In this document: positions 1 to 30,693 of the stretch, one piece after another | Layout of the letters: each line of letters opens with the position of its first letter | How positions within the stretch are numbered: the first letter of the stretch is position 1 | Virus record (IMG/VR): IMGVR_UViG_3300033146_001159 | Location: 1-30,693 of that record | Source: a virus | DNA: 30,693 nt | Reading direction: 5' to 3' (one strand) | The notes under the pieces: model-generated | The model's database searches: none | Told to the model about the DNA's origin: nothing | What the model saw: the letters and a program-made list of their open reading frames with translations, nothing else | Translations under genes and position numbers: made by a program

Positions 1-34
1 GTATTATTACTCCTTTACCTAGTTAGGAATATTA

Positions 35-105
35 AGTGTATGCTCGGAATCGAACCGAGATAATAAGTTCCACAGACTTACGCCCTACCGTTGGACTACA
101 CACAC
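35..105 (-). tRNA. tRNA-His (anticodon GUG)
   Basis: Read on the minus strand, the segment folds as a cloverleaf: 7-bp acceptor (GTGTGTG with CATACAC), U8-A9, a 4-bp D stem closing the loop AACGGTA, a 5-bp anticodon stem TAAGT/ACTTA with loop CTGTGGA, a 4-nt variable loop, and T arm CTCGG-TTCGATT-CCGAG. The anticodon is GTG, so it should read His codons. No CCA is encoded (the 3' flank is TTAAT), so a host CCA-adding enzyme would be needed. It lies just downstream of the 117-671 gene and may be co-transcribed with it. Oddity: with this fold the base before G1 and the discriminator are both U, so the usual bacterial G-1:C73 pair of tRNA-His is not apparent. Confidence 0.88.
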
Positions 106-116
106 ATATTCTACAA

Positions 117-671
117 TTATCCCACCTCACAACTCCCCAATATCTCATCTAGTGTTCTAGGTGTGTAACCCATCCAAGGTAACATAGCACCCACGTTATA
201 CATTTTAAAGGGAGAATCTTCGCTCCTGTTCTTATCTATAAATTCATTAATCATTTTAGCTTCATTAGTTTCATGAACGTGACCATACAAATGTATCTTT
301 CTACCTCTAAAACTACCGTTATAAGCTATAATAGGGTAATGACTTAACACAAGTTTATGTTCTCCATCTTTAGTTTCTTCATAGTCTACAATTTTAACAA
401 AACACTCTTTATATTCTCTACTTCTAACTCTATCATGGTTTCCTTTAACTAATACCTTTTGACCATTCAATCTTTTAATAATATCAACTGATTTAGGTTT
501 CCATAGAAAATCACCTAGTACATAGACTATATCGCCACTCTGTACGACTTTATTCCAATTAGTTATCATTGTCTCATCCATTTCTTTAACTGTCTCAAAT
601 GGTCTATTATCAAGCCCTATTATATTAGCATGTCCAAAGTGCATATCTGCTATGTAAAATTTATTTGCCAT
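117..671 (-). CDS. calcineurin-like metallophosphoesterase (184 aa)
   Basis: This is a small metal-dependent phosphoesterase of the calcineurin/YfcE-type fold. The full motif set is visible: D9-x-H11 (ADMHFGH), GDF around D54, GNHD at 77-80, SHYP around H111 and GHVH at 130-133, so both metal sites look complete. Length is normal for a stand-alone phosphoesterase. The start is supported by AGAAAGGA about 10 bases upstream. It is the promoter-distal protein gene of the minus-strand run. Substrate is unknown; phage versions may act on nucleic acids, nucleotides or phosphoproteins. A second, larger and unrelated-looking phosphoesterase is encoded at 15134-16408. Confidence 0.9.
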   Translation of the reverse strand: MANKFYIADMHFGHANIIGLDNRPFETVKEMDETMITNWNKVVQSGDIVYVLGDFLWKPKSVDIIKRLNGQKVLVKGNHDRVRSREYKECFVKIVDYEETKDGEHKLVLSHYPIIAYNGSFRGRKIHLYGHVHETNEAKMINEFIDKNRSEDSPFKMYNVGAMLPWMGYTPRTLDEILGSCEVG

Positions 672-690
672 AATTATTTATTCCTTTCTT

Positions 691-1047
691 TTAACTTATA
701 TAAACTCCTGTAGGTGTAAATTCATTAACGATTTTAGCTTTTCTGTCATATTTGATAGCATCTACTTCGTAATTCTTAAACTCAAAATCTAACTCATAAT
801 CCTTAAATAGTATAATATCTCCAATAACATCATTTCCTTCTACATGGGATATATTTTTAACCATTCCTATAACTTCATCCGTTTTATCAAGTTTGCCATA
901 TCGCTCCTTAGAATCATTATATAATAATACAGGAATATCGTTAAACAATCCCTCTTCAAACGCCTTATTAAAAGCATCATCTGTTATCAAACCACCATTA
1001 GGTGTTACACCTATTTGAAATATTTTTACTTTATATTTATTATTCAT
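691..1047 (-). CDS. hypothetical protein (118 aa)
   Basis: Not firmly recognised. It has a good ribosome site (AGAAAGGAATTAATT before ATG) and sits in line with its neighbours. The pattern (a short strand, an 'F..AFEEG.F..IPVLLY' segment, then 'IGMVKNI' and 'IGDI.LF') resembles the small beta-barrel found at the start of phage prohead proteases and similar proteins, and is faintly like residues 40-130 of the protease/scaffold at 21321-22874. No catalytic Ser/His pair is evident, so it is probably not an enzyme. The resemblance is my impression from pattern only. Confidence 0.75.
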   Translation of the reverse strand: MNNKYKVKIFQIGVTPNGGLITDDAFNKAFEEGLFNDIPVLLYNDSKERYGKLDKTDEVIGMVKNISHVEGNDVIGDIILFKDYELDFEFKNYEVDAIKYDRKAKIVNEFTPTGVYIS

Positions 1048-1060
1048 AATTAATTCCTTT

Positions 1061-1408
1061 CTATAAATAGTCAGATATTCTATCCGATAAACTTTCTATA
1101 AGTTCTTTTTTATCTATACTATATCCATCTAAATATTCTTCAAAATATGGCAATTCACACTTTAACTTGTCAAATAAAATAGTTGCTAAATTATCATAAT
1201 CAACCCCATCTACTTCAAAGTCAAACATTGATTGTGGCATGATTTTACCATATAATTTACCACCATTTATAACAACATTTCCTCTACTAGTCACGATACA
1301 TTCTGTTCCACTTTTTAGAATATCAACATCATCTGTGAAGCATGATTTTAATTCTATATCGCCCTCAAATTCAATTCTACTACATGCTTTATATGTTTTC
1401 TTATCCAT
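1061..1408 (-). CDS. hypothetical protein (115 aa)
   Basis: Not recognised. Predicted acidic and soluble, with an N-terminal half rich in beta-type residues (repeated short 'G..' turns around residues 30-60, as in a small beta domain) and a helical C-terminal third (residues 70-115). RBS AAGAAAGGAA precedes ATG by about 9 bases. Packed 13 bases upstream of the 691-1047 gene, so probably same operon. Confidence 0.7.
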   Translation of the reverse strand: MDKKTYKACSRIEFEGDIELKSCFTDDVDILKSGTECIVTSRGNVVINGGKLYGKIMPQSMFDFEVDGVDYDNLATILFDKLKCELPYFEEYLDGYSIDKKELIESLSDRISDYL

Positions 1409-1468
1409 TACATTATTTCCTTTCTTAATAAATCTAACATTTTCTTCGCAATTTGTGATGTTTACGAA

Positions 1469-1825
1469 TTAATCTTCTTTAATAACTTTCCTTTTATATT
1501 CAATGTCAGGCTCTATTTCACCTTTTATTTGTTTTATTATATCTATTTTTTTCATTTCTAAGAACCCTAATAATTCAAATGCATGGAACCCATCATTTGT
1601 TGCATTAAAACACATTTGACCATTTTTTTTGTGGATAACTTCTAATGTGTACTTCTTGTTGTAGTCATTGTTTACGTCAAAATCATCCTCTAAAATTCTT
1701 ATTGCCTTTCCTAATCCTTGACATATGCCATGATTTACCAATGCTTCTCCGTCTTCTGGTTCTCCATCAAATGTATAATTTTTTAATTGTCCTCTTAAAT
1801 ACTCAATTTTTTCTTTTATACTCAT
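1469..1825 (-). CDS. hypothetical protein (118 aa)
   Basis: Not recognised. The reading frame opens upstream at 1852, but a strong ribosome site (GAAGGAGAATAAG) lies directly before the internal ATG at 1823-1825, so I place the start there (protein begins MSIKEKIEYLRGQ). An N-terminal helix (residues 2-17), a central 'YTLEVIHKKNGQ' strand pair and a helical segment near 'HAFELLGFLEMKK' are visible. No catalytic motif. Confidence 0.72.
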   Translation of the reverse strand: MSIKEKIEYLRGQLKNYTFDGEPEDGEALVNHGICQGLGKAIRILEDDFDVNNDYNKKYTLEVIHKKNGQMCFNATNDGFHAFELLGFLEMKKIDIIKQIKGEIEPDIEYKRKVIKED

Positions 1826-1884
1826 CTTATTCTCCTTCGCAATTGTTTTCATCTGTTAACTAGCTTCATAATAAATTCAATATT

Positions 1885-2172
1885 TTATCTCATATCGTCA
1901 TGGTCTAAAATTTCTGACACTTGAATATCAATCATCATTTCAGATATATCTATTTCTTGACCACAATTAGAGCAAGTATCATATGTTAGTCTTTTATAAC
2001 AAATAGGACATTCGAGATAAAGACTAGTTATAATTACTTCTGGTTTTATTTTTGTTTTTATCGCCTTTTTAAAATTTGGTCTATCTCTATTCAAATTAGA
2101 GTAACATCCTATACATGGAAAATTACTTACGTCATTCCCCTTTGTGTGCATACAATCTTTACATTTTCCCAT
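1885..2172 (-). CDS. zinc-ribbon protein (95 aa)
   Basis: Two zinc-binding modules are visible: C4-x2-C7 with C20-x2-C23 at the N-terminus (GKCKDCMHT...CIGC), and CPIC...CSNC at about residues 55-72. Such small double zinc-ribbon proteins are common in phage early regions and may bind nucleic acid or protein, but no specific role can be read. RBS AGAAAGGGAAACATA before ATG. The gene follows a short spacer containing a palindrome at 2218-2237. Confidence 0.75.
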   Translation of the reverse strand: MGKCKDCMHTKGNDVSNFPCIGCYSNLNRDRPNFKKAIKTKIKPEVIITSLYLECPICYKRLTYDTCSNCGQEIDISEMMIDIQVSEILDHDDMR

Positions 2173-2217
2173 TATGTTTCCCTTTCTGTAAATAAAAGTC
2201 TGATTTTATTCATCTCA

Positions 2218-2237
2218 AACCACTATATGTAGTGGTT
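2218..2237. promoter_or_regulatory. palindrome AACCACTA-TATG-TAGTGGTT
   Basis: A perfect 8-bp inverted repeat around a 4-base centre lies in the 122-base gap between the genes at 1885-2172 and 2295-2546. A degenerate echo (CTACATGTAATGGTTG) follows at about 2254-2270. It is not followed by a T-run on either strand, so it is a poor intrinsic terminator. It could be an operator or an mRNA hairpin. Confidence 0.4.
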
Positions 2238-2294
2238 CACTTGTATAGCACATACTACATGTAATGGTTGTATTTATCCAAATGAGTTTCAAAC

Positions 2295-2546
2295 TTATTT
2301 AGCCACAATTATTATGTCTAAATCTACTTCTGTGTCATTTCTCAACATTATATCATCATTGAATTCAGATACGGTATCATAATTAACCATTCTTCCTTTT
2401 TCTCCATCGCTCAAACAAGTCCCATACACTCCTCCATTAAAACGTCCAAATATCCACAATCCATCATCTCCTTGTATTGCTACAGGGAAGTCTTTTTCCT
2501 CAAATTTTTTACATTTCGTTTTTTTTGTTTCTTTAATTTTAATCAT
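2295..2546 (-). CDS. hypothetical protein (83 aa)
   Basis: Not recognised. The protein has a basic N-terminus (KIKETKKTKCKK) followed by an SH3-like pattern of short strands ('FPVAIQGDDGLWIFGRF'). It overlaps the end of the upstream gene (2539-2946) by 8 bases. Its ribosome site GGGAGGAAAATAAAA lies inside that gene, so the pair is probably translationally coupled. Confidence 0.7.
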   Translation of the reverse strand: MIKIKETKKTKCKKFEEKDFPVAIQGDDGLWIFGRFNGGVYGTCLSDGEKGRMVNYDTVSEFNDDIMLRNDTEVDLDIIIVAK

Positions 2547-2946
2547 TTTTATTTTCCTCCCAAAATTTATCTTCTAATATTTTGTTTTCTATGTCACAGT
2601 ATACTTGACATTCTTCTTTGGTTCTGAATATTTTATCTTCTGAATACACAGTCCCACTTCCAACGCCAGTTGCAAATAACATATATGAATTCTCTCTGTG
2701 GTCTCTAAATATTTTAGCTTGTACTTCCCCTATTTGTGACCTAGCATTACTTGGTTTTTTTAAATAAAGAGTTCTATGCTCTCCCCTATTTCCATGACAT
2801 CTTGGGCAAGTAATTTTGTCATCATTTTTAAGTTCAACTTCTCCACTCCCATTGCAATATTTGCATGGATTTAATATTATATTTTTTACTTCTGTCTTAG
2901 TATACCACACTTTTTCTCCTAAGTCGAACTTTGTTTCTAATTTCAT
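2539..2946 (-). CDS. protein with DnaJ-type zinc motif (135 aa)
   Basis: Residues 28-57 carry CKYCNGSGEV and CPRCHGNRG, the CxxCxGxG pairs typical of the DnaJ central zinc domain (one pair is degenerate). No J domain or other chaperone part is present, so only the zinc-binding module is supported. The C-terminal half (residues 70-135) has no recognisable fold. ATG is preceded by GAAAGGGAA. The stop overlaps the next gene. Role unknown. Confidence 0.72.
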   Translation of the reverse strand: MKLETKFDLGEKVWYTKTEVKNIILNPCKYCNGSGEVELKNDDKITCPRCHGNRGEHRTLYLKKPSNARSQIGEVQAKIFRDHRENSYMLFATGVGSGTVYSEDKIFRTKEECQVYCDIENKILEDKFWEENKND

Positions 2947-2964
2947 AATATATTCCCTTTCGCA

Positions 2965-3513
2965 TTAGTAAAACCTACATTTATCAACTATTTTCCATAT
3001 TCCATCATTTACATATGTTTCTACCAACTCTTTAGTATAATCCAAAGAACAACCATTTTTGCTATGCCCTTTTAACAACTCTGTCCAAAACAATACTACT
3101 TTATTACCTTCTTCTAAACTAACATAATATTCGTCACAACTTGAATTCGTACTTATTTTAATGATCTCTCCAATTTTAAATTCAAACTTATCTTCTTCTA
3201 TAACCTTATCTTCTTTATACAACCCCATTGAATCACTCAAACTTTTTAATTCAATACCAATAAGATTAGTTTTAACAGATATAAACTTTTTAAGTTCAGC
3301 TTTGCCATAACCATTACATTCCATATATTCACAAACATTATCGTCTTCACTATCCCATAGTGTTAATTCGCTACCATATTCAAGTAAGAATACACTAATT
3401 ATATCCATAGTTCCTGTTGTTGTTAAATTAAATTGATACTCCTCTTCCATTCCATTTTCTGCAAGTTCGTAATTTAAATCCTCTACTACTTCTAATAACT
3501 CTCTTGTATTCAT
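2965..3513 (-). CDS. hypothetical protein (182 aa)
   Basis: Not recognised. The frame extends to 3531, but the ATG at 3511-3513 is preferred: GAGGAAATATAA lies 8 bases upstream, and the stop codon of the small gene 3515-3688 ends one base before it, giving a stop/start junction. The protein is acidic. Residues 1-20 form a helix, and the C-terminal third has strand-like hydrophobic blocks ('YYVSLEEGNKVVLFW'). Confidence 0.7.
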   Translation of the reverse strand: MNTRELLEVVEDLNYELAENGMEEEYQFNLTTTGTMDIISVFLLEYGSELTLWDSEDDNVCEYMECNGYGKAELKKFISVKTNLIGIELKSLSDSMGLYKEDKVIEEDKFEFKIGEIIKISTNSSCDEYYVSLEEGNKVVLFWTELLKGHSKNGCSLDYTKELVETYVNDGIWKIVDKCRFY

Positions 3514-3514
3514 T

Positions 3515-3688
3515 TTATATTTCCTCATCAAATATTAATAACTCATTTTTATCGGTTGCCAGATCAATTAACTCTTTTTGTGATAAACTCTTATGCTTTT
3601 TATAAAATCCATATCTAACACTATACATAATATTACCATCTGTAAAACTTTTGTATCTTGTAAATAAATTCTTAAAGTTTAATTTCAT
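3515..3688 (-). CDS. small hypothetical protein (57 aa)
   Basis: A short gene easily missed by length cut-offs. The ATG at 3686-3688 is preceded by AGAAAGGTAAAATAAATT, the standard ribosome site of this operon. The protein begins MKLNFKNLFTRYK and ends LLIFDEEI. Its last codons double as the ribosome site of the next gene (GAGGAAATATAA then A then ATG). Basic N-terminus and acidic end; no known domain. Confidence 0.65.
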   Translation of the reverse strand: MKLNFKNLFTRYKSFTDGNIMYSVRYGFYKKHKSLSQKELIDLATDKNELLIFDEEI

Positions 3689-3764
3689 AATTTATTTTAC
3701 CTTTCTAATATTTAATCAAATCCACCTAACAGCTTGAATTGCCTTTCGACATTGAAACCATGCC

Positions 3765-3935
3765 TTAATTCATTATAATATCTAAGAATATATTAATAAT
3801 TATTAGTATAAATATTACAAAAAAAGTTACCGCCATAATTTCGCTTTTTAATATAAGTGCCAAAGGATAAAGTATTATCATTGAAATAAAAAAAATATAA
3901 AAAGTAATATCTATTATAAACCTTACCTTAATCAT
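3765..3935 (-). CDS. small two-helix membrane protein (56 aa)
   Basis: A short gene with a strong ribosome site (TAGGAGGTTAAGTT before ATG at 3933-3935). Almost the whole protein is hydrophobic. Residues 6-28 and 33-54 are predicted transmembrane helices separated by a short polar turn (K30-S-E). It could be an accessory lysis (holin/antiholin-like) or superinfection-type protein, but position gives no proof. The 76 bases between this gene and 3688 show no feature I can support. Confidence 0.6.
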   Translation of the reverse strand: MIKVRFIIDITFYIFFISMIILYPLALILKSEIMAVTFFVIFILIIINIFLDIIMN

Positions 3936-3982
3936 AACTTAACCTCCTATAAAAACTATCTTTCTCCTTTTAGACTCCTGTT

Positions 3983-4210
3983 TTATTTCACACCATATAC
4001 ATTAATAATTTCAGCTGTGTCACATGTTTTTAATCGCATATCATCATCATATGCCTCTTTGTAATATGCCAAACTAGCGTAAAAACATTCTCTATTATCA
4101 TTGATAATATCCGTTGATGGTAAGTCTGGGTGAGATATTTCTACTGCCATTTTGCTGTAATTACCATCAATCACCTCGTTAAATTTTCTTATAAAGTCTT
4201 GTTTATTCAT
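3983..4210 (-). CDS. hypothetical protein (75 aa)
   Basis: Not recognised. Begins MNKQDFIRKFNEVIDG with an amphipathic N-terminal helix; acidic overall. The ribosome site is GTTAGGTGATGAGAT before ATG. The gap to the upstream gene is only 10 bases, so they are probably co-translated. Confidence 0.68.
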   Translation of the reverse strand: MNKQDFIRKFNEVIDGNYSKMAVEISHPDLPSTDIINDNRECFYASLAYYKEAYDDDMRLKTCDTAEIINVYGVK

Positions 4211-4220
4211 ATCTCATCAC

Positions 4221-4595
4221 CTAACTTTCAAATATTTCTTCGATAGCAGCAACATCAAAGTTTTTTACAAACTGTTCTATATTAAGCAACATTTCTTCAA
4301 TGGTATTACAACTATCATTATGACATTCATATTCAGCCATTCCTCTAGCTAATTGATGCAATCTTCCATAATAACCTTTGAATACCCATTCATCGACTTT
4401 ATGTGTTTTGGCAACCATCATTTTTTTACCAGATTTGGTAGTTTTCTTAATTTTAACAACTTTTCCGTTCTGATCTACTACTTTTTTATTGACACTCTCC
4501 CACTTATATAATACATAATTTTTAGCAGTTTTGTTATCAATTGCATATCCATTTTTTAAGTCAATTAACTTTTTACCTTTTTCCACGCTACACAT
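4221..4595 (-). CDS. hypothetical protein (124 aa)
   Basis: Not firmly recognised. The protein has a lysine-rich central part (residues 38-68, 'VKIKKTTKSGKKMMVAKTHK') and then 'YYGRLHQLARGMAEYE', a layout common to small phage proteins of unknown function in Gram-positive hosts that describe a 'GYYG.L...L' motif. The basic block suggests nucleic-acid contact, but this is inference. RBS AAAGGATGGTATG precedes the start. Confidence 0.7.
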   Translation of the reverse strand: MCSVEKGKKLIDLKNGYAIDNKTAKNYVLYKWESVNKKVVDQNGKVVKIKKTTKSGKKMMVAKTHKVDEWVFKGYYGRLHQLARGMAEYECHNDSCNTIEEMLLNIEQFVKNFDVAAIEEIFES

Positions 4596-4613
4596 TTTTA
4601 CATACCATCCTTT

Positions 4614-4775
4614 TTAATCTATCCATTGACCGGTTACATTTAATTTTCCATCAATAATACCTTGCTCAATTAATTCATCAATGCTAATATCTAATTCTAT
4701 AATAAATTTACGCCTATCATTATAACAGGTTTCTCCTTTTGTCTTCTTTAATGCGTATATCAAATACTCCAACAT
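4614..4775 (-). CDS. small hypothetical protein (53 aa)
   Basis: A short gene with the ribosome site GGAGATGTTATAG before ATG (4773-4775). It begins MLEYLIYALKKTKGE and ends NVTGQWID. Helical N-terminal half and acidic middle. It is the first protein gene after the tRNA-like RNA and could share the promoter at 5044-5072. Confidence 0.6.
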   Translation of the reverse strand: MLEYLIYALKKTKGETCYNDRRKFIIELDISIDELIEQGIIDGKLNVTGQWID

Positions 4776-4829
4776 CTATAACATCTCCTTTACAATTTTA
4801 ATCAATAAGCTATTCCTAATAATATTTTT

Positions 4830-4868
4830 GATAGATAATATGGTCTAATTTTCACCCAATTATCTATC
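4830..4868 (-). other. stem-loop between tRNA-like gene and 4614-4775
   Basis: GATAGATAA (4830-4838) and TTATCTATC (4860-4868) form a perfect 9-bp stem, extended inside by TGG/CCA around an AT-rich loop. No T-run follows on the minus strand, so it looks like an RNA hairpin (processing, stability or attenuation) between the tRNA-like RNA and the next gene. The rest of 4776-4935 shows nothing else I can support. Confidence 0.45.
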
Positions 4869-4935
4869 GGATTAATAAAAGGAGTGTTACTATAAAGAAA
4901 GCAACTTTTATACGATAAATCTAATCATCATATAA

Positions 4936-5015
4936 AGGGTTATCACGGAATCGAACCATGCTAATTATCATTATATATATCAACTATTGATAACCAACCA
5001 CTAAGGATATAACCC
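4936..5015 (-). tRNA. atypical tRNA or tRNA-like RNA, anticodon uncertain
   Basis: On the minus strand there is a perfect 7-bp acceptor stem (GGGTTAT/ATAACCC) and a convincing T arm (CATGG-TTCGATT-CCGTG). The rest is irregular. The D arm closes with only two sure pairs (CC/GG around TTAGTGGTT), and position 8 is not U. Two folds compete for the middle: a class II form with loop AATAGTT (anticodon UAG, Leu, but A at position 33) and a long variable region, or a stem TTATC/GATAA enclosing 19 nt followed by a normal 4-nt variable loop. A promoter lies 30-57 bases upstream. No CCA is encoded. It may be a diverged tRNA or a tRNA-like decoy. Confidence 0.6.
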
Positions 5016-5043
5016 ATTTGTTTCAACTAAATATCACTAAACA

Positions 5044-5072
5044 AGTGTAACATATTTCAATTATTTTGTCAA
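5044..5072 (-). promoter_or_regulatory. sigma-A promoter for tRNA-like RNA
   Basis: On the minus strand: TTGACA (5067-5072), a 17-base spacer, then TACACT (5044-5049). The predicted RNA start is near 5037, about 20 bases before the tRNA-like RNA at 5015. It would also drive the small genes downstream. Confidence 0.75.
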
Positions 5073-5099
5073 CACCTATTATAAATATTTCAGTAATAT

Positions 5100-5444
5100 T
5101 TACAAATACTCTGCTAAATCTTTTTCCAATAGTCTTATTTTAGCACCTAACTTTCTATTTTCTCTAACTTTAATCTTTAATCTAATATCATGTAACAAAT
5201 CTAACAATGGAATACCATTAGTTTCTAACATATCTGAATTAATATCAAATTTATTATTTGCTAACATTACATTAATTAATATATCATATTTTCTCAAATC
5301 TACTAATGACATAATTTGAACATGTAAATCTAATCCATTGTAAGTAAATTTACCACTTGTTTTAAACTCTAGTATAGATTCATCAATGATTTTTGATCTT
5401 AATTCATCTAGCTTCTCTTGTAATATTATATCTCTATGTATCAT
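5100..5444 (-). CDS. hypothetical protein (114 aa)
   Basis: Not recognised. Almost entirely helical, with heptad-like leucine/isoleucine spacing at residues 3-28 and 85-114 and a short strand segment at 'KFTYNGLDLHVQI'. Probably a small oligomeric protein. RBS AAGAAAGGAATAAATA before ATG. It follows the lysis genes and precedes the tRNA promoter. Confidence 0.68.
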   Translation of the reverse strand: MIHRDIILQEKLDELRSKIIDESILEFKTSGKFTYNGLDLHVQIMSLVDLRKYDILINVMLANNKFDINSDMLETNGIPLLDLLHDIRLKIKVRENRKLGAKIRLLEKDLAEYL

Positions 5445-5475
5445 TATTTATTCCTTTCTTATTCACGTATAATCC

Positions 5476-6219
5476 CTACTTTCTAAACTGTACACCATCA
5501 ACCTCTATTACTAATTCATATTTATTAAACCATGATTGCATACTATCTGATGTATAATCTTTATTATTAAATATCCATGCACCACCCGATAAATCATATC
5601 TAAGTGCTTCGGCAACAGCAGCTATTGTGTCATCAGATGGTGTTTTATATAGATTCAATGATGGAGAAAACTGCAATCCACCATTAGTATCAAATATAAC
5701 ATCATTAAGATTGTTAGGATATCTAATATCATTTACTCTATTAATAATTATACTAGCCACCATTAGTCTACATAGTTGAGATTCACCACCTGCCTCATGT
5801 TGTACGAGCATACATAGTGTTTCAAATTCACTTTGGGTATAGTTTATCCGACTTTGATTTAAATTCTCTGTACGGACTTGTGATAGCGTTATATTAATAC
5901 TTTTTAAGTCAGTTTCTATAGTATTTATATTATTTATTAAACTTTCAAATTCCGACTTAATATTTATAATTTCAACTTCTAAATCAGAATTTGAATAGAT
6001 CAATGTCGATTGAGCATAATTCATATCATCTATCCTGTTAACTGTTTCGACTTGATATTCATTTATTTTATTATTTAATGAATATAATTTTATAATGAGT
6101 ATAAACAATATTACAAATATTATCAATACACCACCAAAAATGGTTAATACTCCATCATATAAATCTATATTGTTTAATTTTTCTGACATCCATTTTTTGA
6201 TTAAATTTATTGTTTTCAA
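5476..6219 (-). CDS. membrane-anchored SleB-like cell wall hydrolase (247 aa)
   Basis: The C-terminal half (about residues 128-225) matches the Hydrolase_2/SleB family, peptidoglycan-cleaving enzymes known from spore cortex lysis. It has an 'LVQHEAGGES' block with the expected catalytic Glu (E142), 'VASIIINRV' and 'FSPSLNL.....P'. The N-terminus carries one strong transmembrane helix (about residues 22-46), followed by a coiled-coil stretch (47-120), so the enzyme would be tethered to the membrane with the catalytic part outside. The start is TTG at 6217-6219, supported by GGAGG upstream. It sits directly after the amidase and holin candidate, completing a lysis cassette with two different wall enzymes. 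It could alternatively be a spanin-like or virion protein. Confidence 0.85.
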   Translation of the reverse strand: MKTINLIKKWMSEKLNNIDLYDGVLTIFGGVLIIFVILFILIIKLYSLNNKINEYQVETVNRIDDMNYAQSTLIYSNSDLEVEIINIKSEFESLINNINTIETDLKSINITLSQVRTENLNQSRINYTQSEFETLCMLVQHEAGGESQLCRLMVASIIINRVNDIRYPNNLNDVIFDTNGGLQFSPSLNLYKTPSDDTIAAVAEALRYDLSGGAWIFNNKDYTSDSMQSWFNKYELVIEVDGVQFRK

Positions 6220-6234
6220 AATATAAAGCCTCCA

Positions 6235-6834
6235 TTAATCTAAGAAACCTAATCTATCCAACATGACAACACATTCTTCTCTAGACATATTTTCTTGTGG
6301 ATTAGTTCCATCTGTTATGTTTTTTTTGATAGCTTTCTCCCATGATTCTTTTGCCCATTCACTCGGCGTTGTAATATTATTTTCGTTTATCATATCTTCC
6401 TCGCATTCTATAAATCTATCAATTTTAACATTCATTCCCGGGCATGTTTTAGGATTATCATCTCTATGGAATCTCCATATAAGCTTTCTTCCTAACATTT
6501 TTTCAGCCTCTAATTTGCATTTAACAACTTCTCTAATCATATCTTGTGATGGTATATGTATATCAAAATCACCAACCATACAATGTGATAATGCTATTGT
6601 ATTCATTTCGTTGTCATTACAATGCGCTCCTTTATATTTTACATCTCTCCCAATATATGTAATCAATTTACCATTATCATATTCAGTGCCTTTATTATAA
6701 GCTACAGTACCGAATTTTCGTACATTTATGTGATAATTTATAACTCCTTGCCAATTATTTGAATTAGGATTGTCTACCGTTGCTGAATGATGTACCATAT
6801 AATACTTAATTTTATCTAGTGATCTTGTTTTCAT
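6235..6834 (-). CDS. endolysin: N-acetylmuramoyl-L-alanine amidase (199 aa)
   Basis: An Amidase_2 (PGRP-like) domain covers about residues 5-140. Zinc ligands are visible as H15 (in VHHSAT), H123 (in RFHRDDNP) and C131 (in KTCPG). The last 45 residues (SEWAKESWEKAI...DGT.P....REECVVMLDRLG) form one copy of an SLH-like wall-binding motif often found at the end of endolysins of Gram-positive phages. There is no signal peptide, so export depends on a holin. The ATG lies one base after the stop of the upstream membrane protein gene (6836-7102), and the ribosome site AAGGAGAAAATTTAAA is inside that gene, so the two are coupled. Cleaves the bond between muramic acid and L-alanine during host lysis. 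Confidence 0.93.
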   Translation of the reverse strand: MKTRSLDKIKYYMVHHSATVDNPNSNNWQGVINYHINVRKFGTVAYNKGTEYDNGKLITYIGRDVKYKGAHCNDNEMNTIALSHCMVGDFDIHIPSQDMIREVVKCKLEAEKMLGRKLIWRFHRDDNPKTCPGMNVKIDRFIECEEDMINENNITTPSEWAKESWEKAIKKNITDGTNPQENMSREECVVMLDRLGFLD

Positions 6835-6835
6835 T

Positions 6836-7102
6836 TTAAATTTTCTCCTTAGTTAGTTTATTTTTGATAAATGATACTAATATACTTATTAATGTAATTA
6901 CATTTACTATAGGTACACAACATATTAACCCTACTATAAATGTATCTAATCTAAGTTGATTAATACCATCTACACTACCTTTATGTATTGTCACCATTTC
7001 ATCTACTGATTGCCCATCGAACATATAATCGTACATAATTCTAATATTTGCTAGTGTTACTAAAATGTAAATCACCCAAATTACAAATTGAATATTATTC
7101 AT
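6836..7102 (-). CDS. holin candidate, two-helix membrane protein (88 aa)
   Basis: Two hydrophobic segments (about residues 5-25 and 53-80) flank a polar loop, and the C-terminus is lysine-rich (KNKLTKEKI), as in class II holins. The gene is coupled to the endolysin gene (stop and start one base apart). Family is not recognised, so the holin call rests on size, topology and place. Its ATG comes two bases after the end of the upstream coiled-coil frame (7105-7400). Confidence 0.7.
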   Translation of the reverse strand: MNNIQFVIWVIYILVTLANIRIMYDYMFDGQSVDEMVTIHKGSVDGINQLRLDTFIVGLICCVPIVNVITLISILVSFIKNKLTKEKI

Positions 7103-7104
7103 AT

Positions 7105-7400
7105 TTAATTCTCCAACCTTTCTAATCTATTAGTTAAATCCATTATTTTATCCTTAATCAATTCTATTTCAATATCCTTTTTAGATTTTTCTGTTAAGAT
7201 TTTTGCTTTTCAAATTTAGATGACAAATTATCATAAAAATCATCTAAGTTAAAATAGCCGTCTTTAATATTATAGATATTACTCTCCTTAAGACGAGTAA
7301 TCTTTGATTCAATACATTTCATTTTCTCATCCCATTTACTCTTACTCCTCCAATTACTCATGCTTACCATATTCTCCAATCTATTAATCATCTTCTTCAA
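7105..7400 (-). pseudogene. coiled-coil protein gene split by a frameshift in an A5 run
   Basis: The first frame runs from a TTG at 7400 (alternative ATG at 7391) to TAA at 7194-7196 and gives 68 residues, mostly helical and highly charged. The minus-one frame entered at the A5 run (plus-strand T5 at 7200-7204) continues with about 30 more helical charged residues ending RLERLEN and stops at 7105-7107, two bases before the holin candidate's ATG. One extra A would give a single 99-residue protein filling the gap perfectly. Either the gene is broken, the base is a sequencing error, or ribosomes or polymerase slip here. Its start overlaps the end of the 7384-7539 gene. Function unknown; position suggests a lysis-module or antiholin-type role. 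Confidence 0.6.
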
Positions 7401-7539
7401 TAGTTACCATAACATCCTCTGTAGCATCAATTATAGCCGTTTCAATATCTTCCAATGTAGTACTGGCATCAGTTTCTAATATTTCAATAACTAACATATA
7501 AATCGTATTCCATATGTTAATATTGATAGGTTTCTTCAT
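7384..7539 (-). CDS. small acidic protein (51 aa)
   Basis: A short gene with the ribosome site AGAAAGGAGACATCATAT before ATG (7537-7539). It begins MKKPININIWNTIYMLVIEI and has an acidic C-terminal half (ETDASTTLEDIE...TIEEDD). Its end overlaps the start of the 7105-7400 frame. No known family; small acidic phage proteins are sometimes inhibitors, but nothing here proves that. Confidence 0.62.
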   Translation of the reverse strand: MKKPININIWNTIYMLVIEILETDASTTLEDIETAIIDATEDVMVTIEEDD

Positions 7540-7574
7540 ATATGATGTCTCCTTTCTAATAGTTAATATGTTTA

Positions 7575-8561
7575 CTAGTTTTTTGTAAAAATCATAATAT
7601 CCTCTGAATTATCATTATGTCCTCCATTAGAATTTGTTCTTTTAATATTCTTTAGAGAGTGACATTTTAAGTACTTAAAACCAATATCTTCACATATTTT
7701 ACGAGTATCTTGGACTAAGTGATATTTATCATAGTCATTAATATTGACCGCTAAATGCCCATCATTTATAAGGTATTTATAAATATTTTTCATAGTTCCT
7801 TTTAAATACCCATTCAACCATTCATTATATGAAACTCCACTCTTATATGATTGCTTATCTCCTACTCTATAATCTTCTAATGCGAAATACGGTGGACTAC
7901 TAAACGCAAATCCTATTTTATTCTCCCATTCGCTAATAAATTCTTCGCTTCCTTGACAACGAATATCATAAAATGTGTTTGTTTTGTTTAATTTATTATA
8001 AGCATTTGCATATATTTTTAATCTTTTTACTAAAATATCATTAGGATCTGTACCATAATAATTAACCTTCTCTTTTAATGCACCTGTTAATCTAACTCCC
8101 CAACCACATGAATAGTCATAATAATGATTATTTATATTATATAAATCAAAAAGTTCTCTCATAGTCTTTAAAGGGAAATTACTTGGCTTTGCGGCAATTC
8201 CTTTTCCACCTAATCTTAATGCAGTTTCTATTTTTTTAATATCTGTTAATGTATCTGGATATACTTTCTTATTGTAAGCAGATTTAGCATAGAAGAATCT
8301 GATTAGATCATCACATTCAAAAACCTCTTCTATAGACCATTTAGAATGATACATTTTTACCTTTGCCATAATATCTTTAAAAAAGTAATTAGTAATATGA
8401 TTTATCTTAACTCCCCCATTATGAACTTTTTTAATTTGTTCTTTTAACAACTCTTTACTCGGTCTTTTATAATATTGTTCTCTCAACTCTTGGCATTTTT
8501 CTTCTGATAACTCACAATAATGCTTTGTGTTAACAATTTGTCCTTTGTATTCAATCTTCAC
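7575..8561 (-). CDS. DNA methyltransferase-like protein (328 aa)
   Basis: A SAM-dependent methyltransferase core lies in residues 145-325. The motif I-like segment is YDYSCGWG (148-155), followed by an acidic 'YYGTDPND' (motif II) and SSPPYF (221-226), the SPPY-type catalytic motif IV seen in N4-cytosine/N6-adenine DNA methyltransferases. The order is motif I before motif IV. The N-terminal 140 residues are helical and may recognise DNA. No restriction partner is visible, so it is probably an orphan enzyme that protects or marks phage DNA. The start is GTG at 8559-8561 with AAAGGAGATATT just upstream. Its own promoter is at 8603-8631. Target sequence cannot be told. Confidence 0.82.
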   Translation of the reverse strand: MKIEYKGQIVNTKHYCELSEEKCQELREQYYKRPSKELLKEQIKKVHNGGVKINHITNYFFKDIMAKVKMYHSKWSIEEVFECDDLIRFFYAKSAYNKKVYPDTLTDIKKIETALRLGGKGIAAKPSNFPLKTMRELFDLYNINNHYYDYSCGWGVRLTGALKEKVNYYGTDPNDILVKRLKIYANAYNKLNKTNTFYDIRCQGSEEFISEWENKIGFAFSSPPYFALEDYRVGDKQSYKSGVSYNEWLNGYLKGTMKNIYKYLINDGHLAVNINDYDKYHLVQDTRKICEDIGFKYLKCHSLKNIKRTNSNGGHNDNSEDIMIFTKN

Positions 8562-8602
8562 AATATCTCCTTTTATGTTTTATTATTTGTATTACTTTTA
8601 CT

Positions 8603-8631
8603 ATACTACTACATGTTATATACTTTGTCAA
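8603..8631 (-). promoter_or_regulatory. sigma-A promoter for methyltransferase gene
   Basis: On the minus strand: TTGACA (8626-8631), a 17-base spacer, then TAGTAT (8603-8608). It lies 42 bases upstream of the GTG start and likely also serves the lysis genes downstream. Confidence 0.7.
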
Positions 8632-8648
8632 TGGTTAATTTATAATTA

Positions 8649-9764
8649 TTATTCCATTCCATCCATTAATTCACTCATCATCTTATTTGTATCAACTTTT
8701 AAAGATATTCCTCTAAGTTCTTTTAGTTCTAATTTAGACTTAAACTTCTTAAACTTCCACGTATCTACTACGGTATGATTTGATTCTCTTGTTAATTCCA
8801 TTTTTCTAATTGTTAATTCCTCTAGTAATTCTTCCTGTTTGCTAACTAACCCTTTTTCACTATCCTTCTTCTTTACTAATGAGTTTATTTTACCTATTAG
8901 TTTAGAAAACTCTTCTGTATGATGTTGTTGTTTAACCTTAAAACCTTTCTCTCTTTTTAATTCTCTAGCCTTATCACCTGCTATTGCAATACTCTTTATA
9001 CTCTTATCATAATTACCTTTATCTACTATACTGTATATGTTATTTAACATCATATATATGTTATTTGCCCCTTTATACATTCCGGGATGACCAACTAAAA
9101 CTAGCTCTAATTCATCTAATATATCTAATGATTTCTTAATAGTTTTAGATGAAACTCCTAATATATCTGTCATTTTACTATATGAAAGAAAGCATATATT
9201 CTCCATTTTAGACAAATCATTTGATGGATTTATAGGCTTATCTCCACTCTTTGTGAATGATTTCAATAAACATAATGTGTTAAATATTTTAAGTTTATCC
9301 ATTAATAAAATATCATTATCACTTAAAAAAACCTTATAATAATCATCTAATGTTACTGTAAAATACTTAGCTTTTAATTTAGAATTATCTACATTTATCC
9401 TACATGTATCATTTAATTTCATACCGTTTTTAGGAATGTTTATCTCACTTATATGCTTATATTTTAGTATTATTATTAAGTTATTAATTAGGATATTTTT
9501 ATCATATGAACCACTTTTTGACATATCCATTTCATCTAATAACATGCCTAAAGTGAATGTAATATCTCCATTAGAATTAGCCTTATTTATCAATATAAAG
9601 TATAATCTCATCAATCTATTATCTATACTTTTCACTATTTCTAACTCATCAATTTTATCATTATTTTTACTATATTCACCTAATATCAAATCATTAGGAT
9701 ATTTCACATTTATATAGTTTTCTTTGTAAGATTCACCTATTATTTTGATTGTATTTTTATCCAT
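8649..9764 (-). CDS. winged-helix DNA-binding protein, putative replication initiator (371 aa)
   Basis: Two winged-helix-like regions are visible. One is near residues 45-110 ('RLYFILINKANSNG', LGMLLDEM), similar to the first WH domain of Rep_3/RepE-type initiators. The second, clearer helix-turn-helix is at about 193-240 ('LSYSKMTDILGVSSKTIKKSLDILDELELV' region) with a following wing. Residues 265-335 are a charged coiled-coil. The gene points away from a non-coding region with repeats at 9851-10076, the layout of an initiator next to its iterons. ATG is preceded by AAAAGGAGAGC and by a strong promoter at 9808-9836. It could instead be an early transcription regulator that binds the same repeats. 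Confidence 0.68.
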   Translation of the reverse strand: MDKNTIKIIGESYKENYINVKYPNDLILGEYSKNNDKIDELEIVKSIDNRLMRLYFILINKANSNGDITFTLGMLLDEMDMSKSGSYDKNILINNLIIILKYKHISEINIPKNGMKLNDTCRINVDNSKLKAKYFTVTLDDYYKVFLSDNDILLMDKLKIFNTLCLLKSFTKSGDKPINPSNDLSKMENICFLSYSKMTDILGVSSKTIKKSLDILDELELVLVGHPGMYKGANNIYMMLNNIYSIVDKGNYDKSIKSIAIAGDKARELKREKGFKVKQQHHTEEFSKLIGKINSLVKKKDSEKGLVSKQEELLEELTIRKMELTRESNHTVVDTWKFKKFKSKLELKELRGISLKVDTNKMMSELMDGME

Positions 9765-9807
9765 ATTTAGCTCTCCTTTTCACTAATTTATTCTAATTTA
9801 GAAAATG

Positions 9808-9836
9808 AGTATAACACTTATAAATGCTAATGTCAA
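9808..9836 (-). promoter_or_regulatory. strong sigma-A promoter for the winged-helix gene
   Basis: On the minus strand: TTGACA (9831-9836), a 17-base spacer, then TATACT (9808-9813). The inverted repeat copy at 9851-9876 lies only 14 bases upstream of the -35 box, well placed for a regulator or initiator to control this promoter. Confidence 0.85.
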
Positions 9837-9850
9837 GTTTTATTCCATAG

Positions 9851-9876
9851 TTTCCTACACACACAATCTAGGTGTA
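9851..9876 (-). repeat. inverted, diverged copy of the 37-bp repeat core
   Basis: Read on the minus strand this is TACACCT-AG-ATTGTGTGT-GTAG-GAAA, matching the core of the two direct copies except in the AG and GTAG blocks. The changes keep a short dyad: CCTA...TAGG here versus CCTG...CAGG in the other copies. Confidence 0.75.
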
Positions 9877-9935
9877 AAAATAGTACAATTTATCTCAATA
9901 TTATGGCTAAAAATCACAATATTTACAAAATCAAC

Positions 9936-9972
9936 TTTAAAATCCTACACCTGAATTGTGTGTCAGGGAAAG
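9936..9972 (+). repeat. 37-bp direct repeat, copy 1
   Basis: Identical over 37 bases to 9991-10027 (starts TTTAAAATCCTACACCTG, ends GTCAGGGAAAG). Contains the inverted half-sites CCTG and CAGG ten bases apart. The repeat period is 55 bases, close to five helical turns, so both copies would face the same side of the DNA. Confidence 0.9.
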
Positions 9973-9990
9973 TATGGAAGTTAGCTATAT

Positions 9991-10027
9991 TTTAAAATCC
10001 TACACCTGAATTGTGTGTCAGGGAAAG
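9991..10027 (+). repeat. 37-bp direct repeat, copy 2
   Basis: Perfect second copy of 9936-9972, separated by 18 unique bases (9973-9990). Only two direct copies exist, so this is not a CRISPR array. Confidence 0.9.
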
Positions 10028-10030
10028 AAC

Positions 10031-10076
10031 ATTAATAAAATAAACTACAAAACAAGATTAATAAAAGAAACTACAA
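10031..10076 (+). repeat. 20-bp tandem repeat pair
   Basis: ATTAATAAAATAAACTACAA at 10031-10050 recurs at 10057-10076 with one change (T to G). The period is 26 bases. It lies directly after the second 37-bp repeat and adds to the iteron-like or operator-like look of this region. Confidence 0.8.
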
Positions 10077-10136
10077 TAATTCAAATTCGATTTTTGGCAT
10101 CAATAATTTAGTCATTGATTTGGATACTGTCTAAAG

Positions 10137-10166
10137 TTGTAAAAAGGGTATAAAAAATGGTATAAT
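10137..10166 (+). promoter_or_regulatory. promoter for zinc-ribbon/RNA polymerase genes
   Basis: TTGTAA (10137-10142), an 18-base spacer, then a perfect TATAAT (10161-10166). It is the only clear sigma-A-like promoter found on the plus strand and would let the host polymerase start synthesis of the phage RNA polymerase. Confidence 0.7.
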
Positions 10167-10215
10167 ATATTTAGTTCATAAGATAAAATTTAGATGGACA
10201 GAAAGGAATATTAGA

Positions 10216-10476
10216 ATGGATTATAAGAATAAGATTAATACACTGAATCAAGATAGTATGATTTCACCTAATTCAAATATTATTGAGAACTCTATTGAAG
10301 ATATTACAGATGAATTTATAAGTCAATCGTATGAAGATATTTATGAGTTAGTTTTCTTAGATGGAAATAAATATAAACCAGATATGTATGGTTGTATAAA
10401 TTGTGGAAATGTAAAAGGTCATGATGGAAATTTTAGATGTTCAACATGTGGTGAAATATTAAATGATTTTGATTAA
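10216..10476 (+). CDS. zinc-ribbon protein upstream of RNA polymerase (86 aa)
   Basis: The C-terminal third holds a single zinc ribbon, CINC (about 60-63) and CSTC (about 75-78), with a typical 'KGHDGNFRCSTCGEIL' knuckle. The N-terminal 50 residues are acidic and likely disordered. The ribosome site is AGAAAGGAATATTAGA. It is the first gene of the plus-strand operon and precedes the single-chain RNA polymerase. Zinc ribbons are common in polymerase subunits and transcription factors, so a helper role is tempting but unproven. Confidence 0.75.
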   Translation: MDYKNKINTLNQDSMISPNSNIIENSIEDITDEFISQSYEDIYELVFLDGNKYKPDMYGCINCGNVKGHDGNFRCSTCGEILNDFD

Positions 10477-10485
10477 TTAATTATC

Positions 10486-10513
10486 AAAATTAGATGGTTA
10501 AAAATTAGATGGT
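10486..10513 (+). repeat. 13-bp tandem repeat AAAATTAGATGGT in polymerase leader
   Basis: Two exact copies (10486-10498 and 10501-10513, period 15) lie just before the polymerase gene. A related AAAATTTAGATGG (10185-10197) sits in the leader of the gene before it. This could be an operator or an mRNA binding site for autoregulation. Confidence 0.6.
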
Positions 10514-10552
10514 ATAAATTAAATATTAGAAAGTTAAAATATTAGGAAGGTT

Positions 10553-13282
10553 GTGTTTGATAAATTGATAAAAGATAAAATAGAAAATATTTATATAAAT
10601 TCAATTGAGTCATCAGATTTATATGAGTATATGCAAGGTAGACCTATAAAGAATAATTACATAGGTATGATTCCACATTCTTTAGAAAGTATAAAGTTAA
10701 GACAATTGGGATTAAAGATTTACGAAGATAGAACAGGTAAGAACAAATCGAATGATATTATAAATGTTAAATTTAATACATCTGTAAAACACTTTGAAGA
10801 TATAATTAGTAAATATGATATTTATGATATGGTTCATGGTATGGCGATTAAAATAAATGAACTTGAAAGTTGTAAGACTAAATCAGCAATTAAACATTTA
10901 GAGTATACAATTAGCAATATGGAAAATATGATTAATTATATAAAATTGATTAGTTCAGAAAAAAGAGATAAAATTAAATCGAATGATCTTAGAATTGATT
11001 TTTATAAAAATGGTTTTAACTTTAAAGGAACTGAATATCAAGTTTACAAAAGAACAAGTGCAAAGAGTAGAACAGGTGAATGTTTATTTATAAAAAAGCA
11101 ATTAAGAAATAAATCTATTAAGTGGGCTAGACTAGGAATGAATTTAGATAATATGGATTTAGATAGTGGAGTAGATTATCCTAGTCTGTTAGCATATGAA
11201 TCATTAGTGGGTTCATCAATAATCGGTAGAGTTGAAATTGATACCAAGAATATATTCATAGTTAGTGATATAGTTTCAAAGTTTAATACCAACACAAGTG
11301 TGATAACTAATAACTCTAGTGGAACATTATCTAGTGTATCAAATAATGATTATGAAATTATATCTGATTTGTTCGATGGCGAAGCATTGTTAGATGAATC
11401 TTACTTTGTAGGAAGTGCTAAAGGAAAAGGAAGTATGTTGCTAAGACATCATATGTTTAAATCATGTGCTTTTAATTCAAAGGTTCAGAAATTCTTAATA
11501 GATAGTTGTCCTAGAGATATTGAATATAACGAATGGCAGCTTGATGATATGTTTGGAAATAAAGTTTATGCTAAAGATATTATGTTAATAACTACACCTA
11601 ATTCTTTAAAGGCATTAAAATTTTATAAACGTAAGAAAACTAAAAAGTTGATGTATGAACATTGGTGTAGAAAAGTAAATTTAGATAATAACTTATTTGG
11701 TGTTTGTAAATTTGAGAAGAAGAGTAAACGAGGTTATCATGATGATGGTCAGATATTAAACAGGACTAGTTATCAAATGTTGAATAGTATTCCATTTACG
11801 AAAGACGATATTAAAGAGTTGTCAACTTTGGAATTAAATTACATAGATAATCTAAAAAATGATATAAACGTATATATGGAATTTTTAGAAGAAAACAAGA
11901 ATGATATAAATTCCAATGAAATGTTAATTAATCTTTATAGAGTTAATAATGATTTGATGAATACCGAAAGTTTTAAATTAAAAAGAGCAAGAGATATAAA
12001 GAGTCATATTAATATTATCAAACGGGGTAAGATTCGTATGAAAGGTGATTATCTTACAATATGTCAAAATCCTAAAGAGTTGTTATATCATACAATTAAT
12101 AAATTACCTGTAGATAGAAATGTATTAGACTTTGATAAATGGAAATCTGAAATTGAATTAATTGATAATCAAGCACATATAATATTACATGACATGAATC
12201 GTGAATATACATGTTTTAGAAATCCCCATACAAGTCCTAGTAATGTTTTGATATTAGAAAATAAAGAAAGTCTATTTATAACCAAATATATGAATCCTAG
12301 TAATAATATAATTTATACTAACGGTATAGGAATTGAAATATCTAGGATATTATCCGGAGCTGATATGGATAGTGATACTGTCTTAGTATTAGATAATCAG
12401 AAATTATTAGAAGTGTCTAAAAAGTGTTATGGAAATTATAATGTTTGTGATAATAACGTATCGGCTGTAAAAGTTAATTATAAAGTTAATAGTGATGACA
12501 TGGCTAAGATTGATGTTATATTATCAACTAGCCAAACTAATATAGGCAGAGTTGTTAATATAGGTCAGATAGCTATGAGTTTATATTGGGATATAATTAA
12601 TACAAGTGGAGATAGTGATAAAGCCAAAGAGATATTGAAACAAGTTGATATATGCACTGTACTGAGTGAGATAGCTATTGATATGGCTAAAAAGTTGTAT
12701 GAGATAGATTTTACAAAACAGATTAAAGAGATCGAAGATAATTTAGGATTGAATGGTGTTAAACCTAAATTTTTCTCATTCATAAGTAGGGCAAATATTA
12801 AGAGTGAGAATTTAAAACAGTTTGAATGTTCAATGGATTATCTTTATGACATTACAGAAAATATAAAACGTGCTAAGGTTCAAACAAAGACTATTGATTT
12901 TTTAGACTTGTTGACGAAAAATGAATTAGTAGTGACTAGAAGAAGTATTAAACAGAAAAGTAGGATTGATGATATTGCTAGAGAGTTTTTGAGAAATAGA
13001 ACTAGGGCATATATAAACTATGATGTTGAATTTAAGTATGGTGTTGATATTATGAATTGTCAAGCACACTTATATGATTTATTAGATAATGCGAATATAC
13101 AATGTAAAAAACAAATGTCTAAGTATAAACTTTTAACTCATGCGATTAATCATGCTATTAAGAAAGTGTTAGTTGATGATACTAGAGGTAGATTAGATTT
13201 AACTACAGGATTGCTAACTTACTTAAAAGTATTATATGATATTGACAAGGATAAATTCTTAGATAATTTTAGATGGTTTTAA
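10553..13282 (+). CDS. YonO-like single-chain RNA polymerase (double-psi beta-barrel fold), 909 aa
   Basis: This looks like a member of the YonO/crAss-phage polymerase group, single proteins that carry both double-psi beta-barrels of multisubunit RNA polymerases. Evidence: a D-x-D-x-D metal motif at D604-M-D606-S-D608 within 'SGADMDSDTVLV', placed as the second-barrel active site; a preceding 'FRNP.....NVLIL' block (555-568) as in the RdRP/YonO family; and an upstream 'DGEALLDESYF...GKGSMLLRHHMFK' block (275-303) whose G/K/R residues fit the first barrel. Length is close to that of SPbeta YonO (about 900 residues), a DNA-dependent RNA polymerase. The usual DxDGD has Ser for Gly. The start is GTG with AGGAAGG 2-5 bases upstream. 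Probably transcribes the late genes downstream (inference). No homology search was possible. Confidence 0.82.
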   Translation: MFDKLIKDKIENIYINSIESSDLYEYMQGRPIKNNYIGMIPHSLESIKLRQLGLKIYEDRTGKNKSNDIINVKFNTSVKHFEDIISKYDIYDMVHGMAIKINELESCKTKSAIKHLEYTISNMENMINYIKLISSEKRDKIKSNDLRIDFYKNGFNFKGTEYQVYKRTSAKSRTGECLFIKKQLRNKSIKWARLGMNLDNMDLDSGVDYPSLLAYESLVGSSIIGRVEIDTKNIFIVSDIVSKFNTNTSVITNNSSGTLSSVSNNDYEIISDLFDGEALLDESYFVGSAKGKGSMLLRHHMFKSCAFNSKVQKFLIDSCPRDIEYNEWQLDDMFGNKVYAKDIMLITTPNSLKALKFYKRKKTKKLMYEHWCRKVNLDNNLFGVCKFEKKSKRGYHDDGQILNRTSYQMLNSIPFTKDDIKELSTLELNYIDNLKNDINVYMEFLEENKNDINSNEMLINLYRVNNDLMNTESFKLKRARDIKSHINIIKRGKIRMKGDYLTICQNPKELLYHTINKLPVDRNVLDFDKWKSEIELIDNQAHIILHDMNREYTCFRNPHTSPSNVLILENKESLFITKYMNPSNNIIYTNGIGIEISRILSGADMDSDTVLVLDNQKLLEVSKKCYGNYNVCDNNVSAVKVNYKVNSDDMAKIDVILSTSQTNIGRVVNIGQIAMSLYWDIINTSGDSDKAKEILKQVDICTVLSEIAIDMAKKLYEIDFTKQIKEIEDNLGLNGVKPKFFSFISRANIKSENLKQFECSMDYLYDITENIKRAKVQTKTIDFLDLLTKNELVVTRRSIKQKSRIDDIAREFLRNRTRAYINYDVEFKYGVDIMNCQAHLYDLLDNANIQCKKQMSKYKLLTHAINHAIKKVLVDDTRGRLDLTTGLLTYLKVLYDIDKDKFLDNFRWF

Positions 13283-13331
13283 ATTAGTGGTTATATTATA
13301 AAAGTTCCAAAAAATAGCATGTTTTAGTAAA

Positions 13332-13361
13332 AAGGGGGTATGTCTATATGATGTACCCCTT
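13332..13361 (+). terminator. putative terminator after the RNA polymerase gene
   Basis: AAGGGGGTA (13332-13340) pairs with TACCCCTT (13354-13361) with one bulged G, followed by ATTCTATAT and preceded by an A-run. On the plus strand the U-tract is weak. On the minus strand the stem is followed by TTTTTACT, so it might work better in that direction. It separates the polymerase gene from the structured RNA at 13395-13543. Confidence 0.45.
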
Positions 13362-13394
13362 ATTCTATATAGGTTTAACTATATAGATACTAGG

Positions 13395-13543
13395 ATAATA
13401 TAGACAGTATGAAAACAGTTGATTATTTATAAGTGAAAGCACAGATAATATTACAACAATTACGAGCGTCCCGAGAATCCTAAAGGGTAGAATTAATTAA
13501 GTTAGTAATACGAGTGTTAGTAATTAGTACTGTCTATAATTAT
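13395..13543 (+). ncRNA. structured leader RNA upstream of the beta-CASP RNase gene
   Basis: A long closing helix is formed by TATAGACAGTA (13399-13409) and TACTGTCTATA (13528-13538), 11 perfect pairs extended by ATAA/TTAT with one bulge. Inside are a hairpin arm at 13418-13457 (GTTG/CAAC, ATTATTT/AGATAAT, then GTG-AAAG-CAC) and an AATTAC/GTAATT helix (13458-13463 with 13520-13525) that encloses a CCC/GGG pairing and a repeated GTTAGTAAT. No coding frame explains this. I do not recognise a known riboswitch, ribozyme or group I core. It lies about 100 bases before the RNase gene. The rest of 13283-13641 shows nothing else I can support. Confidence 0.55.
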
Positions 13544-13689
13544 ATATTAGATTTAAATTAAGCTAAGACACATAACAAGATATAACAAGATGGGGAAATA
13601 TTCGTCAATAATATCTGACATAACTAAAGGGGCTGAAATCAATATCTAGTCGCAAACATAACAAAAAGAACAAAGCTAGAATCAAGTTT

Positions 13690-15093
13690 GTGGGGTTATC
13701 ATCGAAAGACGTTACAGGTTCATCACACTTAATAACTTACAAAAATGAACAAGTGTTATTAGAATGTGGAATGTATCAGTGTAAAGATAAGATTAAACAG
13801 TATTCAACAAATAATAGGAATTTTGATTTTAAACCTAAAGAATTGACAAGTGTTATTATTTTACACTTTCATATCGATCATTTAGGTTTATTACCTAGAC
13901 TTTATCAAGATGGTTGTACAGCACCTATATATACTACAGTAGGTGGCAAAGAATATTTAAGGATAACATTTGAAGATAGTTTGAAGATTATGGAAAAGGA
14001 TTTAGAGTATATATCTAAAACTACAGGGAAAGTGGCTAAACCTATATATACTAAAGAGTTTGTTGATATAACATTAGATAAGATTGTTGAAGTAGATTTT
14101 AATACTATATTTCAGATCAATGAATATATGAGTATTAATTTGTTACACTCATATCATGCGTTAAATTCGGCACACTTAGAATTATATATTAAAGACAAGA
14201 AAGCTAATTATCAACGTAAATTATATTACACAAGTGACATAGGAAATATAGGAATTAGGGATAAATCGTTTTTAGAGAAGTTTCAAGGAGTCGTACAAGC
14301 CGATTCTGCCATTTTAGAGTCTACTTACGCACAAAGTGACCCAAACGCAATAAAAGTCCACAGAAAGGACGATAACGAAGCGATAAGGGGTGTTATTGAT
14401 TCCACAAGGTATGATAATAACAACAATGGTAATATAATCATAGCAAGTTTCGCTTTTCACCGTATGCAAGAGTTAATATTATGTATATACGATATGTACG
14501 GAAAAGATAAGGAATTTGATATGGATGTTATAGTTGATTCACCATTAGGCGTTAAGATAACTGAATACTTTGTTAAGTTTGCAAATAAGAAAGATAGTGT
14601 TAAATTACAAAAAGCTATTAATTGGTCTAATTTACATTTAGTCAGTGATTGGCAAGATTCTGAAAAATATAGAAATGATGGTAAGTCTAAAATTGTAATA
14701 GCTGCTAGTGGGTTTATGGAGAGTGGTAGGATTATATCATGGTTAAAAAGTTGTTTGCCAGACAAAGATACATATTTTGTATTTGTGGGATATAGTAGTC
14801 CGGATTCATTAGCTAGTAAAATTAAATCTAAAAAGTATGACCGTGTGAAGATAAATGGCGAAGAATATGATAATAAGGCAAGTGTATTAAATTTATTAAG
14901 TTTTTCAAGTCATATACAGCATAATGATATGGTCAAGTATTATTCTGATATGAATGTTAGAAATGTATATTTAGTTCACGGAAATATGAATAGACGAATA
15001 GAGTTTAAAAAAACTTTAGAAACCGAGTATAGACGTAAAAACAAATCTACAAAGGTATGGATAGGTGAATATGGTTTAGAGGTTGATATATAA
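13690..15093 (+). CDS. beta-CASP metallo-beta-lactamase RNase (467 aa or longer)
   Basis: This is an RNA-processing nuclease of the CPSF/RNase J-like beta-CASP class. Metallo-beta-lactamase motifs: H59-F-H61-I-D63-H64, the 'NSAHLEL' block with H162 and 'TSDIG' with D182. Beta-CASP motifs: 'AILESTY' (E209), 'ASGFMESGRI' and a late 'VYLVHGN' histidine. The N-terminal VTGSSHL..ECGMYQ is the standard family opening. The GTG at 13690 is the first usual start codon, but it has no ribosome site and would cut the first beta strand. The frame is open upstream to 13624 with an AAAGGGG site at 13626-13632 and an AUA codon at 13642, giving a lysine-rich extension of 16 residues. Likely acts on phage or host RNA in the cytoplasm. 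Confidence 0.9.
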   Translation: MGLSSKDVTGSSHLITYKNEQVLLECGMYQCKDKIKQYSTNNRNFDFKPKELTSVIILHFHIDHLGLLPRLYQDGCTAPIYTTVGGKEYLRITFEDSLKIMEKDLEYISKTTGKVAKPIYTKEFVDITLDKIVEVDFNTIFQINEYMSINLLHSYHALNSAHLELYIKDKKANYQRKLYYTSDIGNIGIRDKSFLEKFQGVVQADSAILESTYAQSDPNAIKVHRKDDNEAIRGVIDSTRYDNNNNGNIIIASFAFHRMQELILCIYDMYGKDKEFDMDVIVDSPLGVKITEYFVKFANKKDSVKLQKAINWSNLHLVSDWQDSEKYRNDGKSKIVIAASGFMESGRIISWLKSCLPDKDTYFVFVGYSSPDSLASKIKSKKYDRVKINGEEYDNKASVLNLLSFSSHIQHNDMVKYYSDMNVRNVYLVHGNMNRRIEFKKTLETEYRRKNKSTKVWIGEYGLEVDI

Positions 15094-15133
15094 TTATACA
15101 AGTCATTTATTCAAAAATGGAAGGATATAAAAA

Positions 15134-16408
15134 ATGAGCATTAAACAAGATATAAATTTTGATAATTATGACAGAGAATCTTTAAACAAAATAAATAAAA
15201 GACGTCAAGAGTCAGATTGTTTTATCAATGTATTTAATAATTTAACAGATATTGAAGTGTCTGAAACAGAGGCTAGAAAAGAATTAAGAGGCATTGAAAA
15301 CTTCTTAAATAGAAAGCTTGAAATATCGGGTGAAAATAATAAAGAGAATATAGTTAAGTATAGTGAATCCATTGAAATAAATAGTAATGGTGTACAAGTT
15401 AGTAATAAACTAATTGAAATGAACGAAGAACAGTTGAAAGACCCTGTATTTATGCTAAATGCACATGGGTACAGTGAAAAAAGTTTTGAATTGTTAAATG
15501 TCAAGAATAACTTCTGGAATGTATATTCTAAAAAAGATGGTGTTCAGACATTATATTCAAGTAAAATTACTGTTAAGCCTATTATACAAGAGTTTGATAT
15601 TGAGTGGGCTAAAGAGATATTTGAAGAATTGCCTAGTTTAAAACCGGTTAAAAAATATATTGACAAAGTGCATAAATCAATAATAGAAATTCAATATGCA
15701 GATTTACATATAGGTTTACAAGGTTGCGAATATGAAGAAGAATTGAATGATATGACAGATAGAATTATATCTAAATTTAAACATGCTGATATATTCTTAA
15801 TTCCCATGGGACAAGATTTATTGAATAGTAATCACACTGTTAATTCAGCTAGTGTAACTGTTAAAGGAACTATCGTGGAATCCAATATGTCATATAGTGA
15901 AATGTTTAAAAGTGGATTAAGGGTTTATTGTCACATAGTAGACAGAATACTCGAACAAACTGATGCAGTAATTGATATGCCATATATATTAGGGAATCAT
16001 GATAAACATAGTGCTTTCGGAGTTTATCAATCGCTAATGCAAAGGTATAGGAATAATCCTAATATTAAATTTGATGATAGTATGAAACCTAGAAAATATA
16101 GGGGTTATGGTGTTAATGGAATAGGATTAGGACATGGTCAATCAGAGGGTAAGAGAATAACAGGATTGTTTCAAACAGAAGCATCTAGCATATTTGCTAA
16201 CTCTAAATTTGTTGAGTTCCATTTATCTCACTTACATTCTGAAAAATCATTTAGTGAAAATGGAATAACATTTAGAAGGCTACCTACTGTGAACAAGCCA
16301 GATGAATGGCATAATGAAAAAGGTTTTGTAGGTGCAACAAATAGAATACAAGTATTTGAATATGATTATGAAATAGGCTTAGAAAGTATTAATTATTTCA
16401 CATTGTAA
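15134..16408 (+). CDS. SbcD/Mre11-like phage metallophosphoesterase (424 aa)
   Basis: The C-terminal part (about 180-424) carries a calcineurin-type phosphoesterase core: ADLHIG (D190, H192), GQD (226-228, in place of the common GD), GNHD (287-290), GHG near 340 and 'LSHLHSE' near 368. The N-terminal 170 residues are helical and charged and are not recognised; phage homologues often have a DNA-contact domain there. The start is supported by ATGGAAGGATATAAAAA upstream. It lies between the RNase and packaging genes, so it may process DNA before packaging or act on RNA ends. It has no SbcC-like partner in view. Confidence 0.85.
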   Translation: MSIKQDINFDNYDRESLNKINKRRQESDCFINVFNNLTDIEVSETEARKELRGIENFLNRKLEISGENNKENIVKYSESIEINSNGVQVSNKLIEMNEEQLKDPVFMLNAHGYSEKSFELLNVKNNFWNVYSKKDGVQTLYSSKITVKPIIQEFDIEWAKEIFEELPSLKPVKKYIDKVHKSIIEIQYADLHIGLQGCEYEEELNDMTDRIISKFKHADIFLIPMGQDLLNSNHTVNSASVTVKGTIVESNMSYSEMFKSGLRVYCHIVDRILEQTDAVIDMPYILGNHDKHSAFGVYQSLMQRYRNNPNIKFDDSMKPRKYRGYGVNGIGLGHGQSEGKRITGLFQTEASSIFANSKFVEFHLSHLHSEKSFSENGITFRRLPTVNKPDEWHNEKGFVGATNRIQVFEYDYEIGLESINYFTL

Positions 16409-16420
16409 TATTATAGTTAG

Positions 16421-16461
16421 ACAGCATTATAACTACTGATACATAGTGGCTATGGTGCTGT
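16421..16461 (+). other. 11-bp RNA hairpin between phosphoesterase and packaging genes
   Basis: ACAGCATTATA (16421-16431) pairs with TATGGTGCTGT (16451-16461): nine Watson-Crick pairs and two G-U wobbles, with an inner ACTA/TAGT stem. There is no T-run after it, so it is not a classic terminator. The wobble pairs suggest selection on RNA rather than DNA. Confidence 0.5.
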
Positions 16462-16540
16462 TAATAGTACAATATTTCAAACAATATATAAGTAAGTGCG
16501 AATTAAAATGGTTTAAACAAAAATGGAAGGTGAAAAAGAT

Positions 16541-17809
16541 ATGACTAAGAAAAAAGTAACGCCGAATCCTAATCTTACTAAAGGTGGGAATGTAGCTAAT
16601 AGTGATAAAAATTCAGCAAATATAAAGATGATAAAAGATATTAGAGCAAAGAAAACTTCTGAACGTATAGGATCTGGTGTAGGGAATATTGAAAAATTCA
16701 ATCCAGATACTATGTTTATTACTTGTGCGCATTGTAACAGAACTTTGTCAGCGAAGAATAGAAATTATTTTAAAGCTAATTCTAAATCTATATTTAGTGG
16801 CTTAGGCTATGTTCCTATTTGTGATAGATGTATAAGTGAGTTATTCTTAGAGTATTATTATTTACATGATAGAGATATTTATAGGGCAGTATATTTTACA
16901 TGTAGAAAAATGGATATTATGTATTCAGCATCAGCCGTTGATGGTGTGCTAAAAAGAGAAAATAATAATTTAGATAGTACTATGGGTGTTTACATCTCAA
17001 TAGTTAATGGTGCAGTGTTAAGGAAAAAAGTAGGTAACTTTGACGATTCAGATACTTTAAATCTAACCGATGAAAATTCGCTAGAAGGTTTAATGCGTAA
17101 AAATCAAGGCAAATTTAAAGAACGTGATAAATATACTGTCCAAGAAAAAAGAGCAAAAAAAGATATTATAAATTTATTAGGAATTAATCCATTTGAAACC
17201 ATGGAAAGTGAATTAAAACCAGCCGAAGTGGGTCAAATGTTTATGGAATTGGTTGTATATGTAGAAGATGAGGAAATCGTAGGAAGTCCATTTAAAATGA
17301 GTGTTGTTTTACAAGTTATAAACAACAATAGTCAGATTAGAAGATTTGATGATTACCTGTCCATATTAGCTAGTGATTTAAAAAGTTTTGAACTTAATCA
17401 AGCACTTGTTACTAGTATGACAAACAGTAAAAATAAATTAATAGAAACTAACACTAAAATTGTTAGAGAGAATAAATGGTTATCTGCTGAAAATTCTGGT
17501 GGAACTAGATTAGGTGCTATGATGAAAAAGTATGCTAGATTAGATTTTGAAGAGGTTGAAGTTGATTATTACAAACAGCGTGAGGCTAAAGCGTTTAAAC
17601 AAGTATTTGATGAATCTAACAAGAGTATATTGAACAGCATTAACTTCACAGAAGATACTGAAAGAGAATTGTTTAGAATACAAAAAGATTTGATATTTTC
17701 AAAAGATAAGGAGATAGCAAATCAGTTTGAAACAAATAGAGAATTAGCTGTAGCCATAGTCGAATATAAGAAAAAAATTATAAGCCTCGGTGGTGAGATA
17801 GATGAGTAG
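16541..17809 (+). CDS. zinc-finger protein, possible small terminase-associated protein (422 aa)
   Basis: The frame opens at 16523, but GGAAGGTG lies 8 bases before the ATG at 16541, so I start there (MTKKKVTPNPNL). The N-terminal 45 residues are lysine-rich and probably disordered. A CAHC...CDRC zinc finger follows at about 62-97, then a mostly helical body with a coiled-coil region near 270-420. It overlaps the large terminase gene by 8 bases. Position directly before TerL and a DNA-binding-like zinc finger suggest a small terminase or packaging recognition subunit, but its length is well above the usual 150-200 residues and the family is not recognised. Confidence 0.62.
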   Translation: MTKKKVTPNPNLTKGGNVANSDKNSANIKMIKDIRAKKTSERIGSGVGNIEKFNPDTMFITCAHCNRTLSAKNRNYFKANSKSIFSGLGYVPICDRCISELFLEYYYLHDRDIYRAVYFTCRKMDIMYSASAVDGVLKRENNNLDSTMGVYISIVNGAVLRKKVGNFDDSDTLNLTDENSLEGLMRKNQGKFKERDKYTVQEKRAKKDIINLLGINPFETMESELKPAEVGQMFMELVVYVEDEEIVGSPFKMSVVLQVINNNSQIRRFDDYLSILASDLKSFELNQALVTSMTNSKNKLIETNTKIVRENKWLSAENSGGTRLGAMMKKYARLDFEEVEVDYYKQREAKAFKQVFDESNKSILNSINFTEDTERELFRIQKDLIFSKDKEIANQFETNRELAVAIVEYKKKIISLGGEIDE

Positions 17810-19640
17810 AAAAATTACTAAAGAATTATTAACTAAATCACAATATGATAATTATTTAGATAATTCATATACTATTAATTTTTGGAGAGAAAATCCAGCA
17901 TTAGCTATTAGAGAACTATTAGGGATACAATTATTGGATTTCCAAAAGTTAATAGTTGAAATGTTTTTTAAAGCAGAATTTATAGTATTAGCTATGTGTA
18001 GAAATAGTGGTAAATCTTTATTATCAGCTATTATAATTATGATAACTGTATTACTGTATCCGGAAGAAGAAGCATGGATAATTAGTGCTACAGGAGTTCA
18101 ATCTAAGAAGTTATTTTCTTACGTTGAAGATTTATCATTAGGAAATTTAGAGAACAAGTTTGGTGAATTGCCCGATTTATTTTCTAAGGAAGTTAAGACT
18201 AGTTTTCAATCACCTACAGGATTTAGTCATAACTCAACAGGATATAAATTTCAAGTTGATGGCAACAATTCTAAAGTAGGTACATTGAACTCAAATGTAA
18301 ACAACTTACGTTCTCAAAGAAGTACATTAAATGTGGTTGATGAGGCTGGATTTTGTGTTGAAGAATTATTTGCATCAGTTGCAAGTTATTTGACAACTAA
18401 CTCTGACTTTAAAACAGATGCAGAAGATGTATTTTTTGATATCAGAACTAAGAAAAAGAATAAGCCTAATAGAGCATTATATATAAGTTCTGTATCTGAT
18501 AAGACTTCTGAATTTTATAAAAAGTATAGGGAATATGCTATCAGAATGTTTGCTGGTGATACAAGATATTTTGTACTAGATTTGAATATTGAAATACCTT
18601 TACATCCCACTATGAACGGTAGAAAATATACCCCATTGTTATCTCAATCAGTAGTTGATACTGAAATGGCTACAAATAAAGTTAAAGCCATGAGAGAGTA
18701 TTATAATGTGTGGGATCAAGATTCCGATGACCAGATTATCAAATCGAACGTTATAGAGAGAAATTCTACTTTTCAATTACCAGAAGTTGCACCAATTAAA
18801 GGTGCTAAATATGGTCTATTTTATGACCCTGCACAATCAGCAGATAACTCTATCGTATTAGTTGGTAAAACAGAATACGATGACAAAATAGGATGGCATG
18901 GTAGTGTTGCTAATATGAGTAATTTTAAAGATTTAAAAGATACAAGTGTTAAGAATAGACAGATGTTATATCCAGATCAAGTTGACGAATTAAGGAAATT
19001 ATTGGTTAAATATAATGGAGATGGAGCAGAGTACGAAAACGTACAAACAATGATGATAGATAGTGGTTCTGGTGGTGGTGGACTGTTATATGCAGGTACA
19101 CTATTATTATACTTTAAAGATGCACATACGGGCGATTTACACAGAGGTATTATTGATGACGAATACTTTGCAGAAAAAGTATATGATTACCCTAATGCTT
19201 ATCCATTATTATCTATGATAGAACCTAGTAAATTTAGAAATAAAATGGTTCAAGAATTAATAGATTTATTAGATTTGAATTTGATTAAATTTCCAAAAGA
19301 ATATAATGGAAGTGGTCACGTTGATTTAGAGTCTGTTGATGAAAAAGGCGAATCTACGATACAAAGACGTGTATTAACAGATGAAGAACAGTTAGCACTT
19401 ATTAACATTGATTTGTGTAAAACTGAATGTAAAGTTATACACAAATACAAGACAAGTTCGGGTAAATATATTTATAAAGTAAGGGAAGATTTATCAAGAG
19501 ATTTTCATGATGATAGGTTTTACACATTACTTATGTTTGCACATCATATACATATGTTAAGGAATGATGACACTATGAAAAATGGTATGCAAAAAGAAGA
19601 AAAAGATGATACTATATTGAGTTTATGCACTACAAAATAA
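17802..19640 (+). CDS. terL: terminase large subunit (612 aa)
   Basis: This is the DNA-packaging motor with ATPase and nuclease domains. Walker A is C66-RNSGKS, Walker B is 'TLNVVDE' ending D180-E181. The RNase H-like nuclease shows D342 ('YDPAQSADNS'), D420 ('MMIDSGSGGGG') and D570-D571 ('DFHDDRFYTL'). Full length for the family. Start ATG overlaps the upstream gene by 8 bases (translational coupling). Works with the portal encoded next to load the capsid. Confidence 0.96.
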   Translation: MSRKITKELLTKSQYDNYLDNSYTINFWRENPALAIRELLGIQLLDFQKLIVEMFFKAEFIVLAMCRNSGKSLLSAIIIMITVLLYPEEEAWIISATGVQSKKLFSYVEDLSLGNLENKFGELPDLFSKEVKTSFQSPTGFSHNSTGYKFQVDGNNSKVGTLNSNVNNLRSQRSTLNVVDEAGFCVEELFASVASYLTTNSDFKTDAEDVFFDIRTKKKNKPNRALYISSVSDKTSEFYKKYREYAIRMFAGDTRYFVLDLNIEIPLHPTMNGRKYTPLLSQSVVDTEMATNKVKAMREYYNVWDQDSDDQIIKSNVIERNSTFQLPEVAPIKGAKYGLFYDPAQSADNSIVLVGKTEYDDKIGWHGSVANMSNFKDLKDTSVKNRQMLYPDQVDELRKLLVKYNGDGAEYENVQTMMIDSGSGGGGLLYAGTLLLYFKDAHTGDLHRGIIDDEYFAEKVYDYPNAYPLLSMIEPSKFRNKMVQELIDLLDLNLIKFPKEYNGSGHVDLESVDEKGESTIQRRVLTDEEQLALINIDLCKTECKVIHKYKTSSGKYIYKVREDLSRDFHDDRFYTLLMFAHHIHMLRNDDTMKNGMQKEEKDDTILSLCTTK

Positions 19641-19664
19641 TATCACAGAAAGGAAATAAAAACA

Positions 19665-21296
19665 TTGAATGATGGAAAAGATGTTTTACTATCTGATTTA
19701 TACACAGATTATAAAAATTCTGAAATATCAGATGGATTAACAACAGAAGAAGTTAGGAATAATGTAACAGAGATTTATAATAAAATTAATTCAAGTTTTG
19801 AAAATTCTTTCTCTACAACTAGTAAAAAAGCTAAATTTGATATAGATAGTTTTATGAGTGGAATATATGGCAACGTCACAAGCAATATTATGGCAAGAAA
19901 ATATACAGCAAAAACTATTGATAATTATATGAACTCTGCATGGAATTTCAAAGATGAATTATTAAGAATGAGTATGTATTTTTATATTAAGTCACAAGAG
20001 TTTAAGGGTATTATAGAATATAAAAGTAATATGTTAACGTATGCTAATGTATTATACCCATCTAATATTGTTGATGATGAATTTGATATTGAAGAATATT
20101 ATAAAAATGTTAAATTTATAGATAATTATAATTTAGCAAGTAAACTAAGTGTGTCGAGCAAAATACTAGTTAGAGAAGATATATATTTTGCGTATGAAAC
20201 AACCGATAGTACAGGTAGAAATTTCCTATGGAAAAAGTTACCTAGTGAATATTGTAAAATCATAGGTAGAGATAGATTTGAGACTTATAGAGTTGCATTT
20301 AATTATACTTATTTTGATAGATACCCAGAGGATTTAGATACATTTCCTATTGAGTTTAAGTCTAAATATAATAGTTTAAAAATCAAAAGGAATGATAATA
20401 AGAAAAATTCAAAAGTTGATAATCAATTAAATAAGAAATTTTACAATTCTATGTTACATGAGTTAGATAATACAAAAGCAATTGCTTTTAAATTTGATGA
20501 AAGTGTAGATTATGTATTGCCATTTTACAGTGGAATGTTTGTTGATTTGATTAGATTAGCAGAGTTAAAAGATGTTGAAGTTGTAGGTGCTGTGTCTGAT
20601 AATTATAAGTTATTACATCAGTTAGTTCCTATGAATGATGAAAGTGGCAAAAAAGATGATTTCATGATTAGTGGTGGATTCTTAAAAGGATTCCATAATA
20701 ACTTAACAGCAACATCACCTGTAGGAGTAGGGGTTGTAACGTCACCTATGCCCGTATCACCTATTACGCTTAAACAAGGCGTAGGAAGTGCAGAAGAGGG
20801 TATAGTTAAGAAACAAATGACTAACCTATTGACTCAATCGGGAACATCGTCATTGTTATTTAACGGTGCATCAACTAGTGCATCTGGGCTTGAAAACAAT
20901 ATTCAAGTAGACGAAAACATGATGTTTAAATTACTAAGACAGTATGAGAAATTCATGCGTAAAAGATTATTCTTATATAACAAGAATACTTATAAATACA
21001 CTTTAAGTTTTATAAACCATACATTTTATAATACTGATAAATTATATAATAATCTATCTAAAGCAGGTCAAGCAGGTATGAATACTGAATTTGAATTAAA
21101 TGCTATACTAGGTAGATCACAACTTTCATTTATTAATTCTGGTAAGCTTTTGGATAAATTGGGATTAAGAGATGAGATGATACCTTTTAAATCTAGTCAT
21201 GTAGGTGATGGAAGTGAAGAACCTAAAGAAGTAGGCGATAAAAAGATAAAAGGTGACTTATCAGATGGTGGTGAAAAAACCAAAGACAATAGATAG
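19665..21296 (+). CDS. portal protein (543 aa)
   Basis: Forms the ring at the capsid vertex through which DNA passes. The call rests on position between TerL and the protease/scaffold gene, on length, and on the portal-like mid-region with a long N-terminal helix-rich part ('YMNSAWNFKDELLRMSMYFYIKS'). A glycine/serine-rich stretch ('ATSPVGVGVVTSPMP') resembles a flexible tunnel loop region. The C-terminus is charged and disordered (KEVGDKKIKGD...). The start is TTG at 19665 with AGAAAGGAAATAAAAACA upstream. Confidence 0.85.
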   Translation: MNDGKDVLLSDLYTDYKNSEISDGLTTEEVRNNVTEIYNKINSSFENSFSTTSKKAKFDIDSFMSGIYGNVTSNIMARKYTAKTIDNYMNSAWNFKDELLRMSMYFYIKSQEFKGIIEYKSNMLTYANVLYPSNIVDDEFDIEEYYKNVKFIDNYNLASKLSVSSKILVREDIYFAYETTDSTGRNFLWKKLPSEYCKIIGRDRFETYRVAFNYTYFDRYPEDLDTFPIEFKSKYNSLKIKRNDNKKNSKVDNQLNKKFYNSMLHELDNTKAIAFKFDESVDYVLPFYSGMFVDLIRLAELKDVEVVGAVSDNYKLLHQLVPMNDESGKKDDFMISGGFLKGFHNNLTATSPVGVGVVTSPMPVSPITLKQGVGSAEEGIVKKQMTNLLTQSGTSSLLFNGASTSASGLENNIQVDENMMFKLLRQYEKFMRKRLFLYNKNTYKYTLSFINHTFYNTDKLYNNLSKAGQAGMNTEFELNAILGRSQLSFINSGKLLDKLGLRDEMIPFKSSHVGDGSEEPKEVGDKKIKGDLSDGGEKTKDNR

Positions 21297-21320
21297 TTTA
21301 GATTGTGAGGTCAATAAATT

Positions 21321-22874
21321 ATGAGTGATGTAATAGTGAAAAAATTGAATAAAGATGACTTCATAAAGAATAGTAGATTTAATATTATTAACTTTGAAGT
21401 TGATGAAACAATTGAACAGGATGAAGATAGTAGATTTACTAAGGTTAGAGTTGTAATTGCACATACAGGTTTGAACTTAAATAAATCAGAATTTAGTAAA
21501 GAGTTATTAGAATCAATGATACCCGATTTAGCGTTAGTTCCTATAGTTGGTTTTATTCAAGCTGATACGGCTAATAAGATGGATTATAAAGGACACGAGG
21601 AAAGATATATTGTTACAACTGATGGTGTATCTGTAGAATATTTAGGAAGAATGTATGGTATAATTCCCGAAGAAAATAATGCTAGATTTGAAATGATTAC
21701 TAATGATGGTGTTGAAAGAGAGTATTTAGTATGTGATGGTATTCTTATGAATATGTTTTCTAATGCTAAAGAAATATTTGACAGAGATACAACAAAAGGT
21801 CAAAGCATGGAATTAGTTGAAGATACGTTTGATGGATACTATGATATGGTTAATGAGAAATTTGTTGTAACAAGTGCAAAATTTAAAGCTTTGTGTATTC
21901 TGGGTGACAATAATGTTCCTGCTATGACAGGTGGATTAATTGAAAAAACTCAATTTACAAAAATAAATATGGAAACTTTTATTAAAGAAGTCGAGTATGC
22001 TAATAAGTTTACTCAAACCGAGAAAGGGGAGAAAGTATTGGATATTAAATTATTTGAAAAACTACTCAAAAATTATTCAAGTGTTTCTACCGAGTTCGCA
22101 GAGGAAGTTAAAGGCAAACTTGATAGTTATGAAACGGAAGAAGATTTAAAGTCAGTTCTTGAAGCAGAGAATAAGACACAATTTGAATTAACTTTCAACG
22201 CACAATATGGTTTACTTAGTAATGCTGTAAGAGAATTAGCACAAACTGATGGTTATTATAGCGAGGCTAAATATAGTGCTAGAGATGTCAATTTTGAAAT
22301 AGGAGAAGTCTACGTTGTTGATTATAGCGATTGGATGGATTATGGATTTACATTCACAAAAGATGGCGATAAGTTTATCGTTGACGAAGAAAGTAAATTT
22401 CAAATTGCATGGCAGCCTGTTAAATTAGTAGAGGGTTCAACTCCTATGTTTAGTGTAAGTGAAGAGGGTAAAGTAGCATATGAAAAAGGTTTAGAATTAG
22501 TAGAGTCTACTAAAGAAGAGCTTAAAACTGAATATGATACTACTATCGAAACTATGAAGTCTGAATTTGAAACAGAGAAATCTGAATTAAACGCAGAACT
22601 TGAAAGACTTACAAAATTCGAAGAAGTATCTTTAGAGAAACAAAAGCTAGATTATGTAGCTAAAGTTGAAAATTTAGATGAATCTGAAAAAGAAGAGTTA
22701 GTAGGTAAAATTACAGAGTTTACATTTGTTGAATTAGAAGATGAAGTTGTTAAAATTATAGGCAAGAAATCTTTAAAATTTACAGCCAATGAAACACCTA
22801 TCAAAGATACAATTAGTACTCATGAAGAACCAAAGGAAAAGTCACATATATTAGATAGCGTATTTGGTGTCTAA
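21321..22874 (+). CDS. prohead protease/scaffold fusion (517 aa)
   Basis: Residues 1-200 resemble the capsid maturation protease domain: a beta-rich fold with 'PIVGFI', a conserved-looking His near 'KGHEERY' and a 'KGQSMEL' block that matches the catalytic Ser-x-E pattern of S78-type proteases. Residues 215-470 are charged and helical with a strong coiled-coil at about 390-470 (repeated E-L-K-T-E), as expected for a scaffold core. Such protease-scaffold fusions are usual directly before the major capsid gene. It would guide capsid assembly and then cut itself and the capsid protein. Catalytic residue assignment is by pattern only. Confidence 0.75.
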   Translation: MSDVIVKKLNKDDFIKNSRFNIINFEVDETIEQDEDSRFTKVRVVIAHTGLNLNKSEFSKELLESMIPDLALVPIVGFIQADTANKMDYKGHEERYIVTTDGVSVEYLGRMYGIIPEENNARFEMITNDGVEREYLVCDGILMNMFSNAKEIFDRDTTKGQSMELVEDTFDGYYDMVNEKFVVTSAKFKALCILGDNNVPAMTGGLIEKTQFTKINMETFIKEVEYANKFTQTEKGEKVLDIKLFEKLLKNYSSVSTEFAEEVKGKLDSYETEEDLKSVLEAENKTQFELTFNAQYGLLSNAVRELAQTDGYYSEAKYSARDVNFEIGEVYVVDYSDWMDYGFTFTKDGDKFIVDEESKFQIAWQPVKLVEGSTPMFSVSEEGKVAYEKGLELVESTKEELKTEYDTTIETMKSEFETEKSELNAELERLTKFEEVSLEKQKLDYVAKVENLDESEKEELVGKITEFTFVELEDEVVKIIGKKSLKFTANETPIKDTISTHEEPKEKSHILDSVFGV

Positions 22875-22924
22875 TTATAACATATCAACAATAATATTAA
22901 GAGAAAATACGGAGGATTCACAGT

Positions 22925-23401
22925 ATGTCAATGATTAATTTAGAAAAATGTCAAGCAATTACAAATGGAAATATCTTTAGTTTACAACATGATGCAGAAA
23001 TGAACAACGGTAACATCGCTTTTGTAGGCGTTAGAGTAGAAGATGATGTTTATGCAGTAGAAGTTCCTTTAACAGCTACTTTATCTGATAAGAGAATGGT
23101 TCTTATTGCAGCTGATGAGACACAAGCAGATCCAGCTAAAACTATTGGTGATTTTACAATCGCTGCTGATACACCAACACCAGCATATGTTTTAACAGAA
23201 GGTGACCAAGTATTATTTGATAATACACTTTTAACAGGAACACCTGTAGTAGATGAATTTTTAGTAGTTCAAAACAATTCACTATTGTTAAAAGCTAATG
23301 CTACCGCAGTAGGGAAAGTTGTTTTCAAAGTAGTAGACGTAGCACAAGTAATTGGTAAATCTGATTCACCTGCAACAAGAGCAATCGTAGAAATCGTTTA
23401 G
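22925..23401 (+). CDS. capsid decoration-like protein (158 aa)
   Basis: Small, beta-rich and acidic, placed between the protease/scaffold and the major capsid genes where head decoration proteins are found. It has a strong ribosome site (GGAGGATTCACAGT before ATG). Codon use shows more C-ending and GCA/GAC-type codons than its neighbours, like the capsid gene, in line with high expression. Family not recognised. Confidence 0.68.
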   Translation: MSMINLEKCQAITNGNIFSLQHDAEMNNGNIAFVGVRVEDDVYAVEVPLTATLSDKRMVLIAADETQADPAKTIGDFTIAADTPTPAYVLTEGDQVLFDNTLLTGTPVVDEFLVVQNNSLLLKANATAVGKVVFKVVDVAQVIGKSDSPATRAIVEIV

Positions 23402-23468
23402 TCATAATTAACAAAGTAACTTAACAATTAATAACAAACTAAAAGTAGAATTAATGGAGGATAGTCGC

Positions 23469-24479
23469 ATGAACGAAAATATTTTAGCAGTACAGAATTT
23501 GATGGCTGAACTTACTTTAGCATCAACAGGACAAACAACTAAGTTTTCAGTAGTTGAAATGGAAACTAAACTTAAAGAAGCAATGATGACATTGTTTGGT
23601 AAAGAGAAAGTATCACCACAGGATATTGAAGCAAGTCCTAATCGTGGTTTATTTTATCAATTTATTGCAAAGGCTGTTTCTGAAACAGGCTCAAACAAGA
23701 TCGGTAAAGATTTCTCATGGGCAGAAGTTATTGATACAGAGTGGGGCGACGAAAATGTATTTTACATTGAAAACTCTAAATTGTATGACGTAGTAACTGT
23801 TGCTAAAGGTAACGGAAATGTACGTAGACAAAGATTAGAAGATTCAACACTTACAGTAGCTACAGAAGCTTGTGCTATTAAGATTTTTGCACCTTACAAG
23901 CAATGGTTGTCTGGTAGAATTGATTGGGCTAAAATGCTTACTAAGATTGCTGATTCATATTCAAAGCACGTTAAAGAGTTAACTTTATTAGCATTTTATG
24001 GTTCAACTCCTGTAAATGGTAATGCTGCTTTCAACAGAGCAATTGCTGGTGCATTTGATGAAGATATTGCATATGAAATAGTTGACCATGTTCAAGCTGA
24101 AAATCAAAATTCAGACGTTATAATCATCGGTACTAGAATTGCATTAAAGCAATTTGCACCATTGATTGCAACAGAACAAGCTAACAAAGATATGTACGAG
24201 AACGGTGTATACACTACAGCTGAAGGTTACAATTTAGTAGTTGTAGATCAAATGCACATCAAGAATACTTATGATTTCTTATTATCAAATAAGCAAGTTA
24301 TGATTATTCCGGGAGACTTAGGGCAAATCGTTAAGATAGTTCAAGAAGGCGTTCCTATCGTAGTATCTACACCAATGGGTCAAAACGCAGATATGTCTGT
24401 TGAACATTTATTCTATCGTGAGATAGGGGTAGCTGTTGTAACAGGTGCTTACTATGGTAAGCTTACATGGACTGCATAG
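23469..24479 (+). CDS. major capsid protein (336 aa)
   Basis: An HK97-like major head protein is inferred from order (protease/scaffold, decoration, this gene), size and features such as an N-terminal helical arm, 'EVIDTEWGDENVFYIENSKLYDVVTVAKGNGN' type strands (the E-loop/P-domain region) and 'SKHVKELTLLAFYG', 'IIGTRIALKQFAPL', 'GDLGQIVKI' blocks of the spine helix and A domain. The frame opens at 23454, but GGAGGATAGTCGC precedes the ATG at 23469, which I take as the start. Codon use suggests high expression. A long hairpin follows the gene at 24507-24589. Confidence 0.88.
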   Translation: MNENILAVQNLMAELTLASTGQTTKFSVVEMETKLKEAMMTLFGKEKVSPQDIEASPNRGLFYQFIAKAVSETGSNKIGKDFSWAEVIDTEWGDENVFYIENSKLYDVVTVAKGNGNVRRQRLEDSTLTVATEACAIKIFAPYKQWLSGRIDWAKMLTKIADSYSKHVKELTLLAFYGSTPVNGNAAFNRAIAGAFDEDIAYEIVDHVQAENQNSDVIIIGTRIALKQFAPLIATEQANKDMYENGVYTTAEGYNLVVVDQMHIKNTYDFLLSNKQVMIIPGDLGQIVKIVQEGVPIVVSTPMGQNADMSVEHLFYREIGVAVVTGAYYGKLTWTA

Positions 24480-24506
24480 TCACAATAATTAGGTAATAAC
24501 ATATAG

Positions 24507-24589
24507 AAGCAACCGTACATATAAAAAGCTATAGTACATATAGATACATTTTATATGTACGTTTAATAGATTTGTATGTACGGCTGCTT
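24507..24589 (+). other. nested stem-loops after the major capsid gene
   Basis: An outer stem pairs AAGCAACCGTACATA (24507-24521) with TATGTACGGCTGCTT (24575-24589) with a single mismatch. An inner stem pairs GTACATATA (24534-24542) with TATATGTAC (24552-24560) perfectly. The first GTACATA can also pair with the inner partner, so alternative folds exist. No T-run follows, so a factor-independent terminator for the host polymerase is unlikely. Confidence 0.7.
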
Positions 24590-24627
24590 ATACTAAATTA
24601 ATTAAAATAGAAAAGGTAGGTAAGAAA

Positions 24628-25323
24628 ATGGTAGAAAACAAAACAAATGAAGAAATTAAAGAAGTAACACCTAAAAAGAAACCGGGTAGACCATCGGCTA
24701 AAAAGACTACAGCTAAAAAAGCACCTGTTAAGAAAACTACTACTAGAAAAACTGTAACTAAACCTAAAGTAGAAGAAGTGGAAGAAGTTGTCGAAGTAGT
24801 TGAAGAAACAGTAGAATCAAAATTAGAAGATAAAATAGCCAAAGCTAAAATAGTAGGTGTGTCCAAAGGTGGAAGGAAAGTATTTGATGAAGAAGATATG
24901 GTTCAAGTTGCTAGTATTGCAACAGGGCGTGTAACCTTAAAGAATCCAGAGAAACCTTATGACGTAACAGAGTTTGAAAGATTTTTTACAATAGAACCTG
25001 TTAGATATGGTACATTATCAAATCTTAGGAAAAAAGGTACAGAAACCTTTTCAAAACTATTATATATATTAGACGATGAAGTTTCTAAAACATTAGGACT
25101 TACTAAAATATATAATGACATGGGTAAAATTGAAGACATTATAGGAATATTAGAAGGTGACACTGATGACATTATCAAATTCATTGACACAGCTAATAAA
25201 GCCACAAAGACTATTATCACACAAATTTTATTCAGTAAAATTGAAAATAAAGAAAAACTTGATTACTTTAAAACAAAAATATTGTCAGAAAAATTAGGGA
25301 TAGAGTTAAATTTAGACTTTTAA
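24628..25323 (+). CDS. AT-hook/histone-H1-like N-terminus structural-module protein (231 aa)
   Basis: Residues 14-48 are lysine/proline/threonine-rich with an AT-hook core (KKPGRPSAKK) and KKTT/KKAP repeats like histone H1 tails, followed by an acidic valine-glutamate stretch (49-66, EEVEEVV type). The C-terminal 140 residues are a folded helical domain not recognised. It lies between the capsid gene and connector genes. The charged tail could bind packaged DNA or RNA. RBS AAAGGTAGGTAAGAAA before ATG. Clearly a real gene; function unknown. Confidence 0.72.
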   Translation: MVENKTNEEIKEVTPKKKPGRPSAKKTTAKKAPVKKTTTRKTVTKPKVEEVEEVVEVVEETVESKLEDKIAKAKIVGVSKGGRKVFDEEDMVQVASIATGRVTLKNPEKPYDVTEFERFFTIEPVRYGTLSNLRKKGTETFSKLLYILDDEVSKTLGLTKIYNDMGKIEDIIGILEGDTDDIIKFIDTANKATKTIITQILFSKIENKEKLDYFKTKILSEKLGIELNLDF

Positions 25324-25342
25324 GTAGGAAGGGCGTGAGAAT

Positions 25343-25768
25343 TTGAATACAACTTATGCAATAATATTTGATAGATTTGAAAAAATGATTACGGATTATG
25401 ACTTAAATGATTTGATACCTAGTAATAAATCAGAGGTTGAAGTGGGTCTATTAAAAGATGCTATTATATCATATTTTTCATGCCCTGTTAATTTACAAAA
25501 TAGAGATGATGAAGCATTAACATTTAATATTGAACTAAGTGAATTAGAACAAAAGGTTTTAGCTAGTTATATGGTTAAATCATGGATACAACCTTACTTA
25601 AATAATCAAGATTTATTTGAGACTAACTTTACAACAATTGAATATAAAATGTTCTCACCTGCTAATAGGATTAAAGCATTAAGAGATTTATCTAAATATG
25701 CTGATAGTGAAGCTAGTGGAATTGCTACAAAACAATCTGTCTTAGATGTAATTAACATGCTTAGATAG
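25343..25768 (+). CDS. putative head-tail connector protein (141 aa)
   Basis: Mostly helical, with 'ELEQKVLASYMVKSWIQPYL' typical of head-tail adaptor proteins that follow the capsid gene. The start is taken as TTG at 25343 with GGAAGGGCGTGAGAA upstream. It is 19 bases after the previous gene. Call by position and pattern only. Confidence 0.62.
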   Translation: MNTTYAIIFDRFEKMITDYDLNDLIPSNKSEVEVGLLKDAIISYFSCPVNLQNRDDEALTFNIELSELEQKVLASYMVKSWIQPYLNNQDLFETNFTTIEYKMFSPANRIKALRDLSKYADSEASGIATKQSVLDVINMLR

Positions 25769-25790
25769 TAAGAGTAGGTAGGTATATATT

Positions 25791-26099
25791 ATGGAAAAAT
25801 ATGAATTAATAGAATACAGTAATACTCTAATAACTAAGCTATTCACAGTTTTAGACTTGACAAAAAATGCTAAAAGTGATAAAGAATACTTAGATATAGA
25901 GAAGTTTATAGAAAAGATTATCATAGAAGTTGAGGGTAGTACTAGATATTATTCTACAACTAGAAATGGTAGACATTTAACAGATGTTATTATGAAGTTA
26001 AATGGGATTAAAAAAGTAACTGATTATAATGTTAGAAAGAAAATAGTATTAGATTCAGTCGAGATAGTTAATAGAATTACATTAGAGCTAAAGAAATAG
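25791..26099 (+). CDS. hypothetical connector-region protein (102 aa)
   Basis: Helical and charged, with no recognised family. It lies within the head-tail joining gene block. The ribosome site is AGTAGGTAGGTATATATT before ATG. It could be a small adaptor or head-completion protein. Confidence 0.62.
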   Translation: MEKYELIEYSNTLITKLFTVLDLTKNAKSDKEYLDIEKFIEKIIIEVEGSTRYYSTTRNGRHLTDVIMKLNGIKKVTDYNVRKKIVLDSVEIVNRITLELKK

Positions 26100-26114
26100 A
26101 AAGGTGGTGTGGAT

Positions 26115-27059
26115 ATGTCTGTATATAGTCAGAGAGATACTAACGGTTATACTAATAGGTTTAAGAAACGTGAATCTAGTTTAAAGAGTAGAAAATTCAA
26201 AAGATCAGAAGCTTATACTGAAAATTATATTACTAAAGATGGCTATATAACAACCGATAAATATCCACTCCATATATTTGTAACTAAACCAGATGATACT
26301 AGAAAATTCGTATGCCACCCAGATTATAATATTAATAGGGGTGCTATCATAAATGACTATGATGGATTTGATTATTTAGTATCAGAACATGATAGACATG
26401 TAAATATCGAAGATTTCGGTACATTACTCAAAATGTCACAAAGTATTACATGGGAAGATAAGTATGGTAATAATCATAGTATTAAATATCATACAACTAA
26501 AACAGGTTCGGGTTCACAAGATAGTAATTATATAATTCCATTAAGTGAAACTAAAAAGCAAATATGGGTACAATTTAATAGTGAATCAAAAGAACTGTTT
26601 AAAAATCAAAGATTTATATTAGGTAATTTAGAACCCTACAAAATAACAGCTAGAGATAATTTTAGTAGTACAGGTATATTAAAACTTACTATGGAATCTA
26701 CTCAAAGGTTAGATGGAGATAATTTAGAAACAGGTATAGCAATCAACAAGTACTCTGACAGCTCACAGGACACGTCTGATAAAACAGGTGTATATTTCTC
26801 TGAACCACTATTAGAAGTGCCTACAGGGTTGTCTAAGACTGTTGAAGTGTATGAATATAATGATGGAATTCCTACAAGTAGTGCATTTATTTATAGAATA
26901 GATGGAATTGATACCAGTCATTATACTATCACATCTCAAACAGATAATTCAATAACTATAACAGCTGATGAATTTTACTATCAAGGAACATTGGTGGCTA
27001 TTAGAGTTATTGATTCATTTGAAACAAGTATACCATTGGTATTGAAAAGTATGATCTAA
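26115..27059 (+). CDS. putative head-tail joining protein with C-terminal Ig-like domain (314 aa)
   Basis: The first Met is taken as the ATG at 26115, with GAAAGGTGG 7 bases upstream; a GTG in frame at 26109 is weaker. Residues 1-45 are basic. The middle (45-215) is beta-rich, with 'RFILGNLEPYKITARDNFSSTGILKLTMEST', a pattern found in phage proteins that close the head or form the neck. Residues 230-314 look like an Ig/Big-type fold ('TVEVYEYN', 'YTITSQTDNSITITAD'). Role inferred from position. Confidence 0.65.
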   Translation: MSVYSQRDTNGYTNRFKKRESSLKSRKFKRSEAYTENYITKDGYITTDKYPLHIFVTKPDDTRKFVCHPDYNINRGAIINDYDGFDYLVSEHDRHVNIEDFGTLLKMSQSITWEDKYGNNHSIKYHTTKTGSGSQDSNYIIPLSETKKQIWVQFNSESKELFKNQRFILGNLEPYKITARDNFSSTGILKLTMESTQRLDGDNLETGIAINKYSDSSQDTSDKTGVYFSEPLLEVPTGLSKTVEVYEYNDGIPTSSAFIYRIDGIDTSHYTITSQTDNSITITADEFYYQGTLVAIRVIDSFETSIPLVLKSMI

Positions 27060-27080
27060 TAAGAAAGTCGGTGAGTTGTA

Positions 27081-27644
27081 TTGAGTACAGGATATAAGAA
27101 ATGTGAATTAGGTAATGATATGCAATTTTCTGATGATATTATTAATGAAATGTTATTGATATTAGTCGAAGAGGCAAGTGATGATTTTTGGAAAGTATTA
27201 AAATATGGTGCATCAGATGCTTTAACCAATCCTAGTTATACAATTGATTTATCAGATAAATATGATATGGTTAAACAAAATAATTATAACAGTGATGGAG
27301 ATGAATTAACTAGAATTAAAGTTATGAAATTTAATGATGATATATCAAGTAAGGCTCATAGTGAAATAAGGATATTTGATGGTGCATGGAATATTCCTAA
27401 TATTGATTTATTTATATCAGCTTTAGGAATTGAAATCATGTCACATAACAAAATCATAGTCTTAGAAAATGTAGGGAAAACTACTTTGAACTTACTAAGA
27501 CATGAAATGTATAGAATATTTAATAACGCATATGTTTATAAAAATGTTGGAAAATTAATAAGTAATGGTACTAGAGGAAATATAGCTTTGTTCAATTCAG
27601 ATTATCAAGGCTATCAATTTAGTTTCTTTAGTACGTCAGCTTAA
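27081..27644 (+). CDS. putative tail completion/neck protein (187 aa)
   Basis: Start TTG at 27081 with CGGTGAG upstream. The protein is helical at the N-terminus and beta-rich at the C-terminus; no known family. The insertion carrying IscB begins just after its stop codon. The last bases of this gene and the following few bases would supply the IscB guide. Confidence 0.62.
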   Translation: MSTGYKKCELGNDMQFSDDIINEMLLILVEEASDDFWKVLKYGASDALTNPSYTIDLSDKYDMVKQNNYNSDGDELTRIKVMKFNDDISSKAHSEIRIFDGAWNIPNIDLFISALGIEIMSHNKIIVLENVGKTTLNLLRHEMYRIFNNAYVYKNVGKLISNGTRGNIALFNSDYQGYQFSFFSTSA

Positions 27645-27923
27645 TTATATTAAAAGTGGTCAACGACTCACCACTTAGAGCCTAAACTCTTGAAGTGGGA
27701 GCTTGTAAAAGCTCTTGTTGGTTAGATTAAGTATTAAGTTACTACGTTATTTTAGTTATCACACCCTCGGATATTTTGTCTAGTCCGTTGCTCTGTGTAG
27801 GCTCTGTAAACAGTTCTGATTGAGAAGGAACAGTCAACCTAAGTACGTCTTATTGAATAAGTAAGCTATTATAACATTATCGAAGACAAATTACTCAGAA
27901 TACACAGGAGGTTATAAGAACAA
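27637..27923 (+). ncRNA. omega-RNA (HEARO-type guide RNA) for IscB
   Basis: The non-coding leader has several paired elements: AAGTGGT/ACCACTT (27654-27660 with 27670-27676) around a CAACGACTC loop, a GAGCTT-GTAA-AAGCTC hairpin with a GNRA loop (about 27699-27714), and a long-range 8-bp helix AGAGCCTA (27677-27684) with TAGGCTCT (27798-27805). The guide should be the 15-20 bases before 27654, i.e. the end of the upstream gene and the spacer. The 3' end is uncertain, probably near 27860-27920, just before the iscB ribosome site ACAGGAGG. Confidence 0.75.
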
Positions 27924-29162
27924 ATGGTGTATGTATTAAATATTAAAGGCGAACCATTGATGCCTTGCAAAAACGCAAAGGCAAGAAAATTATTAAGAGA
28001 CAATAAAGCAATTGTTGTAAGAAGAGAACCATTTACTATCAAGTTAAATTTCGTATGTGAAAATGTCGTTCAAGATATTACATTAGGAATAGATGCTGGA
28101 AGTAAATTTATAGGTGTTTCTGCAACAACCAAAGAGAAAGAACTATTTTCAGCAGAAGTAGAATTAAGGAATGATATTTCAAAAAAGTTATTGACTAGGA
28201 GACAAAATAGAAGAACTCGAAGAAATAGATTGAGATATAGACAACCTAGATTCTTAAATAGAGTTAAATCTAAAAATAAAGGGTGGTTAGCTCCTAGTAT
28301 TGAACATAAAATTCAAACCCATATAACCATTATTAAAAAAGTACACGAAATATTACCAATTAATAAAATTATCGTAGAGACTGCTCAGTTTGATATTCAA
28401 AAAATTAATAACCCAAACATAAGTGGGGAAGAATATCAACAAGGAAACCAATTAGGATATGGCAACGTTAAAGAGTATGTATTATTTAGAGATAGTCATA
28501 AGTGTCAATATTGTAAAGGTAAGTCCAAAGAAACTAGATTAGAAGTGCATCATATAACCTATAGAAGTAATGGTGGAAGCAATAAGCAAGACAATTTAAT
28601 TACATTATGTAAAACTTGTCATAAGAAAGTACACAATAATACGATTGAATTAAAAGTTAAAAAAGCAAAATCATTTAAACACGCAACTTTTATGGGAATA
28701 ATGAGAAAAACACTATTAAGTAGATTAGATAATTTATATCCAAATATTGAAGAAACTTATGGTTATATAACTAAATCTACGAGAATAGAAAGCAACTTAG
28801 AAAAAGAACATAGGACAGATGCTAGATGTATTAGTGGAAACCCATTAGCAATACAATGTGACCATTGGTATTATTATAAAAAGGTAAGATGTCAGAACAG
28901 ACAAACCCATAGAGCAAACTTTATTAGCGGTCATAGAAAGAAATTAAATCAAGCACCTTTTGCAGTCAAAGGATTTAGGTTATTCGATTTGGTAGAATAC
29001 AATAATAAGTTATATTATATATTTGGAAGGCGTAGTTCTGGACTCTTTGATATAAGACGATTAGATGGTACAAAAGTTAATAAAGGAAGTATTAGTTATA
29101 AGAAAATGAAACTCATTCAAGTAAGAAAAACAATGTTAATAGAAAAGAGATGCGAGGAATAA
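27924..29162 (+). CDS. iscB: IscB RNA-guided endonuclease (412 aa)
   Basis: This is the compact ancestor-type relative of Cas9. Domains in order: PLMP domain (residues 1-45, PLMP at 11-14), RuvC-I with D57 (LGIDAGS), arginine-rich bridge helix (91-113), RuvC-II with E152 (IIVETAQ), HNH with H209-H210, N224 and H233 and a four-cysteine zinc knuckle (C194, C197, C229, C232), then RuvC-III with H296 and D299 (EHRTDA), and a C-terminal target-adjacent-motif interaction region. All expected catalytic residues are present, so it should be active. Start ATG with ACAGGAGG 13-17 bases upstream. It is encoded with its guide RNA just upstream. No transposase partner. Confidence 0.95.
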   Translation: MVYVLNIKGEPLMPCKNAKARKLLRDNKAIVVRREPFTIKLNFVCENVVQDITLGIDAGSKFIGVSATTKEKELFSAEVELRNDISKKLLTRRQNRRTRRNRLRYRQPRFLNRVKSKNKGWLAPSIEHKIQTHITIIKKVHEILPINKIIVETAQFDIQKINNPNISGEEYQQGNQLGYGNVKEYVLFRDSHKCQYCKGKSKETRLEVHHITYRSNGGSNKQDNLITLCKTCHKKVHNNTIELKVKKAKSFKHATFMGIMRKTLLSRLDNLYPNIEETYGYITKSTRIESNLEKEHRTDARCISGNPLAIQCDHWYYYKKVRCQNRQTHRANFISGHRKKLNQAPFAVKGFRLFDLVEYNNKLYYIFGRRSSGLFDIRRLDGTKVNKGSISYKKMKLIQVRKTMLIEKRCEE

Positions 29163-29168
29163 GCAATT

Positions 29169-29192
29169 CCTCCCCGACTTAAGAAGTCGAGG
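29169..29192 (+). terminator. element right-end hairpin, possible terminator
   Basis: CGACTT (29175-29180) pairs with AAGTCG (29184-29189) around AAG, and CCT/AGG pairs flank it with an unpaired CCC. It follows the iscB stop by a few bases and is flanked by GCAATTC and TATCCTTGC, very like the right-end hairpins of IS200/IS605-type elements. The T-run needed for strong termination is missing, so the structural role is likelier. Confidence 0.65.
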
Positions 29193-29219
29193 TATCCTTG
29201 CCTAATGATTGGTGATAAA

Positions 29220-29993
29220 ATGGGATTAAACAAAGAATATAACAACTATTGTACTATTGAAGAAAAGGATATGTGGATACAAGGTTTCCCTTTAAAAACA
29301 GAATATGGCATTATAAAACCTTTGACTATAAAAGAATATAATAGATATTCAATTGAGATTAATTTCTTAAAACTTCAAAATTGGGAGATAGAGAAATTAA
29401 TCAAAAAAGAATATGAAGAAGATGAGATAAAATTAGATATATTAAAAAGTGATTTTAAACGAAATGAGTTTATAACAAATATAAGAAACAATGTTTGTGG
29501 AATTAGAGATGAATACTTGAAAATATTTAAAATATTTATTATTGGATTCGAAGATAAATTCTTTTGGGAAATAAATACCAATGAATTTAATAATCTTAGA
29601 AAGTTAGTATTAGATTTTAATGATATATTTTTATACGAAGCGAATCCTAATCCGGAAATAGAACGATACAATAGAATGAAATCATATATGGCTTTTAAAA
29701 AAGGAAAATTATTAGTATTCGACACTATATTTACAACCTTGATGAGTGGTATAGGTGGTGGACATAGTGTTGATGATATTAACAATATGACTATTAGACA
29801 ATTTCATTCATTATATAAAAGAATTGAATTTATTAAAGCTTATGATACTACAACGTTATATAAAACAGTTGATACCAAAGGTGATATAGAAATCGTTGGT
29901 TGGGATATGCCTATTGATGTCGAAGATAAATCTGAAACAGAATATAAAGATATATCTCAATTAAAGAAACACGGAGAAAGTGTGTTATTGTAA
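29220..29993 (+). CDS. putative tail assembly protein (257 aa)
   Basis: Not firmly recognised. The frame opens at ATG 29205, but that codon lies at the edge of the IscB element and lacks a well-spaced ribosome site. The ATG at 29220 has GGTGAT 4-5 bases before it and begins MGLNKEYNNYCT, so it is preferred. The protein is helical, with a lysine/glutamate-rich segment near 55-70 and a C-terminal 'GGGHSVDDINNMTIRQFHSLYKR' block, which resembles tail assembly chaperone or baseplate-associated proteins encoded before tail tube genes. Whether the original start was moved by the insertion cannot be told. Confidence 0.6.
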   Translation: MGLNKEYNNYCTIEEKDMWIQGFPLKTEYGIIKPLTIKEYNRYSIEINFLKLQNWEIEKLIKKEYEEDEIKLDILKSDFKRNEFITNIRNNVCGIRDEYLKIFKIFIIGFEDKFFWEINTNEFNNLRKLVLDFNDIFLYEANPNPEIERYNRMKSYMAFKKGKLLVFDTIFTTLMSGIGGGHSVDDINNMTIRQFHSLYKRIEFIKAYDTTTLYKTVDTKGDIEIVGWDMPIDVEDKSETEYKDISQLKKHGESVLL

Positions 29994-30054
29994 TTTATAA
30001 TAATTTATAAACAAGCAAACAAGTAAACAAAGTAAAGTGAAATCGGAGGATATT

Positions 30055-30693
30055 ATGCCAAGAGGAAGAATTTTAGTTAAAGATACAGCAGATGTTTTTT
30101 ATCATTTTGAAAATGGTGACACAAGATATTTCGGCTGTATGAATACAGCAGCTATTGAAAAGACAGTTGATACAGAAGATATTAGATGTGGGATTGGTTG
30201 GGGGTTAGCGGCTATCATGTATAGTAACCCAGATATGAAATTAACATTTACACCGGGATTCTGGAACGATTATTTCTTAGAAGATGCTAGTGGAAATGAA
30301 TTTGCTGATTCGGGTTCAGTTGATGTATGGACTAATGAAAACGTAACATTCGCAGCTTCAAGTTCAGATGCAGTTTGTGATATTACAGGAACTCCTGTAG
30401 GTGATGTTGTTAAAGTACAAGACGTAACAGGTAAAATGTATGCAGCTACTTATACAGGTGGTACAGTTACTATTACAGGTGAAGCAGCGTTAGATGGTAT
30501 CAAAGGTACAGTATCATATCAAAAGGCTGTTACAGCTGATGTGTTATCATTTACAATTAGTGATAATCCTAAAGTACATGGTATTACAATTAAGACAATT
30601 GCTTATGACCCAGAGACTAATGAAATAGTAGCAGAGTTATATTGGACTTTTGACAAAGTAGTAGGAGATGGTGGATTGAATCTTGCAATAGCA
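30055..30693 (+). CDS. tail tube/major tail-like structural protein, partial (213 aa seen)
   Basis: Open reading frame from ATG at 30055, with a perfect GGAGG 5-9 bases upstream, running through to the window's end without a stop, so the C-terminus is missing. Content is beta-rich and glycine/threonine-rich ('TFTPGFW', 'VTITGEAALDGIKGTVSYQK', 'HGITIKTIAYDP'), like tail tube or other abundant tail proteins. Codon choice is closer to that of the capsid and decoration genes, which suggests high expression. Confidence 0.72.
   Translation, partial: MPRGRILVKDTADVFYHFENGDTRYFGCMNTAAIEKTVDTEDIRCGIGWGLAAIMYSNPDMKLTFTPGFWNDYFLEDASGNEFADSGSVDVWTNENVTFAASSSDAVCDITGTPVGDVVKVQDVTGKMYAATYTGGTVTITGEAALDGIKGTVSYQKAVTADVLSFTISDNPKVHGITIKTIAYDPETNEIVAELYWTFDKVVGDGGLNLAIA

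Follow-up and report, generated by a model that had tools for sequence, protein, structure and literature searches.

A predicted YonO-type phage RNA polymerase with serine in its catalytic motif and its association with a beta-CASP nuclease gene

Organization of the locus

The window examined in this study is the whole stretch of DNA that was analysed, a 30,693-base virus record whose open reading frames fall into a leftward block at about positions 117-9764 and a rightward block at 10216-29993. The second gene of the rightward run (10553..13282, plus strand) encodes a predicted single-chain, two-barrel RNA polymerase of the YonO type, an assignment based on a PHROG 8308 match, an hhalign comparison and an AlphaFold (AF2) model. 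Its reading frame starts with a GTG codon at 10553 and runs without interruption to a stop codon that ends at 13282. As stated in the first-pass annotation of this DNA, the product has 909 residues and carries the sequence DMDSD, located at residues 604-608 (12362..12376, plus strand), with an invariant Asp triad and with AGT as the codon for Ser607. The same annotation had this gene opening the plus-strand region, which is incorrect, as an 86-aa zinc-ribbon-like ORF, CINCGNVKGHDGNFRCSTC, stands first (10216..10476, plus strand). This short ORF resembles Pfam zinc-ribbon families only weakly (E 0.04-0.09, short of the cut-offs), and a motif similar to its own also precedes the polymerase of L007, the closest relative of the window.

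Two signal-like features flank this pair of genes. Upstream is a sigma-70-like promoter-like site with a TG-extended -10 element (TTGTAA-18-TATAAT; 10137..10166, plus strand), recognized by consensus match only, at 10 of 12 positions. Directly 3' of the polymerase gene is a terminator-like hairpin with a 12-pair stem and a weak T run (13333..13361, plus strand). This is the sole terminator-like site in the region 9700-20000, a number that is not significant given the 1.8 +/- 1.4 expected.

The genes that follow are all on the plus strand. The first encodes a predicted beta-CASP/MBL ribonuclease similar to aCPSF1/FttA and Cas14 (13690..15093; Pfam Beta-Casp 4e-22, RMMBL 1e-6). Next is a metallophosphoesterase/exonuclease gene (15134..16408; PHROG 704, 9e-51) that occupies the place of SPbeta yonJ, although the latter belongs to a different PHROG (284, 'exonuclease'). 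Counterparts of yonG (16523..17809; PHROG 3314 in both phages), the large terminase gene yonF (17802..19640; PHROG 2 and PHROG 15503 in both), the portal gene yonE (19665..21296; PHROG 2739 in both) and yonD (21321..22874; PHROG 3313 in both) then appear in succession. The order in SPbeta is yonO, yonN (HU), yonK, yonJ, yonG, yonF, yonE and yonD, and the polymerase gene of the window likewise precedes a late module in which PHROGs 3314, 2/15503, 2739 and 3313 are collinear with those of SPbeta.

Relationship to YonO and predicted fold

Sequence homology, predicted fold and a gene order in common with SPbeta all uphold the original proposal that this is a YonO-type polymerase. A PHROG profile search matched PHROG 8308 to residues 12-905 with an E value of 9e-145, and because SPbeta YonO scores 1220 bits against the same profile, we regard this family, which is unnamed in PHROGs, as that of YonO. 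A BLASTP alignment with YonO has an E value of 2e-7 as a single comparison, at about 21% identity. When 17 DxDSD proteins were compared with a YonO/Perkons profile by hhalign, the probability was 99.4% (E 8.5e-22, 512 columns), and DMDSD fell on the DNDGD of YonO. The size noted earlier as near that of SPbeta YonO is also confirmed, with single chains of 909 and 839 aa, respectively.

Some findings point the other way. No Pfam or NCBIfam family scores above its cut-off for this protein, which counts against the polymerase reading, and we also count the low identity to YonO, the exchange of Gly for Ser and the missing zinc ribbon against a DNA-dependent RNA polymerase. The C-terminal ribbon of YonO is lacking in the window's protein and was found in two of 132 full-length proteins, L064 and L065. 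Neither this ribbon nor the Gly before the third Asp was taken to define YonO-like polymerases, homologues also having Ser, Val, Tyr or Ile in place of that Gly. We considered whether the ribbon has, as a general rule, moved from the YonO C-terminus to an upstream gene, and rejected this possibility: an upstream CxxC...CxxC ORF is present in seven of 132 loci, and among these L007's alone clearly resembles that of the window. T7-type single-subunit RNA polymerase families are absent from the Pfam, PHROG and NCBIfam matches of the window, and an IMG/VR scan with the polymerase as a single-protein query found no relatives.

The DMDSD pattern by itself was rejected as evidence of a polymerase, given that a DxDxD string is present in 36% of 5000 shuffles of the 909-aa protein (8.1% Asp) and that the protein contains a second, unconserved example (DIDKD at residue 896). 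DMDSD rises above chance because the Asp triad is conserved and the predicted fold matches. D604, D606 and D608 are the same in all 42 aligned proteins, and so are other residues that include D275, G276, R298, K303, K353, K386, R556 and P558. We infer that some of the invariant basic residues are counterparts of beta-subunit lysines.

The AF2 model, for which 42 aligned proteins of the window and the fetched loci served as input, has a mean pLDDT of 88.3 and a pTM of 0.83. A Foldseek search of the PDB gave 19 matches with E up to 1e-3, every one to RDR2 or QDE-1. Comparisons made with VIA-align gave Z 23 for RDR2 (645 residues aligned, rmsd 6.6), Z 18 for QDE-1 (633 residues, rmsd 4.3), Z 15 for P74 gp62 / P32 gp64, and Z 11 and Z 10 for the phage two-barrel enzymes of crAss-like phi14:2 and P23-45 gp96. 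By alignment of the whole modelled chain (residues 9-909) to RDR2 and QDE-1, two double-psi barrels are predicted to reside in one polypeptide. Thus, the model resembles two-barrel polymerases from end to end, as had been anticipated. In the proposed comparison with crAss gp66, the fold is nearer to that of eukaryotic RDR2/QDE-1 (Z about 17-23) than to the crAss enzyme (Z 11).

That the nearest folds are those of RNA-dependent enzymes is a point against the DNA-dependent reading, and the protein might instead be an RNA-dependent RNA polymerase, similar to cRdRPs, that acts on phage or host RNA. Its relative L004 matches Pfam RdRP (PF05183) with an E value of 4.5e-19, and GenBank relatives bear the label 'RNA-dependent RNA polymerase' (PQ571309, OQ326496). 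However, these labels are annotations rather than tests, the window polymerase itself has no match to PF05183 or to any other Pfam family at E up to 1, and its gene stands ahead of the structural genes just as that of YonO does. YonO, itself a member of PHROG 8308, was shown to be a processive DNA-dependent RNA polymerase in vitro that strongly prefers DNA over RNA as template, and its triad mutant is inactive (PMC5467207). We therefore consider an RNA-dependent enzyme to be improbable in this locus.

It is also quite improbable that, instead of serving late genes, the polymerase is used early or is packaged in the virion in the manner of crAss-like phages. Two-barrel virion enzymes exist, as exemplified by those of phi14:2 and P23-45, but the protein examined here is not fused to a virion protein and is only 909 aa in length. 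Moreover, the gene has the same position and neighbours as SPbeta yonO, and a host-type promoter-like site precedes it.

Conservation of serine in the DxDSD motif

The replacement of the usual Gly by Ser, as originally reported for this protein, is real and extends across a clade. Relatives were gathered by an alignment query of IMG/VR (57 loci), from genome contigs (80 of 159 loci retained) and from GenBank phages. The resulting census holds 145 loci with a polymerase, including the window and setting aside its duplicate L006, whereas L062 had no polymerase at the search threshold. Among the 142 loci with a readable motif, every one retains the Asp triad. The residue before the third Asp, which corresponds to residue 607, is Ser in 126, Gly in 13, Val in two and Tyr in one, although these counts overstate Ser and are not a frequency because the peptide pattern around the motif used in the IMG/VR and genome scans admitted only S or G (the IMG/VR scan also used a second pattern elsewhere).

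A sample independent of the motif was obtained by using the PHROG profile, which matched 5 of the 398 genomes from one phylum and 22 of the 391 from one class. Its 26 distinct readable genes, read by eye with any gene fetched twice counted once, have Gly in 18, Ser in seven and Ile in one. Two of the seven Ser genes come from the centre genomes G001 and G002, which had been chosen for their Ser, and without them the proportion is 5 of 24.

A tree was made from 90 of the 132 full-length rows, thinned by hand, using a quick search and a simple model. It places 78 rows, of which 75 have Ser, two have Val and one (L011) has Gly, in a single clade, which has an SH-aLRT value of 100 and a branch length of 1.3 changes per column, and the rows outside it are all Gly but one Tyr. 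On this tree, the motif residue requires four changes and the Ser codon class requires 15; that is, the codon class has switched at least 15 times and the residue stayed Ser. TCN codons occur in 86 of the 126 Ser loci and AGY codons in 40. The two classes are more than one step apart, and the one-step bridges, Thr and Cys, are present in none of the readable loci. Values of dN/dS were 0.05-0.17 in six of the eight pairs tried, and the other two pairs were saturated. Furthermore, Ser is present in L153, despite its nearest relatives (L059 and L063) being outside the Ser clade, and in L177 within a similar sequence context, and thus it has probably arisen more than once.

Although a near-standard Gly has been lost and a long branch leads to the Ser clade, it is very unlikely that the DxDSD forms are decayed or modified derivatives that do something other than make RNA, given the three Asp residues in every readable locus, the low dN/dS values, the Gly row inside the clade and the recurrence of Ser in L153 and L177. 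Our reading of these comparisons is that Ser in DxDSD is functional and not a sign of decay, and they argue that selection has retained this residue throughout a large clade. In a motif search of the open literature, the polymerase papers listed contain DXDXD only and none of the serine forms.

Association with a beta-CASP nuclease gene

The nuclease encoded at 13690-15093 matches the NCBIfam models for Cas14 (type VII; 1e-63) and aCPSF1 (8e-50), both under the curated cut-offs. Against TIGR03675 it scores 169.7 bits where the cut-off is 580.2, which leaves it short of the threshold for FttA/aCPSF1 membership. The HxHxDH sequence along with H156, D183, E210, H408 and H430 is invariant in the four proteins of alignment A7, and D63, H64, H156, D183, E210, H408 and H430 are invariant in the eight proteins of alignment A6. 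We take these to be the catalytic residues of the MBL and beta-CASP domains.

Viewed from the polymerase side, a downstream beta-CASP gene on the same strand is found in 4 of 145 loci (the window, L001, L007 and L021), a lower bound because many loci are short. In L086, the beta-CASP gene is upstream of the polymerase gene and on the other strand. In the opposite direction, IMG/VR was scanned with a nuclease alignment, which yielded 16 beta-CASP loci, 13 of them with at least 3.7 kb of upstream sequence. In 12 of these 13, a YonO-type polymerase gene on the same strand ends 0.7-2.9 kb before the beta-CASP gene, where the query (A7) includes three proteins already adjoining a polymerase. There are duplicates among the 13, in that the polymerases of L196, L197 and L198 are identical, those of L202 and L205 are 92% identical and that of L195 is the same as L021's. 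When these are removed, about nine of ten distinct loci have the polymerase. The sole exception is L200, in which no polymerase was found within 7 kb upstream at full sensitivity.

GenBank offers a shorter view. A beta-CASP search returned 10 records, and none of the eight phage fragments that were read has a polymerase, where the two closest (L183 and L184) hold only 1.2-1.6 kb of upstream sequence. One record outside these eight is that of L001, with its polymerase. No relatives were found in an IMG/VR scan with the beta-CASP protein as a single-protein query.

Polymerases at beta-CASP loci are of the DxDGD, DxDSD and DxDYD types. Co-inheritance of the two proteins is not supported by a Mantel test on 12 pairs (r -0.16, p 0.86). 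Because the protein distances are uncorrelated, the pairing seems not to be simply inherited, and it appears either to recur or to involve swapping of the nuclease. Taken from both sides, the nuclease gene seems to accompany the polymerase gene and not the reverse. From these gene neighbourhoods, we regard the beta-CASP nuclease as a possible partner of the polymerase. No title on a pairing of beta-CASP proteins with phage RNA polymerases was found in the open literature.

Promoter-like sites and the late region

The initial view of this locus was that its late region lacks host-type promoters. This is not borne out, as there are 62 promoter-like sites in 9700-20000 (77.9 +/- 8.1 expected from shuffles) and 72 in 20000-30693 (64.4 +/- 8.1 expected). 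Such sites occur at about the frequency of shuffled sequence and the missing-promoter argument is therefore without weight; we rejected it as a reason to infer a phage polymerase. The proposal that late genes are transcribed without need of the host enzyme loses this support, and the polymerase operon itself has a host-type promoter-like site. A phage with such an arrangement would remain host-dependent at first, which fits the logic of SPbeta, wherein the host enzyme gives rise to the phage enzyme and the phage enzyme to expression of late genes.

No late promoter was identified by footprinting the gaps 3' of the polymerase gene, and the comparison of the window with L007 gave none among the approximately 60 pairs listed. 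This negative result is a further point against the reading as a DNA-dependent polymerase. Longer conserved blocks in the post-polymerase gaps of other loci, again among the approximately 60 pairs listed, were rejected as late promoters because they correspond to tRNAs and ROOL RNA. As a separate observation, ROOL RNA lies at a fixed distance in some polymerase loci, which suggests that this RNA is made by the YonO-type polymerase.

Discussion

The 909-residue protein is very probably a DNA-dependent RNA polymerase that the phage encodes for its late genes, with both barrels in a single chain. It is related in sequence to YonO, and its gene occupies the same genomic position. Its predicted role in late transcription is drawn from the shared gene order and from the SPbeta result, in which deletion of yonO leaves silent on induction the 37 genes of the late cluster, apparently one operon transcribed from upstream of yonK (PMC5467207). 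Under this model, transcription by host RNA polymerase probably begins at the site at 10137-10166 and covers the zinc-ribbon and polymerase genes, and the hairpin at 13333-13361 may terminate the resulting transcript. The phage enzyme would then transcribe the plus-strand late module, which includes the genes for the nuclease, terminase, portal and further structural proteins, probably starting in the gap at 13283-13690. Catalytic metals would be held by Asp604, Asp606 and Asp608. Because selection keeps Ser607 in the place of the usual Gly, this residue probably tunes catalysis rather than abolishing it.

A bolder and distinctly tentative reading, which we hold to be less likely to be correct than incorrect, concerns the two unusual features of this locus. 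By analogy with FttA (aCPSF1), which mediates factor-dependent termination in archaea (PMC11616081), the beta-CASP nuclease might cleave the nascent late transcript and thereby release or recycle the polymerase. At the same time, Ser might be a selected catalytic change, affecting for example fidelity, pausing or the initiating nucleotide, that defines a second type of two-barrel RNA polymerase. If true, archaeal-style termination or 3'-end processing would have a counterpart built from two proteins in phages of bacteria.

Phage two-barrel RNA polymerases for late genes have been known since 2017, and YonO is the sole characterized member of its family that we found. It has been suggested that the YonO family is similar to the ancestral form of cellular RNA polymerases. 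Within the open literature searched, both the serine clade and the link to a nuclease appear to be new. Maintained through at least 15 switches of codon class, the Ser clade represents a natural experiment on a motif that ranks among the best conserved in transcription. Similarly, the near-obligate pairing seen from the beta-CASP side provides a concrete candidate partner for YonO-type polymerases.

Comparison with known systems

The closest well-studied counterpart is YonO of SPbeta (NC_001884), which is likewise a single chain with an Asp triad in PHROG 8308 and is encoded between a leftward block and a TerL-portal module. YonO differs in having DNDGD and a C-terminal zinc ribbon, whereas the window combines DMDSD and a ribbonless protein with a downstream beta-CASP gene. 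The 'RNA-dependent RNA polymerase' proteins of Thomasclavelia phage TR-TP1 and Enterocloster phage PMBT24 also belong to PHROG 8308 and precede terminase and portal genes, but they carry DFDGD and fall outside the Ser clade.

Eukaryotic RDR2 and QDE-1 share the fold of the model along the whole chain, and the SGGDLDGD of a plant RDR aligns with the GaDfDsD of the family profile (E 0.002). However, they are RNAi enzymes with about 12% identity and with Gly in the motif. The phi14:2 RNA polymerase (6vr4) and P23-45 gp96 are similarly two-barrel phage enzymes, but these are virion-borne, much larger or fused chains that match the model less well. The giant chain of crAss-like gp66 has no equivalent in the window, where the protein has 909 aa versus 2166 residues and no fused Pfam/PHROG domains. 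The motif of crAss gp66 is DFDID, a form that also occurs in the relative L154. Finally, archaeal FttA/aCPSF1 has an MBL and beta-CASP core in common with the window's nuclease, which matches the aCPSF1 model over positions 183-621, but the score of the phage protein is under the curated cut-off and the N-terminal part of that model is unmatched.

RNAs behind the polymerase genes

Among the 119 relatives with at least 3.5 kb of downstream sequence, eight carry a ROOL RNA (RF03087) on the polymerase strand, 2.27-2.48 kb past the polymerase stop codon. These copies are at positions 8424-9021 of locus L003, 10162-10750 of L032, 13322-13899 of L039, 12951-13560 of L050, 13028-13636 of L094 and 13023-13587 of L099, with the other two in L017 and L105. 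L050 and L105 agree exactly in both the coordinates and the polymerase, so the eight copies represent seven distinct loci. Since the RNA sits at a fixed place behind the polymerase gene, this arrangement suggests that ROOL is made by the YonO-type polymerase. tRNA genes lie close to most of the eight copies, and tmRNA-like genes, which the standard tmRNA model and the permuted one each score, are found inside phage tRNA arrays in L050 (13889-14313) and L032 (10894-11320).

Interrupted and variant polymerase genes

Several relatives (L003, L039, L015, L047, L051, L054 and L060) have polymerase genes divided between two ORFs. Group I introns are present in L003 (5276-5525) and L039 (9964-10293), and the L003 gene is interrupted near its catalytic motif by an HNH ORF. 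Other natural variants of the catalytic motif include DFDYD in the SPbeta-like Bacillus phage BUCT082 (L066) and DFDID in L154.

Additional elements in the window

Within the rightward structural block of the window, a HEARO RNA (27659-27894) precedes an ORF (27924-29162) that carries the domains RRXRR and HNH; the region 27659-29162 thus encodes an IscB-type nuclease plus its own RNA. The divergent region holds three copies of the repeat TACACCTgaATTGTGTGT, one inverted (9859-9876, minus strand) and two on the plus strand (9946-9963 and 10001-10018), near a leftward promoter-like site (9836-9808), and these repeats are operator- or iteron-like. A tRNA-His gene occupies the left end (35-105, minus strand).

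Comparison with SPbeta

In SPbeta (L064), a DUF3800-VIII RNA (Rfam RF03075, 16027-16092) lies between yonN and yonK, and a published account (PMC5467207) places the YonO start site and an unannotated ncRNA in this same stretch.

What the first reader, a model, noticed from the sequence alone, without database searches (positions are those of the whole stretch)
27637..29205. Phage-borne IscB with intact nuclease and its own omega-RNA, placed like an RNA-guided homing element
The IscB has all RuvC and HNH residues, a HEARO-type leader RNA and an end hairpin, but no transposase. It sits exactly between two structural genes without breaking either. By the known rule that the IscB guide comes from the sequence flanking the left end, the guide here would be the end of the gene at 27081-27644 plus the spacer (about 27637-27653). 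The RNP would then cut the empty junction in a co-infecting related phage and promote copying into it: homing without a protein-based recognition site.
Basis: partly seen in the sequence, partly recalled or inferred. Interest (0 to 1): 0.88.

Follow-up and report, generated by a model that had tools for sequence, protein, structure and literature searches.

The report
Phage-borne IscB RNA-guided nuclease element
A virus of bacteria carries a small, intact RNA-guided DNA-cutting element (IscB, a relative of the ancestor of Cas9) slipped neatly between two of its genes; this is a known kind of element and its built-in guide should cut relatives that lack it, but copying itself into them that way has not been shown here.

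Summary
Window 27659-27894 is a HEARO/omega-RNA (RF02033, 104.7 bits) followed by an intact 412-aa IscB (27924-29162; NCBIfam guided_IscB 377 bits; all RuvC and HNH catalytic residues present) and an end hairpin (29163-29201). No Y1 transposase lies in the 30.7-kb fragment. Four related viral contigs carry both neighbouring genes side by side with no insert. Same-family alleles in C. difficile phage-plasmids, paralogue boundaries and restored reading frames show that such elements start exactly at HEARO nt 1 and end just before the target-adjacent motif. The guide is therefore 27643-27658, not 27637-27653. The motif here is ATGA (29205) or GTGA (29212). The decisive test, guide against empty site, cannot be made for this phage: its relatives are too diverged and an exact guide+motif search gave only chance hits. 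In better-sampled phages the empty site matches the guide 15-16 of 16. In Staphylococcus Silviavirus the element is patchy at one site and carries a synonymously recoded copy of its target. Best reading: a solo IscB element (IS200/605-derived) with a homing/retention nuclease. Known kind; homing plausible, unproven here.

The parts
27081..27644 (+). upstream phage gene (187 aa, function unknown), kept intact
   Evidence: Orthologues in L002, L008, L009, L010.
27643..27658 (+). predicted 16-nt guide, AATTATATTAAAAGTG (left flank: end of the stop codon of the upstream gene plus spacer)
   Evidence: Left end at HEARO nt 1 shown by paralogue boundaries and an exact empty/occupied allele in C. difficile phage-plasmids; only 0-mismatch copy in the window.
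27659..27894 (+). HEARO / omega-RNA, left end of the element
   Evidence: RF02033, 104.7 bits, model 1-211; left-end hairpins z -3.3.
27906..27911 (+). ribosome-binding site AGGAGG of iscB
   Evidence: Read from the sequence.
27924..29162 (+). iscB, 412 aa: PLMP, RuvC, bridge helix, HNH, C-terminal TAM-interacting region; catalytic residues intact
29163..29201 (+). right-end hairpin of the element
   Evidence: Fold z -3.1; similar hairpins end homologous elements.
29205..29208 (+). candidate target-adjacent motif / right boundary 1: ATGA, 3 nt after the hairpin
   Evidence: ATGA follows the hairpin in most relatives, usually 5-10 nt away.
29212..29215 (+). candidate target-adjacent motif / right boundary 2: GTGA, 10 nt after the hairpin, inside the Shine-Dalgarno sequence of the next gene
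   Evidence: Fits the 5-10 nt spacing seen in relatives; position.
29220..29993 (+). downstream phage gene (PHROG 4051, function unknown); start at 29220 supported by similar starts (MGIKK, MELKK) in L008 and L009

Best explanation
This is a solo IscB-HEARO element, that is, an ISC-type (IS200/IS605-derived) insertion sequence without its own tnpA. It was inserted immediately 5' of an NTGA motif between two genes in or near the structural gene cluster of a bacterial virus. Transcription through the site yields an omega-RNA whose 5' 16 nt (27643-27658) copy the left flank. The IscB-omegaRNA complex then recognises and cuts the element-free allele (left flank joined to NTGA) in sister or co-infecting genomes, and repair from the element-carrying copy keeps or spreads the element. 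The carrier is protected because insertion separates the guide sequence from its NTGA motif: GTCA follows instead. Shown by computation: RNA, protein, empty alleles in relatives; and, in related elements, exact ends, guide rule and purifying selection. Inferred: expression, cutting, repair and spread in this phage; first arrival by a transposase acting in trans.
For: HEARO full-length match and IscB equivalog match with all catalytic residues; AlphaFold model best matched by IscB structures in the PDB. Four relatives empty at the same junction. Homologous elements begin at HEARO nt 1: paralogue boundaries and the pCd11_2 allele, a clean 1862-bp insertion against three empty relatives with no duplication or loss, left flank matching the empty site 20/20, 20/20 and 19/20. 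Joining the flanks restores long reading frames in two relatives (L035 192+200 codons, L011 200+167 codons). Right flank ATGA in most relatives, ATAAA in the C. difficile set. Staphylococcus phage JDF86 against phiSA_BS1: 99.7-99.8% identical flanks, guide identical to the empty site over 16 nt. dN/dS of phage iscB pairs 0.06-0.28. NTGA is the reported TAM of the related nickase IsrB (PMC9581776); HEARO nucleases cut DNA programmed by their 5' spacer (PMC9755519).
Against: No RNA expression or cleavage data. No occupied relative and no allelic empty site matching this guide could be found. The right boundary is ambiguous between ATGA and GTGA. Copying into the empty site (homing) is not separable here from simple retention after transposition.
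Confidence: 0.72

Rival explanations
1. Passive passenger: a non-autonomous IS200/605-type element dropped into the phage by a host transposase acting in trans; the nuclease only matters in bacterial hosts and does nothing for spread between phages.
For: Close relatives occur at many unrelated chromosomal sites and in several copies per genome; a C. difficile phage cousin carries a Y1 transposase; left- and right-end hairpins look like transposase sites; none of the four known relatives has the element at this site.
Against: Intact catalytic residues here and purifying selection on related phage copies; the element in Silviavirus is patchy at one fixed site with a recoded target, which passive transposition does not predict.
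Confidence: 0.3
2. Interference weapon: the nuclease mainly damages co-infecting relatives that lack the element, giving the carrier phage an advantage, with or without copying of the element, as shown for the intron endonuclease gp210 of phage PhiPA3 against PhiKZ (PMC11620839).
For: The same molecular act (cutting the element-free allele) is predicted; precedent in PMC11620839. The target lies at the translation start of a phage gene found in all known relatives.
Against: No fitness data; the predicted target junction is poorly conserved among known relatives, so the range of victims would be narrow.
Confidence: 0.25
3. Domesticated IscB with a new role (for example gene regulation by guide-directed binding), fixed in this phage lineage.
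For: No transposase nearby; it sits next to the translation start of a phage gene.
Against: All nuclease residues intact, and absent from all known relatives of this phage, unlike a conserved domesticated gene.
Confidence: 0.04

Closest known systems
IscB / HEARO (OMEGA) systems of the ISC group, e.g. OgeuIscB and MG35-1
   Same: Same protein family (guided_IscB equivalog), same RNA family, same order RNA-nuclease-hairpin, guide at the 5' end of the RNA.
   Different: No tnpA (typical: few HEARO nucleases lie next to TnpA, PMC9755519); shorter than OgeuIscB (412 against about 496 aa). Over 16% of HEARO loci were already reported as likely viral (PMC9755519), so the phage setting is not new.
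iscB-tnpA elements of C. difficile phages and phage-plasmids (pCD1602_4, pCd11_2)
   Same: Same HEARO family and IscB (46% identity), exact insertion at HEARO nt 1 with no target duplication.
   Different: pCD1602_4 has an intact Y1 TnpA next to iscB; right-flank motif ATAAA rather than NTGA.
Free-standing and intron-encoded homing endonucleases of phages (e.g. gp210 of PhiPA3)
   Same: Predicted act: cut the element-free allele of a co-infecting relative; repair copies the element.
   Different: Specificity comes from an RNA copied from the flank plus a short protein-read motif; homing not demonstrated here.
TnpB gene drive of IS200/605 elements in plasmids (PMC11870625)
   Same: RNA-guided nuclease programmed by the insertion site cuts element-free copies.
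   Different: TnpB/Cas12 lineage, guide from the other end of the element, plasmids; here IscB/Cas9 lineage, guide from the left end, phage.

Membership tests
IscB (OMEGA RNA-guided nuclease) | PLMP domain, split RuvC, arginine-rich bridge helix, HNH | tested here: met
   NCBIfam guided_IscB 376.9 bits; residues located; Foldseek hits to IscB structures, best E 2.8e-28.
IscB (OMEGA RNA-guided nuclease) | HEARO/omega-RNA directly upstream | tested here: met
   RF02033 104.7 bits, 27659-27894, 29 nt before the start codon.
IscB (OMEGA RNA-guided nuclease) | RNA-guided cleavage next to a target-adjacent motif | not testable with these tools
   Needs biochemistry; only the motif candidates ATGA/GTGA are seen.
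ISC / IS200-IS605 insertion sequence | Exact insertion at the RNA's nt 1 next to a fixed short motif, no target duplication | tested here: inconclusive
   Shown for homologous elements; in this phage relatives confirm insertion between the genes but are too diverged to fix the exact ends.
ISC / IS200-IS605 insertion sequence | Y1 transposase TnpA in the element | tested here: not met
   None in the 30.7-kb fragment; so a solo, at most non-autonomous, element.
Homing element | Element absent from otherwise matching alleles | tested here: met
   Four related contigs empty.
Homing element | Nuclease target equals the empty site | tested here: inconclusive
   Guide matches the empty site in C. difficile and Staphylococcus phage alleles; not testable for this phage.
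Homing element | Nuclease-dependent copying into the empty allele | not testable with these tools
   Needs phage crosses.

The most novel reading that the evidence does not exclude
Solo IscB elements of phages are RNA-guided homing elements: they spread between co-infecting phages by guide-directed cutting of the empty allele and recombination, with no transposase. In some phages (Silviavirus) they carry a synonymously recoded copy of their own target that keeps the gene intact and blocks self-cutting.
Probability: 0.4. Interest if true: 0.75.

Novelty: new member of a known kind. Interest (0 to 1): 0.42.

Why it matters
If phage IscB elements do home, RNA-guided nucleases of the Cas9 lineage would act as programmable homing endonucleases whose target is rewritten automatically at each insertion. 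That would give a natural selective reason for keeping the nuclease active without a transposase, and it bears on why Cas9 ancestors are common in mobile DNA. The Silviavirus and C. difficile alleles found here make the question directly testable with cultured phages.

Tried and rejected
Searching IMG/VR for the exact guide plus RTGA gave nine hits, all chance matches without orthologues of the flanking genes in place. The single-protein scan with the downstream gene found nothing. A prophage search in 397 genomes of the family of Eubacterium ruminantium found no relative of the upstream gene, without a positive control. The phage collection holds no relative of the upstream gene. The best ungapped match of the guide region to the four empty junctions was 12-13 of 20 at non-allelic offsets; treated as no information. 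The promoter scan was no better than shuffles. I considered ATAAA (29215) as the motif, as in the C. difficile elements, and rejected it because the spacing to the hairpin (13 nt) and the nearest relatives (ATGA) disagree. A domesticated, nuclease-dead IscB was rejected because all catalytic residues are present.

Full report
Observation. The window is a linear viral contig of 30,693 bases from IMG/VR. A full-length HEARO RNA (RF02033, 104.7 bits, E 7.9e-21) lies at 27659-27894 on the + strand, followed by a 412-aa IscB at 27924-29162 that passes the NCBIfam guided_IscB cut-off more than twofold. RuvC residues D57, E152, H296 and D299, HNH residues H209/H210, N224 and H233, and four zinc cysteines are present, and they align with OgeuIscB. 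The AlphaFold model (mean pLDDT 76.6) matches IscB structures best. A hairpin at 29163-29201 ends the element. No Y1 transposase occurs in the fragment.

Site. Orthologues of the upstream gene (27081-27644) and the downstream gene (29220-29993) lie next to each other, without insert, in L002 (74% and 49-50% identity), L008, L009 and L010. These are the only relatives found in repeated scans of 2.9 million viral contigs. The upstream protein is collinear along its length in all of them, so the element breaks neither gene. The spacer in empty relatives is 20-44 nt; joining the flanks here gives 22 or 29 nt. Both flanking proteins have no known function; the next gene (30055) is a virion structural protein by PHROG.

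Element ends and guide. In genomes with several copies, homology between copies mostly starts at or within a few bases of HEARO nt 1. In C. difficile phage-plasmid pCd11_2 the same element family is a clean 1862-bp insertion compared with three empty relatives: it starts at HEARO nt 1, with no duplication or deletion, and the 20 nt of left flank match the empty sites 20/20, 20/20 and 19/20. In relatives closer to the window element, the right-end hairpin is typically followed after 5-10 nt by ATGA, and joining the left flank to ATGA restores reading frames of 192+200 and 200+167 codons in L035 and L011. So the guide in the window is 27643-27658. The right boundary is either ATGA at 29205 (3 nt after the hairpin) or GTGA at 29212 (10 nt). 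Both fit the NTGA motif reported for the related nickase IsrB (PMC9581776). After insertion the guide sequence is followed by GTCA, not NTGA, which would spare the carrier.

Is it homing? For this phage the answer is open. The relatives are too diverged to compare the junction with the guide, the exact guide+RTGA pattern found only chance hits, and no second occupied genome is known. I therefore looked at better-sampled phages with more distant IscB. Staphylococcus phage JDF86 differs from phiSA_BS1 by the element in flanks 99.7-99.8% identical, and its 16-nt left flank is identical to the empty site. In Silviavirus the element sits at one site in VL10 and six CIFT phages, while some four dozen other records match both flanks without it. 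The CIFT backbone is nearly identical to element-free phages (1-4 differences in 793 nt on the left against Remus, LSA2308 and Stau2) and differs from VL10 at 119 of 2724 flank positions, yet the element itself differs at only 40 of 1540 (Fisher p 0.003). The element is thus shared across diverged backbones, which fits transfer into an existing site, though ancient presence with losses is not excluded. At the right end of the Silviavirus element the start of the resolvase gene is repeated with synonymous changes (AGT AAA to TCG AAG in VL10, AGT to TCG in CIFT; same amino acids TNSKKKGD), so that the guide matches the empty site of Remus 16/16 or 15/16 but its own right copy only 12/16. Phage iscB genes evolve under purifying selection (dN/dS 0.06-0.28).

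Origin. In a tree of 37 IscBs the window groups with another phage copy (L004, 69%), then with copies from a Bacilli MAG and Eubacterium ruminantium; supported branches force at least four changes between phage and bacterial carriers. Many bacterial relatives are multicopy at unrelated sites, and the C. difficile phage cousin carries an intact Y1 transposase. The first insertion was therefore probably by transposase in trans, and homing or retention by the nuclease a later effect.

What is known. HEARO/IscB nucleases are established RNA-guided enzymes; over 16% of their loci were already classed as likely viral or prophage, and few lie next to TnpA (PMC9755519). RNA-guided nuclease drive has been shown for TnpB in plasmids (PMC11870625), and endonuclease-based interference between co-infecting phages for PhiPA3 (PMC11620839). 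HEARO in CIFT Silviavirus phages has been noted without interpretation (PMC13346280). I found no paper in the held library that shows IscB homing in phages, but the library lacks most subscription papers.

Verdict. A real, well-formed member of a known kind, with corrected guide coordinates and an open, testable question about homing.

Noticed in passing
L014 5250-5279 and L105 2836-2865 (Silviavirus VL10, CIFT_MFB_MRSA28) against L106 1290-1319 (Remus): The IscB element carries a synonymously recoded copy of the start of the downstream resolvase gene (TNSKKKGD kept; AGT to TCG, AAA to AAG), so that its guide matches the empty site but not its own right flank. Looks like protection against self-cutting.
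   Followed up: partly
L110, L015, L111 (Baoshanvirus JDF86, Golestan101-M, RSM-J51Sa): Three related IscB elements at three different sites; in JDF86 and Golestan101-M at the ribosome-binding site of the next gene, which is regenerated (AAGGAG or AAGGGG) at the right end.
   Followed up: partly
L013 6340-6741: C. difficile phage pCD1602_4 carries an intact Y1 transposase directly after iscB; L118 (pZ1322PCD0028-2) has only a 53-aa remnant of it.
   Followed up: partly
L021, L033, L038-L040, L043, L044, L046, L055, L068, L071-L073, L075, L076, L079 (Duodenibacillus massiliensis): More than a dozen copies of related HEARO-IscB elements in one bacterial genome, several ending exactly before ATGA that can serve as a start codon.
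   Followed up: no
L110 8825-9057: Group I intron (89.7 bits) near the tail tube gene of Staphylococcus phage JDF86, a few kb from the IscB element.
   Followed up: no
window 35-105 (-): A tRNA gene at the left end of the viral contig (61.4 bits).
   Followed up: no
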